This document shows positions 1 to 64,000 of a stretch of DNA of 64,000 nucleotides, piece by piece. Source of the DNA: Microbacterium invictum (GTDB lineage Bacteria; Actinomycetota; Actinomycetes; Actinomycetales; Microbacteriaceae). The stretch is from positions 2,976,001 to 3,040,000 of the forward strand of contig NZ_CP139779.1 in assembly GCF_034421375.1 (NCBI RefSeq), given 5' to 3'. Numbering within the stretch: the stretch's first letter is position 1; every line of letters starts with the position of its first letter. The notes below the pieces were generated by a model. It made no database searches. It saw only the letters and a program-made list of their open reading frames with translations, and was not told the DNA's origin. Made by a program: the position numbers and the translations under genes.

Positions 1-1
1 A

Positions 2-511
2 CTCGCGGCGGCCCTGCTCGCGGGCTCGTCGATCGTCGGAGGTGCGCTCGCGCCCTGGGTGCGGAAACTCTTCCAGCGCCGCACCACCGTCATCCTCATC
101 GCGACCGTGGGGAGCATCTTCGTCCTCGTCGTGCTCGGACTCGTTCAGAACTTCTGGGTCGCGGTCGTCCTGCTCGCCGCCTGGGGCATCGTCTCGGCCA
201 TCGACGACCCCGTGCGCCGCGCGTACCTCAACGACATGATCCCGTCTCAGCAGCGGGCCACGGTGCTGTCGTTCGACTCGCTGCTCGGCTCAGGCGGCGG
301 GGTGGTGTGGCAGCCGGTGCTCGGGCGTGCCGCCGACATCGGCGGATACGGGCAGTCACTGCTGTGGAGCGGGGTGATCAGCGCCGTCGCCGTCCCGTTC
401 GTGCTGCTCAGCCGGGCGGAGAAGAACCCGGCAGACGAGGTGACGTCGGTGAGTCCCAGCGCCGAAGTGGTGACGGATGCCGGGCCCGACCCGTCGCTGG
501 ATGTGACGTGA
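2..511 (+). CDS. MFS transporter, C-terminal part (5' end outside window)
   Basis: The reading frame is already open at the left edge, and 169 residues up to the TGA stop are visible. They hold several hydrophobic membrane segments (for example around VILIATVGSIFVLVVLGLV) and a polar loop with DDPVRRAYLNDMIP, a layout typical of the C-terminal half of major facilitator superfamily permeases related to macrolide or siderophore exporters. A short acidic cytoplasmic tail ends the protein. The substrate cannot be read from this piece. It converges with the methionine aminopeptidase gene, with a gap of 9 bp. Internal ATG codons exist, but the frame is continuous upstream, so this is a partial gene rather than a short one. 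Confidence 0.8.
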   Translation, partial: LAAALLAGSSIVGGALAPWVRKLFQRRTTVILIATVGSIFVLVVLGLVQNFWVAVVLLAAWGIVSAIDDPVRRAYLNDMIPSQQRATVLSFDSLLGSGGGVVWQPVLGRAADIGGYGQSLLWSGVISAVAVPFVLLSRAEKNPADEVTSVSPSAEVVTDAGPDPSLDVT

Positions 512-520
512 GGGCTGGCG

Positions 521-1315
521 CTATCGCGCGACGGTCAGGATCTCGGCGTCATCGTCGGTGATGGCGATGGTGTGCTCGGTGTGCGCGGTGCGGCATCCGG
601 TGGCGCTTCGCAGGGTCCAGCCGTCGGGATCGGTGATCAGAACGTCGGTGTCCGCCATCACCCAGGGTTCCAGAGCGAGGAGGAGGCCCGGCCGCAGCGT
701 GTAGCCCCGCCCCGGGCGGCCGATGTTCGCCACGTGCGGGTCGCCGTGCATGGTGGTGCCGATGCCGTGGCCGCCGAACTCCGTGTTCACGAGGTACCCG
801 GCATCGGTGAGCACGGCGCCGATCGCGAAAGAGATGTCGCCGATGCGATTGCCCGCACGGGCGACCTCGATGCCGGCGGCGAGCGCGCGCTGGGTGACGG
901 CGATGAGCGCGGCGTCTTCGGCGCTTCCGCCGCTAACGGTGGTGTCGGAGTCATCCGCCCCGACGATGAAACTGATGGCGGCGTCGGCGGCGATGCCGTT
1001 CTTCAGCACCGCGAGGTCGAGGGTGAGGAGGTCTCCCGACTGGAGGGCGTAGTCATGCGGCATCCCATGCAGAACCGCATCGTTCATGGCCGTGCAGATG
1101 TAGTGACCGAAGGGACCGTTGCCGAAGGATGGTGCGTAGTCGACGTAGCAGGATTGTGCGCCCGCCTTCTCGATGAGCTGCCGCGCCCACTCATCGATCT
1201 CGAGCAGGTTCACGCCGACGGTGACGCGCTCGCGCAGCTCCTGCAGCGTCGCCCCCACGATCGCACCTGCGGAACGAGCATGGTGGAGTTGGCGGGCGTT
1301 CAGGATCTCGATCAT
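521..1315 (-). CDS. map: Type I methionine aminopeptidase
   Basis: This cytosolic metallopeptidase removes the initiator Met from nascent proteins. The 264-residue chain has the usual type I length, and all five metal ligands of the pita-bread fold can be placed: Asp in LLTLDLAVL, Asp in GIAADAAISF, His in GGHGIGTTMHGD, Glu in LLLALEPWV and Glu in TAHTEHTIAI. The start is taken at the ATG of MIEILNARQL, which matches the family N-terminus. An upstream in-frame start at 1396 would add an arginine/proline-rich stretch and run into the divergent XRE gene. The adjacent regulator and the palindrome between the two genes suggest that this copy is regulated, perhaps a second map paralogue rather than the housekeeping one; that last point is inference. 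Confidence 0.93.
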   Translation of the reverse strand: MIEILNARQLHHARSAGAIVGATLQELRERVTVGVNLLEIDEWARQLIEKAGAQSCYVDYAPSFGNGPFGHYICTAMNDAVLHGMPHDYALQSGDLLTLDLAVLKNGIAADAAISFIVGADDSDTTVSGGSAEDAALIAVTQRALAAGIEVARAGNRIGDISFAIGAVLTDAGYLVNTEFGGHGIGTTMHGDPHVANIGRPGRGYTLRPGLLLALEPWVMADTDVLITDPDGWTLRSATGCRTAHTEHTIAITDDDAEILTVAR

Positions 1316-1350
1316 GGGGCGCTTTCGGGGTGGGGTGGGGCCAGGCTGGG

Positions 1351-1380
1351 CGGTATAAGAATACCGGGCAGATAATACCG
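1351..1380. promoter_or_regulatory. Candidate XRE operator in the map/XRE divergent region
   Basis: The perfect inverted repeat CGGTAT-AAGA-ATACCG lies at 1351-1366, and a third half-site ATACCG lies at 1375-1380, 14 bp from the second. The site sits 35 bp upstream of map and just before the TAGGCT -10 box (1382-1387) of the XRE gene. Its placement fits autoregulation and shared control of both genes. Confidence 0.5.
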
Positions 1381-1394
1381 CTAGGCTACTCGCC

Positions 1395-1661
1395 ATGATG
1401 GTGCGCCTGCCTCACACGCCCGAGACCCTCGCGCGGGGCCGACGCGTCGGCGCCTTCCTCCGCGAGGCCCGGGGTGACCGGTCGATCGTCGAGGTCGCCG
1501 CGTGTGCGGGGATCTCCGGAGAGACCCTGCGCAAGATCGAGACGGGTCGCCTCCCCACCCCGTCGTTCGAGACGGTGGCCGCCGTCGCCGCTGCGCTGCA
1601 CCTGTCGCTGGATGACATCGCCCAGCGCGCTCGCGGGGAAGACGTCGCGCTTTCGGCGTGA
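1395..1661 (+). CDS. XRE-family helix-turn-helix regulator
   Basis: This small DNA-binding protein of 88 residues is almost entirely one Cro/C1-type HTH domain. Helices 2 and 3 are seen in VEVAACAGISGETLRKIETG, followed by the family PTPSFETVAAVAAALHLSLDD stretch. There is no effector domain, so it probably acts as a constitutive or autoregulated repressor. Two ATGs are adjacent (1395 and 1398). There is no Shine-Dalgarno sequence, but TAGGCT ends 7 nt before 1395, so the transcript is probably leaderless. It is divergent from map, with a dyad in between, which makes map the most likely target besides itself. The role assignment rests on context only. Confidence 0.85.
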   Translation: MMVRLPHTPETLARGRRVGAFLREARGDRSIVEVAACAGISGETLRKIETGRLPTPSFETVAAVAAALHLSLDDIAQRARGEDVALSA

Positions 1662-1717
1662 GGCGAAACGCGCGGGAAAGGCGACGGTCATCATCCGCAA
1701 TGCCCGCTTCGACGCGC

Positions 1718-2404
1718 CTACCTCAGGGCGATCGTGGTGACCGTCACGCTGTTGACGATCATCGCCATGACGGTCCGCTCGACCGCTTCACCGGCGCCGG
1801 CAGCACCCCAGTCGCCGCGCTCCAGCTCCTCTGCCCGCGTGATCACCGCCGATTTCCAGGGAATGGCGGGATGGAACTGAGGCAGGGTTCCGCTCGCTGA
1901 GAGCAGCCCCGTCAGGGCGGCAGTGCGGGCGGAAGGCGACGCACCGTCGACCAGGACGCCTCGGATCTCGGCGAGCAGATCGTTACGACGACCCGTTCCG
2001 CCATCCTTCAGCACGGTGGTGGAAAAGATCCCGAGCGTCTTCTTCGCCTCCGTCCGCAGCTCTCCCCGCGCGACGAGGCGATCGATGAGGGGCTGCCGGA
2101 GCGTCGGACCGATCGCCGGCAGGACCGTCTGCACTCCCCGCGGCTTGTCTTGGACGGAGGTCCACGCGGCGCGAAGGATCTCGTCGGACGGTGCGCGGTC
2201 GGGCACGGCCGCCATGTTCACGGTGCCGCTCCAGGTCTTCTTTGTCGTGACGCGCTGCTCGAGGCCGAGCTGGGCGAGAACAGCCCCGCCCAGCACGTAG
2301 AAGAGCGTGTTCTCGCCGGCGATGGTTCCCGAGTCGGGTTGGAAGAGGAGGAGAAGCAGGTCCTCCGCGATCGTCGGCGAATCCTGTGGGCGAGAGTCGT
2401 TCAT
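1718..2404 (-). CDS. GPP34 (GOLPH3/Vps74-like) family protein
   Basis: The 228-residue protein matches the GPP34 family. It has the N-terminal TIAEDLLLLLFQPDSGTI and GENTLFYVLGGAVLAQL segments, a central RLVARGELRTEAKKTLGIF region and a helical C-terminus. Eukaryotic members bind phosphoinositides at the Golgi. Bacterial members are common in actinobacteria, but their function is not established. Its start codon overlaps the stop of the MerR gene by 4 bp (ATGA), so the two are translationally coupled and belong to the same MerR-controlled operon. It has no signal peptide or clear membrane helix. A role in membrane or envelope stress is a guess from the company it keeps (lipoprotein hydrolase and beta-lactamase). 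Confidence 0.85.
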   Translation of the reverse strand: MNDSRPQDSPTIAEDLLLLLFQPDSGTIAGENTLFYVLGGAVLAQLGLEQRVTTKKTWSGTVNMAAVPDRAPSDEILRAAWTSVQDKPRGVQTVLPAIGPTLRQPLIDRLVARGELRTEAKKTLGIFSTTVLKDGGTGRRNDLLAEIRGVLVDGASPSARTAALTGLLSASGTLPQFHPAIPWKSAVITRAEELERGDWGAAGAGEAVERTVMAMIVNSVTVTTIALR

Positions 2405-3174
2405 CCTTCGTCCTCCTTGTTCGCGAGGGCGCGTTCGAACGCGCCCAGCTGCCCGAATTGACCGGTGGCGATCAGGTTCGCCCGGTGCAGCACCTCGAGC
2501 TGGGCGAGGTTGTACAGCTCTCCCACCGCCCGACCGACCGTCGCTTCGGCGTCCGCCGCGTCGTGGCGGGCATATGCACCCGGGTCACGCAGCCACGGGT
2601 AGGCTTCCCGCGCCTCCGCCAGATCCGGTGCCAACTCCTCGCCGAGGCGGCGCCGCGTGTCACGGTCGGCGTCGGCCGGCAACGCCACGAGCTCAGCCTC
2701 CGCCGCGGACACGGGATTGTCACGGATCATCCGCTCCAGCTCGCCGATCGCCTCGTCGTCGAAGACACGCGAGTAGATCATCACCAGCGACTGATCCGGC
2801 TCGGTGAGCCGGTCGGCGAGAGGCGCGAAGCGAGCGGGAAGCGCTGCGGGAGAACGATGCTGCAGGATGACGGCGAGCTCCTCGCGAACCCGCTGCAGCC
2901 GCGCGATGGTCGCCGCCAGCTCGGCATCGAGCACCGCGATGGCGTCGTCGGGGCGCTCTTCGGATCGGTCCAGCGTCGCGATCTGCGAGAGCGGGACGCC
3001 GAGCTCGGCCAGCCGCACGATCTGCAGCAGCCGGATGAGGTGCGGCACCTGGTATTGCTTGTACCCGTTCGACAGCCGCTCGGGCTCCTCGAGCAGACCG
3101 ACCTTGTGATAGTGACGCACGGCCTTGACCGTGGTGCCGGCCAGGTCGGCGAGCTGACGCGTGCTCCAAGCCAT
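2401..3174 (-). CDS. MerR-family transcriptional regulator with long effector domain
   Basis: The N-terminal ~70 residues form a MerR winged HTH (TRQLADLAGTTVKAVRHYHK, then GYKQYQVPHLIRLLQIVRLAELG), followed by the dimerisation helix and about 150 residues of helical sequence unlike the metal-binding MerR tails (no Cys pair). That fits a ligand-sensing effector domain as in TipA- or BmrR-like activators. The ATG at 3174 was chosen because GAGGAGC lies 6-7 nt upstream and the protein then begins at the HTH. The longer frame from 3222 lacks a ribosome site. The gene has its own 19-bp-spacer promoter and is followed by the GPP34 gene with a 4-bp overlap. It probably controls itself and the divergent hydrolase/beta-lactamase operon. 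Confidence 0.92.
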   Translation of the reverse strand: MAWSTRQLADLAGTTVKAVRHYHKVGLLEEPERLSNGYKQYQVPHLIRLLQIVRLAELGVPLSQIATLDRSEERPDDAIAVLDAELAATIARLQRVREELAVILQHRSPAALPARFAPLADRLTEPDQSLVMIYSRVFDDEAIGELERMIRDNPVSAAEAELVALPADADRDTRRRLGEELAPDLAEAREAYPWLRDPGAYARHDAADAEATVGRAVGELYNLAQLEVLHRANLIATGQFGQLGAFERALANKEDEG

Positions 3175-3210
3175 GGTCGAGCTCCTCGTGGTTCGTTGTG
3201 CGCAGCATCC

Positions 3211-3241
3211 ATTCCAAACCATGCCCCAGGGGCACGGTCAA
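3211..3241 (-). promoter_or_regulatory. MerR-type promoter of the merR-gpp34 operon (19-bp spacer)
   Basis: On the minus strand, -35 TTGACC (3241-3236) and -10 TGGAAT (3216-3211) are separated by 19 bp, the overlong spacing typical of MerR-controlled promoters. A near-perfect dyad fills the spacer: ACCGTGCCCC followed by TGGGGCATGGT. Expected transcription start is near 3204, giving a leader of about 30 nt with a good ribosome binding site. Confidence 0.7.
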
Positions 3242-3255
3242 CATCCGGCCCGGAC

Positions 3256-3286
3256 TTGACCCTGCCCCGAGGGCACGGTCTGAGGT
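3256..3286 (+). promoter_or_regulatory. MerR-type promoter of the hydrolase/beta-lactamase operon (19-bp spacer)
   Basis: On the plus strand, -35 TTGACC (3256-3261) and -10 TGAGGT (3281-3286) enclose a 19-bp spacer that carries the dyad ACCCTGCCCC / GAGGGCACGGT, nearly identical to the copy at 3217-3235. The -10 ends 7 nt before the GTG at 3294, so the mRNA should be leaderless and that GTG should be the start. Confidence 0.7.
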
Positions 3287-3293
3287 GGGAGTC

Positions 3294-5057
3294 GTGCATA
3301 CGTCCTCTCCGCTTCGCCGCCGTCCCCTCGCCCTGACCCTCGCCCTCGGGGCGATCATCCCCCTCGCGATCGGCCTCGCAGCCTGCACCGAAGCCCCCGC
3401 GGCGACGGTCGCCGGCGACACCGAGGCCGTCACCCACGACGAGAACGACCGCGTCCCCGAGGGCGCAGCCTGGACCCAGCACTACTTCTCGTCGGCACCG
3501 GGCCTCGACGGTGAGGAGGTCGAGCTGCACGCCGACGTCCTGCTTCCCGACGACCTCGACGAGGGCGAGCAGGTTCCGGTCATCCTTTCGGTGGGATCGT
3601 ACTTCGGCCACTCCGGCGAGATCACCGACGAGGACTGGACCCATCCCGGCCCTTCGGACCGGTTCGCCGACCTCATCGAGGGCGGCGATCTGTTCGACGA
3701 GCGCTACGCATTCGTCATGGTCGACCTGCGCGGCTTCGGTGGATCGACCGGATGCCTGGACTTCATGGGCGACGGCGAGCAGGCCGACGTCGCCGCGGCG
3801 ATCGAGTGGGCGGCGTCACAGCCCTGGTCGACGGGCGACGTGGGCATGTACGGCAAGTCATACGACGCCATCACCGGGATCGTCGGCACCGTGCTCGAGC
3901 CGGAAAGCCTCCGGGCGGTCGTGGCGCAGGCGCCCATATGGGACATGTACCGGAACAATCGGTCGGGCGGCGTCCCCCGGCTGCCGCTCACCGTCGCCGT
4001 GCAGACCTACAACGAGATCGCGGCCCTGGAGCAGCTGCCGGCTGACACCGAGCGCTACCGCGAGAACGCTGCGTACGAGCAGTCGCATCCCGAATGTGTC
4101 GCGATCAACACGCTCAGTGCGCAGACCGCGGATCCGGCATCGCCGTATTGGACGAGCCGAGACTTCGCCGCGCGCGTCGACGGGTCGACGACCCCGCTGC
4201 TGTTCACGCAGGGGTGGGCGGAGTGGAACACCGAGTCGGAGGCGATGGAGGAGTTCCTCGCGAACCACGAGGGCCCGGTTCGGGGCTGGTTCGGGCCCTG
4301 GGATCACATCCGAGGCAACGAGGTGGATGAAGACGGCACCGTGGAGACCGGCCGCGAGGGGTGGTTCGACGAGGTGATGGCGTTCTACGACGAGCACCTC
4401 AAGGGTGTCGAGCCGACCGAGGAACACCCCGCCTTCGTGATCCAGGACAACATGGGGTCGTGGCGGGCGCAGGACGACTGGCCCCTGGTGGACGCCGCCG
4501 TGGACCTCAGCCTGGAGGGAGGCTCGTACCTCGACGACGGGGCCGAGGGCGACCCGACCGTCGACACCGGCAACCGCTTCGTGCAGACCTCGGCGCCCGT
4601 GTCCGCAGACACCAGGTTCACGGGCACCCCCTCGATGTCGCTCACGTCGGAGGGCCACGGCAACCTGATGGTGAAGCTGTACGACGTCGCCCCCGACGGC
4701 ACCGCCGTGCTGATCAACGAGCAGGTCGCCGCCGTGACTCCGGGAGAGGTGACGCTGGAGATGAAGGCCGGCGACTGGTGGTTGGCTGCCGGGCACGCGC
4801 TGGCCGTACAGATCGGTACCATCGAAGCCGGTCCGCTGAGCGACTGGATCGACACTCCGTCGAACGAGCGCGTCGCGGTCTCGGACGTGCAACTGCAGCT
4901 CGCGCTGCAGGACCCCGCCGCCGATGTCGACATCCCCGGCGAGCGGGCACTGTACCTCGACAGCTACCTCGCCATCTCGACCGCCACGCTCCCTGAGGCG
5001 CCAACGACCTTCACGATCGACGGCGCGGAGGGCGGCACATCTTCAGGAGGGGAATGA
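3294..5057 (+). CDS. CocE/NonD-type (X-Pro dipeptidyl-peptidase family) hydrolase, lipoprotein
   Basis: The 587-residue protein begins with a lipoprotein signal (basic RRR, hydrophobic [16 protein letters not shown], lipobox LAAC), so it should sit on the outer face of the membrane. The alpha/beta hydrolase domain has the family nucleophile elbow GKSYDA (Ser ~189) and the His motif GPWDH (His ~338). A C-terminal jelly-roll domain follows, as in CocE, PepX and alpha-amino-acid ester hydrolases. At the acid position, where the family usually has Asp in GW-x-D, this protein reads GWAEWN (Glu ~310). The GTG at 3294 follows a MerR-type -10 box by 7 nt. The stop overlaps the beta-lactamase start (ATGA). 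Substrates in the family are esters and amides, including beta-lactam side chains; the true substrate here is unknown. Confidence 0.85.
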
Positions 5058-6004
5058 ACACCATCCCGTGGATCAGAGCCCTCGCGGGGGCGCTCGTTGC
5101 GGCATCCGTCCTTCTGATCGCGCCGGCCTGCGCGCCGTCGACGGAACTTCCGGATGCCGCGACACCGGCGCCGACGCCGACGCCAACGCCGACGCCCACG
5201 TCCACGTCCACCTCGAGCGCGATCGATCTGAGGGCCGAGCTCGGCGCACTCGAGGCGACGTACGACGCCCGCGTCGGGGTCTACGCCCTCGACACCTTGA
5301 CGGGCCAGACGGTGGCGCATCGCGCCGACGAGCGGTTCGCCTACGCCTCGACCTTCAAGGCGCTGTTGGCCGGCGTGGTCCTGTACGAGATCGACGACCT
5401 CGACCGCGTCGTGGCCTACGGCGGCGATGCGCTCGTGAGCTACTCCCCCGTCACCGAGCGGTATGTGGCGACCGGCTTGAGCGTCGGCGAGCTGGCCGAA
5501 GCGGCCGTTCGCGCGAGCGACAACACCGCCGCCAACCTGCTGCTCGACCAGCTGGGCGGGCCGGAGGGATTCGCCGCCGCACTCGCGCGATCGGGCGACG
5601 AGATCACCCAGCCCGAGCGCCGCGAGCCCGAGCTGAACTCGGCCGTGCCGGGCGATCCGCGCGACACCAGCACGCCTCGCGCGCTCGTGGATACGCTGCG
5701 GCAGTACGCCCTCGGAGACCTCCTGGCCGACGCCGAGAAGCAGACGCTGATCGACTGGATGAGCGGCAACAGTACGGGCGACACCCTCATCCGCGCCGGA
5801 GCTCCCGCGGGATGGACCGTCGCCGACAAGTCGGGCACGGGCGGTCACGGCACGCGCAACGACATCGGCATCGTCTGGCCTCCGGACGGCGAGCCGATCG
5901 TCATCGCCGTCCTCACGACGCGGGGTGTCGCCGACGCCGCCACCGACGACGCGCTGGTCGCCGAGGCGGCTGCCGTCGCGCTGGCGGGCCTCACGGAGGA
6001 GTAG
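5054..6004 (+). CDS. Class A beta-lactamase, exported (possible lipoprotein)
   Basis: This serine hydrolase should open the beta-lactam ring outside the membrane. All class A motifs are present in order: S-x-x-K as STFK (Ser ~99, Lys ~102), SDN (~155), E-x-x-L-N as EPELN with the general-base Glu ~193, and KSG (~259). The 316 residues include a signal peptide ending near PACAPS (an atypical lipobox with Cys 27) and a Pro/Thr-repeat linker before the catalytic domain, as in secreted actinobacterial enzymes. The ATG overlaps the stop of the CocE-like gene by 4 bp, so both are made from the MerR-controlled promoter. The complete Glu motif argues against a plain D-Ala-D-Ala carboxypeptidase. Confidence 0.92.
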
Positions 6005-6005
6005 C

Positions 6006-6971
6006 TCACCGACTGTCGATCCGGCCGATCCCCCCGCCGGCGCGCGCGAAGGTCTCACGAGCCTGGTGCCAGACCTGCGGGTCCCCACCGGCCGCCGCGC
6101 GCAGATAGGCCGCAGAAAGTCGGGCGAGAACGGCGACGCGCTCGGGATTCTCGTCGGTGGTCTCCGCCGCTTCCCAGCTCGGAATGCCCCCGAGCGAATG
6201 CTCGGCGCCGAACAGCGTGAGAAGGTCGGTCGCGCCGGCGCTGTGGACATACGCGTCGGTGAACCAGTCCGGCCCCCGACTCGACATCTTCGACTGATCC
6301 TGATCGCCCGCCACGACGAGAGTCGGGGTCGTCAGTTCGGCGAAGGACGGGTTCATGAAGGGGAAGTGCGCCTTCGCGAACGGATGCAGCTGCTCTCCCC
6401 CGAGCCCGGTCGCCGCGAGCAGGACGCCGGCGATGACGCGATCGTCGCCGTGGTCACCACCGACCACGCCGTCGGCGCCGACGGTGCGCGCGCCGAGGAG
6501 CAGCTGCACGGTCTGCGCACCCCAGGAGTGCCCCGCCGCGACGACAGCGGCGCGGTCGATACGGCCCGCCAGCCCCGGCATCGATCGATCGATCACGTCG
6601 AGCTGGTCGAGCACGGCCACGAGGTCATCCCGCCGCTGCAGCCAGATCGAACCGAACCGGTCGTCGTCGACGCCGATGCCGTGGCGGCGGGAGTCGAGGT
6701 GCGTGGGCTGGACCACGACGAAGCCCTGCGACGCCCAGAAGGTCGTGAGGGGAGCGTAACCGTCGAGCGACCAGCCGTTTCCGTGGGAGAACAGCAGAAC
6801 CGGCAGGTCGCGACCGTGCACGGGAGCCGAGACCCGCACCTCGAGCGGGAACGGTCGCGCCGGCGCTGCGAGGGTGACGGGAGCGACGGACACGACGGGC
6901 GCCGACGCGCCCAGCACGGTGTCGAGGGCGGCCACGATGGTCGAGTCGCGAAGCGGGGTGGGTGTATGCAC
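6006..6971 (-). CDS. Alpha/beta hydrolase (chlorophyllase/PAF-acetylhydrolase-like)
   Basis: The 321-residue cytoplasmic alpha/beta hydrolase shows the oxyanion-hole strand VLLFSHGNGWS, the nucleophile elbow GHSWGA, an acid in VAGDQDQSK and a His in GAEHSLGG, so the catalytic triad is complete. The domain order matches the chlorophyllase/PAF-AH/dienelactone-type group of esterases. No signal peptide is seen. It is divergent from the TetR gene at 7070, with two palindromes between them, and that regulator is its probable repressor. The substrate is unknown; small-ester or xenobiotic detoxification is plausible. The stop lies 1 bp from the convergent beta-lactamase stop. Confidence 0.85.
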   Translation of the reverse strand: MHTPTPLRDSTIVAALDTVLGASAPVVSVAPVTLAAPARPFPLEVRVSAPVHGRDLPVLLFSHGNGWSLDGYAPLTTFWASQGFVVVQPTHLDSRRHGIGVDDDRFGSIWLQRRDDLVAVLDQLDVIDRSMPGLAGRIDRAAVVAAGHSWGAQTVQLLLGARTVGADGVVGGDHGDDRVIAGVLLAATGLGGEQLHPFAKAHFPFMNPSFAELTTPTLVVAGDQDQSKMSSRGPDWFTDAYVHSAGATDLLTLFGAEHSLGGIPSWEAAETTDENPERVAVLARLSAAYLRAAAGGDPQVWHQARETFARAGGGIGRIDSR

Positions 6972-7020
6972 GAGGTCTCATTTCCGGGATGTCGGCGACT
7001 CCGCGATACTGAAGCGGAGC

Positions 7021-7052
7021 ATCGTTCCGCAACGATACGGAGCAGTGCTCCG
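7021..7052. promoter_or_regulatory. Candidate TetR operators between hydrolase and TetR genes
   Basis: There is a perfect 15-bp palindrome CGGAGCA-G-TGCTCCG at 7038-7052 and a second dyad ATCGTT-CCGC-AACGAT at 7021-7036. A lone CGGAGCA half-site occurs at 7015-7021. The first palindrome ends 17 nt before the TetR start codon and overlaps where its promoter must lie. Confidence 0.6.
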
Positions 7053-7069
7053 TTTTGCAAGGAGGGCTG

Positions 7070-7636
7070 ATGGCTGAGGTCGAGACGCGGGGCAGACGAC
7101 GCGACGCGCGACGCAACGAGGAAGCGATCCTCGAGGCCGCGGCGGCGGTGTTCGTCGAGGCAGGCATCCAGGCGCCCGTCCGGGCGGTCGCGGAGAGGGC
7201 AGGGGTGGGGATGGGCACGCTCTACCGCCACTTCCCCACTCGCGCCGACCTGGTCGTGGCGCTCTACCAGCATCAAATGGATGCCGCGGCAGCAGCCGGG
7301 CCGGCATTGCTACGCGAGAGCCCGACTCCGGCGGCGGCGCTGCACGCCTGGGTGACGCTCTTCGTGGAATTCCTCATCACGAAACATGGCCTGGCCGATG
7401 CCCTGCAGGGCGACACGGAGCGCTTCGGAGCGCTCCACCAGTCCCTCACCGACCGGCTGGTGCCCGTCTGCGCCGACCTGCTGCACGCCGCCGCGCCGCA
7501 CGGCGCCCCCGTCGAGGCGTACGCCTTCCTGCGGGGAATCGGCAACCTCTGCATCGGCGGCACGGCGCCCGGGTACGACCCGGAGCGCCTCGCGCACCTT
7601 CTCGTGGACGGCGCGTTGGTGTCATCCGGTTCCTGA
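7070..7636 (+). CDS. TetR/AcrR-family transcriptional regulator
   Basis: The 188-residue protein has an N-terminal TetR HTH (RRNEEAILEAAAAVFVEAGI, then VRAVAERAGVGMGTLYRHFP) and an alpha-helical ligand-binding C-terminal domain with a conserved AFLRGIGNLCIGG helix. The start is the ATG at 7070, preceded by AAGGAGGG at good spacing; a TTG five codons earlier lies upstream of that site and is not needed. It is divergent from the alpha/beta hydrolase, and the palindromes in between are its likely operators. The inducer is unknown, probably a small hydrophobic substrate of the hydrolase. Confidence 0.92.
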   Translation: MAEVETRGRRRDARRNEEAILEAAAAVFVEAGIQAPVRAVAERAGVGMGTLYRHFPTRADLVVALYQHQMDAAAAAGPALLRESPTPAAALHAWVTLFVEFLITKHGLADALQGDTERFGALHQSLTDRLVPVCADLLHAAAPHGAPVEAYAFLRGIGNLCIGGTAPGYDPERLAHLLVDGALVSSGS

Positions 7637-7653
7637 TTCAGGGCGCGTGACGC

Positions 7654-8811
7654 TCAGACCCCGTGCGGACGCATCAGCCCCCCGGGGCGGAGAACTCGAT
7701 CCGCGAAGCGCGCACCGATGAGTGCGTGCGCCTCGGGACCGGGGTGGAGGGCGTCGAGGAGCGGCAGGTCTTCAGCATCCTCGAGGCCGTAGAGGTCGAG
7801 GCCGTCGAGATAGTGCAGGTGGGGGTCGTCGGCCCGCGCCGCGACCACCCGCTTGAGCGCCTCACGGATGACCTCGAGGGTCAACCGTCCGGCGGAGGTG
7901 TCTCCCGGCGTGCCCGTGGCGATGAAGCGGGTCTCGCCCGACGCCGCGGCGACGGGATCGACGGCCCCGGGACCGGGGGTGTTCTCATGGATGCCGCAGA
8001 AGATCGGCGACACCAGCAGCAGCGGGGTCTCGGGATGACCGTCGCGGATGGTGTCGAGGAAGCCGTGGACCGCCGGCACGAAGCTGCGGACGCGCATCGC
8101 GTCGAGATTCACCACGTTGATCCCGAGCTTGACGCTGATCAGGTCGGCAGGCGTGTCGCGCATCACCCGCGCCAGGAAGGGGTCGACCAGCGCACTGCCG
8201 CCCAAACCGAGGTTCTGCAGATTCACACCGGCACGGCGCGCGGCCACGACAGGCCAGATGCCCGTGGGCGTCGAGGCGTTGGAGCCGTGACTGATCGAGC
8301 TGCCGTGGTGGAGCCACACGGGATCGGTCGACGGCGCTGGCCGCACGGGGGCGTCGGCACGGAGCGAGACGATCTCGACCTGCTCGTTGTGCGGCAGCCA
8401 CAGCTCGACGGTCTTTTCTCCCTGCCCCGGTAACGACACCTCGACCGTGTCGGGCCCTCCGGTGACCAGAGTCGTGGCCCCGGTCTGCATGTCCAGTTCG
8501 AGGGCGTCGCCGCCTGACAGCACCTGGGTGCCGGCCGAGGTGCCGTCGATGACGACATCCACCGCGCCGCGCGGCCGCGCGAAGCCGCGATAGGCCACCC
8601 GGGTGGTGTGCAGCTCGAGCGCCGCGACGGTCGCCGAGGTTGCGAACCGGAGGCGGACCCCCGACGGCTGGGCCTCCATCAGGGTCAGCTGAGGGTCCGC
8701 GTCACGCACACGGACACGGCGCGGCAGGCGGTGGGGACGCAGGCCCCGCTCGGTCGGTTCGATCTCTACAGCGCCGAGAACCAGGTCGGGGACGAGGGTG
8801 GCGGTGATCAT
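7654..8811 (-). CDS. SGNH/GDSL-family hydrolase with N-terminal beta domain
   Basis: The first ~165 residues of this 385-residue protein look like a beta-sandwich (many short Val/Thr/Leu strands), and the rest is an SGNH esterase. Block I Ser is in HHGSSISHG, block II Gly in LGLGGSAL, block III Asn in KLGINVVN, and the Asp-x-x-His pair in LDALHPGP. The two-domain layout resembles GDSL carbohydrate-esterase or lipase members. No signal peptide is seen, so it is probably cytoplasmic. It lies 18 bp downstream of the 8830-9498 gene on the same strand and is probably cotranscribed with it and the SpoIIM-like gene. The substrate is unknown; deacetylation of sugars or lipids is a family-level possibility. 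Confidence 0.85.
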   Translation of the reverse strand: MITATLVPDLVLGAVEIEPTERGLRPHRLPRRVRVRDADPQLTLMEAQPSGVRLRFATSATVAALELHTTRVAYRGFARPRGAVDVVIDGTSAGTQVLSGGDALELDMQTGATTLVTGGPDTVEVSLPGQGEKTVELWLPHNEQVEIVSLRADAPVRPAPSTDPVWLHHGSSISHGSNASTPTGIWPVVAARRAGVNLQNLGLGGSALVDPFLARVMRDTPADLISVKLGINVVNLDAMRVRSFVPAVHGFLDTIRDGHPETPLLLVSPIFCGIHENTPGPGAVDPVAAASGETRFIATGTPGDTSAGRLTLEVIREALKRVVAARADDPHLHYLDGLDLYGLEDAEDLPLLDALHPGPEAHALIGARFADRVLRPGGLMRPHGV

Positions 8812-8829
8812 GGTCGGAGTCCTTCGATG

Positions 8830-9498
8830 TCAGTTGGCGAGCTCGTCGAGCCACGACGAGCGCAGGCGGAGGGCGCGCTCGGTGCTGGCGATGACGACGG
8901 CGACGGTGACGATCACGTTCAGAACGGGCGAGAGACGGATCGGCGACGCGAACGTCCCGATGCTGTCGGCGATCGCCGGCACCTGCGAGATCGTCTCGAT
9001 GATCTGCGGCACGGTGATGCAGACGCCCACCAGCACGAACAGCGTCGCCACCGCGCCGATGACCCGACTCAGAACCGGATGACGGTGGTGGAGCCGGGCG
9101 CGCAAGCCCTCCGCCGAGCGAGGGTGAGGGGTCAGTTGACGCTCCTCTCCGGCATCCGGAACGAAATGGCAGCGACGGAGGCCCGACGCGCGCGCGGCGA
9201 CCTCGATGTGCCCGCCGGGGACGGCGAACCGGGCCGGCAGCCGCGAGACCGCGACCTGGAGCCCGTCGCGGTAGAGGCGGGCACGGACCTCACCGTCGTC
9301 GCGGTCTCCGAGCTGGCGGACGTCGACGGCGAAGGTGGTCGTCGCGCCGCCCGGCGCCGGGAGGTCGAGCAGGAACAGCGATCGGCTCAGGACCTGCCAC
9401 CAGCGGAACGGTGGCAGCGGGCGGCCGTCGCCGGGCTTCACGCGACGCTCGGCGAGGCGGGCGCGCCAGGAGGGGGTGGGGCGTGAGGGCGTCGGCAT
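8830..9498 (-). CDS. Unrecognised membrane protein with two C-terminal helices
   Basis: I do not recognise this 222-residue protein. About 140 residues of polar, Arg-rich sequence with beta-like stretches (SLFLLDLPAPGGATTTFAVDV) precede two hydrophobic segments near residues 143-168 and 190-210, giving a cytoplasmic N-terminal domain anchored at the C-terminal end. The start lies 1 bp after the stop of the SpoIIM-like gene, so the two are almost certainly translated from one mRNA and may form a membrane complex. The Gly/Pro-rich FRWWQVLSRS motif near residue 35 may be a useful search handle. No catalytic motif is visible. Confidence 0.7.
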   Translation of the reverse strand: MPTPSRPTPSWRARLAERRVKPGDGRPLPPFRWWQVLSRSLFLLDLPAPGGATTTFAVDVRQLGDRDDGEVRARLYRDGLQVAVSRLPARFAVPGGHIEVAARASGLRRCHFVPDAGEERQLTPHPRSAEGLRARLHHRHPVLSRVIGAVATLFVLVGVCITVPQIIETISQVPAIADSIGTFASPIRLSPVLNVIVTVAVVIASTERALRLRSSWLDELAN

Positions 9499-9499
9499 G

Positions 9500-10168
9500 T
9501 CAGAGCAGCACCTGACTCAGCGGGTGGACGAGGTACAGCAGCGAGTAGGACTCCCAGATCGCGCCGATGACGAGCAGCACCAGCGCGGGAAGAGCGAGGA
9601 GGCCGAGGGAGCCGAGACCGCGAACGTATCCGCGACGACGGGTGGGCGCGCCGACACGGTGCGGGAAGAGCCAGTTGCGTCCGATGAGATACGCCCCGAG
9701 GAGGATCAGTATGTACGCCTGCAGCTCGATGATCACCGTGAGAACGTGCGGGATGAGCGCGACCCAGCCGATGGGAGTCGTCTGCACGAGCGTGACGCCC
9801 GTCACGACCGCCCACCCGCCGAAGATCGCCAGCCCTGCGAACGGGATGATGAGCGACGGAACGACGATCGTGGCGAGGCTCAGCTGCAGGACGTTCACCG
9901 CGAAGATCAGCAGCGCGAAGAGCGGGGCGGAGTTCACGACGGAGCGGACGGCGTCGCCCGTGCCGTCGGTTTCGAGCGCTTCAGCCCGCATGGCGGGGAG
10001 CTCGGGGAAGGTCAGACCGATGACGAAGCCGATCGCGACGAGGCCGTAGGCGGCGAGATTGAGGAGCAGATAGACGCGGAGGTTCTCGCGGATGACGCGG
10101 AAGGGCCGCAGCAGGAAGGGGACCTTCGCCGGGCTGGTGTCGGTGGGCAGGGATTGCGTTGTGGGCAT
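9500..10168 (-). CDS. Stage II sporulation protein M (SpoIIM/DUF95)-like membrane protein
   Basis: The 222-residue polytopic protein has about five membrane helices. It shows the family layout of an amphipathic N-terminus (PFRVIRENLRVYLLLNLAAYG), a long extracytoplasmic loop, and a helix pair containing PHVLTVIIELQAYILILLGA. In endospore formers SpoIIM belongs to the engulfment machinery; actinobacterial relatives have other, undefined membrane roles. It is the first gene of a probable three-gene minus-strand operon with 8830-9498 and the SGNH hydrolase. TGCGAT lies 6 nt before the ATG with no ribosome binding site, which suggests a leaderless start. Confidence 0.8.
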   Translation of the reverse strand: MPTTQSLPTDTSPAKVPFLLRPFRVIRENLRVYLLLNLAAYGLVAIGFVIGLTFPELPAMRAEALETDGTGDAVRSVVNSAPLFALLIFAVNVLQLSLATIVVPSLIIPFAGLAIFGGWAVVTGVTLVQTTPIGWVALIPHVLTVIIELQAYILILLGAYLIGRNWLFPHRVGAPTRRRGYVRGLGSLGLLALPALVLLVIGAIWESYSLLYLVHPLSQVLL

Positions 10169-10339
10169 GGTTCCATCGCACCGGATGCCGGGGCGCAGCG
10201 GCAGTGCCGGGGTGTCACCTTCTGGCGTGACATTGGTCAGGGGTGGAGAACAGATGTATTACATGAGTGGTGAATTCTGCGGATTCAGTGTCGGAACCCT
10301 CTGCGATGATGTGGGTAGGTCATCGAGACGGGGATTGCA

Positions 10340-11773
10340 GTGGACGCGGACGAGAAGCGACGGCGGGTGGAAGACAGGCGCGCCGGGGTGTTCGCGGATG
10401 AGCTGGCTCGGTTGCAGCGGGCGGAGGCGAAGCTCGCCGCGAAGAAGACCCGGCTGCTCGCCGACGCGTACACGCTCACTCTGGAGCAGCGGTCTCGGAT
10501 CGGGTCGGTGTCGTCTCGGGAGCGGGACATCCCGCTGCGTTCCATGGCGCTCGAGCTCGGGATGGCGGTCAGGGTGAATGACCGATCGATGCAGTCCCAG
10601 ATGCACGACGCCTACGAACTGATCGAGTTGTTCCCCCAGACGATGGCGGCGCTGGTGGAGGGGCGGGTGACCAGGGCGCATGCGCAGGTGATCCAGGACG
10701 CCGGGCGGGTGATCGAGGACCCCGACGATCGGGCTAGTTTCGAGCAGATCGTATTGGTGGAGGCGGAGCGGCAGACGGTGCCGCGGACGAAGAAGTACGC
10801 CATCCAGCGCGCCGCGGTGTTGGACCCGAGGCCCCTGCAGGAACGACACGACACCGCGATCCGGGAACGGCGGGTGTGGGTCACCGACCTCGACGACACC
10901 CTGTCGACCCTGACAATCCTGGGCGGGAACGTGTACATCCACGGGGTGTACCACCGGCTCACCGGGCAGGGCACCACGATCAAGGACGTCGACCGCGCCA
11001 AACGACGCGAGTATGCCGTTGCGCAGGGTGACGCCGACGCGAACGACGGGAGCGGCGGCCCAGGATCCGGGTCGGGATCGGGGTTCGGGCTCGGTGAGAC
11101 CGGGACAGACGACAACGTGATCGGGAGCGGAGAGACGGCGGAGCCGTGGTTCGATGACCGGTCACTGGATGAGATCCGCTGCGACCTCGCCCTGGACATG
11201 CTCCTCACCGGGTCCCCCACGATCGACCCCACCGACGGGGCGAAGGGCGGACTCGGCGCCATCACCGCCGAAGTGCAGATCACCATCCCGATCACCACAT
11301 TGACCGGAGTCACCAACTCCGGCGCCGAATTGAACGGGATCACCCCAGTGGACCCCGAGACCGCGAGGCGGATGGCGGGGACGGCGAGGGTCTGGGATCG
11401 GGTGATGACCGACCCCATCACCGGCGTGGTCACCGCGGTCGATCGTTACGTGCCCCATCCGTCGCAGACGAGGTTCCTCAACGCCCGCGACGTCACCTGC
11501 CGCACCCCGGGATGCCGGAGACCCGCGAAACTCTGCGATAAAGACCACTCCACAGACTTCGCGTTAGGCGGTCCAACGTCCAACGACAACCTCTGCAACG
11601 AATGCGCCCGACACCACACGCTCAAACACGCCACGAACTGGCACGTGGAACAGCTCCCAGGCGGCATCCTGAAGTTCACCAGCCCGGGCGGGAAGAACTA
11701 CGAAAGCCATCCACCCTCACGCGTCGCATTCGTCCCCACCGACGACGGCGGACTCGCCGTCGCACCCTTCTGA
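10340..11773 (+). CDS. DUF222 / HNH endonuclease domain protein (13E12-repeat family)
   Basis: The 477-residue protein has an N-terminal DUF222 helical region (ALELGMAVRVNDRSMQSQM and GRVTRAHAQVIQDAG motifs), a Gly/Ser-rich insertion around residues 235-260, and a C-terminal HNH nuclease. The nuclease core is complete: CRTPGCRRPA, the DKDH pair, LGGPTSNDNLC and CARHHTLKHATNW, with four Cys able to bind structural zinc. Such genes occur in many near-identical copies in actinobacterial genomes and in mycobacteria lie in the REP13E12 repeats, which can serve as phage integration targets. The GTG at 10340 is assigned with modest certainty. It stands alone between divergent and convergent neighbours. 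No flanking repeats were seen. Confidence 0.88.
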   Translation: MDADEKRRRVEDRRAGVFADELARLQRAEAKLAAKKTRLLADAYTLTLEQRSRIGSVSSRERDIPLRSMALELGMAVRVNDRSMQSQMHDAYELIELFPQTMAALVEGRVTRAHAQVIQDAGRVIEDPDDRASFEQIVLVEAERQTVPRTKKYAIQRAAVLDPRPLQERHDTAIRERRVWVTDLDDTLSTLTILGGNVYIHGVYHRLTGQGTTIKDVDRAKRREYAVAQGDADANDGSGGPGSGSGSGFGLGETGTDDNVIGSGETAEPWFDDRSLDEIRCDLALDMLLTGSPTIDPTDGAKGGLGAITAEVQITIPITTLTGVTNSGAELNGITPVDPETARRMAGTARVWDRVMTDPITGVVTAVDRYVPHPSQTRFLNARDVTCRTPGCRRPAKLCDKDHSTDFALGGPTSNDNLCNECARHHTLKHATNWHVEQLPGGILKFTSPGGKNYESHPPSRVAFVPTDDGGLAVAPF

Positions 11774-11810
11774 CGCATGGCCTCGCTCGACCAACGTGGG
11801 GTGGGCGCTC

Positions 11811-12290
11811 TCAGGCACCGGTGGGCTGGGACTCGGTGACGCGTCGCTTTTCGCGGATGTAGACCTCTCGCCGACAGCGGGCGACGACCTCGCCGCTCGC
11901 ATCCGTGATCCCGGTCTCGAACCACTCGCGAACTTTGGCTCCACCGGCGGCACGCGCACGCAGGTCGGCCACCTGTTCGGACGACACGTGGAAGCGTGCC
12001 GTGAGCACGCCGCGGCCGGGCTTGAGGAACTCGATCTCGCCCCGGGTGTCCCACACGATGTAGTCGCGTCCCAGCTGATGCATGATCAGCATGAAGAAGT
12101 AGGGGTCGGTCATCGCCGACATCGACCCGCCGAACGCCGTGCCGACATAGTTGCGGGTGAGGCGATTGACGTGCAGCTCGACGACCGCTTCGGTCCAGTC
12201 GTCGGCGAAGTGCTTCACCCGGATTCCGCTGAACAGGTTCGGCAGCCAGAGGCTCATACCGCGAGCGAGGCGGCGAGGTGTGACGCGCAT
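11811..12290 (-). CDS. DUF4442 family protein (hot-dog fold, thioesterase-like)
   Basis: The 159 residues match the DUF4442 family, which adopts the hot-dog fold of acyl-CoA thioesterases. Visible features are LTRNYVGTAFGGSMSAMTDPYFFMLIMHQLG (read as two adjacent motifs) and VWDTRGEIEFLKPGRGVLTARF. The GTAFGG-x-M-x-A core corresponds to the active-site helix in relatives. The protein is probably cytoplasmic and may act on an acyl thioester; no substrate can be named. GACAAT lies 6 nt before the ATG without a clear Shine-Dalgarno sequence, which suggests a leaderless start. It converges with the DUF222 gene, leaving 37 bp. Confidence 0.85.
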   Translation of the reverse strand: MRVTPRRLARGMSLWLPNLFSGIRVKHFADDWTEAVVELHVNRLTRNYVGTAFGGSMSAMTDPYFFMLIMHQLGRDYIVWDTRGEIEFLKPGRGVLTARFHVSSEQVADLRARAAGGAKVREWFETGITDASGEVVARCRREVYIREKRRVTESQPTGA

Positions 12291-12483
12291 CCCCCGATTG
12301 TCGAAGCGAGCCCTCGACGCGACAAGCGGATTGTCGCTGAGCGCTCACGAATCGATCGTCACGGTGAGATCTTGCTCAACGTTTCCACAGGACTGGCGCA
12401 ATGAGCGCCGCATACACCCGCCGCGCCCCTATCGTGGGGAACAACCCGTCCGGAAGCACCACCGAGGCTCGAAGGAGAGTCTT

Positions 12484-12648
12484 ATGGTCACCACCCTTCT
12501 TTTCATCGCGATCGTCGCCATCGTCGCCTGGATCGCCCTGTCCATCACCGCAGGACTTCTTGTCGGCCGCAGCATCTCGGTCGCTGACCAGCACGAACGA
12601 CCCGCTGCCCCGCCGCGAGCGATGTCGGCCCACGTGCCGACGCACTAG
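12484..12648 (+). CDS. Small single-pass membrane protein (54 aa)
   Basis: This short gene is supported by a clear ribosome site (AAGGAGAG) placed 6 nt before the ATG. The protein starts with one membrane helix (residues ~3-28, VTTLLFIAIVAIVAWIALSI then TAGLLVG) and ends in a polar, Pro/His-containing tail predicted to be cytoplasmic. I do not recognise a family. It stands alone, 193 bp from the divergent DUF4442 gene. Small one-helix proteins of this type often modulate membrane complexes, but nothing here points to a partner. Confidence 0.65.
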   Translation: MVTTLLFIAIVAIVAWIALSITAGLLVGRSISVADQHERPAAPPRAMSAHVPTH

Positions 12649-12866
12649 GGGGCCGCCGCGCACAGCGGATCACCGTCGCCAGGCCGTCACGCGGCATCCG
12701 ATTGTTACGAATACGAGAACAGCACCGCGCGTCCCTGCACGCTGTCAGGCTGCACCTCTACGCTGGGCGAGGACTCTCCCGTCGGGCATCGCCCGTACGC
12801 ACTCCCCCGGCGTGCGGTGACGCGCGAACTCCCCCCGTTTCGCCGCCCGGTCCGTGGAGTCCTGGT

Positions 12867-12904
12867 CCCCTCGAGCGCCCCTCGCCAGACGTGCGCTCGA
12901 GGGG
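12867..12904. terminator. Strong hairpin, probable terminator of the 14591-12923 operon
   Basis: A perfect 12-bp inverted repeat CCCCTCGAGCGC / GCGCTCGAGGGG with a 14-nt loop lies 19 bp past the stop of the minus-strand membrane-protein gene. No T-tract follows, as is common in high-GC actinobacteria. The rest of 12649-12922 shows no gene or other signal that I can support. Confidence 0.55.
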
Positions 12905-12922
12905 GCCGATTCCGCACCGGGG

Positions 12923-13684
12923 TCAGGTGGCGGTGGACGGCGTCGCGGCCTCGAGATGCGGGCGAGCGGCGTCCATGAACCTCGTCGGATCGTCGGCCCA
13001 GAAGCGGATCTCATCGATGCGCACCACGCCGCGCGGCATCGCCACCTCGATCGGCCGCTCGAGTTCGACGACCAGATTCGTCTCATCCTGCATCGGAAGG
13101 TGCAGAACCCAGGCGTCCTCCACCCGGCCGGGAGTGAACTTCGGCCCCTTGTGACGGATTTCGCGCCGTCGCGCAACGGACAGGACGTCGTCCCAGCCGA
13201 GCACGACCTCCAGATCGGTGCTCTGCCGGACGCGGATGCCCTCCGGGCCCACGGCGTGCGGGCGCGTGAGGTAGCCCGCGAGCATCCCGAGCATGAAGAC
13301 GACACCCCAGATCCCGAGGATGAGCAGCGGGACGCGTACGAACGGCCAGGGGTGGACGATCAGATCGATGATCGGCACCTCGAGCGCCGAGAGCACGATG
13401 AAGATGGTCAGGATGCCGACGATGGGGCGGTGATACGGCACCGCCACCGCCCCGGCCGGCACCCGGGGCCGGAAGAAGACGAGTCGGGCGAGGCTGACCC
13501 ATCCCGCCGCCTCCATTCGAGTGGCACGCCCCACCAGGCGCTTCGTACGCTCGGACCGCGTCTCGGCGGGGAAGGACGGCGACGGGGTCTCGGGCTCCGG
13601 TGCGGACAGAGGTACGGTCGGGGGCGCCGCTGTGGGTGCCGCGGGGACCGGCGATGACGTGGTGGAGCCGGAGGTGGATGTCAC
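12923..13684 (-). CDS. Unrecognised two-helix membrane protein with PH-like C-terminus
   Basis: The 253-residue protein has a Pro/Ser/Thr-rich, presumably disordered N-terminus (~1-45), an amphipathic RTKRLVGRATRMEAAGWVSL stretch, two membrane helices (around residues 88-107 and 117-138) and a ~110-residue soluble C-terminal part rich in beta strands. That part contains GIRVRQSTDLEVVLGWDDVL, a pattern seen in bacterial PH-like membrane-associated domains. No enzyme motif is visible. The GTG start overlaps the MarR stop (GTGA), and a strong hairpin follows the gene, so it is the last gene of the SnoaL-MarR operon. The family assignment of the C-terminus is tentative. Confidence 0.75.
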   Translation of the reverse strand: MTSTSGSTTSSPVPAAPTAAPPTVPLSAPEPETPSPSFPAETRSERTKRLVGRATRMEAAGWVSLARLVFFRPRVPAGAVAVPYHRPIVGILTIFIVLSALEVPIIDLIVHPWPFVRVPLLILGIWGVVFMLGMLAGYLTRPHAVGPEGIRVRQSTDLEVVLGWDDVLSVARRREIRHKGPKFTPGRVEDAWVLHLPMQDETNLVVELERPIEVAMPRGVVRIDEIRFWADDPTRFMDAARPHLEAATPSTAT

Positions 13685-14139
13685 GGCGCATCCTCGCTCT
13701 CACGGGCGGCCGCGAGCATGGTCTCGTAACGATTCGCCAGCGCCTCCAGGCCGGAAGCGAGGGCCTCCTTCTCAGCGGCGCCGAGTTCGGCGACGAGTTC
13801 GCCGGCCATCTGCTCACGCTGCGCGACCATCTGCTGCATGACGTCCTGTCCGAGGTCGGTGAGCGCGACGAGCGTCGCGCGGCGGTCTGTCGGGTGGGGT
13901 GACCGCGTGACGTGCCCGCTGACCTCGAGGGCATCGACGAGACCGGTGATGTTCCGGGGGCTGACCTCGAGCGCCGTTGCGAGCGAATGCTGCGTCGACG
14001 GCCCGGCCGACTGCAGCACCCACAGCACCGCGGCGCGCGACATCGTGAGCGACGTGCCGGCGAAGGGCTCGGCCATGTCGCGCTGAACCAGATCAGCCAG
14101 GCGCATCACGCCGTCGAGAATGCGAAGTGCGTCGGTCAT
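13681..14139 (-). CDS. MarR-family transcriptional regulator
   Basis: The 152-residue winged-HTH protein carries LTMSRAAVLWVLQSAGPSTQ, the recognition region LATALEVSPRNITGLVDALE and the wing SPHPTDRRATLVALT, which are the classic MarR signature elements. The ATG at 14139 was chosen because it gives a normal MarR N-terminus and overlaps the SnoaL-like stop by 4 bp; the longer frame adds an Arg-rich non-family extension. The palindrome upstream of the operon is its likely binding site, implying autorepression released by a small ligand. No redox Cys is visible. Confidence 0.9.
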   Translation of the reverse strand: MTDALRILDGVMRLADLVQRDMAEPFAGTSLTMSRAAVLWVLQSAGPSTQHSLATALEVSPRNITGLVDALEVSGHVTRSPHPTDRRATLVALTDLGQDVMQQMVAQREQMAGELVAELGAAEKEALASGLEALANRYETMLAAARESEDAP

Positions 14140-14591
14140 CGCGGGTCCCCGTGAGACGGGGCGGCCGGTTCGACGGGCTCGGCGGTGAGCTGGCCCATCA
14201 ACGAGGCGATGTCGGAGGCGATCCATTCTTCGGCGATCAGGCCGTCTTCCACCCGATAGTGCTCGAGACTCTGCCACGACACCGTGCGGCCCGTGGCCGG
14301 AATGCCGAGGAAGTCACCGGTGTGGCGCGCGGTGTAGGTGATGTTGAACGCGACGAGATCCCCGGCGGCGAGCTCGTGCTGGATGTCGAACGTCAGATCC
14401 GAGAAGGCGGCATTCATGATCGCGACATTCCCCAGCCACGCCTCCCGGCCGATCAGCATCTCGGGAGCACCGTGCACGGTGATGCGGAAGTCATCCGTCA
14501 GGAGCGGCGCGACCTCATCGGGTCGACCGGCGGCGACGAGGTCAAGCCCCGTCCGCAGCAGGGCGATGTGGGTGTCGGTCGTCGCGCTCAT
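14136..14591 (-). CDS. SnoaL-like (NTF2-fold) polyketide-cyclase/ester-cyclase family protein
   Basis: The 151 residues fit the cone-shaped NTF2/SnoaL fold: an N-terminal helix with AAGRPDEVAPLLTDDFRITVHG, a second helical piece with MLIGREAWLGNVAIMNAAFSD, and C-terminal strands with FNITYTARHTGDFLGIPATG and WQSLEHYRVEDGLIAEEW. That is the ester-cyclase subgroup signature, although most members are uncharacterised and are not polyketide cyclases. It is the first gene of the operon with marR and a membrane protein, each overlapping the next by 4 bp. A MarR-type palindrome lies 14 bp before its start codon. A role in handling or sensing a small organic molecule is inference. Confidence 0.82.
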   Translation of the reverse strand: MSATTDTHIALLRTGLDLVAAGRPDEVAPLLTDDFRITVHGAPEMLIGREAWLGNVAIMNAAFSDLTFDIQHELAAGDLVAFNITYTARHTGDFLGIPATGRTVSWQSLEHYRVEDGLIAEEWIASDIASLMGQLTAEPVEPAAPSHGDPR

Positions 14592-14604
14592 GGCATCCCC
14601 GTTC

Positions 14605-14619
14605 GTGAAGTTACTTCAC
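14605..14619. promoter_or_regulatory. Candidate MarR operator upstream of the SnoaL-MarR operon
   Basis: The perfect palindrome GTGAAGT-T-ACTTCAC lies directly after a TACATT -10 box on the minus strand (14625-14620), so a bound regulator would cover the transcription start. The operon it controls encodes a MarR protein. Confidence 0.6.
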
Positions 14620-14681
14620 AATGTATCACGATCACGGATTGTTCTTCCGTCGGCGTGGAAAGCCCCCGCTAGGCTCGCCGG

Positions 14682-14888
14682 ATGGCTGAGGAGCGAAAGA
14701 GGACACGGAACGGCGTCGGCATCGGGATCGCGCTCGGCCTCCCCTTCGGCGCGGTCATCGGGATGCTGCTGTTCGACAACATCGCGATCGGGACGGCCCT
14801 CGGATTGGTGTTCGGTCTCACGATCGGCGCGGCCGTCGACGCGCGCACAGCTGCGACGTCCGACGACGAGACGGAAGAACGACCCTAG
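14682..14888 (+). CDS. Small glycine-rich membrane protein (68 aa)
   Basis: The short protein has a basic N-terminus (MAEERKRTRNG), two glycine-rich hydrophobic helices (VGIGIALGLPFGAVIGMLLF and AIGTALGLVFGLTIGAAV) and an acidic C-terminal tail. GxxxG-type packing suggests a tight hairpin in the membrane; this resembles many unannotated actinobacterial two-helix proteins. TAGGCT ends 6 nt before the ATG and there is no ribosome site, fitting a leaderless transcript. Function unknown. Confidence 0.72.
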   Translation: MAEERKRTRNGVGIGIALGLPFGAVIGMLLFDNIAIGTALGLVFGLTIGAAVDARTAATSDDETEERP

Positions 14889-14900
14889 GACCGCTCCGGA

Positions 14901-15743
14901 TCAGCGACGCACGGCGCGATCGTGCCGCACGCGAGCCACGACGGTCGCCACGACGATCAGCACGACCGCGATGACAGCCGCGACTCCGGTCGGCGGGGAG
15001 TACGGCTCGTCGGTGAACCGGGCCACCGCGACCCACACGACACCCCAGCTGAGGGAGAGTGCCGGCGCGATGCGCCCGCCACCCCAGAACGCCAGCGCGA
15101 TGCCGACCGCCGCCGCGACGGCGAGCACGAACGACGACCACACCTCGGGTGCGATGCCGAAGCCCTCGAAGCCGACCGCGTAGAAGATCGCCGTCGCGTT
15201 CGCCGCGGTCGCGATGATGACCCAGCCGAGATAGAGGCCGATCGCGCCGTCGGCCACGACGACCTCGACCCTGTTCTTCGGTCGGGTCTGGCGAAGGATC
15301 ACGAAGCTCCGGCACAGCACGACCAGCAGCAGGGCGATGACAGGGAGGCTCAGGAAGAGGAGGTTCAGCTGGACGACGCCGATCCAGACCGCGTTGAGGA
15401 TGAGGGAGGCGGCGACCCACCAGCCGATCCGCTGCTGACGCTCATCGAAACGCTGGCCGGGAAGGGCCTGCCAGATGGCGTAGGCGAGCATGCCGGTGTA
15501 GATGACGCTCCAGATGCGGAACGCCCCGGTGCCGGGGGCGATGAGCGTGGAGTCGGAGTTGAGGAAGCCGCCCGCGGCCTCTTGGATCGGGGTGCCGAAG
15601 AACACCCCCGAGCCGATGAAGGCCGCCACGATCGCAAGGATCGAGCTGACGAGGATGATCACCTGGCGCGCGATCGCCCGGGTGCGGGTGCTCGGCTCGG
15701 TGTTCGTGTCGGTCTTGGTGTTGGACGAGGCCCTGGTGGACAT
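14901..15743 (-). CDS. TspO/MBR-like tryptophan-rich sensory family membrane protein
   Basis: The 280-residue protein has seven to eight hydrophobic helices and Trp-containing motifs such as FRIWSVIYTGMLAYAIWQAL, WWVAASLILNAVWIG and LYLGWVIIATAANATAIF. These match the long actinobacterial and fungal branch annotated as tryptophan-rich sensory proteins, related to TspO. Canonical TspO proteins bind porphyrins and other ligands; the long forms are uncharacterised, so no ligand is claimed. GGGAG precedes the ATG at normal spacing. It converges with the small membrane protein gene, leaving 12 bp, and is divergent from the repeat surface protein. Confidence 0.75.
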   Translation of the reverse strand: MSTRASSNTKTDTNTEPSTRTRAIARQVIILVSSILAIVAAFIGSGVFFGTPIQEAAGGFLNSDSTLIAPGTGAFRIWSVIYTGMLAYAIWQALPGQRFDERQQRIGWWVAASLILNAVWIGVVQLNLLFLSLPVIALLLVVLCRSFVILRQTRPKNRVEVVVADGAIGLYLGWVIIATAANATAIFYAVGFEGFGIAPEVWSSFVLAVAAAVGIALAFWGGGRIAPALSLSWGVVWVAVARFTDEPYSPPTGVAAVIAVVLIVVATVVARVRHDRAVRR

Positions 15744-15913
15744 CCTGACTCCCTTGCTCGAGGCGTCGAACGCTCCGCACGATGAAAGCGCTCACCACGT
15801 GATTCTCACGGTAGGCCCGGCGCGGATGCACCGCCAGGTGTTGCTGTTCAGCGGTCGGTGTGCGGGTGTACGGTTCGACTCAGGCCGCCGTGGCCGCGAG
15901 AGTGAGCCGAACC

Positions 15914-16825
15914 GTGACCTCCAGCCCCGCCATCCGCCCTCGCCTGCGCCTCTTCCTCGCCGTTCTCGTCGGAGCAGGTGTCATGCTGCTCGGACTCGGA
16001 GCGGCGTCGACGGCCCACGCATCGAGCACCCCCGAGGTGACGACCGCCGAGACCTCCATCGCGGTGGGCGGCACCACCGTGGTCACCGCGACAGGTCTGG
16101 GCGGACTCGAGCAGGCCTTCTTCGGCCTCGGCGACCCGTCGGCGGGAGTCTTCACCGAGAACAACGACAGCAGCTACCAGGCGCCCGTGTCGAACGGCGA
16201 GGCGACCGCGACCTTCAGTGCGCTGGCCGAGGGCACCGCCACCATCTCGGTCGGCGACGGTGAGAACGTGCTCGCGACCGTCGAGGTCACCGTCAACGCG
16301 GGCGGGGGCGGTGGAGGCGGCGCCACCATCACCGCCAGCCCGACCTCGATCGAGACCGGGGAGAGCACCACCGTGACGGCGACGGGCCTCGGCGGACTCG
16401 AGCAGGCATCCTTCGGACTGGGGGGCAGCGGGAGTGGCACCTTCGACGGCGGGGGAACGTCGGCCCAGGTGCCCGTCACGAACGGCGAGGCGACCACCAC
16501 GTTCACCGCCACCGAGGCCGGAGACCTGGTGATCGCCGTCGGTGACGGCGAGACCCCGCTCGCGTCCGTGGACGTGACGGTGACGGCCGCGCCCACCCCG
16601 ACGCCGACACCCACTCCGACGACCGCGACCCCCACTCCGACGCCAGCGCCGGCGGGCGGAGACTCCGGCCTGCTGATCGGCATCATCATCGCTCTCGTCG
16701 TGCTGATCCTCGCGATCGCGGTCACCTGGATCGTGCTGGCGCGGCGGAGCAGGAGCGCCGGGGCTGGGTCGGGAACGAGCGGACCCGGCGGGGACAGCAT
16801 GCGGATGGACGGGTCTTCGACCTAG
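15914..16825 (+). CDS. Surface-anchored two-repeat Ig-like protein
   Basis: After a signal peptide (basic RPRLR, hydrophobic LFLAVLVGAGVMLLGLG, cleavage near AHA-SS) come two copies of a ~75-residue beta-rich repeat. Both carry TVTATGLGGLEQA-like, NGEATxTF and VGDGE segments and are joined by a poly-Gly linker. A Pro/Thr repeat stalk, one membrane helix (GLLIGIIIALVVLILAIAV) and a short basic/Gly cytoplasmic tail follow, so the repeats face outwards. There is no LPxTG motif; anchoring is by the helix. The GTG at 15914 has GAGAGTGAG upstream and TACGGT further up (15869-15874); in-frame GTGs at 15890 or 15902 are alternatives. Function unknown; adhesion or surface display is a guess. Confidence 0.75.
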   Translation: MTSSPAIRPRLRLFLAVLVGAGVMLLGLGAASTAHASSTPEVTTAETSIAVGGTTVVTATGLGGLEQAFFGLGDPSAGVFTENNDSSYQAPVSNGEATATFSALAEGTATISVGDGENVLATVEVTVNAGGGGGGGATITASPTSIETGESTTVTATGLGGLEQASFGLGGSGSGTFDGGGTSAQVPVTNGEATTTFTATEAGDLVIAVGDGETPLASVDVTVTAAPTPTPTPTPTTATPTPTPAPAGGDSGLLIGIIIALVVLILAIAVTWIVLARRSRSAGAGSGTSGPGGDSMRMDGSST

Positions 16826-18282
16826 ACGGGCTGCCACTCCAGGCCGCCTCCGCGCACGCGCGCCGACGTCGATACCGCTCCGTGGGCGTGTCCCGCCGCG
16901 ACGATCTGATCCGCACGCACCAGGAACCACTCGAAGCCCACCCCCACCGAGACGTGGATGCGCGGCATCCGGATGCGGCGCGCCACCGTCATCTGGGTGG
17001 TCTCGGCTGTCCCGTCGCCGATGACGAGCACGGCGGTCGCTGCCGTCAGTCCTTCGAGCGCGAGTGCGACGGCGAGGGGCGGGCGACCGTCCGCGCCCGG
17101 GGTCGTGATGCGTGCCGAGAAGGCGAGGAGCTGGTCAGCCAGAGACCCCGCGCGAGCGTCCACGCCGACGAGCGCCGAGCGGAGGGACTCGAGCCTGGCA
17201 CGCTCATCGGGCTCGCCGGCCTGGGTGTCAGCGCGTGGCGTGTCGCCGTCCGCTTCCGCCGCGGAGCCGGTCACCCGGGACGTGAGCTGGGCGATCAGGA
17301 CGGGCACCTGCGCGCGCTCGGCGGCGAGAGTGGCGAGGATGCCGCGGAGGGCGCCGAGGTGGGCCACGATCTCGGATGCCTCGGACGGCAAGGCCATGGA
17401 TTCATGACGGACCTTCGGCATGACACTGGTGATTGATGTGACGCCGTCGGTTCGCGTGACGCCGTCGGAGGGTTCGGCGTTGTCGTCGGGCGCGAGGATC
17501 GCTGCAATCACCGACCCGTGCACCACGAGAGCAGGGACCGTGCTGGTGGCGAGCCGCGCCGACACCTCGACCTCAGCGAGGCGGGCAAGCTGATCGACCG
17601 TCGCTCCGGCCGCCGCCGCGACGACGAGAGCGCCGTCCAGCGGCGTCAGAGACCTCGTGTCGATGGGCATGTCACGCGTGGTCGCGAGGGCATCGGCGAC
17701 CTCATTGAGAGCCACGGTGAGCTCTGCCGTCACGGCGGGCAGCTCCGCGGCGAAGTAAGAGGTCTCCGCCGCGATCTGGTCGCGAAGCGCGATGTCGGCG
17801 ATGAGCGACCTGGTCGAGGTGACGAGAACGGTCGGCTCGGCAACGCCCGTGAGCGCAGTCCGAATTGCGGATGCCGCGTGCGCGGCCGCACGCGCCAGAG
17901 CCGCATGCGTGAACTCCGCCCCACGGATCGCGGCGCCGTCGGCATAGGTGACCGTGTTCTTCGCGACGGCGGAGAGGTCGGGGACGGCTCCCGTGACCGA
18001 GGCGGTGAGCTTCTCGCGCTCGAGGATCCGCTGATCGCTCGCTGCCTTATCGTTCGCCAGCCGTTGCGCGTCGGTCTCGAGACGGGTCTTCTCGAGCGTC
18101 GTCGCCGCGGCGGCGCGTGCCGCTTCGTTCTGCAGCAGAACCGTCTGCGCGTCCGCGAGCGTCTTCTGCGTCGTCGCGAGCGTCGCCGCCGCATCCGCCC
18201 GGGTCTTCTCGGCGGTGGCCAGAGTACTCAGCGCCGCAGCGATCGCCTCGAGCTGCGCGCCGGCGTCGTCTGGTGTCGTCAT
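16822..18282 (-). CDS. Large Ala-rich protein with N-terminal coiled coil, function unknown
   Basis: I do not recognise this 486-residue protein. Residues ~1-95 are a predicted coiled coil built of Ala, Thr, Lys and Asp heptads (TLATAEKTRADAAATLATTQ and LADAQTVLLQNEAARAAAAT). The middle is a long run of Ala/Thr/Val-rich helices with little charge. A second helical pair (~300-345) precedes an acidic linker, and the C-terminal ~110 residues are more globular (ATAVLVIGDGTAE, then MPRIHVSVGVGFEWFLVRAD). There is no signal peptide or membrane helix. Its stop overlaps that of the convergent surface protein within CTAG. The stepwise repeats of LATAEKT/LATTQKT suggest internal duplication in the coiled coil. 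It could be a structural or scaffold protein. Confidence 0.7.
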   Translation of the reverse strand: MTTPDDAGAQLEAIAAALSTLATAEKTRADAAATLATTQKTLADAQTVLLQNEAARAAAATTLEKTRLETDAQRLANDKAASDQRILEREKLTASVTGAVPDLSAVAKNTVTYADGAAIRGAEFTHAALARAAAHAASAIRTALTGVAEPTVLVTSTRSLIADIALRDQIAAETSYFAAELPAVTAELTVALNEVADALATTRDMPIDTRSLTPLDGALVVAAAAGATVDQLARLAEVEVSARLATSTVPALVVHGSVIAAILAPDDNAEPSDGVTRTDGVTSITSVMPKVRHESMALPSEASEIVAHLGALRGILATLAAERAQVPVLIAQLTSRVTGSAAEADGDTPRADTQAGEPDERARLESLRSALVGVDARAGSLADQLLAFSARITTPGADGRPPLAVALALEGLTAATAVLVIGDGTAETTQMTVARRIRMPRIHVSVGVGFEWFLVRADQIVAAGHAHGAVSTSARVRGGGLEWQPV

Positions 18283-18371
18283 GCGCCTACCCCCAGCATC
18301 CGCCCTATCACGACCGGCTCCGTCACGACCGATGCGAGGACTCTAGTGCCGACGCCCGGCGGGGCGCCATC

Positions 18372-18710
18372 ATGGGGATCGTGGCGGGTGGCGACGATGA
18401 CGAGACGAGCGGAGCGGAGCGGTGGCTCGTCATCGACGGCCGGCGCTGGCGGCGCACCGACCCGGCACTGCCGCCCGACGTCGTCAGCGCGCTGACCTCG
18501 CACCTCGGCCGCGCGCGTTCGGCCGTGCGCACGGCGCGACGCCCAGGCGCTGACCCCGACGCCCTTGCCGATGCGCGCGCCCGGGTCGATCTCGCCAAAC
18601 ACGGACTCGGCGAGCGCGGCCCGTACTGGTGGGACCGCCCCGTAGGGGAACGCCGCGACGCAGCGCTCAGCGCCCTGGCTGAGCTCGAGGCGCTGACGAA
18701 CCACCGGTGA
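18372..18710 (+). CDS. Small conserved actinobacterial protein, function unknown
   Basis: The 112 residues start with an acidic GGDDDETSGAERW segment, then WLVIDGRRWRRTDPALPP and a helical hairpin with LGRARSAVRTARRPGADPDA and ARVDLAKHGLGERGPYWWDR. Similar short proteins with the W-x-V-x-D-G-R-x-W-R motif are widespread in actinobacteria and are sometimes labelled biopolymer transporter Tol, a name the sequence does not justify. No membrane helix is seen. The ATG at 18372 gives the usual N-terminus, although no good ribosome site was found. Its last 44 bp overlap the 3' end of the convergent permease gene. Confidence 0.7.
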   Translation: MGIVAGGDDDETSGAERWLVIDGRRWRRTDPALPPDVVSALTSHLGRARSAVRTARRPGADPDALADARARVDLAKHGLGERGPYWWDRPVGERRDAALSALAELEALTNHR

Positions 18711-19665
18711 CCGGCGTGAGCGCGGGCACGACGCGCAGGAACACGACCAACCCGACGAGCTCGACGAGCGTCTGGGTGACCACGGCCAGGGGGGCGATCG
18801 CGAACGCCGGCGGCAGCGCGAGCGCGAGGGGCAGCACCACGAGCGAGTTGCGCGTGGCGCCGCTGAACACGAGCGCGCGCGTCTCGGGGACCGGCAGCCG
18901 CGCGAGGCGCCCGGCGCCGAGTCCGACGACGAGCATGACCGCGAGGAACGCGACGTAGATCGGCACGACCCGCGCGAGCGCGGCGGCTTGGCCGCCGACA
19001 TCCGCGATCTGCGACGCAACCACGACGGCGAGCGTCGCCATCATCAGCGGCACCATCGCGGCCGCGAAGAGGCGCTCGATCCGCCTGCCGATGCGATGCC
19101 GGCGCGCCAGGGCTTGCACGAGCGCCGCCGCGCCGAGCGGCAGGACGATGAGCCAGAGGAGGGCCTCGGCGAACGGGGCGAGGTCGATCTCGGCGACCAC
19201 CGTGCCGCCGGCGAACAGCCACAGGTAGGCGGGGAGCAGCACGATCTGCGCGAGCATCAGCAGCGGCGTCGCGGCGAGGAGGCGCGCGCGGGCGCCGCCG
19301 GCGAGTCCGGTGAAGACGATGACGTAGTCGACGCAGGGCGTGAGGAGCACGAGCAGCACGCCGAGGAGGAGGCCGGGGTCGTCGGACACGAGCCGCGACA
19401 GACCGAACGCGACGGCCGGGACGACGAGGAAGTTGACGGCGAGCACCGTGCCGAGGAACCGGATGTCGCGGAACGCCCGCCCCACCTCGATCAACGGGAT
19501 GCCGAGGAACGTCGCGAACAGCAGCAGAGCGAGCACCGGCGTCGTGGCGAACCTCAGCGCTGCGCCCGCGCCAGGGATCGCGACCCCGACGACGACCCCG
19601 AACGCGATCGCGGCGACGTACAGCCAGACCCCATGCCGGTCCCACCACGCGGCTGCCGACGTCAC
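18667..19665 (-). CDS. BASS/ACR3-like permease (bile acid:sodium symporter or arsenical resistance type)
   Basis: The 332-residue protein has about ten membrane helices in the bile/arsenite/riboflavin transporter fold. The two diagnostic unwound motifs are TPCVDYVIVFTGLAGG in the first half and SGATRNSLVVLPLALALPP in the second, which fit the cross-over helices of ACR3 and BASS carriers. It lacks the Cys of ACR3 arsenite pumps in the usual P-C-x-x-M-V-x-x-W form, so arsenite efflux is possible but unproven; organic-anion:sodium symport is the alternative. No arsR or arsC is nearby. TAGGCT lies 6 nt before the GTG, indicating a leaderless start. Confidence 0.78.
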   Translation of the reverse strand: MTSAAAWWDRHGVWLYVAAIAFGVVVGVAIPGAGAALRFATTPVLALLLFATFLGIPLIEVGRAFRDIRFLGTVLAVNFLVVPAVAFGLSRLVSDDPGLLLGVLLVLLTPCVDYVIVFTGLAGGARARLLAATPLLMLAQIVLLPAYLWLFAGGTVVAEIDLAPFAEALLWLIVLPLGAAALVQALARRHRIGRRIERLFAAAMVPLMMATLAVVVASQIADVGGQAAALARVVPIYVAFLAVMLVVGLGAGRLARLPVPETRALVFSGATRNSLVVLPLALALPPAFAIAPLAVVTQTLVELVGLVVFLRVVPALTPVTGGSSAPRAQPGR

Positions 19666-19699
19666 GGGCCCAGCCTAGGGACCCGGGCGCTCCCGGAAC

Positions 19700-21175
19700 T
19701 CAGGTGCCGCAGTAGGTGACGTAGGGGCCGAAGGCCTCGGGCGCTGGTTGCTCGTAGCGGGTCAGCCCGGGTCGAGCGGTGAAAGGGGCACGGATGACGC
19801 CGACGAGCTCGTCCAGCGGGGCCAGGTCACCGTCATCGGATGCCGCGGCGAGCGCCTCTTCGACGAGGTGGTTGCGCGGGATGTACAGCGGATTGACCCG
19901 GTCCATAAGGTCGGGGTCGGGATCGAGCGCCAGCCATCGCGCGACCCAGAGGTCGAAGGGCGCCGGGTCGGCGAAGAGCGCCCGCGCGGGGTCGCGATCA
20001 CCGCGCGCCGCTGTCGCGAGGCGCCGGAAGAACGACGTGTAGTCGACCCGCGCCATCGCCAGCATGTCGAACATGTCGTTCACGAGCGCGGCGGTCTGCT
20101 CGTCGTCGGGCGTGCCGCCGAGTTTGGCGTGCATGCCCTCGGCCCAGGCGGCGTTGTAGGTCTCGCGGTAGGCGGCGAGCGACTGCTGCGCGGCCGCGAC
20201 AGCGTCATCCATGTTCGCGGGATCCGCGCCCTCGGCCAGCAGCGGCAGGAGGGCCTCGGCGAACCGCGCGAGGTTCCACTCGCCGATCGCGGGCTGCGCC
20301 CCGTAGGCATAGCGGCCCTGCTGATCGATGGAGCTGAAGACGGCGCCGACGTCGAAGGTGTCGAGAAAGGCGCAGGGGCCGTAGTCGATCGTCTCGCCCG
20401 AGATGGTCGCGTTGTCGGTGTTCATCACGCCGTGGACGAACCCGACGAGCATCCACCGGGCGATGAGGCGAGCCTGGGCGTCGATGACCGCGTCGAGGAG
20501 CGCGAGCGCGCGGTTCTCGGCGCCGGCGGCGTGCGGATAGTGGCGCGCGATGGCGTGGTCGACGAGGCGCTCGAGGAGGGCGATGTCGCCGGAGGCACGG
20601 GCGAGCACGAACGTGCCGACCCGCAGGTGGCTCGCGGCGACGCGGGCGAGCACCGCACCCGGCAGGTCGCTCTCGCGCCGCACGATGCGTCCGGTCGCGA
20701 CGACGGCGAGCGCGCGTGTCGTCGGGATGCCGAGGGCGTGCATGGCCTCGCTGACGACGTATTCGCGGAGCATCGGGCCCACCGCGGCGAGCCCGTCGCC
20801 GCCTCGGGAGAAGGGCGTGGGACCCGAGCCCTTGAGATGGATGTCGCGAAGCGCGCCCTCTCGGTCGGCGACCTCGCCGAGCAGGAGGGCCCGGCCGTCG
20901 CCGAGCCGCGGGTTGAATGCGCCGAACTGGTGACCCGCGTACGCCTGGGCGACCGGGCGGGCGCCGCCGGGAACGGCGGTGCCGGCGAGGAACGCGACCC
21001 CTTCGGGGGTGCGGAGAAAGGCGGGGTCGAGGCCGAGGTCGGCGGCGAGCGCGTCGTTCAGCGCGAGGAGGCGCGGCGCCGGCGGCTCGACCGCGCGCCA
21101 CTCGACGGCGAGCTCGGGCAGCTCGTCGGCGAAGCGGTGCGAGAGAGTGATCTCTGCGGCGGCCGTGGGAGTCAT
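19700..21175 (-). CDS. selO: Protein adenylyltransferase SelO (YdiU/UPF0061)
   Basis: SelO is a pseudokinase that transfers AMP from ATP to Ser/Thr/Tyr of target proteins, linked to the redox-stress response. The 491 residues are of family length and contain [20 protein letters not shown], the nucleotide-binding Lys in [16 protein letters not shown], the Arg-rich [20 protein letters not shown] block and the metal/catalytic segment [20 protein letters not shown]. The C-terminus ends TYCGT, where eukaryotic forms carry selenocysteine; a single Cys remains here. The ATG at 21175 has TACCCT 6 nt upstream, so it is probably leaderless. The 3' neighbour is the BASS permease, 34 bp away on the same strand. 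Confidence 0.95.
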
Positions 21176-21231
21176 GAGGCGAGGGTACGTCGGATCGCGG
21201 GCCCGTGGGGCCGCGTCGCGCCGGCGCCGGT

Positions 21232-21299
21232 GTCACGAGCGTCACGAGCGTCACGAGCGTCACGAGCGTCACGAGCGTCACGAGCGTCACGAGCGTCAC
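21232..21299. repeat. Tandem 9-bp repeat, seven and a half copies of GTCACGAGC
   Basis: Seven perfect head-to-tail copies of GTCACGAGC run from 21232 to 21294, and a partial eighth (GTCAC) follows. The array lies 56 bp upstream of the selO start, in non-coding DNA, and its last unit merges into the left arm of the inverted repeat at 21295-21361. A length divisible by 3 is not meaningful here because no gene covers it. Copy number is likely to vary by slippage. Confidence 0.9.
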
Positions 21300-21361
21300 A
21301 GAATCGCGCCGAACTCACATCGACGCGTCGCGACTCTGCGAAGACGCGGGGATTCTGTGAC
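21295..21361. repeat. 67-bp element with perfect 11-bp inverted termini
   Basis: GTCACAGAATC at 21295-21305 and its exact complement GATTCTGTGAC at 21351-21361 bound a 45-bp interior with a small palindrome CGACGCGTCG. The right arm lies 21 bp past the stop of the minus-strand gene at 21383, so it could act as a terminator, or it could be a small non-autonomous mobile or REP-like element. The left arm grows out of the tandem repeat. Confidence 0.65.
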
Positions 21362-21382
21362 GGAGACGAGCGTGGGTGCTGC

Positions 21383-21862
21383 TCACGCTCCTGGGGTCGG
21401 GGTGAAGTCGGGCGAGAAGCCCTCGGCCTCGCACGCCTCGACAGGCCGGTGCACGGCGACCGCCCGCTCGGAGACGACCCGGAACGGGATCTCGATCCCG
21501 TAGACGTCGAAGCTGATCATGCCCGAGGTGCAGTCCAGCAGGGTGTCGATCACCAGCCCGTCGTTGCGGAAGCCCTCTTCCGTGACGCCGCCTGCCGTCC
21601 AATCGATGGGGGTACCGGTCCAGCCGGTGTACGGCGCTTCGTAGCCGCCGCTGGTTCGGTCGAAGTTCGTGAAGTCGATGATGCCGCCGGTGATGACCGC
21701 GCCGGTCGCGACCACACCGATCACGGCGAAGCCGCTGACGAACGCGCGGCCGACGCGGCGGATGCGGGAGCGGCGGCGGGGAACGGCGCCGGACGCGACA
21801 AAGGCTGCGTCGTCCGCGGTCGCGGCCGAGGAGGTCGTGGGCAAGGGGGTCATGACGTTCAT
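21383..21862 (-). CDS. Secreted or membrane-anchored protein of unknown function
   Basis: The 159-residue protein has a basic RRRSRIRRVGRAF segment followed by one hydrophobic helix (residues ~42-62, VSGFAVIGVVATGAVITGGI), then ~95 residues predicted outside the cell with two Cys (LLDCTSG and VEACEAEG) that could form a disulphide. No family was recognised. The ATG at 21862 has GAAAGGA at good spacing. The gene is divergent from a MarR regulator, with two TTGC-N5-GCAA dyads between, so it is the likely regulated target. A terminator-like inverted repeat follows it. Confidence 0.7.
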   Translation of the reverse strand: MNVMTPLPTTSSAATADDAAFVASGAVPRRRSRIRRVGRAFVSGFAVIGVVATGAVITGGIIDFTNFDRTSGGYEAPYTGWTGTPIDWTAGGVTEEGFRNDGLVIDTLLDCTSGMISFDVYGIEIPFRVVSERAVAVHRPVEACEAEGFSPDFTPTPGA

Positions 21863-21890
21863 GTCGGCATCCTTTCGAGGGTGATTTTAT

Positions 21891-21947
21891 TTGCAGTCCG
21901 CAATGTTTGCGTACCAGAAGTGTGTCATATGTGTTTGCAACTTGCAA
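21891..21947. promoter_or_regulatory. Paired MarR-type operators TTGC-N5-GCAA
   Basis: Two 13-bp dyads of the same form, TTGCAGTCCGCAA (21891-21903) and TTGCAACTTGCAA (21935-21947), lie 44 bp apart in an AT-rich island between the secreted-protein gene and the MarR gene. One sits near each divergent promoter, as expected for autoregulation plus control of the neighbour. Confidence 0.6.
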
Positions 21948-21976
21948 TAGTCTCGAATCAGAAATAGATTGGTGGC

Positions 21977-22432
21977 GTGACGCGAACCACCCGAGCCCAG
22001 GAGGATGTCGTGACCCAGTGGGGCGAGGTGGTCGAAGGATTCAGCCGCGTGTTCCAGCTCCTGACCGACGATGTCGAAGCCGAGATCGGGGTACCGGTAC
22101 GACAGTGGGAAGTGCTCGTCCGGCTCGACCAGAACGAGACCGGCACCCTGTCGACGGGCGAACTAGGCACGCTGCTGAGCTACCCGCCGAGCCGGATCAC
22201 TCGGCTGGTCGACGCGATGGTCACCCGAGGGCTCGTCGAACGCACCGTCGCGCAGCACGATCGTCGCGTCGTGATGGTGACCGCGACCGACACCGGGCGC
22301 GACGCGCTGCAGCGGGGGCTCGCCGTGCACCGCCGCGGTCTGGATGAGTACGTCATCCGCGCTCTCGGCGCGGATGGGCTGCGCCGCCTCGCGCGCGACG
22401 CGCGCACCCTCGGCGACGCCAATCGCAGCTAG
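21977..22432 (+). CDS. MarR-family transcriptional regulator
   Basis: The 151-residue winged-HTH protein has VPVRQWEVLVRLDQNETGTL, the recognition helix region LGTLLSYPPSRITRLVDAMV and the wing RTVAQHDRRVVMVTATDTG, all in MarR order. The GTG at 21977 is preceded by TAGATT with 6 nt in between, a leaderless arrangement, and no ribosome site is seen. The two dyads just upstream are probable binding sites that would also control the divergent secreted protein. The ligand is unknown. It is convergent with, and only 3 bp from, the next TetR gene. Confidence 0.9.
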   Translation: MTRTTRAQEDVVTQWGEVVEGFSRVFQLLTDDVEAEIGVPVRQWEVLVRLDQNETGTLSTGELGTLLSYPPSRITRLVDAMVTRGLVERTVAQHDRRVVMVTATDTGRDALQRGLAVHRRGLDEYVIRALGADGLRRLARDARTLGDANRS

Positions 22433-22435
22433 GGG

Positions 22436-23122
22436 TCACCCCGGCGGGCGGGCCGAGGCGATGAGCATCGTCAGGCCCATCTCGAAAGCGCGCGTGGCAA
22501 TCGGGTCATCCGGGTCCTCGTCGTCGAGGGTCGCGAACGCGGCCGCGAAGGTGGGGAACCGCTCCTCCTGACCACGGGGATCGAACACCACCGTCGGGCC
22601 CGACATGTCCAGCACGCTGCCGAGGATGAACGACTCGAACGCGGTGAGGAGGGGCAGGATGTCGCGGTCGACCCACCCCACCGCGCGTGCCGCCACCGCG
22701 AAGTCCTCATACTCGGCCAGCAGCACCGGTGCGGACGCGGGATGGGTCATCAGGAGCGGTACCGCGCGGGGATGATCCGCGAACGCCCGCCGGTAGGAGC
22801 GCGCCCACTCGCGCAACCCGTCCTCCCACTCCAGGGTGCGCAGCGGCTCGGAGTCGATCCGGGCGGACACCAGAGAGCGGACGTCCTCGATCATCGCCGC
22901 GAGGTTCGGCACGTGGTTGTAGAGCGAGGTGGGGTTCACCCCGAGCTTCGTCGCCACCCGCCGGATGCTTGCACCCTCGGCGCCGTACCGATCCACGAGG
23001 GCGAGCGCCGTCGTCGCGATGAGCTCGCGACTGAGCAGGGGCCGGGGCGGTCGGGCGATGACGGACTCCTCGAGGTCTGTGCTGAGCCTACGCGGCAGGT
23101 GTCGGACGAAGGGGTGGCGCAA
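22436..23122 (-). CDS. TetR-family transcriptional regulator
   Basis: The N-terminal HTH (LLSRELIATTALALVDRYGA, IRRVATKLGVNPTSLYNHVP) and the TetR_C-type ligand domain (DHPRAVPLLMTHPASAPVLL, FESFILGSVLDMSG) are clear within the 228 residues. The only suitable in-frame start upstream of the HTH is TTG at 23122. That choice is supported by a TATGTT -10 box in the adjacent palindrome 5 nt upstream, which implies a leaderless transcript, though a somewhat shorter N-terminus remains possible. The palindrome also contains the -10 of the divergent amidase operon, so this regulator very probably represses itself and that operon. Confidence 0.87.
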   Translation of the reverse strand: MRHPFVRHLPRRLSTDLEESVIARPPRPLLSRELIATTALALVDRYGAEGASIRRVATKLGVNPTSLYNHVPNLAAMIEDVRSLVSARIDSEPLRTLEWEDGLREWARSYRRAFADHPRAVPLLMTHPASAPVLLAEYEDFAVAARAVGWVDRDILPLLTAFESFILGSVLDMSGPTVVFDPRGQEERFPTFAAAFATLDDEDPDDPIATRAFEMGLTMLIASARPPG

Positions 23123-23126
23123 AGAA

Positions 23127-23145
23127 AAACATACGGTGTATGTTT
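23127..23145. promoter_or_regulatory. Palindromic TetR operator carrying both divergent -10 boxes
   Basis: AAACATAC-GGT-GTATGTTT is a perfect 8-bp-arm dyad filling most of the 28-bp gap between the TetR and amidase genes. Each arm contains TATGTT read outwards: 6 nt before the amidase ATG on the plus strand and 5 nt before the TetR TTG on the minus strand. Binding would block both leaderless promoters at once. Confidence 0.7.
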
Positions 23146-23150
23146 ACGCC

Positions 23151-25187
23151 ATGATCGCCCCTCCGTCCACCCCTCTCGCCACCGTGGTCGAAGCCGACAT
23201 CGCCGAGCTCGCAGCCGCACTCGGCGAGGGCCGGGTCACGAGCGTCGAGCTCGTCGCCCGCTATCTCAATCGCATCGCCTTCTACGACCGCGCGGGCATC
23301 GCCCTGAACTCGGTGATCGTGCTGAACCCGTCGGCCTTCTCCGAAGCGCGCGCCGCCGACGAACGCCGCGCGCGCGGCGAGAACCGCGGCGTGCTCGACG
23401 GCATCCCGTTCACCGCGAAGGACAGCTACTGCGTCACGGGCCTCCCCGTGGCATCCGGATCCCCCGCCTTCGCCGACCTCATCGCCGGCCACGACGCATT
23501 CGCCGTCGCACGCCTGCGCGAGGCAGGAGCGGTGTTCCTGGGCCTGACGAACATGCCGCCGATGGCGGCGGGCGGCATGCAGCGCGGCCTCTACGGCCGG
23601 GCCGAATCGCCCTACAACGCCGACTACCTCACCTCGGCGTTCGGCTCGGGGTCGTCGAACGGCTCGGGAACGGCGACCGCGGCGAGCTTCGCGGCCTTCG
23701 GCCTGGGCGAGGAGACCTGGTCGTCCGGCCGCGCCCCGGCATCCCACAACGCCCTCTGCGCCTACACCCCTTCGCGCGGAGTGATCTCCGTGCGCGGCAA
23801 CTGGCCGTTGGTGCCGACGATGGACGTGGTCGTCCCCCACACGCGCACGATGGACGACCTCGCCCACGTGCTCGACGCCGTCGTCGTCGACGACCCCGAG
23901 ACCGACGGCGACCTGTGGCGCAGCCAGCCGTGGATTGCGCTCCCCGCTCCCTCCGAGGTGCGGCCCGAGTCGTTCGCCGCCCTCGCACCGGCCGACCTCG
24001 CGGGGCTGCGGTTCGCCGTCCCGCGCATCTATGTCGGCGCCGACCACGACAGCGCCTACCCGATCGACCCGCGCCCGTCGGTGATGAAGCTGTGGCGCGC
24101 ACTGCGTGCCGACCTCGAATCCGCCGGGGCGGAGGCGGTCGAAGTCGATTTCCCCGTGGTGAACAACTACGAGAAGCTCCACGCCGGCGATGAGGACTTC
24201 GTCGACCGCGGGTTCGTTCCCCGCGAGTTCCTCACCGACGAGGTCGGCGACCTGGCGGTCTGGGGCTTCGACACCTTCCTGCGCCTCAATGGCGACGCGC
24301 AACTGAACCGACTCGCCGATGTCGACGGCGGCCGCATCTTTCCGCACCCGACCGGCGCCCTGCCCGACCGCTACGGCATCTACCCGTTCGACATCGCGTA
24401 CGACATCGCCGAGTACGTCGACGCCGCACGCGCCGGGGTGCGCTCCCCCACCGACATCCCGAGTGTGGAGCAGGGGATGCGAGGACTCGAGCACACTCGA
24501 AAAGTCGACGTCGAGGACTGGCTGGCCGCCGAGGGGTTCGACGCCGTCATCTTCCCCACGCACTCCGACGTCGGACCCGCCGACGCCGACGTGAACGAGG
24601 CCTCGGCCGACATCGCGTGGCGGAACGGCGTGTGGGTCTCCCACGGCAACCTCGTCCCCCGACACCTCGGGATACCGACCGTGACCGTGCCGATGGGGAC
24701 GATGGATGACACGGGCATGCCCGTCGGTGTCACGATCGCCGGTGCGGGCTACGCCGACGTCCGGCTCGTCCAGCTCGGCGCCGCGATCGAGGCCCTCGGG
24801 CGAAGACGGACGATGCCGCCGCGCACGCCGGCGCTGCCTGACGAGGTGCTGTTCGACACCCCGCGCCCCGCGGCAGCAGGACCCCTCGAGGTGCGGATCG
24901 ACGAGGTGCGCAGCGACCCGGATCACGACCACACCACCGTCTCCTTCACCGCGACCGTCGAGGGCGGGCCGATCGATGAGGTCGTCGCCTTCGTCGACGG
25001 CGCGCGCGCGACTCTCACTGTGAGCGGCTCGCGGGTCGACGGTCGGCTGCATCTCGACGCCGACGCGCACACGACGCCCGTCAGCGAGTGGCTGCCGCCG
25101 TTCGGGCCGCTCGTCGTCGTCGTCGCGCGCAGCTTCACCGGCGCCGTTGCCGGCGCCCTCGGCACCACGGAAGGATCTCCCCTGTGA
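23151..25187 (+). CDS. Amidase-signature family hydrolase with C-terminal extension
   Basis: The 678-residue protein has the amidase-signature core: catalytic Lys in GIPFTAKDSYCV, the Ser/Gly loop with the cis-Ser in FGSGSSNGSGTATAASFAAF, and the nucleophile loop GEETWSSGRAPAS, where the family usually reads G-T-D-T-G-G-S-I-R-x-P-A-S. The Ser nucleophile is kept, but the preceding Gly is Ser and the acidic pattern differs. After the core (about residue 570) a ~100-residue beta-rich extension follows (RIDEVRSDPDHDHTTVSFTA). There is no signal peptide. The ATG at 23151 is leaderless behind TATGTT. It overlaps the agmatine deiminase gene by 4 bp (GTGA) and is under the TetR palindrome. The amide substrate is unknown. 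Confidence 0.87.
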   Translation: MIAPPSTPLATVVEADIAELAAALGEGRVTSVELVARYLNRIAFYDRAGIALNSVIVLNPSAFSEARAADERRARGENRGVLDGIPFTAKDSYCVTGLPVASGSPAFADLIAGHDAFAVARLREAGAVFLGLTNMPPMAAGGMQRGLYGRAESPYNADYLTSAFGSGSSNGSGTATAASFAAFGLGEETWSSGRAPASHNALCAYTPSRGVISVRGNWPLVPTMDVVVPHTRTMDDLAHVLDAVVVDDPETDGDLWRSQPWIALPAPSEVRPESFAALAPADLAGLRFAVPRIYVGADHDSAYPIDPRPSVMKLWRALRADLESAGAEAVEVDFPVVNNYEKLHAGDEDFVDRGFVPREFLTDEVGDLAVWGFDTFLRLNGDAQLNRLADVDGGRIFPHPTGALPDRYGIYPFDIAYDIAEYVDAARAGVRSPTDIPSVEQGMRGLEHTRKVDVEDWLAAEGFDAVIFPTHSDVGPADADVNEASADIAWRNGVWVSHGNLVPRHLGIPTVTVPMGTMDDTGMPVGVTIAGAGYADVRLVQLGAAIEALGRRRTMPPRTPALPDEVLFDTPRPAAAGPLEVRIDEVRSDPDHDHTTVSFTATVEGGPIDEVVAFVDGARATLTVSGSRVDGRLHLDADAHTTPVSEWLPPFGPLVVVVARSFTGAVAGALGTTEGSPL

Positions 25188-26236
25188 CCAGCACTCCCAC
25201 CCCGACCCGCCGCTGGCGGATGCCCGCCGAGACCGCCCCGCACGAGCGGACGTGGATGGCCTTCCCCCGCGAGGGGTTCACGCTCGGCGACGAGGCGTCG
25301 GAGCGCGAAGAGGGCTACGCCGTCTGGACCGCCGTCGCCCAGGCGATCGCAGAGTTCGAGCCGGTCACGATGGTGGTCGACCCCACGGAGATGACCCGGG
25401 CCCGGCGGATGCTCGGCGCCGAGATCGAGATCGTCGAAGCGCCGATCGACGAGTTCTGGATGCGCGACATGGGTCCGACCTTCGTCGTCGACGACGCCCG
25501 ACCCGGCACGCTCGCCGCGGTCGACTGGGTGTTCAACGGCTGGGGTGCCCCCGACTGGGCGGAGTGGCAGAAGTCCGCCCTCATCGGGCGTTTCGTCGGA
25601 GAGCTGCTCGGCGTGGAAGTCGTCAGCTCGCTGCTGGTGAACGAGGGGGGCGGGCTGCACGTCGACGGGACGGGCACGGTGCTGCTCACCGACACGGTGC
25701 AGCTCGACCCGCGCCGCAACCCCTTCGCCGACAAGGCGCGCGTGGAGGCCGAGATGGCCCGCACGATCGGCGCGACCGATGCGATCTGGCTGTCACGGGG
25801 ACTCACCCGCGACTACGACGACCTCGGCACCAACGGTCACATCGACATCGTGGCGACCTTCGCGTCACCGGACCGGGTGCTGCTGCACGAGCAGCAGAAC
25901 CCCGACCACCCCGACTATGCGGTGTCGCGCCGGCTTCGCGGCGAGCTCGAGGACGCCTTCGCCGCGCGCGGGCGCGACGTCACCATCACAGGGTTGCCGG
26001 CGCCGGCGACGCTGCGCGACGACACCGGCATCGTCGACTGGAGCTACGTCAACCACCTCGTCGTCAACGACGGGGTGATCGCCTGCGGCTTCGGCGAAGA
26101 CGTGGCCGACGCGCGGGCCCGCGAGATCCTGGCCGACGCCTACCCCGGCCGTCGCGTGGTGACGGTCGACGCGCGTCCGCTGTTCGACCGCGGCGGCGGC
26201 ATCCACTGCATCACCCAGCAGCAGCCCGCCGTGTGA
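25184..26236 (+). CDS. Agmatine deiminase family protein (peptidyl-arginine deiminase fold)
   Basis: The 350-residue enzyme of the guanidino-group-modifying family contains TAPHERTWMAFPREG, the substrate-binding DEFWMRDMGPTFVV, the acid/His pair in LGTNGHIDIVATF and the nucleophilic Cys in RGGGIHCITQQQP, so the active site is complete. Family members convert agmatine to N-carbamoylputrescine and ammonia. The start is GTG at 25184, supported by AAGGA upstream and a GTGA overlap with the amidase stop. Cotranscription with an amidase suggests a two-step breakdown of a guanidine- and amide-containing compound, but no carbamoylputrescine amidohydrolase is nearby, so agmatine as substrate is only the family default. 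Confidence 0.9.
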   Translation: MTSTPTPTRRWRMPAETAPHERTWMAFPREGFTLGDEASEREEGYAVWTAVAQAIAEFEPVTMVVDPTEMTRARRMLGAEIEIVEAPIDEFWMRDMGPTFVVDDARPGTLAAVDWVFNGWGAPDWAEWQKSALIGRFVGELLGVEVVSSLLVNEGGGLHVDGTGTVLLTDTVQLDPRRNPFADKARVEAEMARTIGATDAIWLSRGLTRDYDDLGTNGHIDIVATFASPDRVLLHEQQNPDHPDYAVSRRLRGELEDAFAARGRDVTITGLPAPATLRDDTGIVDWSYVNHLVVNDGVIACGFGEDVADARAREILADAYPGRRVVTVDARPLFDRGGGIHCITQQQPAV

Positions 26237-26246
26237 GCCGCGCCCG

Positions 26247-26756
26247 TCAGGGCGTCAGGGGCGTGATCGTCAGGTCGACGCTCGCGAACGGGAAGGGGAA
26301 CACGAAGAAGTACCCGGCCTGCGGATCCCAGTCCGTGACCGGCAGCAGCGCGAACCACACCTGCGCGATGACCACCGACACACCCGTGACGATCATGATC
26401 GCGAGGGCGGCGCGGCGCAGCATCCGTGTTGCGGACTCGAGATCCGTCGCCACCCGGATGACGCGACCGAGCGTCAGGAGGACGATTGCCGCGATCGCAG
26501 CGAAGACGAGGGGGCTTGGCATCAGCTCGACCGACAGGCACTGAGGCACGATGTCGGTGGGCTGTCCGCTGCCGTCGATGAAGCCCCCGTCTGCCCCGAA
26601 TCCGCCGGCGCAGGAAGCGCTCGACGCCCGCGTGAGGCCCGGGTAGATCACGCACGCCACGAGTGTGACGACGAGCAGACGCCGGATCTGGATGACCAGC
26701 TCGCGGCCGGCGATCGCCGGCGTGGCGATCGCGGGCGAGGCGTCGATCTGGGTCAC
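26247..26756 (-). CDS. Unrecognised membrane protein with three to four helices
   Basis: The 169-residue protein has hydrophobic segments near residues 25-42 (IRRLLVVTLVACVIYPGL), 80-100 (PSPLVFAAIAAIVLLTLGRV) and 115-138 (ALAIMIVTGVSVVIAQVWFA), plus a weaker one at the end (YFFVFPFPFASV). An extracytoplasmic loop holds two Cys (SSASCAGGFG and IVPQCLS). No family was recognised. The GTG start has TAGCGT 6 nt upstream and no ribosome site, consistent with a leaderless mRNA. It ends 10 bp from the convergent agmatine deiminase gene. Confidence 0.7.
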   Translation of the reverse strand: MTQIDASPAIATPAIAGRELVIQIRRLLVVTLVACVIYPGLTRASSASCAGGFGADGGFIDGSGQPTDIVPQCLSVELMPSPLVFAAIAAIVLLTLGRVIRVATDLESATRMLRRAALAIMIVTGVSVVIAQVWFALLPVTDWDPQAGYFFVFPFPFASVDLTITPLTP

Positions 26757-26821
26757 GCGGCTACGCTAGCGCGGCCGCCGGTCGCGGGAAAGGCTCTTCC
26801 CGGGCTGGCGGCCACCGAGAG

Positions 26822-26851
26822 TTGCACTGATCTATCGTTTTTCGATAGATT
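26822..26851 (+). promoter_or_regulatory. Promoter with overlapping operator for the DUF2975-XRE-ABC operon
   Basis: -35 TTGCAC (26822-26827) and -10 TAGATT (26846-26851) are 18 bp apart. A perfect dyad ATCTATCG-TTTTT-CGATAGAT (26830-26850) covers the spacer and most of the -10. Transcription should start near 26858, ahead of an AGGAGG site at 26865. The XRE protein encoded in the operon is one candidate binder. Confidence 0.65.
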
Positions 26852-26874
26852 CCTCTTGACCAACAGGAGGAATG

Positions 26875-27360
26875 ATGGGAAAGAAGACAATCCTGGCGCT
26901 GCGCGTGATCATCGCGCTGTCGCTGGTCGGGTCACTGGTCGTGCAGACGGTGATCGTGCCGCTGCTGTGGATCGATCTCGACAGCGCACCGCTGTGGGCG
27001 CGGGTGAGCATCGCGGTCCTCATCGTGCTGGGGGTCCTCACCCTCCAGATCTTCGCCGTGTGCGTCTGGCTGCTCCTGACGATGGTGCGCCGCGGCGCGG
27101 TGTTCACCCCCGCCGCGTTCCGCTACGTCGACGTGATCATCGGCGCCGTGGTCGCGGCATCCCTCGTCACCTTCGCGTTCGCCGTCGTGCTCCGCTTCGG
27201 CGAGGCGGCGCCGGGAGTCGTCGGACTCATCTCGGGCTTCGCGCTCGTCCTCGCCGGCATGGCGCTGCTGGTGGTGGTGATGCGGATGCTGCTGACCCAG
27301 GCGATCGCCCGCGAGGTCGAGGCGGGGCGGCTGCGCGCCGAGCTCGACGAGGTGATCTGA
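26875..27360 (+). CDS. DUF2975 family membrane protein
   Basis: The ~161-residue protein has four membrane helices: LALRVIIALSLVGSLVVQTV, VSIAVLIVLGVLTLQIFAVC, the VDVIIGAVVAASLVTFAFAV region and SGFALVLAGMALLVVVMRML. It ends with the charged REVEAGRLRAELDEVI tail typical of DUF2975, a family nearly always encoded next to a small YozG-like XRE regulator, as here. The function of the family is unknown; the pairing suggests a membrane sensor that tethers or controls the regulator. ATG 26875 has AGGAGG 4 nt upstream; ATG 26872 is also in frame but too close. The stop overlaps the XRE start by one base. Confidence 0.85.
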   Translation: MGKKTILALRVIIALSLVGSLVVQTVIVPLLWIDLDSAPLWARVSIAVLIVLGVLTLQIFAVCVWLLLTMVRRGAVFTPAAFRYVDVIIGAVVAASLVTFAFAVVLRFGEAAPGVVGLISGFALVLAGMALLVVVMRMLLTQAIAREVEAGRLRAELDEVI

Positions 27361-27611
27361 TGCCGATCATCGTCGACATCGACGTGATGCTCGCGCGGCG
27401 CAAGATGGCCGTCGGCACCCTCGCCGACCTCATCGGCATCACCCCGGCGAACCTCGCCGTCCTGAAGAACGGCCGGGCCAAAGCGGTGCGCTTCTCGACC
27501 CTCGATGCACTCTGCCGAGTGCTGGATTGCCAGCCCGGCGACATCCTGCGGTTCGAACCCGACGGGGCACAGCGCGATGACACCGCCCGCACCAAGGAGA
27601 CGGAGACATGA
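27360..27611 (+). CDS. Small XRE/YozG-type helix-turn-helix regulator
   Basis: The 83-residue protein is a compact Cro/C1-type HTH (MLARRKMAVGTLADLIGITP, ANLAVLKNGRAKAVRFSTLD, ALCRVLDCQPGDILRFEPDG), the usual partner of DUF2975 proteins. The ATG overlaps the DUF2975 stop (TGATG), and its own stop overlaps the ABC ATPase start (ATGA), so it is embedded in one operon. It may bind the dyad at 26830-26850. What releases it is unknown; a membrane-derived signal through the DUF2975 protein is a reasonable model. Confidence 0.88.
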   Translation: MPIIVDIDVMLARRKMAVGTLADLIGITPANLAVLKNGRAKAVRFSTLDALCRVLDCQPGDILRFEPDGAQRDDTARTKETET

Positions 27612-28345
27612 TCGAGGTGCGCAGCCTGACGAAGAAGTACGGAGCGACGCTCGCCGTCGATCACGTGGACTTCGACGTCTCGCCTGGCGAGGTCACCGGC
27701 TTTCTCGGGCCGAACGGGGCCGGAAAATCCACGACTCTCCGCATGATCCTGGGCCTTGACCGGCCGACCGCCGGATCCGCTCTGGTCGATGGGAGCCCTT
27801 ATCGCACACTCACGGAACCGCTACGAAGGGTCGGCGCCCTGCTGGACGCACAGGCGCTGCATCCCGGACGAACGGGACGCGACCACCTTCGAATCGCGGC
27901 CCTGACGAACGGGCTTGGTCGCGACCGGGTAGAGCTGGCTCTGCATCGCACAGGCTTGACGGATGCCGCGGGCAAGCGTATTCGGTCTTACTCGCTTGGT
28001 ATGCGTCAACGCCTCGGTATTGCCGGGGCGCTGCTCGGAGATCCGGCCATTCTTATTTTCGATGAGCCGGTGAACGGGCTCGACGTGGACGGGGTGCGGT
28101 GGATCCGCGAGCTCCTTCGGGGGCTCGCCGACGAAGGACGAACCGTGTTCGTCTCGAGCCACCTCATGAGCGAGCTCCAGCTCATCGCCGATCGTGTCGT
28201 CATCATCGGAAAGGGTCGGCTCGTGGCAGACGCACCTCTTGCCGATGTCGTCACAGACGGCGAGTCGCTGGAGGACGCCTACGTCCGGCTCACCTCGTGG
28301 GCACAGCAGTACCGCGGCGATGCAGATCTCGAGGAGAAGTCATGA
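27608..28345 (+). CDS. ABC transporter ATP-binding protein (bacitracin/multidrug-exporter type)
   Basis: The 245-residue ATPase subunit has all nucleotide-binding motifs: Walker A GPNGAGKST, the Q-loop region around LDAQALHPG, signature SYSLGMRQRLG, Walker B ILIFDEP with the D-loop NGLDVDG, and the switch His in VFVSSHLMSE. The family (ABC-2-associated, CcmA/BcrA-like) drives export or extraction of antibiotics, lipids or peptides. It overlaps the XRE gene and the permease gene by 4 bp each. Together with the single permease it would form a 2:2 exporter in the cytoplasmic membrane. The substrate is not evident. Confidence 0.93.
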   Translation: MIEVRSLTKKYGATLAVDHVDFDVSPGEVTGFLGPNGAGKSTTLRMILGLDRPTAGSALVDGSPYRTLTEPLRRVGALLDAQALHPGRTGRDHLRIAALTNGLGRDRVELALHRTGLTDAAGKRIRSYSLGMRQRLGIAGALLGDPAILIFDEPVNGLDVDGVRWIRELLRGLADEGRTVFVSSHLMSELQLIADRVVIIGKGRLVADAPLADVVTDGESLEDAYVRLTSWAQQYRGDADLEEKS

Positions 28346-29100
28346 CCGCACCGGCGATCATGCGCAACGTGCGCGCCGAGTGGCATCGCGCCTGGACGGT
28401 GCGTTCGACGGTGATTCTCGTCGGGCTGACGGGCCTGGGCGTCATCGGGCTCGCCGCGCTCGGCGCTTCGCAGTCAGCCAGCACCGCTCCCGTCGGCGGG
28501 TCGCCCTGGCAGCTGGCTGGATTCCTCTCTCTGCCGGCGCTCCTGGGAACGCTCGTGCTCGTGAGCGTTCTCGCGACCGCCGATCACTCCACAGGAGCCA
28601 TTGGCCCGACACTGCAATGGACGCCTCGACGCGGCATCCTCCTCCTCAGCCGCGTGGTGACGATCGTCGTCGCGGCGACCGGCATCGGCGTGATACTCCT
28701 CACCGCTTCCTCGGCCGTCGTCTGGCTCTTCGCTCCGCAACTCACGTTCTTCGCCTCTGACGCACTTTCGCGCATCGCCGGCGTCGCATTCGTCTTCGCA
28801 GCGACCTCGCTCCTGGGAGTCGGCACCGGCCTGGCAGTGCGCAACACCGCTGCCACCCTGGCGGTCGTCTTCGCGCTGGTACTGGTCCTTCCCCTCCTCC
28901 TGCAGGTCGTTCCCTTCGTCTGGGCCACCCGGATCATCGAAGGACTGCCGGGCGCGGGGGTGCTCTTCTTCCTGCTCGGAGAGGGGCCCGGGAACACGCT
29001 GATGAACACCGCGAGCGCGGCGACGACTCTGCTGGTGTGGGGGACGACGGCGCTCGCCCTCGGCAGCGTGCGGCTGATGCGCTCCGATGCCGATCGGTGA
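28342..29100 (+). CDS. ABC-2 type transporter permease
   Basis: The 252-residue membrane protein has six hydrophobic segments beginning after an amphipathic NVRAEWHRAWTVRST leader, the standard layout of BcrB/ABC-2 permease partners. The soluble loop after helix 2 (ATADHSTGAIGPTLQWTPRR) is the coupling-helix region typical of this group. The ATG at 28342 has GAGGAGAA upstream and overlaps the ATPase stop. It is the last gene of the operon begun at 26875. A resistance or lantibiotic-immunity role is common in the family, but nothing in the window identifies a peptide. Confidence 0.88.
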   Translation: MTAPAIMRNVRAEWHRAWTVRSTVILVGLTGLGVIGLAALGASQSASTAPVGGSPWQLAGFLSLPALLGTLVLVSVLATADHSTGAIGPTLQWTPRRGILLLSRVVTIVVAATGIGVILLTASSAVVWLFAPQLTFFASDALSRIAGVAFVFAATSLLGVGTGLAVRNTAATLAVVFALVLVLPLLLQVVPFVWATRIIEGLPGAGVLFFLLGEGPGNTLMNTASAATTLLVWGTTALALGSVRLMRSDADR

Positions 29101-29156
29101 GCGGCACAGACAGGTGTCGTGACAGGGTGGACGGTGAGCCCGAACGAAAGAGCGCC

Positions 29157-29942
29157 ATGCCCGAGTCATCCTTCTCCTTCCGCCCCGAGGGTCTCGAGAT
29201 GCGGTTCCGCCGCGTCCGTCTGCAGAGCCGCGAGTGGCTCACCCCGGGGTACGTGCGCGTGCGCCTCGTCGGAGACGAGCTCGCCGGCTTCGTCTCCCTC
29301 GGCGCCGACGACCACCTTCGCATCTTCTTCCCGGAGGGCGAGCCCGAGTCGGTCGAGGAGTTCCGCGCCGCGCCGAGCCGCGAGTACACCCCGGCCCGCT
29401 TCGACGCCGACGGGCTCGAACTTGAGTTCGCCATCCATGGTGACCCCGCTGCCGGGACGGCGGGCGTGGCTGCTGCGTGGGCCGCGACGGCGCCGATCGG
29501 AGCCCTCGCCGGGATCGGCGGCCCGCGCGGCTCGAAGGTCGTCGACGGGCGACCCGACTACTGGATGCTCGCGGGCGACGAGACCGCGGTGCCGGCGATG
29601 CGCCGCTTCGCCGAGCTCATGGACGACCAGGCGCGCGGGCGCATCTTGGTCGAGGTCGCCGACGCCGCCCACGAGCTGCCGATCGACGCGCCCGCGGGCG
29701 TCGTGGTCGAGCAGGTGCACCGCGGCACCACGGCGCCCGGCTCGGCGCTGGCCGCGCGACTGGATGCGCTCGGCGACGAAGAGCGGCCGGAAGGCAGCAT
29801 CCTGGGCTTCGTCGCGGCGGAGCAGTCGATCGTCAAGCCCGGGCGGGAACTCCTGCTCGAGCGGTGGGCGGTGCCCGCCGATCAGACGATCATCAAGGGG
29901 TACTGGAAGCGCGGCGAGACCTCGGAGAAGAAACCGCGCTGA
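29157..29942 (+). CDS. Siderophore-interacting protein (FAD-dependent ferric reductase)
   Basis: The 261-residue flavoprotein should reduce imported ferric siderophores in the cytoplasm to release iron. The N-terminal FAD-binding barrel has the R-x-Y-T motif (SREYTPARF) and a DHLRIFFPE strand. The NAD(P)H-binding half has YWMLAGDETAVPAMRR, the family hallmark. The C-terminal YWKRG helix matches the SIP group of YqjH and ViuB. The ATG at 29157 is preceded by GAAAGAG at acceptable spacing. It stands alone between the ABC operon and the toxin-antitoxin pair. No iron box was recognised upstream, so iron regulation is not shown. Confidence 0.92.
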   Translation: MPESSFSFRPEGLEMRFRRVRLQSREWLTPGYVRVRLVGDELAGFVSLGADDHLRIFFPEGEPESVEEFRAAPSREYTPARFDADGLELEFAIHGDPAAGTAGVAAAWAATAPIGALAGIGGPRGSKVVDGRPDYWMLAGDETAVPAMRRFAELMDDQARGRILVEVADAAHELPIDAPAGVVVEQVHRGTTAPGSALAARLDALGDEERPEGSILGFVAAEQSIVKPGRELLLERWAVPADQTIIKGYWKRGETSEKKPR

Positions 29943-29965
29943 GCGGGGCTCGCCGCGGAATCTAC

Positions 29966-30358
29966 TCAGCCTGGGGCGACGACGTCGATGCCGAGTAGAG
30001 CGGCGGCATCGGCGAGTCTCGTGTCATAGGCCACGAGTCCTTCCAGATCGTCGCCGACCTCGAGGGCGGCGGCGAGATGAACGGCGTCGAGCGAACGAAG
30101 CACAGACGGGTCGAGGAGTGCGGCGCGCTCAAGGATCGCCGTCGACAGCTGCAGCAGGATGATGCTGTCGAGAACGGTCTTCGCCCGCACGGTGAGACCC
30201 GGGTCGACACGTCGGACGGAGCGCACCAGCTCGGTGCGGGCGAGATCGCTCGACACCACGGTCTTCTCACCGTCGAGCAGCCACCGACGCAGAGCGTCGG
30301 ACTCCGGCTCGGCAACGACCAGCTTCGTCAGGGCTGAGGTGTCGAGGTACCAGGCCAC
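29966..30358 (-). CDS. vapC: PIN-domain toxin, VapC type
   Basis: The 130-residue ribonuclease toxin has the acidic PIN active site: Asp in WYLDTSALTKL, Glu in ARTELVRSV, Asp in RSLDAVHLAAAL and Asp in VAYDTRLADAA. VapC proteins cleave tRNA or rRNA when not held by their antitoxin. The GTG start lies 19 bp downstream of the antitoxin stop on the same strand, the usual antitoxin-first order. The pair is a type II toxin-antitoxin system that may stabilise the region or respond to stress. Confidence 0.9.
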   Translation of the reverse strand: MAWYLDTSALTKLVVAEPESDALRRWLLDGEKTVVSSDLARTELVRSVRRVDPGLTVRAKTVLDSIILLQLSTAILERAALLDPSVLRSLDAVHLAAALEVGDDLEGLVAYDTRLADAAALLGIDVVAPG

Positions 30359-30377
30359 GGCGTCACAGAACCCGGGA

Positions 30378-30641
30378 TCAGAAGCGCTCGGCGTCGCGCA
30401 TCGCCGCCAGCTCTTCCGACACGGAGGGCGCGGCGACAGCGGGAGGGAGGTCGGCCAGGCGCCGACGAGCCGGACGAGCCCGACCTGACTCCAGCAGGCG
30501 GGAGAGGCCGGTGGAGGGGAGGGCGCTCAGCTGCGCGACCGGGCGACCCCGATCGGTGATCACCACGACGTCACCGCCCGCGGCCGCCGCGACAACGGCC
30601 GAAGCGTTCTGCTTCAGCGCTCGAATACCCACTTCGCTCAT
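30378..30641 (-). CDS. Phd/YefM-type antitoxin of the VapBC-like pair
   Basis: The 87-residue protein begins with VGIRALKQNASAVVAAAAGG followed by DVVVITDRGRPVAQL, the N-terminal DNA-binding fold of Phd/YefM antitoxins. The Arg/Pro-rich remainder is the flexible toxin-binding tail. It should neutralise the PIN toxin encoded 19 bp downstream and autorepress the operon. TACGAT lies 7 nt before the ATG with no ribosome site, suggesting a leaderless start. TACGATGTAGC before the start is partly palindromic and could be the operator. Confidence 0.88.
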   Translation of the reverse strand: MSEVGIRALKQNASAVVAAAAGGDVVVITDRGRPVAQLSALPSTGLSRLLESGRARPARRRLADLPPAVAAPSVSEELAAMRDAERF

Positions 30642-30680
30642 GTGCTACATCGTAGCTCAACACCCGGCTATGAGGACAGA

Positions 30681-32147
30681 TCAGCGCTCCCAGGTGTGCA
30701 CCGGTTCGTTGGTGTGCATGCCGGCGGTGTAGTCGAGCAGGGTCGCGCGCAGGGCGTCGAAGCGCTCCATGCTGCGGCGCTGGTGCATGCGCCCGATGAA
30801 CCACTCCGCGCCGGTGACACCCGTGAGGCACCGCTGCTCGATGATGCCGAGCAGGCGCTCGCGCTCGGCGGTCTCGACGCCCCACGCCTCGAGGCCCCGG
30901 TGGGCGAGGGGCAGCAGGCGCCGGAGCACGAGCTCGGTCGCCGCAACCTGGCCGACCCCGGGCCAGTAGACGCGGGCATCGATGCCGTCGCGGGCGCCGG
31001 CGTGGAAGTTCTCCTCCGCGGCACTGAACGACATCTGCGACCACAGCGGCCGCTCGTCCTCGGCGAGCGCGCGCACCAGCCCGAAGTAGAACGCGGCGTT
31101 CGCCATGATGTCGGCGACGGTGGGGCCGGCGGCGAGCAGCCGGTTCTCCACCCGCAGGTGCGGCATCTCGTCGGCGATGTCGTAGACCGGGCGGTTCCAT
31201 CGGTACACGGTGCCGTTGTGGAGCTTGAGCTCGGCCAGCGACGGCACACGCCCGGCCTCGAGCGCGGTCGCGGGATCCTCGTCGTCGACCACGGGCAGGA
31301 GCGCGGGGAAGTACCGGACGTTCTCTTCGAACAGGTCGAACACCGAGGTGATCCACCGCTCGCCGAACCACACGCGCGGGCGGACGCCCTGCGCCTTGAG
31401 CTCCTCGCTCCGGGTGTCGGTGGCCTGCTCGAACAGCGGGATGCGGGTCTCGCGCCAGAGCTCCTTGCCGAGGAGGTAGGGCGAGTTCGCCGACACCGCC
31501 AGCTGCACCCCCGCGATCACCTGCGAGGCGTTCCAGTAGGCGGCGAAGTCGTCGGGCGATGTCTGCACGTGGAACTGCGTGCTCGTGCATGCCGCTTCGG
31601 GAATGATCGAGTCGGCCGTGGTGCGGAGCTTCTCGGCACCGGTGATCGACAGGGCGATGTCTTCCCCGCGGGCGTCGAGGATCTGCTCGCTGAGGAGGGC
31701 GTACCGGGGGTTCGCGCTGAGGGTCTCGCGGGTGAGGTGGCCTTCGGCGAGGGTCGGCAGGATGCCGATCATCACCAGGTGCGCGCCCACGCTCGCCGAA
31801 CGCTCCTCGGCGCGATTGAGGCTGCGTCGAAGGCCCTCCTCGAACGTCGTCAGCCCTCCCCCGCGCAGGCGCGCCGGCGGCACGTTCATCTCGATGTTGA
31901 ACTGGCCGAGCTCGGTCTGGAACGCCGGGTCGGCGATCGCGTCGAGCGCCTCAGCGTTGCGGAGCGCGGGGTCGCCGACCTCGTCGATGAGGTTGAACTC
32001 GACCTCGAGACCCGTGAGCGGGTCGTCGGTGTCGAACCGCGACTCGCGCAGCATCTGCGCGAAGACGTCGAGGTTCTGCCGCACCTTCTCGCGGTGGCGT
32101 GTGCGGTCGGCGCGGGTGAACTCCTGCGGTGCGACATCCTCTCCCAT
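30681..32147 (-). CDS. Glutamate-cysteine ligase family protein
   Basis: The 488-residue ATP-dependent ligase matches the long actinobacterial glutamate-cysteine ligase group. It shows LTGLEVEFNLIDEVGDPALR, the substrate/metal Glu-rich TELGQFNIEMNVPPARL, AACTSTQFHVQTSPDDF, and the C-terminal RVENRLLAAGPTVADIMANA and EENFHAGARDGIDA segments. The reaction gives gamma-glutamylcysteine. Most Microbacteriaceae make mycothiol, so the product may feed ergothioneine or another gamma-glutamyl compound rather than glutathione; no glutathione synthetase is in the window. TAGAGT lies 6 nt before the ATG and no ribosome site is present, so it is probably leaderless. Confidence 0.88.
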   Translation of the reverse strand: MGEDVAPQEFTRADRTRHREKVRQNLDVFAQMLRESRFDTDDPLTGLEVEFNLIDEVGDPALRNAEALDAIADPAFQTELGQFNIEMNVPPARLRGGGLTTFEEGLRRSLNRAEERSASVGAHLVMIGILPTLAEGHLTRETLSANPRYALLSEQILDARGEDIALSITGAEKLRTTADSIIPEAACTSTQFHVQTSPDDFAAYWNASQVIAGVQLAVSANSPYLLGKELWRETRIPLFEQATDTRSEELKAQGVRPRVWFGERWITSVFDLFEENVRYFPALLPVVDDEDPATALEAGRVPSLAELKLHNGTVYRWNRPVYDIADEMPHLRVENRLLAAGPTVADIMANAAFYFGLVRALAEDERPLWSQMSFSAAEENFHAGARDGIDARVYWPGVGQVAATELVLRRLLPLAHRGLEAWGVETAERERLLGIIEQRCLTGVTGAEWFIGRMHQRRSMERFDALRATLLDYTAGMHTNEPVHTWER

Positions 32148-32208
32148 GGGGGCACTCTAGGGGCGCCGTCCGCCGGGGGCGAGGGGTTGCGGGCCCGGGC
32201 CGCGCCGG

Positions 32209-32628
32209 TCAGTCGCCCTCGACCGCGCGCGCGTCGAGCTCGCGCACCAGCGTCTTCGGCGCGGTCACGCGATACGAGGCGTCGATGAGCTCGGCGACCT
32301 CGGACCAGTCCGCGTCGGGAACGTCACCGGCAGGGACGTCGAACCCCAGCCACCCCGCCGGCCACAGGTAGGCGGGCTCGAAGAACCGCGGGTCCTGCCG
32401 CAGCGCCGGCTCGTCGACGGGATCGGGCCGGATGAGGATGGCGCGATCGTGGCGCGCCCCCACATGGTCGCCGCGCTCCGAACCGCCGAAGTAGCAGAAG
32501 GTCTTCGTGGTGAAGAAGTTCGGCCGCCCGTGCGAGATGCGTTCGGCCGCGCCGGGGAAGGCGAGGGCGATCTCGCGGATGCGCTGCAGCGCAGCATCCG
32601 CCTCATCGAACATGATCGGATGACTCAC
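32209..32628 (-). CDS. MmcQ/YjbR-family DNA-binding protein
   Basis: The ~139-residue protein shows the YjbR (CyaY-like fold) pattern: IREIALAFPGAAERISHGRP, FFTTKTFCYFGG, LIRPDPVDEPALRQDPRFFEP and the PAGWLGFDV loop. Members are small double-wing DNA-binding proteins with no firm physiological role. I chose GTG 32628 because TACCGT ends 6 nt upstream (leaderless pattern); ATG 32613 is the alternative. It is 60 bp from the glutamate-cysteine ligase gene on the same strand and divergent from the GNAT gene. Confidence 0.82.
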   Translation of the reverse strand: MSHPIMFDEADAALQRIREIALAFPGAAERISHGRPNFFTTKTFCYFGGSERGDHVGARHDRAILIRPDPVDEPALRQDPRFFEPAYLWPAGWLGFDVPAGDVPDADWSEVAELIDASYRVTAPKTLVRELDARAVEGD

Positions 32629-32673
32629 GCGCGAACGGTACCGCCCTCGCCCCGGATCGGCAATGATGGCGCC

Positions 32674-33147
32674 ATGTCGACGCCGGTGACCGTGCGCTTC
32701 GCCGCCGAGGAGGATGCCGCGACGGTGGGCGCGCTCCTCGACGACTTCAACACCGAGTTCGAGTCGGCGACCCCGGGGGCGGCGTTCTTCGCCGAGCGGT
32801 TCACCGAGCTGCTCCGGCGAGACGACGTCCTGGTCGTCCTCGCCGAGACCGCCGCGGGCGACGTGGTCGCGTTCGCGTTCCTCACGCTGCGACCGACGCC
32901 CTACTATCGGGGCCCCCTCGCCCAGCTCGAGGAGCTCTACGTGCGTCCGGCGCTCCGCGACGCCGGAATCGGCACCCGGGTCCTCACCGCGGCGATCGAC
33001 GAGGTGCGCGGCCGCGGAGCCGGCGAGATGCACATCAACGTCGACGAGATCGACCATGACACCCGTCGGTTCTACGAACGCCACGGTTTCGTGAACATCG
33101 AACCCGGCGAGGACTACCGCATGCTCTGCTACCTCCGGGAGCTCTGA
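32674..33147 (+). CDS. GNAT-family N-acetyltransferase
   Basis: The 157-residue acetyltransferase has the GNAT core: strand-rich VVAFAFLTLRPTPYYRGPLA, motif A with LEELYVRPALRDAGIGTRVL (the acetyl-CoA pyrophosphate loop) and the C-terminal RRFYERHGFVNI. The acceptor could be an amine of a small molecule or a protein; it cannot be told from sequence. CAATGAT lies about 6 nt before the ATG, and no ribosome site is present. Its final 19 bp overlap the convergent OafA-type gene. Confidence 0.88.
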   Translation: MSTPVTVRFAAEEDAATVGALLDDFNTEFESATPGAAFFAERFTELLRRDDVLVVLAETAAGDVVAFAFLTLRPTPYYRGPLAQLEELYVRPALRDAGIGTRVLTAAIDEVRGRGAGEMHINVDEIDHDTRRFYERHGFVNIEPGEDYRMLCYLREL

Positions 33148-35144
33148 CCCGCGCCCGCCCGCTCCAGGATCGGGGCGAGCTCGCGGGCGAGCGGCGGCGC
33201 GAGCTTGGCGCTGAAGGTCGCGGTGAGATGGTGGGCGTCGCGGTAGACGACGGTGTCGCCGATGATCGGCTCGCAGGTGTCCTGGCAGAAGAAGCGCGCC
33301 AGGTCGACCACCTCCGCCCCCTCGGCGGCGGCGACATCGCGCTCGATCGCGCGCACCTCCGGCCGGAGCGCCTCGTCGGCCGGCGCTCCGCACTGCGCGG
33401 TGTCGCGGAGGTGCGCCGACAGGCACACGGCCGGGGCGGAGCGCAGATCGGGGCTGTCGGCGAGGACGACCACGGGAGCATCGATCGCGCCGAGCGTGCC
33501 GCTCAGTCCCTCGCCCCAGGCGTCCGCGCCGACGTTGTCGGCCGCCGCAGCGTAGTTGGCGAGGATCACCAGCTCCGGCGGATCGTCGCGAAGGGTCTCG
33601 AGCACCTTCGCCCGCCACCGGTCGCAGGAGACGTACGGCACGCCATCGCGCTCCTGCGCCATCTCGAGCGATCGGCAGGAGGCCTTGGTGAAGACCTGGA
33701 CGGCGTATCCCTTCGCCTCGGCCGCACCGGCGACCGCCGGGAACCAGCTCGCCGCATGCGAGTCGCCGTAGAGCACGATGCGGGGGGCGTCGGCGTCGCC
33801 GTAGACGCACCCCTTCGCCTCGGCCGAGTGGTAGTCGTCGACGCAGTCATCGGCGTAGATCACCGGTTCGTCCTCGCCCACCTCGCGCAGGTCGGGGGTG
33901 ACGTTGGCAGGGACGAAGGACGTCGCCGCGGGCGGGGCGGTGACGGCGGATGACGCCCGCTCGGCCGTCCGCAGGGGCTCGGCGGCCGCCGCGACGCCCG
34001 CTGCGGAGGCCACGAGGATGCACGCCGCCGACCCGGCGAGCGCCGCGAGGAGCGTGCGCCGCGGTCGCGCGGCGACCAGCCACGGGGCACGTCGCACCGG
34101 GTCTTCGACGAGACGGTGCAGCACCCACGCCACCGGCACGCAGAGTGCCACGATCCCGAGAGCCACCCCGAGCGGGAGCGGCGAGGTGAACCCCGACGCC
34201 GCCTGCGGCACCACGAGCGCCGGCCAGTGCACGAGGTACAGCGAGTACGAGATCGCCCCGATGAAGAGCATGCCGCGGGTCGAGAGGGCGGCTGTCGGCG
34301 CCCACCGCGCGCGCGTGGAGCCGGCGACGATCACCAGCATCGTCGCCGCCACGGGGAGCGCCGCCGCGACCCCGGGGAACACCGTGTCACCGTCGAAGAG
34401 CACGATCGCGGCGACGATCCCCGCGAGCCCGACCCATCCGGCGACCGGGGCGAGGCGGGCCGGCAGCCGGATGCCACGGCTCACCGCGACGGCGAGGAGC
34501 CCGCCCGCACCGAGCTCCCACGCCCGGGTGGGAAGGGAGAAGAACGCCCACGGCTGATCGGTGAAGGTCACAAGCGCGCCCGCGACGAACGACGCCGCGA
34601 CGAGGCCGCCGAGGAGGACGATCAGCGCGCGCCGCGTGCGGGCGAACCCGGCCGCGACGGCGAAGACGAGCGGCCACACGAGGTAGAACTGCTCCTCGAT
34701 GCCGAGCGACCAGTAGTGCTGGAACAGCGAGGGCGTCTGCTCGGCGAGGTAGTCGGTGCCCTCCACCGCGAAGAGGTAGTTCGGGACGTACAGGGCGGTG
34801 GCCACCGCATCCTTCCACACCTCCGCCACAAGAAGCGGCGGGTACCAGATCAGCGCCGCGACGACGGAGGCGGCGAGGACCACGAAGGCCGCCGGCAGGA
34901 TGCGCCGCGCGCGCCGGGCGTAGAAGCGGGCGAACTTCACCCGGCCCTCGCGGTCGAGCTCTGCCAGCAGATGGGTGGTGATGAGGAAGCCGGAGATGAC
35001 GAAGAACACGTCGACCCCGACGAAACCGCCCGGCAGAAAGGGCACCCCCGCGTGGTACAGCACCACCGCGCCGACGGCGACGGCGCGCAGGCCCTGGATG
35101 TCGCCGCGGAAGCCCGCGGGCGGCGCCGCGTCGGGGGCTGTCAC
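33129..35144 (-). CDS. OafA/YrhL-type membrane acyltransferase with C-terminal SGNH domain
   Basis: The 671-residue protein begins with an acyltransferase-3 domain of about ten membrane helices (DIQGLRAVAVGAVVLYHAGV, the VFFVISGFLI helix, FYARRARRILPA, FQHYWSLGIEEQFYLVWPL). An outward-facing SGNH domain follows: GDSHAASWF near residue 460, and DAHHLT near the end giving the Asp/His pair. Such fusions O-acetylate envelope glycans such as peptidoglycan, teichoic acid or capsule, passing the acetyl group from membrane to SGNH domain. The GTG at 35144 has TAGACT 7 nt upstream; the longer frame is discarded. It may work with the nearby lysozyme-like and SGNH genes on the cell wall. Confidence 0.92.
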   Translation of the reverse strand: MTAPDAAPPAGFRGDIQGLRAVAVGAVVLYHAGVPFLPGGFVGVDVFFVISGFLITTHLLAELDREGRVKFARFYARRARRILPAAFVVLAASVVAALIWYPPLLVAEVWKDAVATALYVPNYLFAVEGTDYLAEQTPSLFQHYWSLGIEEQFYLVWPLVFAVAAGFARTRRALIVLLGGLVAASFVAGALVTFTDQPWAFFSLPTRAWELGAGGLLAVAVSRGIRLPARLAPVAGWVGLAGIVAAIVLFDGDTVFPGVAAALPVAATMLVIVAGSTRARWAPTAALSTRGMLFIGAISYSLYLVHWPALVVPQAASGFTSPLPLGVALGIVALCVPVAWVLHRLVEDPVRRAPWLVAARPRRTLLAALAGSAACILVASAAGVAAAAEPLRTAERASSAVTAPPAATSFVPANVTPDLREVGEDEPVIYADDCVDDYHSAEAKGCVYGDADAPRIVLYGDSHAASWFPAVAGAAEAKGYAVQVFTKASCRSLEMAQERDGVPYVSCDRWRAKVLETLRDDPPELVILANYAAAADNVGADAWGEGLSGTLGAIDAPVVVLADSPDLRSAPAVCLSAHLRDTAQCGAPADEALRPEVRAIERDVAAAEGAEVVDLARFFCQDTCEPIIGDTVVYRDAHHLTATFSAKLAPPLARELAPILERAGAGQSSRR

Positions 35145-35226
35145 GCGGCGCAGTCTAGGTGGTCGAGGAGAACGGGCGGCGAACAGGACCACCCCGGGGG
35201 TGGGACTCAGGAACGGGTGCCACCAT

Positions 35227-35787
35227 GTGCGGGTGCGCTCCTCTGCGGCATCCCGGATCCAGACCGTGCTCGCCGGTCTCGTGACGATCGCCGTGGTCGG
35301 GGTGATCGCCGTCGTGGTGCTGTTCTCGCCCCGCGAGAGCGCGCCCGAGTGCCGCACCTGGACGGCCGAGCAGCGCGAGAACGCCGCCACGATCATCCGC
35401 GCCGGCCAGGATCTCGGCCTCTCGGAGCGCGACCAGACCATCGCCGTGATGACCGCGATGGGCGAGTCGTCGCTGCGGAACCTCGACTACGGCGACTGGG
35501 AGACGAGCGGGGTGCGAAACCCCGACGGGAGCCCGACGACCTCGATCGGCCTCTTCCAGCAGCAGGACGAGTGGGGCACGCGCGAGGCGCGCATGGACCC
35601 GTACACCGCCGCGACGATGTTCTACCGCGCGATGCTCGCCGAGGTGCCCGAGCCCGAGCGGCTCAGCATGGAGCCGACGCTCGTCGCGCACCGGACGCAG
35701 ATCAACGCCCAGCCCGATCACTACGCCCCCTTCTGGCCGGCGGCGGAGGCCCTGGTCGCGGATCCGAGCGGCTCAGGAGGCTGCTGA
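35227..35787 (+). CDS. Membrane-anchored lysozyme-like (lytic transglycosylase-fold) protein
   Basis: The ~186-residue protein has an N-terminal membrane anchor (SRIQTVLAGLVTIAVVGVIA) and an extracytoplasmic domain. AVMTAMGESSLRNLDYGDWE resembles the catalytic-Glu helix of goose-type lysozymes and lytic transglycosylases, and TSIGLFQQQDEWG is the conserved G-L-F-Q-x motif that follows it. This N-terminal module often precedes NlpC/P60 or M23 domains in actinobacteria; here it stands alone. Start GTG 35227 is one of two close GTGs (the other at 35233). It converges with, and overlaps by 15 bp, the SGNH gene. Confidence 0.72.
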   Translation: MRVRSSAASRIQTVLAGLVTIAVVGVIAVVVLFSPRESAPECRTWTAEQRENAATIIRAGQDLGLSERDQTIAVMTAMGESSLRNLDYGDWETSGVRNPDGSPTTSIGLFQQQDEWGTREARMDPYTAATMFYRAMLAEVPEPERLSMEPTLVAHRTQINAQPDHYAPFWPAAEALVADPSGSGGC

Positions 35788-36648
35788 CGGCGCCGTCGCG
35801 GCGGGGTCGCTCACGCCCAGGCCGGCGAGCGCTCGCGCGAAGATTCCGGTGAGGGCGTCGTGCCCCGCGGGCGAGAAGTGACGGTCGTCGACGAGGAACT
35901 GCTGCAGGCGGGATGACGCGACCCAGCCGGTCGTGTCGACGAAAGCGACGTGGCGCGCGGCGGCGACGTCGGCGAGCGTCTCGCTCACCGCGCGCCGCTG
36001 CGGCGCCCAGGCGTCGACCTGCACCAGCGGCCCCACGACGACGAGGGTGGCATCGGGGTAGGCGGCGCCGAGCTGGTCGAGCGAGGCCTCGGCGGCGGCA
36101 CGCACGTGGTCGATCGGGAAGGTCTGATCGTTGCCGCCTGACTGGACGATGATGAGTGCGGGGTCGGCGGGCGGCTGCCACAGCCCCGCGGCGAGGGCAT
36201 CTCGGATGCCCGGGTGAGCAGGCGTCGTCCCCGAGGCGGGCGGCGCTGCGACGAATCCGATCCCGCCACGGGCGGAGAGGGTCACGTCGTAGCCGAGTTC
36301 GGCGGGGGCACGCGCGACCCAGGACGCGTCGGCAGCGGCCTGCGAGTCGCCGATCACCCAGGCGGCGGGCGGCGGGGGCGGTGGGGCTGGTGCGGGGACG
36401 GCGGGTCCGTCAGGGAAGACCGGTGTGGGCAGGAGGGGCGTCGCGGCGGGGGCCGGAGCGGCCTCGGCGGTGGCGGCCTCGGCGTTGTCTGATGCGGGCG
36501 GGGCTGCGGCCCGCGCCACGCCGTTCAAGGGCCCGAGGGTGAGGGCGAGCCATCCGAACGTCAGCGCCGCGATGAACAGGATGCCGCCGAGCACCGTCCC
36601 CACACGGCGCAGGCGAGCGCGCCGTCGACGTCGTGCCCGCTCCCCCAC
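35773..36648 (-). CDS. Secreted/membrane-anchored SGNH hydrolase-like protein
   Basis: A basic N-terminus and one hydrophobic helix (VGTVLGGILFIAALTFGWLA) are followed by an Ala/Pro-rich stalk (~50-95) that leads to an SGNH domain. The nucleophile motif is AWVIGDSQAAADA (GDSQ rather than GDSL), then ARGGIGF, QSGGND and the Asp-x-x-His in DDRHFSPAGHD. The 291 residues are therefore an outward-facing esterase or acyltransferase, similar to the SGNH domain of OafA fusions. TAGCCT lies 6 nt before the GTG (leaderless). Its position two genes from the OafA-SGNH acyltransferase suggests cell-wall O-acetyl turnover; this is inferred. Confidence 0.83.
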   Translation of the reverse strand: MGERARRRRRARLRRVGTVLGGILFIAALTFGWLALTLGPLNGVARAAAPPASDNAEAATAEAAPAPAATPLLPTPVFPDGPAVPAPAPPPPPPAAWVIGDSQAAADASWVARAPAELGYDVTLSARGGIGFVAAPPASGTTPAHPGIRDALAAGLWQPPADPALIIVQSGGNDQTFPIDHVRAAAEASLDQLGAAYPDATLVVVGPLVQVDAWAPQRRAVSETLADVAAARHVAFVDTTGWVASSRLQQFLVDDRHFSPAGHDALTGIFARALAGLGVSDPAATAPSAAS

Positions 36649-36709
36649 CCGGCCAGGCTAGGCAAACGCACCAGATCCGCGGAGGAGACATGCAGGAGCG
36701 GCTGGTTTT

Positions 36710-37606
36710 GTGTTCCCTATGGATTCACGCGTCGCCTTGGTCACCGGAGCATCCTCGGGAATCGGAGAGGCCACCGTCCTCGAACTGATCCGCCGCGGTT
36801 TCGTCGTCTACGCGGGGGCGCGGCGGGTGGAGCGGATGGCGCACCTCGCCGACCGCGGTGCCCGGGTCATCCACCTCGACGTCACCGACGACGCGTCGAT
36901 GGCGGCCGCCGTCACCGGCATCCTGAATGATCAGGGTCGTATCGACGTGCTCGTCAACAACGCCGGATACGGGTCGTACGGCGCTGTCGAAGACGTGCCG
37001 ATCGACGAGGCACGCCGCCAGTTCGAGGTGAACATCTTCGGGCTCGCCCGGCTCACCCAGCTGGTGCTGCCGACGATGCGACGGCAGCGGCGCGGCACGA
37101 TCGTCAACATCTCCTCGATCGGCGGCCGCATCTACGAGCCGCTAGGGGCCTGGTACCACGCCACGAAGTACGCCGTCGAGGGGCTCAGCAACTCGCTGCG
37201 CGTCGAGCTCGCGCCCCACGGGGTGCGGGTGGTGCTCATCCGGCCCGGCGCGATCCGTACCGAGTGGAACGAGATCTCGCGGCGGAGCGCTCTGGAGGTC
37301 TCGGGCGAGACCGCGTACGGCGCGCAGGCACATGCACTCGTGCGGGCGCTGACCGCAGCCGACACCGAGTCGGCGGCGCCCGGACCGCAGGTGGTCGCGG
37401 ATGCGATCGGACAGGCCGTGGATGCTGCGAAGCCGCGGATCCGCTACACCGTGCCGCTCGCGGCGAAGGCGATCGTGTTCGCCCGGTGGCTGCTGCCCGA
37501 CCGGGTGTTCGACGCCGCGGTGCAGCGCGTGTTCGGCGTCACCGCCGCCGATCGGCTGGCCGCGGAGGAGTCGGCCGCCGGCGCGCGGGTGGAAAGCGTG
37601 GGTTGA
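36710..37606 (+). CDS. SDR-family oxidoreductase
   Basis: The classical-type short-chain dehydrogenase of 298 residues has the nucleotide-binding TGASSGIGEA, LDVTDD, NNAGYGSYG, the catalytic Ser in VNISSIGGR and the Y-x-x-x-K in WYHATKYAVEG. The C-terminal ~70 residues resemble the longer classical members that act on steroids, retinoids or lipids. GTG 36710 has AGGAG 11 nt upstream; ATG 36719 is the alternative. A short out-of-frame ORF with a strong GGAGGAG site overlaps the start. It is monocistronic and precedes the FAH operon on the same strand, but a separate promoter follows it. Confidence 0.88.
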   Translation: MFPMDSRVALVTGASSGIGEATVLELIRRGFVVYAGARRVERMAHLADRGARVIHLDVTDDASMAAAVTGILNDQGRIDVLVNNAGYGSYGAVEDVPIDEARRQFEVNIFGLARLTQLVLPTMRRQRRGTIVNISSIGGRIYEPLGAWYHATKYAVEGLSNSLRVELAPHGVRVVLIRPGAIRTEWNEISRRSALEVSGETAYGAQAHALVRALTAADTESAAPGPQVVADAIGQAVDAAKPRIRYTVPLAAKAIVFARWLLPDRVFDAAVQRVFGVTAADRLAAEESAAGARVESVG

Positions 37607-37620
37607 CGCGGGCCCGCGTC

Positions 37621-37668
37621 ATTCCGATATTTGGAAACTGGTATCGGAGAATGGAATAGCCCTACACT
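37621..37668 (+). promoter_or_regulatory. IclR-type operator and leaderless promoter of the FAH-SDR operon
   Basis: TCCGATA (37623-37629) and TATCGGA (37642-37648) form a perfect 7-bp-arm dyad with a 12-bp spacer. Within it lies TTCC-N7-GGAA (37622-37636), a form seen at IclR sites. A TACACT -10 box at 37663-37668 ends 6 nt before the ATG at 37675. The dyad covers the -35 region, suited to either repression or activation. Confidence 0.55.
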
Positions 37669-37674
37669 CGAGCC

Positions 37675-38535
37675 ATGAAGCTCGCGCGACTCGGTCCCGT
37701 CGGTTCGGAGAGGCCGGTCGTCTTCGTCCGCGACGAGGAGTACGTCGATGTCTCCGATGTGACGGCGGATGTCGACGAGCGCTTCTTCGCGGGCGACGGC
37801 ATCGCCCGCCTGCGGCCCGTCGTGGCGGATCGTGTCTCGCGCGGCGCGGTGCACCGTCTCGCGGGTGAGCGCATCGGCGCACCGTTCGCGCGGCCCCACC
37901 AGATCATCTGCGTCGGACTGAACTTCTCCGACCACGCCGCCGAGACCGGCCAGGCGGTTCCCGCCGAGCCCATCCTCTTCACCAAGTCGCCGAACACCCT
38001 CGTCGGACCGAACGACGACGTGCGGATGCCGCGGGGCGGCGAGAAGCTCGACTGGGAGGTCGAGCTCGGCATCGTCATCGGCACCCGTGCCAGCTACCTC
38101 GCCAGCCCCGAGGACGCACGCCGGCACATCGCCGGGTTCACCGTCGTCAACGACGTCAGCGAGCGGGCGTTCCAGATGGAGCGCGGCGGCCAGTGGCTGA
38201 AGGGCAAATCGGCCGAGACCTTCAACCCCGCCGGTCCGTGGCTCGTCACGCCGGACGAGATCCCCGACGTCCGGAGCCTCGGCATGCGCCTGGACGTCAA
38301 CGGCACGCGTCGTCAGGACGGGTCGACCGCGACGATGATCTTCGATCCGTTCTTCCTCGTGCACTACATCAGCCAGTTCCTCGTGCTCGAGCCCGGCGAC
38401 CTCATCAACACCGGCACCCCGCCCGGGGTGGGCATGGGCCACACGCCACCGGTGTGGCTGCGCCCGGGAGACGTGATGGACGTCGCGATCGACCGGCTCG
38501 GCGCGCAGCGCCAGACCGTGGTGGGTCCGCGATGA
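37675..38535 (+). CDS. Fumarylacetoacetate hydrolase (FAH) family protein
   Basis: The 286-residue enzyme has the FAH fold and its metal-site signature: ICVGLNFSDHAAETGQAVP, then LFTKSPNTLVGPND, the E-x-E in LDWEVELGIVIG with the later VNDVSERAFQ, and the C-terminal INTGTPPGVGMG. Family members hydrolyse C-C bonds of 2,4-diketo acids or isomerise homoprotocatechuate products. Translation overlap (ATGA) with an SDR gene makes 2,4-diketo-3-deoxy sugar-acid hydrolysis a strong candidate, as in the L-fucose and L-rhamnose oxidative routes. The ATG is leaderless behind TACACT, under an IclR-like dyad. Homogentisate or other aromatic pathways are less likely because no such genes are near. Confidence 0.9.
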   Translation: MKLARLGPVGSERPVVFVRDEEYVDVSDVTADVDERFFAGDGIARLRPVVADRVSRGAVHRLAGERIGAPFARPHQIICVGLNFSDHAAETGQAVPAEPILFTKSPNTLVGPNDDVRMPRGGEKLDWEVELGIVIGTRASYLASPEDARRHIAGFTVVNDVSERAFQMERGGQWLKGKSAETFNPAGPWLVTPDEIPDVRSLGMRLDVNGTRRQDGSTATMIFDPFFLVHYISQFLVLEPGDLINTGTPPGVGMGHTPPVWLRPGDVMDVAIDRLGAQRQTVVGPR

Positions 38536-39206
38536 GACGCGCCGTGGTCACCGGCGCGGCGCAGGGTCTGGGAGCCGCGACCGCGGAGAGGCTGAGCGGC
38601 GACGGCGTCGAGGTCATCCGGGTCGACCGCGCCGGCGACGTCGACGAGCGCGTGGATGTCACCGACGAGGCCGCCGTCGCCGACCTCGCGCGACGGATCG
38701 GCGCCGTCGACATCCTCATCAATTCCGCCGGGATCGTGGGACCGAACCTCCCCCTCGTGGAGACGGCACTCGGCGCGTGGCGGGCGACCTTCGAGGTCAA
38801 CGTCCTCGGGGTCGTGTCGATGATGCGCGCCTTCGTCCCCGGCATGGTGTCGGGCGGCTGGGGCCGCGTGGTGAACTTCGCGAGCATGGCGGGGAAGGAC
38901 GGCAACCCGAATCTCGCCGCGTACTCGGCATCCAAGGCCGCTGTGATCGCCCTGACGAAGTCGGCGGGGAAGGAGCTCGCGACCACCGGCGTCCTCGTCA
39001 ATGCCATCGCCCCCGCGGTCATCGCCACGCCGATGAACGCCACGACCGCCCCCGACGTCCTCGCCCACATCACCAGCCTCATCCCGATGAAGCGCGTCGG
39101 CGAGCCGCAGGAGGTCGCCGAACTCGTGGCGTGGCTCGCATCCGACCGGGTGAGCTTCTCGACCGGCGCCGTCTACGACATCAGCGGCGGCCGTGCCGTC
39201 TACTGA
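38532..39206 (+). CDS. SDR-family dehydrogenase, partner of the FAH hydrolase
   Basis: The 224-residue classical SDR has TGAAQGLGAAT for NAD binding, INSAGIVGPN, the catalytic Ser in NFASMAGKDGN and Y-x-x-x-K in AYSASKAAVIA, with the usual C-terminal SGGRAVY. The ATG overlaps the FAH stop by 4 bp. In the known L-fuconate and L-rhamnonate routes an SDR oxidises the 2-keto-3-deoxy acid at C4 to the substrate of the FAH hydrolase, so this order of genes fits that chemistry; the actual sugar is not shown by the sequence. It converges with iclR and overlaps it by 7 bp. Confidence 0.9.
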   Translation: MRRAVVTGAAQGLGAATAERLSGDGVEVIRVDRAGDVDERVDVTDEAAVADLARRIGAVDILINSAGIVGPNLPLVETALGAWRATFEVNVLGVVSMMRAFVPGMVSGGWGRVVNFASMAGKDGNPNLAAYSASKAAVIALTKSAGKELATTGVLVNAIAPAVIATPMNATTAPDVLAHITSLIPMKRVGEPQEVAELVAWLASDRVSFSTGAVYDISGGRAVY

Positions 39207-40000
39207 CCGGACTCGCCCTCGCCGCCGCGCGGGCCGCTGCCGCCGGCGACGATGGCCTGGATCCTCGGCACGGCCGAGACGAGGTCTGCCAGCGACATGC
39301 GGAACGCCAGGGCGCTGACGCTCACGGCGCCCACCGGTGCCGCCCCGTCGACCGAGGGGAGAGCCACCGCGACGCAGGTGATGCCGAGCTCGTTCTCCTG
39401 ATCGTCGACGGCGTAGCCCCGCTCCCGGGTGAGCTCCAGTTCTCGCCACAGAGCTCCGACATCGGTGATGGTGCGGGGTGTCCGGGCGTCCAGGGGGCCG
39501 TCCCCGACGATCGCGCGGAGGTCGGCTTCGCTCTGCACCCGGCCGGTCAGCAAGAGCTTTCCGACCGCCGTGCGCGAGGCGGGGTTCCGTCCGCCGACGA
39601 CCGAGGTGAGGCGCACCGCCCCGGCGGGCGGGTCGGTCTTGGCCCGGTAGACGACCTCCGCCCCATCGAGGACGGCATAGTGGGCCGTCTCACCGAAGGT
39701 CGCCGTCAGCTCGTCGAGCACGGGACGGACCCTGGCGACATCCGGTCGCTCCGCGGCGGTCTGGAACGCGATGCGGAGGAACTCATCGCCGATCGCGTAG
39801 ACGCCGCGCTCGATCTGCTCGACGAATCCCGCGCGGCGGAGCGCCGCGAGCGCCCGGTGGACGGTCGGCTTGGGGCTGGACACCTCGTGACTCAGCTGGT
39901 CCAGGGTGGCGCCACGGGGGTGGGAGCCCAGGGCCGAGAGCACGGCCAGAACGCGGTCGCTGCCGACGAGTCGCGGCTCGTCACCCGCGACCTCGGTCAT
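39200..40000 (-). CDS. IclR-family transcriptional regulator
   Basis: The 266-residue protein has an N-terminal winged HTH (DRVLAVLSALGSHPRGATLD, then VSSPKPTVHRALAALRRAGF) and the IclR effector domain (RVRPVLDELTATFGETAHYA, ASRTAVGKLLLTGR, GYAVDDQENELGITCVAVAL), all family hallmarks. GGAGGGGGAG precedes the ATG and a TACGAT -10 (40032-40027) lies upstream, so it has its own promoter although it follows the glycosidase operon. Its likely target is the convergent FAH-SDR operon through the dyad at 37623-37648. The ligand may be a keto acid from that pathway. Confidence 0.92.
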   Translation of the reverse strand: MTEVAGDEPRLVGSDRVLAVLSALGSHPRGATLDQLSHEVSSPKPTVHRALAALRRAGFVEQIERGVYAIGDEFLRIAFQTAAERPDVARVRPVLDELTATFGETAHYAVLDGAEVVYRAKTDPPAGAVRLTSVVGGRNPASRTAVGKLLLTGRVQSEADLRAIVGDGPLDARTPRTITDVGALWRELELTRERGYAVDDQENELGITCVAVALPSVDGAAPVGAVSVSALAFRMSLADLVSAVPRIQAIVAGGSGPRGGEGESGQ

Positions 40001-40061
40001 GCGCTCCCCCTCCGTCCGCTAGGGGCATCGTAGCCGTGCGCGCCGAAGCGGCCGTCGCCGG

Positions 40062-47435
<7,374 letters not shown>

Positions 47436-47479
47436 GGTGACTTCCTGGGGGGTGCGGGGCTTTCGGGGTGGGAGGGGGA

Positions 47480-49447
47480 TCAGGATGCCGGTGCGACGGC
47501 GAGGAGCCACGAGGTCGCGTCGCCGGACGCAGGGAGGGCGACTCCGACATCGACGAGTTCGCGACCGTCGGCCGACGACGTCTCGCCCGTGGCGAGATCG
47601 GTCACGCGGTAGCGCGTCTCAGGGTCGAGGGCGCGAAGGCGCACGCGCGCGGGCGGCCGCCCGCCCGAGAGCACGAAGGCGGCGACGATGTGACGGTCCT
47701 CCTGGTCGGAGGAGAGCTGGAACGCCGGTGCCCGCTCACCGAGGCCGCCGCGTTCGGGCGTCGGCGAGAGCGGGCGGAGCACCCCGTCGCGCACGAGCGG
47801 CGCGATCTCGGTGCGGAACAGACGCACGTGCTCATCCAGCACATCGCGCAGCGCCGGGGCGAGCTCGGTCAGTCGGAGACTGACACCGAAGCGGTGCAGC
47901 ATCGCGGCCCGCAGCATCGTGCGGAACTCCGCCGGCTCGACCTCCGCCCATGCCCGCTGCTGCGGCGGGTAGGCCCCACGCCACTGCGACTGCGACCAGT
48001 GCAGGATGGCGAGCGGCGGCAGCATGCGCGACGCACCGTGCAGCACCTCGAGGTGATGCTCGGTGTAGTCGGGATCGCTCAGGAAGAACGCGTGCACGTG
48101 ACGGGCGAGTCCGAGGTCGATGCGCAGACCTCCCGACGAGCAGGCCTCCAGGAAGACGTCGGGGTACCTCCCGCGCACCTCGTCGAGAACCCGGTAGAGC
48201 CCCTCGTAGTGGCGGAACAGCCCGTCGCCGGCACCGTGCCCGTGATCGGTGCGGGTGCATCCGGAATCGGGATCGACGTTGAAGTCCAGCTTGATCCACC
48301 GCGCACCGACCCGCTCGATGAGATCGCCGAGCGACGACCGGAGGTGCGCCCGCCCCGCGGGGGAGCCGAGACAGACGTAGCCCAGGAATCCCGGATCCTC
48401 GGGATCGAGCGACACCGTCATCCGACGGTACGAAGGATCGGGCTGCGCGTTCCCGTCGGCAGCGGCGAGGAGATCGGGGTGCTCCGCCCGCACCCGCGCG
48501 CTGCGGCCCACCGCCTCGGCCTCGATCCAGATGCCCGGGAGCACGCCCGCCGCCCGGATCGCGTCGCCGAGCGCGGGCAGCCCCGAGGGGAAGCGCTCGG
48601 TGTTGACATCCGTCCAGTCCCCGCGCTGCTCCTGCCAGTCGCTGGCGGCGTCGGACGCGCCGAACCATCCCGCGTCGACGGTCGCGACCTCCAGTCCGAG
48701 CGCGGCCGCCTCGACCGCGTTGCGGGAGATGACCTCCTCGGTCACCTCGGCGTCCTCGTAGGGCCACCAGTGGTTCCACTCGGTGGGCACGGTGTCGGCG
48801 AAGGTCGACCGGGCGAGCCAGTGATCGCGCACCGCGCGCTGCAGCTCGACGGCGGCGGCGTCCAGATCCGCTGCGGCCGCGATGACGACCGACGGGGCGG
48901 TGACCTGTTCGCCAGGGCGGAGCGTCACCGAGAAGCGCCACGGCGAGATGCCGGCGGTGACAGACCCTCCCGAGAGGGCGGCGATGTGCCAGTTCCCGCT
49001 CCACGCCGGGCAGATGATCACCGCGGCGCGGTCATCCTCCCGCTCGATGCCGAGCCACGGCGCCGAGCCATGCGAGGATCGTCCTGACCGGACATCGAGG
49101 AAAAGGTCGTGACGCGTGGTGCCGTGGCGGGGTCGGAACTCATCCCCCCACGCCGAGCGATACCAGTTCGTCCGCCAGTGGGTGGGGTCCGCGCCCATGT
49201 CGAGGGCGAGGGCGCAGGAATCCATGCGCGTCACGGTGACCGGCGCGTCGCCGTCGTTGCGGAGCTCGAGGCGCACCTCCCAGACCCCGCCCGACCCGAC
49301 GCGCACGAGCGACCAGTCCCGCGTGAGACCGTCGCGATCGGCGACCACCAGCCCGCGCTCCAGCCGGGCGATCACCTGCCCGTGCAGGCGGAGCTCGGCG
49401 CCGTCGCCGACGAGTTCGGCAGCTGCCGGTGAATCTGGGGTCATCAT
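47480..49447 (-). CDS. Glycoside hydrolase family 36 alpha-galactosidase (clan GH-D)
   Basis: The ~655-residue enzyme has an N-terminal beta-supersandwich (FSVTLRPGEQVTAPSVVIAA), a TIM barrel with FNHWWPY-like EWNHWWPYEDAEVTEE, the nucleophile Asp ~388 in WIKLDFNVDPDSG and acid/base Asp ~458 in FLSDPDYTEHH, plus the LEACSSGGLRIDLG motif and a C-terminal beta domain, so alpha-galactosidase activity is expected. There is no signal peptide. Two adjacent ATGs (49447, 49444) follow TGAGGAC; the second has the better spacing. It is the first gene of the glycosidase operon, and a palindrome with an embedded TATGAT -10 lies 24 bp upstream. Confidence 0.93.
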   Translation of the reverse strand: MMTPDSPAAAELVGDGAELRLHGQVIARLERGLVVADRDGLTRDWSLVRVGSGGVWEVRLELRNDGDAPVTVTRMDSCALALDMGADPTHWRTNWYRSAWGDEFRPRHGTTRHDLFLDVRSGRSSHGSAPWLGIEREDDRAAVIICPAWSGNWHIAALSGGSVTAGISPWRFSVTLRPGEQVTAPSVVIAAAADLDAAAVELQRAVRDHWLARSTFADTVPTEWNHWWPYEDAEVTEEVISRNAVEAAALGLEVATVDAGWFGASDAASDWQEQRGDWTDVNTERFPSGLPALGDAIRAAGVLPGIWIEAEAVGRSARVRAEHPDLLAAADGNAQPDPSYRRMTVSLDPEDPGFLGYVCLGSPAGRAHLRSSLGDLIERVGARWIKLDFNVDPDSGCTRTDHGHGAGDGLFRHYEGLYRVLDEVRGRYPDVFLEACSSGGLRIDLGLARHVHAFFLSDPDYTEHHLEVLHGASRMLPPLAILHWSQSQWRGAYPPQQRAWAEVEPAEFRTMLRAAMLHRFGVSLRLTELAPALRDVLDEHVRLFRTEIAPLVRDGVLRPLSPTPERGGLGERAPAFQLSSDQEDRHIVAAFVLSGGRPPARVRLRALDPETRYRVTDLATGETSSADGRELVDVGVALPASGDATSWLLAVAPAS

Positions 49448-49470
49448 CGTCCTCAGGGTGGCGGGGGTTC

Positions 49471-49485
49471 TTAGATCATATCTAA
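49471..49485 (-). promoter_or_regulatory. Operator/-10 box of the glycosidase operon (site 1 of 3)
   Basis: The perfect 15-bp palindrome TTAGAT-CAT-ATCTAA lies in an AT-rich patch. Read on the minus strand it contains TATGATCTAA, with TATGAT as a near-consensus -10 for the GH36-GH38-GH2 operon. The same TATGAT-S-TAA sequence occurs at 54682-54696 and 54757-54771. It may also affect the divergent Gfo/Idh-ThuA unit. Confidence 0.65.
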
Positions 49486-49570
49486 TGCGACACACCGCGC
49501 GTCAAGAGAGACCTCGAGGCGGGAAGAACCTGCTTTGGTACGATCAATCCAACTCACGGACGGAGCACCT

Positions 49571-50662
49571 GTGACCTCTTCTCCCCTGTCCCCCGCACCT
49601 CTTCGCGTCGGGATCGTCGGCACCGGATACGCCGGGACCACCGCCGGCGAGGCCTATCGCGCGATCCCCGGCGTGGAGGTCGTCGCCGTCGCCGGCAAGG
49701 AGGCCGACCGCCTGGCAGCCCTCGCCGCCGCCTGGGACGTCGCCGACGTCTATCCCGACTGGGAGGCGATCGTCGCCCGGGACGACATCGACATCGTCAG
49801 CGTCGCAACCCCCAACGCGCTGCACGACGTGATCTCGATCGCCGCGCTGCGCTCGGGCAAGCACGTGTTCTGCGAGAAGCCGCTGGCGATCACATCCGAG
49901 GCCGCGCGGGCGATGGTCGCTGCCGCGACGGAGAACGACCGGGTGCTCGAGGTGGCGTTCAACCACCGCCGCCGGGCCGACGTGCAGTGGGCCCATCGCT
50001 ACCTGGAGGAGACGGGTGTGGGGCGCATCTACCACGCCCGGGCATCCTGGAAGCGGCGTTCGGGCATCCCCGGCCTGACATCGTGGTTCACCTCGCGGGA
50101 TCTGGCTGGGGGCGGCGCCCTGATCGACCTCGGCCCGCACGTCATCGACTCCCTGCTGTATCTCATGGGCGAGCCCCGGGTGGTCGCCGTGAGCGCGGTC
50201 GCGCACGGCGAGCTGGGACGCGCCGGTTACGGGGCGATGGACAACCGCGAGCAGATGGCCGGATCGGGCCGCTTCGAGGTCGAGGACCTCGTGTCGGCGC
50301 TGCTGCGGCTGGAGAACGGCGCCAGCGTCGCGCTGGAGATCAGCTGGGCCGGCCACACGGCCGACGACGAGGACATCTCGATCGAGCTCCTCGGCGTCGA
50401 CGGCGGTCTTCGCCTCTTCGTCCCGCGTTACAAGCCCCAGGACACGCTCTGGGTCTACCGGCAGGACGCCGGCGCCCCGGTCACGATGCGCCCCGCGGTG
50501 ACCGTCCCCGGGGGCGAGCACGGCCTGGTCATCACGGAGTTCATCGACGTGGTCCGCTCCGGCGACTGGACCGGGCACCACGGCGAGTTCGCCCTCCACC
50601 GCACCGAGATCATCGATGCCTGCTACCGATCCGCCGCCGAAGGGAAAGAGGTGACGCTGTGA
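49571..50662 (+). CDS. Gfo/Idh/MocA-family oxidoreductase
   Basis: The 363-residue NAD(P)-dependent sugar oxidoreductase has an N-terminal Rossmann fold ([20 protein letters not shown]), the substrate/cofactor motif [15 protein letters not shown] with the conserved Lys, and the C-terminal alpha/beta domain with [20 protein letters not shown], where Asp and His form the usual active-site pair. GTG 49571 follows ACGGAGC; a TACGAT -10 lies at 49539-49544. The stop overlaps the ThuA start (GTGA). Pairing with a ThuA protein resembles ThuA/ThuB, where a sugar is oxidised to a 3-keto derivative, but substrate and direction are not known. Confidence 0.92.
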
Positions 50663-51393
50663 CGATCCGCGTGACGGTGTGGAACGAGAACCGGCACGAG
50701 CGCCGAGAAGGCACCCGGCCGGCCGAGCTGTACCCCGAGGGCATCCACGGCGCGATCGCCGCGGGTCTTCGCACCCATCTCGGCACCGACGTCGAGGTCA
50801 CCACCGCGACGATGGAGCAGCCCGAGCACGGCCTCCCCGCCGAGGTGGTCGAAGCCACCGACGTGATGCTCTGGTGGGGCCACGAGGATCACCCGGGCGT
50901 GGACGACGCCGTGGTCGATCGGGTCCATCAGGCGGTGCTCGGGGGAATGGGACTCCTCGTCCTGCACTCGGGTCACTACTCGAAGATCTTCCGGCGTCTG
51001 ATGGGGACGACCTGCTCTCTGCGGTGGCGCAACGACGGCGAGCGCGAGGTCGTGTGGACGGTCGCTCCGCGGCATCCGATCGCCGACGGAATCCCCGACC
51101 CCCTCGTCATCGACGAGCAGGAGATGTACGGCGAGTTCTTCGACATCCCCGTCCCCGAGGAGCTGATCTTCCTCTCCACCTTCTCCGGCGGCGAGGTGTT
51201 CCGCTCGGGAGCGACCTGGACCCGCGGCGCGGGCCGGGTCTTCTACTTCTCCCCCGGCGACCAGGAGTACCCGGTCTACCATCACCCCGACATCCAGCGG
51301 GTGCTGGCCAACGGCGTGCGGTGGGCGGCGCCGGCCGGGCGAGGCCTGCCCCTGGACGCCACCCACCGCCCGCTGGGCTGGTTCAGCGGCTGA
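50659..51393 (+). CDS. ThuA-domain protein
   Basis: The 244-residue protein has a class I glutamine-amidotransferase-like fold in the ThuA (trehalose utilisation) family: [14 protein letters not shown], the [13 protein letters not shown] [37 protein letters not shown], and the C-terminal [20 protein letters not shown] with [15 protein letters not shown]. ThuA proteins act on 3-keto sugars together with Gfo/Idh enzymes. The reading frame overlaps the upstream oxidoreductase stop by 4 bp, so the two are coupled. Its last 11 bp overlap the end of the convergent permease gene. Confidence 0.92.
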
Positions 51394-52225
51394 CACCCAC
51401 CTGCAGGCCCTGCATGATGTAGCGCGAGGCGAAGGCCAGCAGGAGCAGGGGCACGGACGCCGTGACGAACAGCCCCGCAGACACCAGCGGCTGATCGGTG
51501 ACGAATCTCTCGCCGATCGTCGCCAGAGTCGGGGTGAGCAGCCACATCGACTGGTCCCGGATGAGGATGATCGCGAAGATCAGCTCGTTCCAGACCCCCA
51601 GGAACTGCAGCACCGCGAGGGTGGCGATGCCGCTGGAGCCCATCGGCAGCACGATCGACCACAGGGTCCGGAAGAGCCCTGCGCCGTCGATGCGCGCCGC
51701 CTCCATGACCTCGTCGGGGATGCCGCGGAAGGTCAGCGTCAGGAAGAACGTCGCGAACGGCAGCCCCGTGGCGACGTAGACGAGGATCAGCCCCGCGTAG
51801 CCGCCGAGACCCAGACGGGCGAGCAGCAGGTAGATCGGGATGATCAGCACCGGGCCGGGGATGAGCATCACCGACACGAAGGTCGCGGTGATGTACTTCG
51901 CTCCCGGCACCGGCAGCTTCGCCAGGGCATGCCCGGCGATCGTGGCAAGGATGAGCACGATCACCACCGACACCGTCGTGACGAACATGCTGTTGAGGAA
52001 CGCCTGGCCGAGGCCGTAGGAATTGGCCAGGGTGAGGTAGTTCGACAGTGTCCACTCGCCGGGGAGGCCGAACGGATCACGCAGGTAGTCGGCGTTCGGC
52101 CGGAGCGAGGTGATCACCACGAACCACAGCGGGTAGAGGATCGACACCGCCACCAGGCACAGGGCGATGAAGATCGGCCACCTGGTGCGCCTGCTGCTGA
52201 GGCGCGAGCTCACCACATCCGTCAT
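51383..52225 (-). CDS. Carbohydrate ABC transporter permease (MalG/CUT1 type)
   Basis: The 280-residue inner-membrane permease has six helices and the EAA coupling loop [20 protein letters not shown], which docks on the ATPase. The N-terminal [20 protein letters not shown] and the [20 protein letters not shown] helix match the second CUT1 permease. The start overlaps the stop of the first permease by one base (TGATG), behind GGAGGAGGA. No ATPase gene is in the operon; CUT1 systems in actinobacteria often share one MsiK-type ATPase encoded elsewhere. Confidence 0.93.
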
Positions 52226-53178
52226 CAGTCCTCCTCCTGCAGTCGGAACACGCGGTTCTGGATCAGCGTGAGGATGCCGATGAACAGGAACAGCACCACC
52301 GCGAGCGCCGCACCCGAGCCGAGATTGCTGCTGGAGAAGGCGCGGAGGTAGACGAGGTAGTCGATCGTGGTGGTCTCGAAGCCCGGCCCCCCCGCGGTCA
52401 TGACGAAGACGAAGCCGAACAACGACGTGAAGGTGTAGAGCACGTTGATGATGAAGACGAAGCCGAGGACCCGGCGGATGTTGGGAAGGGTGATGTACCA
52501 CAGCCGCTTCCACCACCCCGCGCCGTCGATGGCGGCCGCCTCGAACACCGCCGGATTGATCGATGTGAGCCCCGCCAGCAGCAGGAGCGACTGGTAGCCG
52601 AAGCCCGACCACACGAGGGCCAGGATGATCACGGAGATCGCCAGGGTGCCGTCGGTGAAGAACTGCACCGGCTCGACGCCGAACAGTGCCAGCGCCTGGT
52701 TGACGCCGCCGTAGTACCCGAAGGCGTTGCGGAACATGATGCCGATGACCGCCACCGACAGCACGTTCGGCAGGAAGAAGATCAGCCGGAAGAACCGCCA
52801 CCCCCGCACGCGTTCGAACAGCAGCACCGAGACGATCAGCGCGACGAAGATGACCAGCGGCACCGAGATGAGGAACTTCAGGTTGTTCAGGAACACCTGG
52901 TGGACGACGGGGTCGGTGAGGAGCGCCGTGTAGTTGGCGAACCAGTTCCACTCGAAGGTGAGCCCGTTGGTCCGGGTGAACGAGATGAAGACCGCGAACG
53001 CGACGGGGAAGGCCATGAACCCGACCACGACGAGGAAGGCGGGGAGCACCGACGCGAGCCCCACGAGGCGGTCGCGGCGGCGCAGACCCCCGGGCTTGCG
53101 GTGCTTCTGGGCGGTGGCCTCGATGATGGGCGCCTCGTCCGAGGCGCCCATCAGCGAGCCTTCGAAGGCGGAGGTCAC
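52225..53178 (-). CDS. Carbohydrate ABC transporter permease (MalF/CUT1 type)
   Basis: The 317-residue permease has a charged N-terminal tail (~1-40), six helices (LASVLPAFLVVVGFMAFPVA first) and the EAA loop EAAAIDGAGWWKRLWYITLP. The periplasm-side loops and length match the first permease of CUT1 sugar importers. The GTG start overlaps the binding-protein stop by 4 bp (GTGA). With the lipoprotein binding protein and the second permease it forms an oligosaccharide importer lacking its own ATPase. Expression should follow the operator at 54682-54696. Confidence 0.93.
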   Translation of the reverse strand: MTSAFEGSLMGASDEAPIIEATAQKHRKPGGLRRRDRLVGLASVLPAFLVVVGFMAFPVAFAVFISFTRTNGLTFEWNWFANYTALLTDPVVHQVFLNNLKFLISVPLVIFVALIVSVLLFERVRGWRFFRLIFFLPNVLSVAVIGIMFRNAFGYYGGVNQALALFGVEPVQFFTDGTLAISVIILALVWSGFGYQSLLLLAGLTSINPAVFEAAAIDGAGWWKRLWYITLPNIRRVLGFVFIINVLYTFTSLFGFVFVMTAGGPGFETTTIDYLVYLRAFSSSNLGSGAALAVVLFLFIGILTLIQNRVFRLQEED

Positions 53179-54503
53179 TGGTTGGCGATCTCCGTGGCGT
53201 ACGAATCCGCCAGCTGGCGCACCGCGTCCTCCGGGGTGATGGTGCCGAGGAAGACACCGGCGTTCACGCGGTAGAACAGGTCGATCGTCGCCTGCGGCAT
53301 CACCGAGTCGAAGGCGAAGACGACGCCGTCGGTGGCCTCCTGGAGCTGCGCGAACTCCTGCTGCAGCAACGGGTTCTCGATGAGCGACGGGTCGGCGTCA
53401 CTGTGGTTGGACGCCTGGGTCTGGTACAGCTCCACGAACCGGTCCTGGTTCTCGGGTTCGGCGAGGAACTGCAGGAACTCGCCCGCGAGCTCCTTCTGGT
53501 CGGAGTAGTTCGTGATCGAGATCGAGATCTCTGGCCCGCCCGCGGCCATGTTCGGGTACTCCGCATCCTCGAACATGGGGATGAAGAACACGCTCACGTC
53601 GTCGCCGAAGGCCTCGTACATGCCGTTGTTCTCCCAGCTTCCGACGATGTAGTACGCACCGTCGCCCCCGACGAAGCCCGCCGTGGACTCGCCGTTGGAC
53701 ACCTGGCCGGCGTCGGGGTTGGCGAGCCCCGACGCGCCGAGCTCGGCGAACGCCTCGTAGGCCTTGACCATCGCCGGGTCGTCGACGGGGATCTCACCGG
53801 CGTACATCTGGGTGAAGGCCGACTCGCCCAGTTCGCCGCCCACGAGGGCGCTGATGATCCACGCGCCGACGTAGCCTTCGAGGTTGGCCATCCAGAACGC
53901 GTTGTAGTCGGTGTTCTCGACGATCTGCTCGCCGTTGGCCATGAGCTCCTCCCACGACGTGGGCGGATCGGCGGGGTCGAGCCCGGCCTCTTCGAGCATC
54001 TCGTTGTTCGCGAACACCGTGAAGAGGTTCCCGGCGCCGTACGGCATGCCGAGGATGGCCCCCTCGGGGTCGAAGTCCTCGCGGTTGACGTTGAACCCCG
54101 CCATGGAGTCGATGATCTCGGGAGTCAGATACGGCTCGAGGTCTTCGAAGAACTCCGCGAACGAGATGGTCGGGCCGCCGGCGTACTGGATCCGGATGTC
54201 CGGTCCGTCGCCCGCGATCGAGGCGGCCTGGAACTGCGCCCCGTTCGAGGAGATGTCGCCGCCCTGCTGCACCACGGTGACGGTCAGCCCCGGGTTCTGC
54301 TCTTCGAACTCGGCGGCCATCTGATCGATGAACGAGTTCTCCATGTCGGCCTCACCGCTCTCGAGGGTGCGGCCGAGGATTCCGGTGTCCCAGATGACCA
54401 GCTCCTGGTCACCGGACTCACCGCCCCCCGCGGGGGCGCACGCCGCCAGCGAGACGACGAGCCCTGAGGCGAGAACGAGCCCGCCGAGCGCGCGTGTGTT
54501 CAT
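53175..54503 (-). CDS. Extracellular sugar-binding lipoprotein of ABC importer
   Basis: The 442-residue family-1 solute-binding protein starts with a lipoprotein signal (LGGLVLASGLVVSLAAC lipobox), so it is tethered outside the membrane. Typical segments are ELVIWDTGILGRTLESGEAD, EFEEQNPGLTVTVVQQGGD, GAILGMPYGAGNLFTVFANN, TSWEELMANGEQI and GGDGAYYIVGSWENNGMYEA. The acidic, Asn/Gln-rich mature chain suits oligosaccharide binding. The ATG at 54503 is preceded by AAGGAAGGA. It leads the importer operon; the specificity is presumably the mannose/galactose-containing glycan handled by the neighbouring glycosidases. Confidence 0.93.
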   Translation of the reverse strand: MNTRALGGLVLASGLVVSLAACAPAGGGESGDQELVIWDTGILGRTLESGEADMENSFIDQMAAEFEEQNPGLTVTVVQQGGDISSNGAQFQAASIAGDGPDIRIQYAGGPTISFAEFFEDLEPYLTPEIIDSMAGFNVNREDFDPEGAILGMPYGAGNLFTVFANNEMLEEAGLDPADPPTSWEELMANGEQIVENTDYNAFWMANLEGYVGAWIISALVGGELGESAFTQMYAGEIPVDDPAMVKAYEAFAELGASGLANPDAGQVSNGESTAGFVGGDGAYYIVGSWENNGMYEAFGDDVSVFFIPMFEDAEYPNMAAGGPEISISITNYSDQKELAGEFLQFLAEPENQDRFVELYQTQASNHSDADPSLIENPLLQQEFAQLQEATDGVVFAFDSVMPQATIDLFYRVNAGVFLGTITPEDAVRQLADSYATEIANQ

Positions 54504-54681
54504 TGCTGTGTCCTTCCTTGGATGCAACGCGTGAGCGGCAGACGCCGCTCACGGGAGGAGCGCGCGGAAGAGGGCGACGGCGAACATGCAGCGGCGGCAC
54601 GGGCCCCACTGCTCGGGCGTTGCGACATCATCGTCCCATCCACATCGATCGTCCGCGGGCCGTTGGCGCCGCGTGACAGGA

Positions 54682-54696
54682 TTACATCATACGTGA
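54682..54696 (-). promoter_or_regulatory. Operator/-10 box of the sugar importer operon (site 2 of 3)
   Basis: TTACAT-CAT-ACGTGA is the imperfect member of the palindrome family. On the minus strand it reads TCACG-TATGATGTAA, and TATGAT (54691-54686) serves as the -10 for the binding-protein gene. It is identical over ten bases to the site facing the dehydratase operon. Confidence 0.6.
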
Positions 54697-54756
54697 ACGG
54701 TGAAATCCACGAATTGTTGCGGGGAAGTTATCTGATTGCTTGCGTTGGTACCGGCT

Positions 54757-54771
54757 TTACATATGATGTAA
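54757..54771 (+). promoter_or_regulatory. Operator/-10 box of the dehydratase operon (site 3 of 3)
   Basis: The perfect palindrome TTACAT-ATG-ATGTAA contains the plus-strand -10 TATGAT at 54762-54767. A -35 candidate TTGCGT lies at 54740-54745 (16-bp spacer). A repressor bound here would directly exclude RNA polymerase. The downstream FCD-type GntR protein is the natural candidate. Confidence 0.65.
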
Positions 54772-54857
54772 CTCTGAGGCGGCAGACCGCAGTGAGGCTG
54801 TGTGCGCGCGAGGCCTCCGGTCACTCGTCCCCGAGATGCGAAGGCGGCATCACCCTC

Positions 54858-54893
54858 ATGAACATCACCCTCGCGAACGCGGACACGCGATGA
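54858..54893 (+). CDS. Possible 11-codon leader ORF overlapping the dehydratase start
   Basis: The ORF ATG...TGA encodes MNITLANADTR, and its stop overlaps the dehydratase start codon (ATGA). The first nine bases ATGAACATC are repeated exactly at the dehydratase start 32 bp downstream. The dehydratase ATG itself has no recognisable ribosome site, so translation could be coupled to this leader. The ribosome site for the leader (GAAGG) is also weak, so it could be chance or a slippage duplication. Confidence 0.35.
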   Translation: MNITLANADTR

Positions 54894-56104
54894 ACATCGA
54901 CGCCGTGGACTTCTTCTACGCCGCCATGCCCGAGGTCACCCTCGAGGCCGATGGCAGCCAGGATGCGCTCCTAGTCCGCGTGCGTGCCGGCGACCACGAG
55001 GGCTGGGGTGAGTGCGAGGCCTCCCCGCTGACCTCCATCGCCGCCTTCGTCACCCCTCGCTCGCACGGTGTCTGCCAGCCTGTCGCTGCCAGCGTGATCG
55101 GCGAGCGCCTCGACGGCCCCGCCGACATCCGGCGCATCGCCGCACTGGTCGAGCGCAACAGCATGGATCTCCTCCAGGCCGCACACACCTGGTCGGGCAT
55201 CGAGATCGCGCTGTGGGATCTGCTCGGACGTGCGCGGGACGAACCGGTGTGGCGGATGCTCGGTTACGCCACGACGGAGGGGAAACTCCCCTATGCCTCC
55301 CTCCTTTTCGGTGCCGATCCTCAGGCGACGAGGGAACGTGCGAGGGATCAGGTGGCCGCCGGGTACCGCGCGGTCAAGTTCGGCTGGGGCTCCTTCGGCA
55401 CCGGCGACCCCCGAATCGATGCCGATCACCTCGTGGCGGCGCGGGAGGGGCTCGGGGACGACGGCATCCTGCTCGTCGACGCCGGCCAGATCTGGGGCGA
55501 CGATGCCGCGCGGGCATCCCGGCGTCTCGCCGCCCTGCAGGAGGCACGGGCCACATGGCTCGAGGAGCCATTCGTTCCCCACGCCTTCGCGGCGTACGCC
55601 GAGCTCGCCGCGGCGGCCGGCAGCGTCGGGATCGCGGGGGGCGAAGGTGCGCACACCGTCCACATGGCCACGAACCTCATCGATTACGGCCGGGTCCGCT
55701 TCGTCCAGATCGATGCGGCCCGCATCGGCGGGATCGGCCCGGCGTGGGATGTCGCTCAGCACGCGGTGGCGAAGGGGGTCACCTTCGTCAACCACACCTT
55801 CACCTCCCACCTCGCCCTCTCCGCCTCGCTCCAGCCCTTCGCAGGACTGGCCGACCATCGGATCGCCGAGTTCCCGGTCGAGCCGAAGGCGGTCGCGCTG
55901 GCGATCTCGACGACGCGGCTGCATCCCGATCACAACGGCGAGATCCGCGCCCCCGACGCGCCGGGTCTCGGCGTTGACGTGGACCTGGCGGCGCTGACCC
56001 CCTACCTGCGAGACGTCGAGATCCTCATCGACGGCGAACGCGCCTTCCGAAGCCCCACGGCCGAAGGCACCACACCTAAAGTGAAGGCAACGACGAAGGC
56101 GTGA
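54890..56104 (+). CDS. Enolase-superfamily (mandelate racemase/muconate lactonizing) sugar-acid dehydratase-like protein
   Basis: The 404-residue protein has the capping domain (MNIDAVDFFYAAMPEVTLEA) and barrel with metal ligands Asp ~197 (LLVDAGQIW), Glu ~225 (TWLEEPFVP) and Glu ~252 (IAGGEGAHT). Acid/base residues are Asp ~275 (VQIDAARIGG) and His ~302 (VNHTFTSHL) for the His-Asp dyad, and Lys ~163 in YRAVKFGWGSFG, where only one Lys of the usual K-x-K is present. The family abstracts the alpha-proton of a sugar acid; dehydration to a 2-keto-3-deoxy acid is the likely reaction. It is cotranscribed with GntR, aldose epimerase and SDR genes. Confidence 0.85.
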   Translation: MNIDAVDFFYAAMPEVTLEADGSQDALLVRVRAGDHEGWGECEASPLTSIAAFVTPRSHGVCQPVAASVIGERLDGPADIRRIAALVERNSMDLLQAAHTWSGIEIALWDLLGRARDEPVWRMLGYATTEGKLPYASLLFGADPQATRERARDQVAAGYRAVKFGWGSFGTGDPRIDADHLVAAREGLGDDGILLVDAGQIWGDDAARASRRLAALQEARATWLEEPFVPHAFAAYAELAAAAGSVGIAGGEGAHTVHMATNLIDYGRVRFVQIDAARIGGIGPAWDVAQHAVAKGVTFVNHTFTSHLALSASLQPFAGLADHRIAEFPVEPKAVALAISTTRLHPDHNGEIRAPDAPGLGVDVDLAALTPYLRDVEILIDGERAFRSPTAEGTTPKVKATTKA

Positions 56105-56108
56105 GGAG

Positions 56109-56891
56109 ATGACGGTGGCCGAGACCCGCGACCCCGAGCACGGCTCGGGGTACACGATGCGCGGGCTGCAGGGCCGCGTGATCGAGGGGATCGGTCGCGC
56201 CATCATCCGAGGCGACTACGCCCCCGGCGAGCTCGTTCCCAAAGAGGCGGAGCTCACCGAGGCGTACGGCGTCAGCAGGACCTCGGTCCGCGAGGCGATG
56301 CGGGTGCTCGCGGCCAAGGGGCTGGTCGACATCCGGCAGAAGATCGGCACGCGCGTGCGGCGGACCGAGCAGTGGAACGTCTTCGACGCCGACATCCTGC
56401 GCTGGCACAGCGACGAGGGGCGCGGCGAGAGCATCCTCCGCGACCTCGTCGAGGTGCGCCAGATCATGGAACCCCAGGCCGCGCGGCTCGCGGCGGGGCG
56501 CGCGAGCATGGAGGATCTGCGCAAGCTCGAGACGGCCTTGAGCGCGATGCGCGCCGCCACCACCGATCGCGAGAGCTACGCGCACGCCGACGTCGATTTC
56601 CACGTCGCCGTCTACGGCGCCTCGCACAACGTCCTGCTGAGGCAGTTCGGAGCGGTCATCGCCGACTTCATGTACCTCAGCTTCAGCGTCCAGCAGCAGA
56701 CGGCGTCGGGCGAGGAGGTGTTCGCCGGCGACGTGGAGCAGCATGCGGCGGTGTTGCACGCGATCCACCGGGGACGCGGCGAACAGGCGGCCGAGGCGAT
56801 GCTCGACGTCGTGCTCGACGGGAAGACCGCTCTGATCCAGGCCCTCAGCGGATCGCGCGGCGACGGATCGCACGGCGACACCGTCACGTGA
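56109..56891 (+). CDS. GntR-family regulator, FCD (FadR-C) subfamily
   Basis: The 260-residue protein has an N-terminal winged HTH (IIRGDYAPGELVPKEAELTE, AYGVSRTSVREAMRVLAAKG) and an all-helical FCD effector domain with metal/ligand residues in YAHADVDFHVAVYGASHN and DVEQHAAVLHAIHRG. FCD regulators sense carboxylic and sugar acids such as galactonate, gluconate and hexuronates, fitting the adjacent dehydratase. GAGGAG directly precedes the ATG at 56109; GTG 56115 has better spacing. It is the best candidate to bind the three TATGATSTAA palindromes in this locus. Its stop overlaps the epimerase start (GTGA). Confidence 0.92.
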   Translation: MTVAETRDPEHGSGYTMRGLQGRVIEGIGRAIIRGDYAPGELVPKEAELTEAYGVSRTSVREAMRVLAAKGLVDIRQKIGTRVRRTEQWNVFDADILRWHSDEGRGESILRDLVEVRQIMEPQAARLAAGRASMEDLRKLETALSAMRAATTDRESYAHADVDFHVAVYGASHNVLLRQFGAVIADFMYLSFSVQQQTASGEEVFAGDVEQHAAVLHAIHRGRGEQAAEAMLDVVLDGKTALIQALSGSRGDGSHGDTVT

Positions 56892-57835
56892 ATCGCCTCA
56901 CCCTCGCCGTGGGCGGCACCCGCGCCCTCGTGCTGCCCGATCACGGCGGTGCGGCCGCCGAACTGACGGTGGACGGCACGTCGGTGCTGGCGCGGACCCC
57001 CTGGGCGGCCGAGGTGCTCGCCGGTCGTGAACCGGCCTCCGATGAGGCGACGTGGGTCGGTCGCTGGACGGGCGGATGGCAGCTGTGCTTCCCGAACGCC
57101 GGCGCCCCCGACCCCGATGCGCGGCCGGCACAGGGCTTCCACGGCGTCGCGTCGCAGGACCGGTGGAGTGTCGGCGACACCGGTGACGCGCACGTCGACC
57201 TGCACTGGGCCGACGAAGCAGGTCTGTCGATCCGGCGCCGGTGGGTCGTGTCCGAGAACACGCTGGCCGCCGTCACCACCGCCCGCAACGGCGGCGAGGC
57301 CTCCCGCCCGATCGGGATCGCCGAGCATCTGATCCTGGGCGGCGAGGTCCTCGCCCCGGTCGTGGACGCCGACGGGATGCTGCGGATCGACGCCTCGGGA
57401 TTGCTCGTCGAACTCGACTACGCGGGCACCCCGACGGGACGGCGGACCGCGTGGCCGGGCGAGGAAGCGTGGCCGGGCGGAAACTGGGCGCGCGTGGACC
57501 GGCGCACACCGGCGCGGGTGGCCGCCCTGCGGCATCCGTCCCCCGGCATCGTCACGGTGACCGGCCCGAGGCTTCGGGCGACCGTGTCATGGGAGGGCCT
57601 CGCGCACGCCCTGCTCTGGGAGGAGATCGGCGCGAGCACGGACGCGCCCTGGAACGGAGCGGTGCACGCCCTCGGCGTCGAACCGACCTCGACGCCGCAC
57701 GGCGCGGGCACCGCCTATCCGGACGGCGCGATCGATCTCGCGCCCGGGCAGAGCATGACGTGGACCACGCGTCTGGAGATCGGGATCACCGACATGGGGG
57801 CCGCCACGCCCGCCGACGAAGGAGGACGAGCATGA
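56888..57835 (+). CDS. Aldose 1-epimerase-like protein (galactose mutarotase fold)
   Basis: The 315-residue protein of the galactose-mutarotase-like fold has the N-terminal GGTRALVLPDHGGAAAEL, WVGRWTGGWQLCFPNAGAP, the active-site His in GFHGVASQDRW, IGIAEHLILGGEVL with a second His, and C-terminal ALLWEEIGASTDAPWNGAVH followed by LGVEPTSTPHGAG, with Glu as the probable general base. It would interconvert sugar anomers in the cytoplasm, supplying the correct anomer to a sugar dehydrogenase. GTG 56888 overlaps the GntR stop, and the stop overlaps the next SDR start (ATGA), so the four genes 54890-58584 form one tight operon. Confidence 0.85.
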   Translation: MNRLTLAVGGTRALVLPDHGGAAAELTVDGTSVLARTPWAAEVLAGREPASDEATWVGRWTGGWQLCFPNAGAPDPDARPAQGFHGVASQDRWSVGDTGDAHVDLHWADEAGLSIRRRWVVSENTLAAVTTARNGGEASRPIGIAEHLILGGEVLAPVVDADGMLRIDASGLLVELDYAGTPTGRRTAWPGEEAWPGGNWARVDRRTPARVAALRHPSPGIVTVTGPRLRATVSWEGLAHALLWEEIGASTDAPWNGAVHALGVEPTSTPHGAGTAYPDGAIDLAPGQSMTWTTRLEIGITDMGAATPADEGGRA

Positions 57836-58584
57836 CCGCAGCACCCGCGGCGAGACCACCGCTCCGCTGCATCGTGACGGGAGCGCGCCACGGGATCGGT
57901 GCCGCGATCGCGGAACGGCTGGCCAGCGGCGGCGACACCGTCGTCGGCATCGACATCGAACCCGGATCCGGCCCGACGAGGATCGTCGCCGCCGACCTCG
58001 CCGATCCCGCCTCGCGTGCGTCGGGCTTCGAGCGAGGGCTGGCCGCCCTCGGCGGGGTGGATGTGCTGGTCAACGCCGCGGGGGTCTTCCGTGAGGGAGG
58101 CGTGCTCACCTCGACACCCGCCGACTGGGCCCCCGTCTGGGCGGTGGATCTCGAGGCGCCCCTCGACCTCATGCGCCTGGCCGCCGCGGTCATGGCACCC
58201 GCCGGTTTCGGCCGCATCGTCAACATCACGAGTGTGCACGCCCGCGTCGGCAGCCGCGAGAGCATCGCCTACGACGTGGCGAAGGCGGGTCTGGAGGCCG
58301 CCACGCGCTCGGCCGCGCTCGACCTCGCCGGGCACGGAGTGCTGGTCAACGCGGTGGCGCCGGGGTTCGTCCGCACCCGCATGAGCATGCTGCCCGACGG
58401 ACGCGACGAGACCGAGACCGACGCGTTCCTCGCCACCTACGTCGAGGGTGGCCGCCTCCCCCTCGGGCGACCGGCCTCGCCCGCCGAGATCGCCGAGTCC
58501 GTGGTCTTCCTCACCGGACGCGGGAACACCTACATCACCGGTCAGGTCCTGACGATCGACGGCGGCCTGACGGCGACGTTCTGA
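57832..58584 (+). CDS. SDR-family dehydrogenase (sugar dehydrogenase candidate)
   Basis: The 250-residue classical SDR has the NAD-binding TGARHGIGAAIAERL, NAAGVFREGG, the catalytic Ser in NITSVHARVGS and Y-x-x-x-K in AYDVAKAGLEA, and the C-terminal YITGQVLTIDGGLTATF shared by NAD-dependent sugar and alcohol dehydrogenases. With the epimerase and dehydratase in the same operon, the simplest role is oxidation of an aldose to its lactone at the head of a non-phosphorylative pathway. The lactonase that would follow is not in the window. Substrate assignment is inference. Confidence 0.9.
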   Translation: MTAAPAARPPLRCIVTGARHGIGAAIAERLASGGDTVVGIDIEPGSGPTRIVAADLADPASRASGFERGLAALGGVDVLVNAAGVFREGGVLTSTPADWAPVWAVDLEAPLDLMRLAAAVMAPAGFGRIVNITSVHARVGSRESIAYDVAKAGLEAATRSAALDLAGHGVLVNAVAPGFVRTRMSMLPDGRDETETDAFLATYVEGGRLPLGRPASPAEIAESVVFLTGRGNTYITGQVLTIDGGLTATF

Positions 58585-58594
58585 CACGCTCCGC

Positions 58595-59287
58595 TCACGT
58601 GATCGGCGGCCAGCTGCCCGGACGCGCGAGGGGAGCGTCACGCACCTCGACATGGTCATCGTCGACCGACGCCGACACCAGCACCAGCGAGTACGAGCGG
58701 ACGCCCTCGAAACTGTCCTTTCGGATGATCGCCGCCGGATCGGCCGCGCCGACGGCGGCGGAACGGTCGAGGACCGTCATCCAGTCGTCCGGCGAGGCGG
58801 CGCGGAAATCGTCCAACCACCGCGAGATCCGCGGCGAACGCTCGTCGTCGACCTCGTCATGCGCCACCATGTGCGTGCCCGGCCCCAGCTCGGTCTCGGT
58901 GAGGGCCAGGCCGTCCCACGACACGACGCGAGCACGGCGTCCCTCGATCTCGACGAGATTGAAGCCCCGCGTCGCGGGAGCACCCTCGGGCGGGCGGCCC
59001 GCGACGGAGTTCAGGGCGATCGAGCCGCGAGTGCTCATCGCGCTGTCTGGCCGGTCGGAGAGATCGTGCCGGTTGAGCAGCACCGCGACGCGACGAGCGC
59101 TCGCATCCGCCGCCATCCAGGCGCCACCCGCACGGGCGTCCCGAATGCCGACCACCCCCGGGAAGTCGCCGTCCCACCACGCCCCCAAGCGGTTCCACGG
59201 CCGATCGGGATCCTCATCGCGCACGGCGAGAAGGCGCACCGGATGAAGGGCGCCGACCTCGGGGACCGAGACGATCACGGTGCACAT
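58595..59287 (-). CDS. NRDE (TANGO2-like) family protein
   Basis: The 230-residue protein starts MCTVIVS, with the Cys that is N-terminal after Met removal, and has the family motif AVRDEDPDRPWNRLGAWW (RDE of NRDE), followed by GGAWMAADASARRVAVLLNR and RGFNLVEIEGRRARVVSW. The family is named after the Asn-Arg-Asp-Glu motif and includes human TANGO2, implicated in haem or lipid handling; it is related to Ntn hydrolases. The bacterial function is not established. It converges with the SDR gene and is divergent from coaBC. Confidence 0.88.
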   Translation of the reverse strand: MCTVIVSVPEVGALHPVRLLAVRDEDPDRPWNRLGAWWDGDFPGVVGIRDARAGGAWMAADASARRVAVLLNRHDLSDRPDSAMSTRGSIALNSVAGRPPEGAPATRGFNLVEIEGRRARVVSWDGLALTETELGPGTHMVAHDEVDDERSPRISRWLDDFRAASPDDWMTVLDRSAAVGAADPAAIIRKDSFEGVRSYSLVLVSASVDDDHVEVRDAPLARPGSWPPIT

Positions 59288-59322
59288 GCGGCGCCTCCGT
59301 CCGGGCGTGCCAGACTCGAGCC

Positions 59323-60561
59323 ATGTTCGTCGTCGTGGGGGTCACGGGCGGCATCGCCGCATACAAGACGGTCCATCTGGTTCGTGCGCTCGTGCTCGAC
59401 GGTCACGAGGTACACGTCATCCCGACCGAAGACGCCCTCCGCTTCGTCGGTCGCCCCACGTGGGAAGCCATCAGCCGTCACCCCGTCACCACCTCCGTGC
59501 ACGACGACGTCGCTCAGGTGCGGCACGTCGCGCTCGGCCAGAAGGCCGATCTCGTCGTCGTGGCCCCCGCCACGGCGAACTTCCTCGCGAAGTTCGCCGC
59601 TGGCCTGGCCGACGACCTGCTGGGAACGAGCCTACTGGCCACCAGCGCGCCGGTCGTCGTCGCGCCGGCCATGCACACCGAGATGTGGCGACACCCCGCC
59701 ACGACCCGCAACATCGCCGTGCTGCAGCAACGCGGCGTGCACATCGTCGGCCCGGAAAGCGGGGCCCTCACCGGGGGCGACGTGGGGCCGGGACGGATGT
59801 CGGAGCCCGACGCCATCCATGCATTCGTCGCCGGGCTGCTCGTCGGCGACGACGTCCTCAGGCAACCAGCGGGTCGGCTCTCGGGGCTTCGGGTTCTCGT
59901 CACCGCCGGCGGCACCCGGGAGGCGATCGACCCGGTGCGCTACATCGGCAACCGATCGAGCGGGCGCCAGGGCGTGGCGGTCGCGGTGGCCGCAGCCGAG
60001 CGCGGCGCGGACGTGGCGCTCGTCGTCGCCCACGTCGATTCGGGGGTGCTCGACGAGGCCGACGCCCACCCGTCGATCACCGTCGAGCATGCCGGGACCG
60101 CCGCTCAGCTCGCCGACGCCGTGGCGCGCTTGGCGCCGACAGCCGACGTGGTCGTGATGGCGGCGGCCGTCGCCGACTACCGGGTCGCCGACCCCTCTCA
60201 GATCAAGCTCTCGAAGGAGGGCGGTGGCGGCACACTGCAGCTCACGCTCGAGGAGACCTCCGACATCCTCGCGGCCACGACAGCCGCTCGCCGTGACGGT
60301 CAGACCATCGTCGGCTTCGCCGCGGAGACCGAGCCCGACCACGACGCACGGCTGGAGAGGGCGCGACGAAAGCGCGCGCGGAAGGGCGTCGACATCCTCG
60401 CTGTGAACGAAGTCGGCTGGACCAAGGGCTTCGAGACGGTCGACAACGCACTCACCCTGATCGGAGCGGACGATTCCGTGCTCGCGAGCGTCGCGGGGAC
60501 CAAGCGCGAGGCGGCCGAGGCGCTCTGGGACGCGGTGAGCGCCCTCCGCGACGGCAGGTGA
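59323..60561 (+). CDS. coaBC: Bifunctional phosphopantothenoylcysteine decarboxylase / phosphopantothenate-cysteine ligase
   Basis: This cytosolic flavoprotein carries out two steps of coenzyme A synthesis. The CoaC half (~1-185) has GVTGGIAAYKTVHLVRAL, the active-site His region QVRHVALGQKADLVVVAPAT and APAMHTEMWRHPAT. The CoaB half has VLVTAGGTREAIDPVRYIGN, RSSGRQGVAVA, AAAVADYRVADPSQ with the KLSKEG loop, and IVGFAAETE. The 412 residues are normal for the fusion. CAGACT lies 6 nt before the ATG with no ribosome site, suggesting a leaderless start. It is adjacent to, and convergent with, sufU with no intergenic gap. Confidence 0.96.
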   Translation: MFVVVGVTGGIAAYKTVHLVRALVLDGHEVHVIPTEDALRFVGRPTWEAISRHPVTTSVHDDVAQVRHVALGQKADLVVVAPATANFLAKFAAGLADDLLGTSLLATSAPVVVAPAMHTEMWRHPATTRNIAVLQQRGVHIVGPESGALTGGDVGPGRMSEPDAIHAFVAGLLVGDDVLRQPAGRLSGLRVLVTAGGTREAIDPVRYIGNRSSGRQGVAVAVAAAERGADVALVVAHVDSGVLDEADAHPSITVEHAGTAAQLADAVARLAPTADVVVMAAAVADYRVADPSQIKLSKEGGGGTLQLTLEETSDILAATTAARRDGQTIVGFAAETEPDHDARLERARRKRARKGVDILAVNEVGWTKGFETVDNALTLIGADDSVLASVAGTKREAAEALWDAVSALRDGR

Positions 60562-60993
60562 TCAGGCGGTGGCCCGCATGAGGCACGCCTCGGCGGCGAC
60601 CCAGCCGAGCATCGCGCACTTCACGCGCATGACGTAGCGGGCGACCCCCTGGAACGCGGCGGCGTCCTCGAGGCGTTCGGGCGGCTCGACGCCGGGCGAG
60701 CGGAGCATGGTGCGGAAGTCCCCGATGAGGTTCCGCGCGGCGTCGACCTCGGCCCCCGTCAGCAGTCCCGACATCACCGACGCCGACGCCATGGAGATGC
60801 TGCAGCCCTGCCCCTCCCACGCCAGTTCGCGCACGACGCCGTCCTCGACAACGAGGCCGAGGGTGATCTCGTCCCCGCACGAGGGGTTCAGCTCGTGGTG
60901 GGTCAGGGCGAACCCCGAGACATCGCCGCGCCCCTCCGGGTGGCGCGAATGGTCGAGGATGACCTCGCGGTACAGGCTCTCGAGATCACTCAT
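60562..60993 (-). CDS. sufU: SufU-type iron-sulphur cluster assembly sulphur-transfer protein
   Basis: SufU takes persulphide sulphur from the desulphurase SufS and passes it to the SUF scaffold. The 143 residues contain the three zinc-binding Cys of the family, in ELNPSCGDEITL (with Asp), WEGQGCSISMASASVMSG and MRVKCAMLGW, plus the N-terminal ESLYREVILDHSRHP. The ATG overlaps the SufS stop by 4 bp. The remaining SUF genes (sufB, sufD, sufC) are not in the window. Confidence 0.94.
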   Translation of the reverse strand: MSDLESLYREVILDHSRHPEGRGDVSGFALTHHELNPSCGDEITLGLVVEDGVVRELAWEGQGCSISMASASVMSGLLTGAEVDAARNLIGDFRTMLRSPGVEPPERLEDAAAFQGVARYVMRVKCAMLGWVAAEACLMRATA

Positions 60994-62252
60994 CGGTCGG
61001 CTCCGAAGAAGGGGCGCACCTCGGCGAGCGCGGCGGAGAACCGCGCCACATCGGCGGCATCGGTGTAGACGTAGGCGCTGGCGCGGGTGGTCGCCGCCAC
61101 CCCGAGCCGGCGGTGCAGGGGCTGCGCGCAGTGGTGCCCGGTGCGCACGGTGATACCCCGGTCATCGAGGAACTGCCCCACGTCGTGCGCGTGCACACCG
61201 TCGACGATGAAACTCACGAGCGGTCCGCGCTCCGACCCGGCGGGCACGCCGACCAGGCGGACGCCAGGGGTCGCCGCGACTGCGTCGACCAGCAGACCGG
61301 TCATCTCGTGCTCGTGCGCCGCCACCGCCGGCATCCCGATCTCCCGGAGATAATCGGATGCCGCGGCGAACCCGACCGCCTGACTCACTGGCTGGGTACC
61401 CGCCTCGAACCGGTTCGGCGCGGGGAGGAACTCGGCCGACTCCATCGTCACCGTGGTGATCGTCGATCCCCCGGTGCGGGCAGGGGGCAGCAGGTCGAGC
61501 AGCTCCTTCCGGCCCCAGAGCGCGCCGATGCCGGTCGGCCCGAGCATCTTGTGCGCCGAGAACGCGGCGAAATCGACGCCGAGCGCGGTGAGGTCGACCG
61601 GATGATGCGGCACCGACTGGCATGCATCGAGCAGGGTGAGCGCCCCGACGCCCCGCGCCAGCGCGACGACATCACCGACGGGGGCGACGTAGCCCGTGAC
61701 GTTCGAGACGTGCGCGAAGGCGACCACCCGCGTGCGGGCGGTGATCACCGCGGCGAGGTCGTCGATGCTCCAGAGGCCCGCGTCGTCGACCGCGACCCAC
61801 CGGAGGGTCGCACCGGTACGCGCCGCCAGGCGCTGCCAGGGGAGGAGATTGGCGTGGTGCTCGGCTTCGGTGACGACGATCTCGTCGCCGGGGCCCAACC
61901 CGAAGCGGGCGCGCGCGTCGGCGCCGCCGAGCCCGAGCGCGGCATCCGACATCCCGAGGGCGACCATGTTGATGGCGTCCGTGGCGTTCTCGGTCCAGAC
62001 GATCTCGTCGTGCGCCGCACCTACGAAGGCAGCCACGCGGGCGCGGGCGTTTTCGAAAGCCAGGGTCGCCGCTCCGGTCGCCATGCTCGACCCGCGATGC
62101 ACCGCCGCATAGTCGGTAGCGACAAAGGCCGCCTCGGCGTCGATCACCTGCCGCGGGCGTTGCGAGGTCGCCGCGGAGTCGAGGTAGGCCCGGTCGGGAT
62201 GCGCGTCACGGAAGGGGAAGTCTTCGCGGACGCGGGAGGTGACGGTGTTCAT
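60990..62252 (-). CDS. sufS: SufS-type cysteine desulfurase (PLP-dependent)
   Basis: The 420-residue class-V aminotransferase-fold enzyme releases sulphur from cysteine. Motifs are YLDSAATSQRPRQVIDA, HRGSSMATGAATLAFENARA, the cofactor-stacking TEAEHHANLLPWQ, the PLP Lys in FSAHKMLGPTGIGALWG and the reactive Cys in VRTGHHCAQPLHRRLGV, with the short SufS-type Cys loop. ATG 62252 with GGAGGG immediately upstream is preferred to GTG 62255. The stop overlaps the sufU start. It is 39 bp downstream of the XRE-cupin gene, which may lie in the same transcript. Confidence 0.95.
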   Translation of the reverse strand: MNTVTSRVREDFPFRDAHPDRAYLDSAATSQRPRQVIDAEAAFVATDYAAVHRGSSMATGAATLAFENARARVAAFVGAAHDEIVWTENATDAINMVALGMSDAALGLGGADARARFGLGPGDEIVVTEAEHHANLLPWQRLAARTGATLRWVAVDDAGLWSIDDLAAVITARTRVVAFAHVSNVTGYVAPVGDVVALARGVGALTLLDACQSVPHHPVDLTALGVDFAAFSAHKMLGPTGIGALWGRKELLDLLPPARTGGSTITTVTMESAEFLPAPNRFEAGTQPVSQAVGFAAASDYLREIGMPAVAAHEHEMTGLLVDAVAATPGVRLVGVPAGSERGPLVSFIVDGVHAHDVGQFLDDRGITVRTGHHCAQPLHRRLGVAATTRASAYVYTDAADVARFSAALAEVRPFFGADR

Positions 62253-62291
62253 CACCCTCCAGTCTCTCGCGGATCGCGCGGGAGCAGGACG

Positions 62292-63005
62292 TCAGGAACG
62301 CATCGCCTTCATCGCCGCGAGCACGTCGACCGCGGAAGCGATCGTCCGGCGCTCGAGCGGCTGGTCGTGGCCGAGGTCGGCGAGCGACTGGTACGCCATG
62401 TCGCGACGGCCGATGACGAACCAGATTCCGCGGGCGGGTTGATCCGTCTCGTTGACGTAGAGGTGCGGGCGCCCCGAATCGAAGCAGAATGAGTCGCCGG
62501 GCTCGAGTTCGTAGGTGTCGAAGTCGATCTTGAGGGTGAGTCGTCCCTCTTGAAGAACGCCGTACTCGAGGCCGGCGTGCCGCATCATCTTGCCCTCCAT
62601 CGAGCTGGAGGCCCGCGGCGCGTACGTCACGACGAGCGGATCAGCGACAGCGCTCTCGCCGACGGCCAGACGCTCCCAGGTGACACCGTTCTCCATCTCG
62701 ATGACCGGGTTGTCGCGGCGGCGCTGAACGACGCCGCCCTCCGGCGCGATCGTCCCCCCGTCGCGGGCCGGGGCCGCGACCGCCGGCGACGCGGGTTCGC
62801 GATGGGCGGTACCCATGAGGCCGTCCAGCGACACCCCGAGGTAGGTGACCAGCCCGTACAGGGTGCTGACGGAGGGCTGCGTCTTCCCCGTCTCGACCTG
62901 CGACAGCAGGCTTGCCGACACCCCCACTGCCGAGGCGACGTCTCGCAGGCTCAGCTTGCGGGACTCCCGCGCTCGGCGGAGTTCGGAGCCGACGTCCAGC
63001 TGCAT
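62292..63005 (-). CDS. XRE-family regulator with C-terminal cupin domain
   Basis: The 237-residue protein has an N-terminal HTH (ELRRARESRKLSLRDVASAV, GVSASLLSQVETGKTQPSVS) and a C-terminal cupin (HAGLEYGVLQEGRLTLKIDF, YELEPGDSFCFDSGRPHLYV) that probably binds a small ligand or metal, as in PuuR-like regulators. ATG 63005 was chosen because GGAGGTGAGG sits just upstream and the HTH then starts near residue 8. A TACGAT -10 lies at 63073-63068. It precedes sufS-sufU; whether it regulates them or the adjacent ketopantoate reductase-like gene is not shown. Confidence 0.9.
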   Translation of the reverse strand: MQLDVGSELRRARESRKLSLRDVASAVGVSASLLSQVETGKTQPSVSTLYGLVTYLGVSLDGLMGTAHREPASPAVAAPARDGGTIAPEGGVVQRRRDNPVIEMENGVTWERLAVGESAVADPLVVTYAPRASSSMEGKMMRHAGLEYGVLQEGRLTLKIDFDTYELEPGDSFCFDSGRPHLYVNETDQPARGIWFVIGRRDMAYQSLADLGHDQPLERRTIASAVDVLAAMKAMRS

Positions 63006-63129
63006 GTCCTCACCTCCGGCGGTGTCTGCGGAGCCTTTCACCGGCACTGAACGAACTCCGTACGCACATCGTAGTCGGCGCGGACTCGCCGAGCCGGACC
63101 GCCACCGCCCCCGTCCTCGTTCATCGCCA

Positions 63130-64000
63130 CTACACGCCTGCCAGCCGGCCCGGGTGAGCGTCCGGGAGGGCTGCCGCGAGCAGCCCCGAGTTGGCCGGGG
63201 ACGGCAGCAGCTCCCCCGCCTCGATCCGCTCCGCGAGCCGCAGGATCGCGGTGTTCACCGGTGCCGGTACACCGACCGCCTCCGACTGCCGCACGATGTA
63301 CCCGCTGAAGGCGTCGAGCTCGGCGCGGCGGCCCTTGTCCCAGTCCTGCAGCACCGCCACGCGGGTGTCGGGGAGCGAGTAGCTCTCCAGCACGGCGTCG
63401 AGCAGATCCAGTGCGTATCGGTCGGAATCCGGCACCTCGTCAGCGGTCTTCCCGAAGATGGGGCGCATCGGGATCTGCAGGGCCCGGGCGACGGCGTACG
63501 CCTCGCGCGCGGCAGCATCCATCACCGCTCTCATGCCCGGCACTCCGACGGCGGTCAACAGCGGCACGCCGAGGATCGCCGAGGGGAGCATCTCCGGGAT
63601 GTTGGCGAGCAGCTTCATCCACTTCGACGCCCGGATGTCGTCGGTGAGCTCGACCGTTCCGGCATGCCGCAGGATCGCGGCCACCTGCTCGACGCGCGGG
63701 GTGCGCTCGCCGCTCATCGCGCCCACCGTGAACCAGGTGCCGGCCGGCGGGATCTGCCGCACGACGACTCCTGGAGCCGGCATGTTGGCCGCGATGCCCA
63801 GGACGGCCCCGACCGACCGCGCGGGTCCGAGGATGTCGGCCACCGCGTCGATCGTCATGCCGTTCTGCAGCCCGACCATCACCGAGCTCGCCCCCATGAG
63901 GGGCGCCATCAGCTCGCAGACCCACCTGGTGTCGTACGTCTTCACCGACGTGAAGACGATGTCGAACGGATGCCGGAGCTCTGCCACCTGGCAGAGGTGG
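63130..64000 (-). CDS. Ketopantoate reductase (ApbA/PanE)-family protein, N-terminus beyond window
   Basis: The visible ~290 residues match the PanE/ApbA fold: end of the Rossmann domain (DIVFTSVKTYDTRWVCELMA, MVGLQNGMTIDAVADILGPA), the catalytic Lys in RASKWMKLLANIPEMLPSAI, and the C-terminal helical domain (LQDWDKGRRAELDAFSGYIV, AVGVPAPVNTAILRLAERIE). The glycine-rich NADP motif is missing because the frame stays open through the right edge; the apparent GTG at 63987 is internal. The enzyme reduces 2-oxo acids such as ketopantoate, but many paralogues act on other substrates, so a role in pantothenate synthesis is not certain. Confidence 0.87.
   Translation of the reverse strand, partial: HLCQVAELRHPFDIVFTSVKTYDTRWVCELMAPLMGASSVMVGLQNGMTIDAVADILGPARSVGAVLGIAANMPAPGVVVRQIPPAGTWFTVGAMSGERTPRVEQVAAILRHAGTVELTDDIRASKWMKLLANIPEMLPSAILGVPLLTAVGVPGMRAVMDAAAREAYAVARALQIPMRPIFGKTADEVPDSDRYALDLLDAVLESYSLPDTRVAVLQDWDKGRRAELDAFSGYIVRQSEAVGVPAPVNTAILRLAERIEAGELLPSPANSGLLAAALPDAHPGRLAGV

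Follow-up and report, generated by a model that had tools for sequence, protein, structure and literature searches.

Three copies of a 15-bp element lying within a 64,000-nt stretch of the Microbacterium invictum genome (contig NZ_CP139779.1, positions 2,976,001 to 3,040,000; hereafter the window) are very probably operators of the FCD-type GntR regulator encoded beside them. Each would cover the -10 hexamer TATGAT of a different operon, and the regulator would be an autorepressor released by a sugar acid. The operons concerned are those for GH36-GH38-GH2-propeller glycosidases, for a sugar ABC importer, and for a dehydratase, the GntR regulator and a short-chain dehydrogenase (SDR).

The three elements and the operons they face

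The 15-mers TTAGATCATATCTAA (49471-49485), TTACATCATACGTGA (54682-54696) and TTACATATGATGTAA (54757-54771) read exactly as given in the preliminary description, which had assigned them to one family. TATGAT points towards the glycosidase operon (- strand), the importer (- strand) and the dehydratase-GntR operon (+ strand), in agreement at all three sites with the orientation reported there. The same description spoke of three divergent promoters: the three promoters stand, but the divergent intergenic regions that hold the sites are two, one of them containing two sites. The features are as follows.

39200-39997: IclR-family protein, adjoining an FAH-SDR pair in the extended locus
40062..41402, - strand: conserved protein, last gene of the glycosidase operon, predicted mostly beta and propeller-like
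41359..44364, - strand: GH2 glycosidase (beta-galactosidase type)
44310..47510, - strand: GH38-type glycosidase (alpha-mannosidase family)
47480..49447, - strand: GH36-type glycosidase (Melibiase)
49471..49485, - strand: predicted operator/-10 element of the glycosidase operon, TTAGATATGATCTAA on that strand, TATGAT at 49480-49475
49534..49548, + strand: candidate degenerate fourth site, TTTGGTACGATCAAT, over a putative TACGAT -10, upstream of the Gfo/Idh-ThuA operon
49571..50662, + strand: Gfo/Idh/MocA oxidoreductase
50659..51393, + strand: ThuA-like protein
51383..52228, - strand: ABC transporter permease
52225..53178, - strand: ABC transporter permease
53175..54503, - strand: ABC transporter substrate-binding protein
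54500..54631, - strand: leader ORF of 43 codons, its TGA overlapping the importer start codon (ATGA)
54682..54696, - strand: predicted operator/-10 element of the importer operon, TCACGTATGATGTAA on that strand, TATGAT at 54691-54686
54757..54771, + strand: predicted operator/-10 element of the dehydratase-GntR operon, TTACATATGATGTAA, TATGAT at 54762-54767
54890..56104, + strand: enolase-superfamily (MR/MLE) protein, probable sugar-acid dehydratase, first gene of the GntR operon
56109..56891, + strand: GntR-family regulator with FCD domain, predicted to bind the sites and to be autoregulated
56888..57838, + strand: ORF following the GntR gene in the same operon, no Pfam match, epimerase-like on first reading only
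57835..58584, + strand: short-chain dehydrogenase of the GntR operon

The GH36 start codon, at 49447, lies downstream of the 49471-49485 element. That TATGAT serves as -10 is suggested by where it lies and which way it points and, in relatives, by three starts that appear to be leaderless (see below); the -35 hexamers, read by eye, are weak and unevenly spaced. The closest solved sequence to the dehydratase is 2hzg (503.3 bits), to which it is far nearer than to the L-fuconate or L-rhamnonate dehydratases. No match to the 40062-41402 protein was found in Pfam, NCBIfam or PDB sequences, and neither a fucosidase nor a rhamnosidase was found among the window proteins scanned.

The element is rare. 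With up to three mismatches allowed, matches in the window fall at the three sites only; over 100 shuffles the mean was 0.03 and no shuffle attained the real count. In the whole 3.53-Mb genome, TTASRTATGATSTAA with at most one mismatch gave three matches, i.e. the three sites, all within 5.3 kb, and the reversed control pattern gave none. At up to three mismatches there were 13 matches (five of them readings of the three sites) versus 10 for the control, so that the weak ones represent background. The eight places with two or three mismatches, considered as further regulon members, were rejected since they are no commoner than those of the reversed control; at least six lie inside mechanical ORFs of at least 110 codons, among the ORFs listed. 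The three sites scored 28.9, 28.7 and 25.3 with a weight matrix built on 41 sites from relatives; the next non-overlapping match in the window scored 10.0, and the best score in 20 random first-order Markov 64-kb sequences was 13.9. The 49534-49548 sequence, with a score of 10.0 (exceeded in 3 of the 20 random sequences) and with similar sequences in L018, L019 and L020, may be a degenerate site over the -10 of the Gfo/Idh-ThuA operon.

Conservation in relatives and distribution among genomes

The loci of relatives were gathered through the GntR gene and reach about 10 kb on each side of it. In the 24 loci fetched, all 40 matches with at most two mismatches lie upstream of a locus gene and are oriented towards it, and 38 contain an exact TATGAT. 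The motif, looked for upstream of the orthologous operons of these relatives, is present there. With up to three mismatches and the window counted, the site precedes the importer in 16/16 loci with the divergent importer/dehydratase layout, the dehydratase in 12/16 of them, and the glycosidases in 12 of the 14 loci that show this operon's own promoter; in the other layout, the dehydratase-promoter site was found in five of nine loci (up to three mismatches). The glycosidase-operon site is identical in L018 and L019, with related sites in 11 further loci; L018 is the locus of Microbacterium kunmingense, whose regulator shows 99% identity to that of the window. No dehydratase-side site was found at up to three mismatches in L026, L046, L053 and L054; on that side L046 retains a degenerate site whose spacing is unchanged but whose centre is reversed. 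The loci of distant orthologues (L052, L055 and L056) carry AAAGTANTAYYTTT-like sites in place of the main motif. The presence of one motif family at all three promoters in relatives supports the earlier proposal of a single regulon for import, deglycosylation and sugar-acid breakdown.

In genomes G502 and G384, the site was also found upstream of operons on other contigs, namely before GH36 (L101, L106), the propeller gene (L100, L103), an SDR-FAH hydrolase operon (L102, L104) and, in G384, a FAD/Fe-S oxidase (L105). An ATG stands 3, 3 and 2 nt past the site in L102, L104 and L105, respectively, which is apparently the geometry of a leaderless mRNA started from TATGAT. The L102 protein scored 334 bits against the 2,4-didehydro-3-deoxy-L-rhamnonate hydrolase model, for a cutoff of 500. 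The window scan revealed no such site upstream of the window's own FAH-SDR operon, which the IclR gene adjoins.

Conservation within loci is by itself no proof that GntR is the binder, because the loci were gathered through its gene; it is complemented by a genome-wide co-occurrence test free of that bias. The 588 genomes scanned, at a maximum of one mismatch, comprised 18 with a GntR orthologue (E ≤ 1e-50) and 570 without. Two or more matches were present in six genomes, all six with the orthologue, and in none of the 570 others. At least one match was found in 12/18 orthologue-bearing genomes versus 13/570 of those without (Fisher p = 2.7e-14, genomes taken as independent). Orthologue-free genomes with a match (4/193 in the genus draw and 9/384 in the family draw) occur at about the rate of genomes matching the reversed control (2/198 and 11/398). 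Six of the 18 orthologue-bearing genomes gave no match at this threshold.

A few isolated matches were put down to chance. G483 and G514, both orthologue-bearing, have a single match (TTAGATATGACCTAA) outside the locus, with near-identical surroundings and no ORF of at least 120 codons starting within 400 nt downstream; G125 has a match (L109) and no orthologue at E ≤ 1e-30.

The predicted regulator and competing readings

The 56109-56891 protein matches the Pfam families GntR (PF00392, 66.7 bits) and FCD (PF07729, 83.3 bits), both above cut-off, and its closest solved sequence is DgoR (7c7e, 131.5 bits). Residues D161, H165 and H212, the equivalents of the DgoR metal ligands D146, H150 and H195, are invariant in 26/26 fetched orthologues (two of them duplicates), as is R117, which corresponds to DgoR R102. 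R179, W181 and T191 of the DgoR pocket are replaced by Q197, A199 and D208 in a pairwise alignment with gaps nearby, and for that reason the effector may differ from that of DgoR.

In the 41 sites of relatives, the frequencies at positions 5-6 (G 87%, T 97%) and 10-11 (A 97%, T 97%) define a GT-N3-AT core. According to the available parts of Suvorova et al. 2015 (PMC4494728), GT and AC are separated by 3 nt in most FadR-subfamily sites, DgoR's included, the periphery of the motif varies and some members do not fit. The half-site cores of the present element keep the 3 nt spacing, the second core being AT where AC is expected. The main sites do not show the outer TKGT/ACMA boxes, their arms being TTAS-RT/AY-STAA, and TGGT/ATCA-type arms were seen only in degenerate sites such as 49534. 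Co-variation of the recognition helix with the motif was sought as proof of binding and not found, the helix (SRTSVRE) being nearly unchanged in L052, L055 and L056. Judged from sequence, the protein most likely to bind the sites is the GntR-type regulator encoded beside them; its earlier designation as best candidate is strengthened by the co-occurrence of motif and orthologue in the 588 genomes, by its FCD/FadR subfamily and by the subfamily's spacing.

The ligand-free GntR dimer is predicted to sit on the dyad TTASRT-N3-AYSTAA and, as a repressor rather than an activator, to block RNA polymerase at the three promoters, its own included. Glycan degradation would then provide a pathway sugar acid, probably a substrate or product of the enolase-superfamily dehydratase, which would enter the metal-containing FCD pocket and cause release from DNA.

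It is possible, though unlikely, that GntR is an activator, or forms a co-operative pair with another factor at the divergent region; as to binding, this overlaps with the preferred reading. In the 12/12 loci measured (those having both divergent sites) the pair is 74-75 bp apart despite intergenic lengths of 292 to 451 bp, and constant inter-site distance is given as a mark of co-operative pairs in the available text of PMC4494728. Moreover, AATYGTTACC is found at a fixed offset of 42 from the importer site in 8/17 divergent regions and, inverted, at 58 in two more. However, an activator would be badly placed on top of a -10, just one strong site is present at the glycosidase promoter, AATYGTTACC was not found in 7/17 divergent regions, the window's included, and the fixed spacing may merely reflect back-to-back promoters with common upstream parts. 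The conserved AATTGTTGCG of the window was rejected as a version of AATYGTTACC, its offset being 30 and not 42, which makes the more elaborate scheme outlined below slightly less likely.

The leader ORF recurs in 10 loci, in frame and with the ATGA overlap with the importer start, at lengths of 43 to 73 codons. A codon-position test for purifying selection on the peptide gave no third-position excess, and we therefore do not claim that its sequence is important. A doubtful, more elaborate scheme would have operator and -10 merged into one element oriented by transcription, the divergon pair at 74-75 bp forming one co-operative complex, with AATYGTTACC midway in several relatives, and the leader ORF adding a second layer of control on the importer mRNA.

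Ownership of the sites by another regulator, e.g. the IclR-family protein or one encoded elsewhere, is improbable. The IclR gene is inside the extended locus, beside FAH-SDR, and the GntR recognition helix stays almost constant while the outer arms drift in distant orthologues; but the motif has the spacing of the FadR subfamily and its multiple copies are confined to genomes with this GntR. An IclR protein (at least 38% identity) was found in one of 26 loci (L056), versus GntR in all by construction, though it may sit further out, given that these loci extend no more than about 10 kb to either side of the GntR gene. Still less probable is a pure promoter element that acts as an extended -10 box for a sigma factor and not as an operator. 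The placement of TATGAT suits a -10 and its direction follows the gene, the three apparently leaderless starts fit, and conservation is weak (0.41 and 0.87 bits) at the outermost bases on the left of the dyad. Against this, the left-hand A3 (1.6 bits) and the right-hand TAA (1.5-1.7 bits) lie outside the hexamer and yet equal it in conservation, the element (at most one mismatch) is nowhere else in the genome, and the degenerate L046 site keeps the spacing with a reversed centre. Finally, although short AT-rich motifs do occur singly, as in the 13/570 genomes without orthologue, chance as the source of three such matches in a GC-rich window, already held unlikely in the preliminary description, is contradicted by the shuffle control, genome-wide uniqueness and conservation across genera, and we count it as refuted.

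Relation to known systems and significance

DgoR is linked to an aldonate dehydratase. It represses via two inverted repeats overlapping its own promoter, with galactonate as effector (available parts of PMC12288454 and PMC7674646). The regulator studied here resembles this Escherichia coli protein (FadR subfamily, D-galactonate) in domain order, in the retained Asp-His-His metal ligands, in its linkage to a probable sugar-acid dehydratase and in operators that overlap the promoter, DgoR's pair being published, in those same parts, and ours predicted. Unlike that of DgoR, its predicted regulon takes in glycosidases and an ABC importer, and each promoter has a single strong site, with its centre on the putative -10.

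The dehydratase, SDR and FAH-family protein may be components of a pathway of the diketo-hydrolase type. Such a non-phosphorylative pathway is known for L-fucose and L-rhamnose (PMC11199699, in its available part). The likeness lies in the dehydratase, the SDR and an FAH protein resembling 2,4-didehydro-3-deoxy-L-rhamnonate hydrolase, SDR and FAH being under the motif in G502 and G384; the difference is that the window's FAH-SDR is nearby but without the motif and that its dehydratase is nearest 2hzg.

With FadR-subfamily regulons, as far as the available portion of PMC4494728 describes them, the present one shares a palindrome whose half-site cores are separated by 3 nt, double sites within divergons and a regulator gene inside a regulated operon; it differs by its TTAS/STAA arms in place of the common TKGT/ACMA boxes. 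Among the papers listed by our literature search, none dealt with this regulon, which may have been listed earlier among the individual sites of that article. The regulon is well supported, its mode of control being of an already known, ordinary kind.

These results provide a regulon hypothesis for the use of glycans and sugar acids in Microbacteriaceae. They would tie several uncharacterised proteins, i.e. the propeller-like family without Pfam match, the 2hzg-type dehydratase and the Gfo/Idh-ThuA pair, to one inducer, and such a common inducer would help in identifying their substrate. The motif has the specificity needed for a genome-mining probe, and it might also be used as a sugar-acid biosensor.

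Occurrence of the sites in the locus and in the genome

The three related 15-bp sequences of the locus lie exactly where the preliminary description had placed them, at 49471-49485 (glycosidase operon), 54682-54696 (importer) and 54757-54771 (dehydratase-GntR operon). The genes around them are listed below; family names are Pfam matches unless another basis is given.

37675-38535, beyond the glycosidase operon: FAH hydrolase (tblastn with the L102 protein, 72% identity)
about 38532-39206, beyond the glycosidase operon: second SDR (tblastn with the L102 protein, 69% identity)
39200-39997, minus strand: IclR gene, adjoining the FAH hydrolase and second SDR
40062-41402, minus strand: 446-residue protein after GH2, without family match
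41359-44364, minus strand: GH2
44310-47510, minus strand: GH38
47480-49447, minus strand: GH36
49571-50662, plus strand: Gfo/Idh/MocA
50659-51393, plus strand: ThuA
51383-54503, minus strand: two permeases and substrate-binding protein
54500-54631, minus strand: leader ORF (MMSQ...GRTQQ) preceding the importer gene, with ATGA overlap
54890-56104, plus strand: enolase-superfamily dehydratase
56109-56891, plus strand: FCD-GntR
56888-57838, plus strand: ORF without Pfam match
57835-58584, plus strand: SDR

Only these three places matched in the window when up to three mismatches were allowed (mean of shuffled sequences, 0.03). At one mismatch or fewer, the TTASRTATGATSTAA consensus had three matches in the whole 3.53-Mb genome, all of them the three sites, and the reversed-control pattern had none. 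At up to three mismatches the genome gave 13 rows (five being readings of the three sites) versus 10 control rows, so that the weak genome-wide matches are taken as background. A weight matrix trained on 41 sites of relatives, the window and the Microbacterium kunmingense locus L018 (regulator 99% identical) being left out, ranked the three sites first in the window with scores of 28.9, 28.7 and 25.3; the best other non-overlapping match scored 10.0 and the maximum over 20 random sequences was 13.9. They remained the top three when the matrix was built without any site of the promoter type concerned. The earlier suggestion that three such AT-rich matches are unlikely to arise by chance is thus borne out, far beyond chance, by the shuffle, genome and random-sequence controls.

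A degenerate candidate fourth site, TTTGGTACGATCAAT, was seen at 49534-49548 over a TACGAT -10 upstream of Gfo/Idh-ThuA; a similar sequence is present in L018, L019 and L020.

Conservation at the promoters of relatives

Loci of relatives were collected through the GntR protein: 13 from a named genome collection (L030, a remote match, was excluded from the footprint), with further GntR matches in 13 of 198 genus genomes (E<=1e-30) and 14 of 398 family genomes (E<=1e-50). Wide stretches came from the genus matches G145, G097 and G068, the others being too distant or already among the loci collected; L044 and L048, duplicates of L026 and L029, were left out of the scan. Several loci are closely related (L023/L025, L053/L054), and the locus counts that follow are therefore not independent events.

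The divergent importer/dehydratase layout is found in 16 loci (window, L018-L028, L046, L047, L053, L054). A site with at most three mismatches is present on the importer side in all 16 and on the dehydratase side in 12 (absent from L026, L046, L053 and L054); the glycosidase operon, where its own promoter is in view, has one in 12 of 14 loci (absent from L053 and L054). The motif therefore does recur, as checked, upstream of orthologous operons in relatives. On the dehydratase side of L046, L053 and L054 a more degenerate dyad is seen at the same spacing, its centre reversed in L046. Among the nine loci of another layout (L029, L045, L049-L052, L055-L057), the dehydratase side carries a site in three at one mismatch or fewer and in five at three or fewer. 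A scan of 24 loci at two mismatches or fewer gave 40 matches, every one of them upstream of a locus gene and oriented towards it; TATGAT is exact in 38, the exceptions being a site in L020 and another in L050. AAAGTANTAYYTTT-type sites occur at orthologous-locus promoters beside TTASRTATGATSTAA in L050 and instead of it in L052, L055 and L056; all keep the GT-N3-AY core, and in these lineages the outer arms of the motif have drifted.

In 12/12 loci having both divergent sites the separation is 74 or 75 bp, across gene-to-gene distances of 292-451 bp. In the available text of Suvorova et al. (PMC4494728) an unvarying separation is read as indicating a co-operative pair. Of 17 divergent regions, eight (L021-L025, L027, L047, L106) have AATYGTTACC near the middle, at offset 42 counted from the importer site, and L053 and L054 have it inverted at offset 58. 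The other seven lack it, among them the window, where AATTGTTG lies at offset 30 instead. That the two operators act co-operatively, together with a third element, is a possible but less likely reading, which no decisive result favours.

Between importer site and importer gene, an ORF starting ATGATGTC is found in 13 of 16 loci. Twelve are long (43-77 codons), that of L046 being short; in 10 of these (43-73 codons) the TGA stop runs into the start codon of the importer gene, giving ATGA, and those of L027 and L106 end differently. The string is absent from L020, L026 and L053, L020 having ATGTCGCA alone at that position. Start and frame are kept and length varies, yet substitutions show no third-position excess and no codon-position bias: the leader is best described as unconstrained and possibly coupled.

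Motif and GntR orthologue across genomes

The least biased test of GntR as the putative binder was a scan of 588 genomes for both motif and GntR protein. Twelve of the 18 genomes with an orthologue (E<=1e-50) have a motif match at one mismatch or fewer, inside the locus in 10, versus 13 of the 570 without, which is about the rate of reversed-control matches (2/198 and 11/398 genomes). All six genomes with at least two matches have the orthologue. G083, a Microbacterium genome with a 53% identical dehydratase, gave no GntR match at E<=1e-30; its single motif match lies ~1.8 Mb from the dehydratase on the same contig.

In G502 and G384, of one genus (g75) other than the window's, the gene set is scattered over contigs and sites precede GH36 (L101, L106), the propeller gene (L100, L103) and SDR-FAH (L102, L104), plus, in G384, a FAD/Fe-S oxidase (L105). 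The propeller gene belongs to the family of the 40062-41402 protein, which has no Pfam or NCBIfam match; of 7993 sequences scored, 1743 are homologues at E<=0.001, including some named from Bacteroidota. The predicted, mostly beta fold of the window protein (pLDDT 90.8) weakly matches GH43/GH62/GH93 enzymes and sialidases, and it is possibly a glycan-active enzyme. In G580 one run of genes takes in GH2 and, after it, the propeller gene and the second SDR, which agrees with the lack of a separate site for either of them there. The FAH hydrolase-SDR pair is preceded by the GntR-type motif in both G502 and G384; in the window it stands beside an IclR-family gene, and its control therefore seems rewired. 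By eye, a dyad-like stretch TTCCGATA...TATCGGAGAATGGAA was noticed upstream of FAH, within 37605-39997.

Site architecture and proposed control

The site forms a 6-3-6 dyad (TTASRT-CAT-AYSTAA), and its centre, read towards the gene, gives TATGAT, one base off the sigma-70 -10 consensus. A dimer would be indifferent to which way the three central bases face, so their constant orientation suggests a constraint imposed by promoter function. In actinobacteria leaderless mRNAs are common; the start codons of L102, L104 and L105 stand 3, 3 and 2 nt past the site, a spacing that would fit leaderless mRNAs begun from TATGAT. A regulator bound over TATGAT would exclude RNA polymerase.

According to the available texts, small molecules, carboxylic acids among them, serve as ligands of FadR-subfamily proteins (PMC4494728), and the enteric sugar-acid regulators among them are usually repressors relieved by effector (PMC12288454). 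The closest solved sequence, the E. coli D-galactonate repressor DgoR, has operators overlapping its promoter; in assays its binding is loosened by galactonate together with a metal ion, the direction being worded differently in the abstract (PMC7674646). Of the residues used by DgoR, the Asp, His, His and Arg are present in the window GntR but three pocket residues are not, so that the effector is quite possibly a sugar acid other than D-galactonate. The predicted regulon of G502 and G384 includes a keto-acid SDR and an FAH hydrolase. The latter is similar to 2,4-didehydro-3-deoxy-L-rhamnonate hydrolase, its 334 bits falling short of the curated cut-off of 500, and this gene content suggests a pathway whose end products would be pyruvate and a hydroxy acid. 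The proposal of a single regulon of import, deglycosylation and sugar-acid breakdown is well supported at the sequence level by promoter conservation and motif-GntR co-occurrence. It would be a local regulon of the FadR-subfamily type, a known kind of control.
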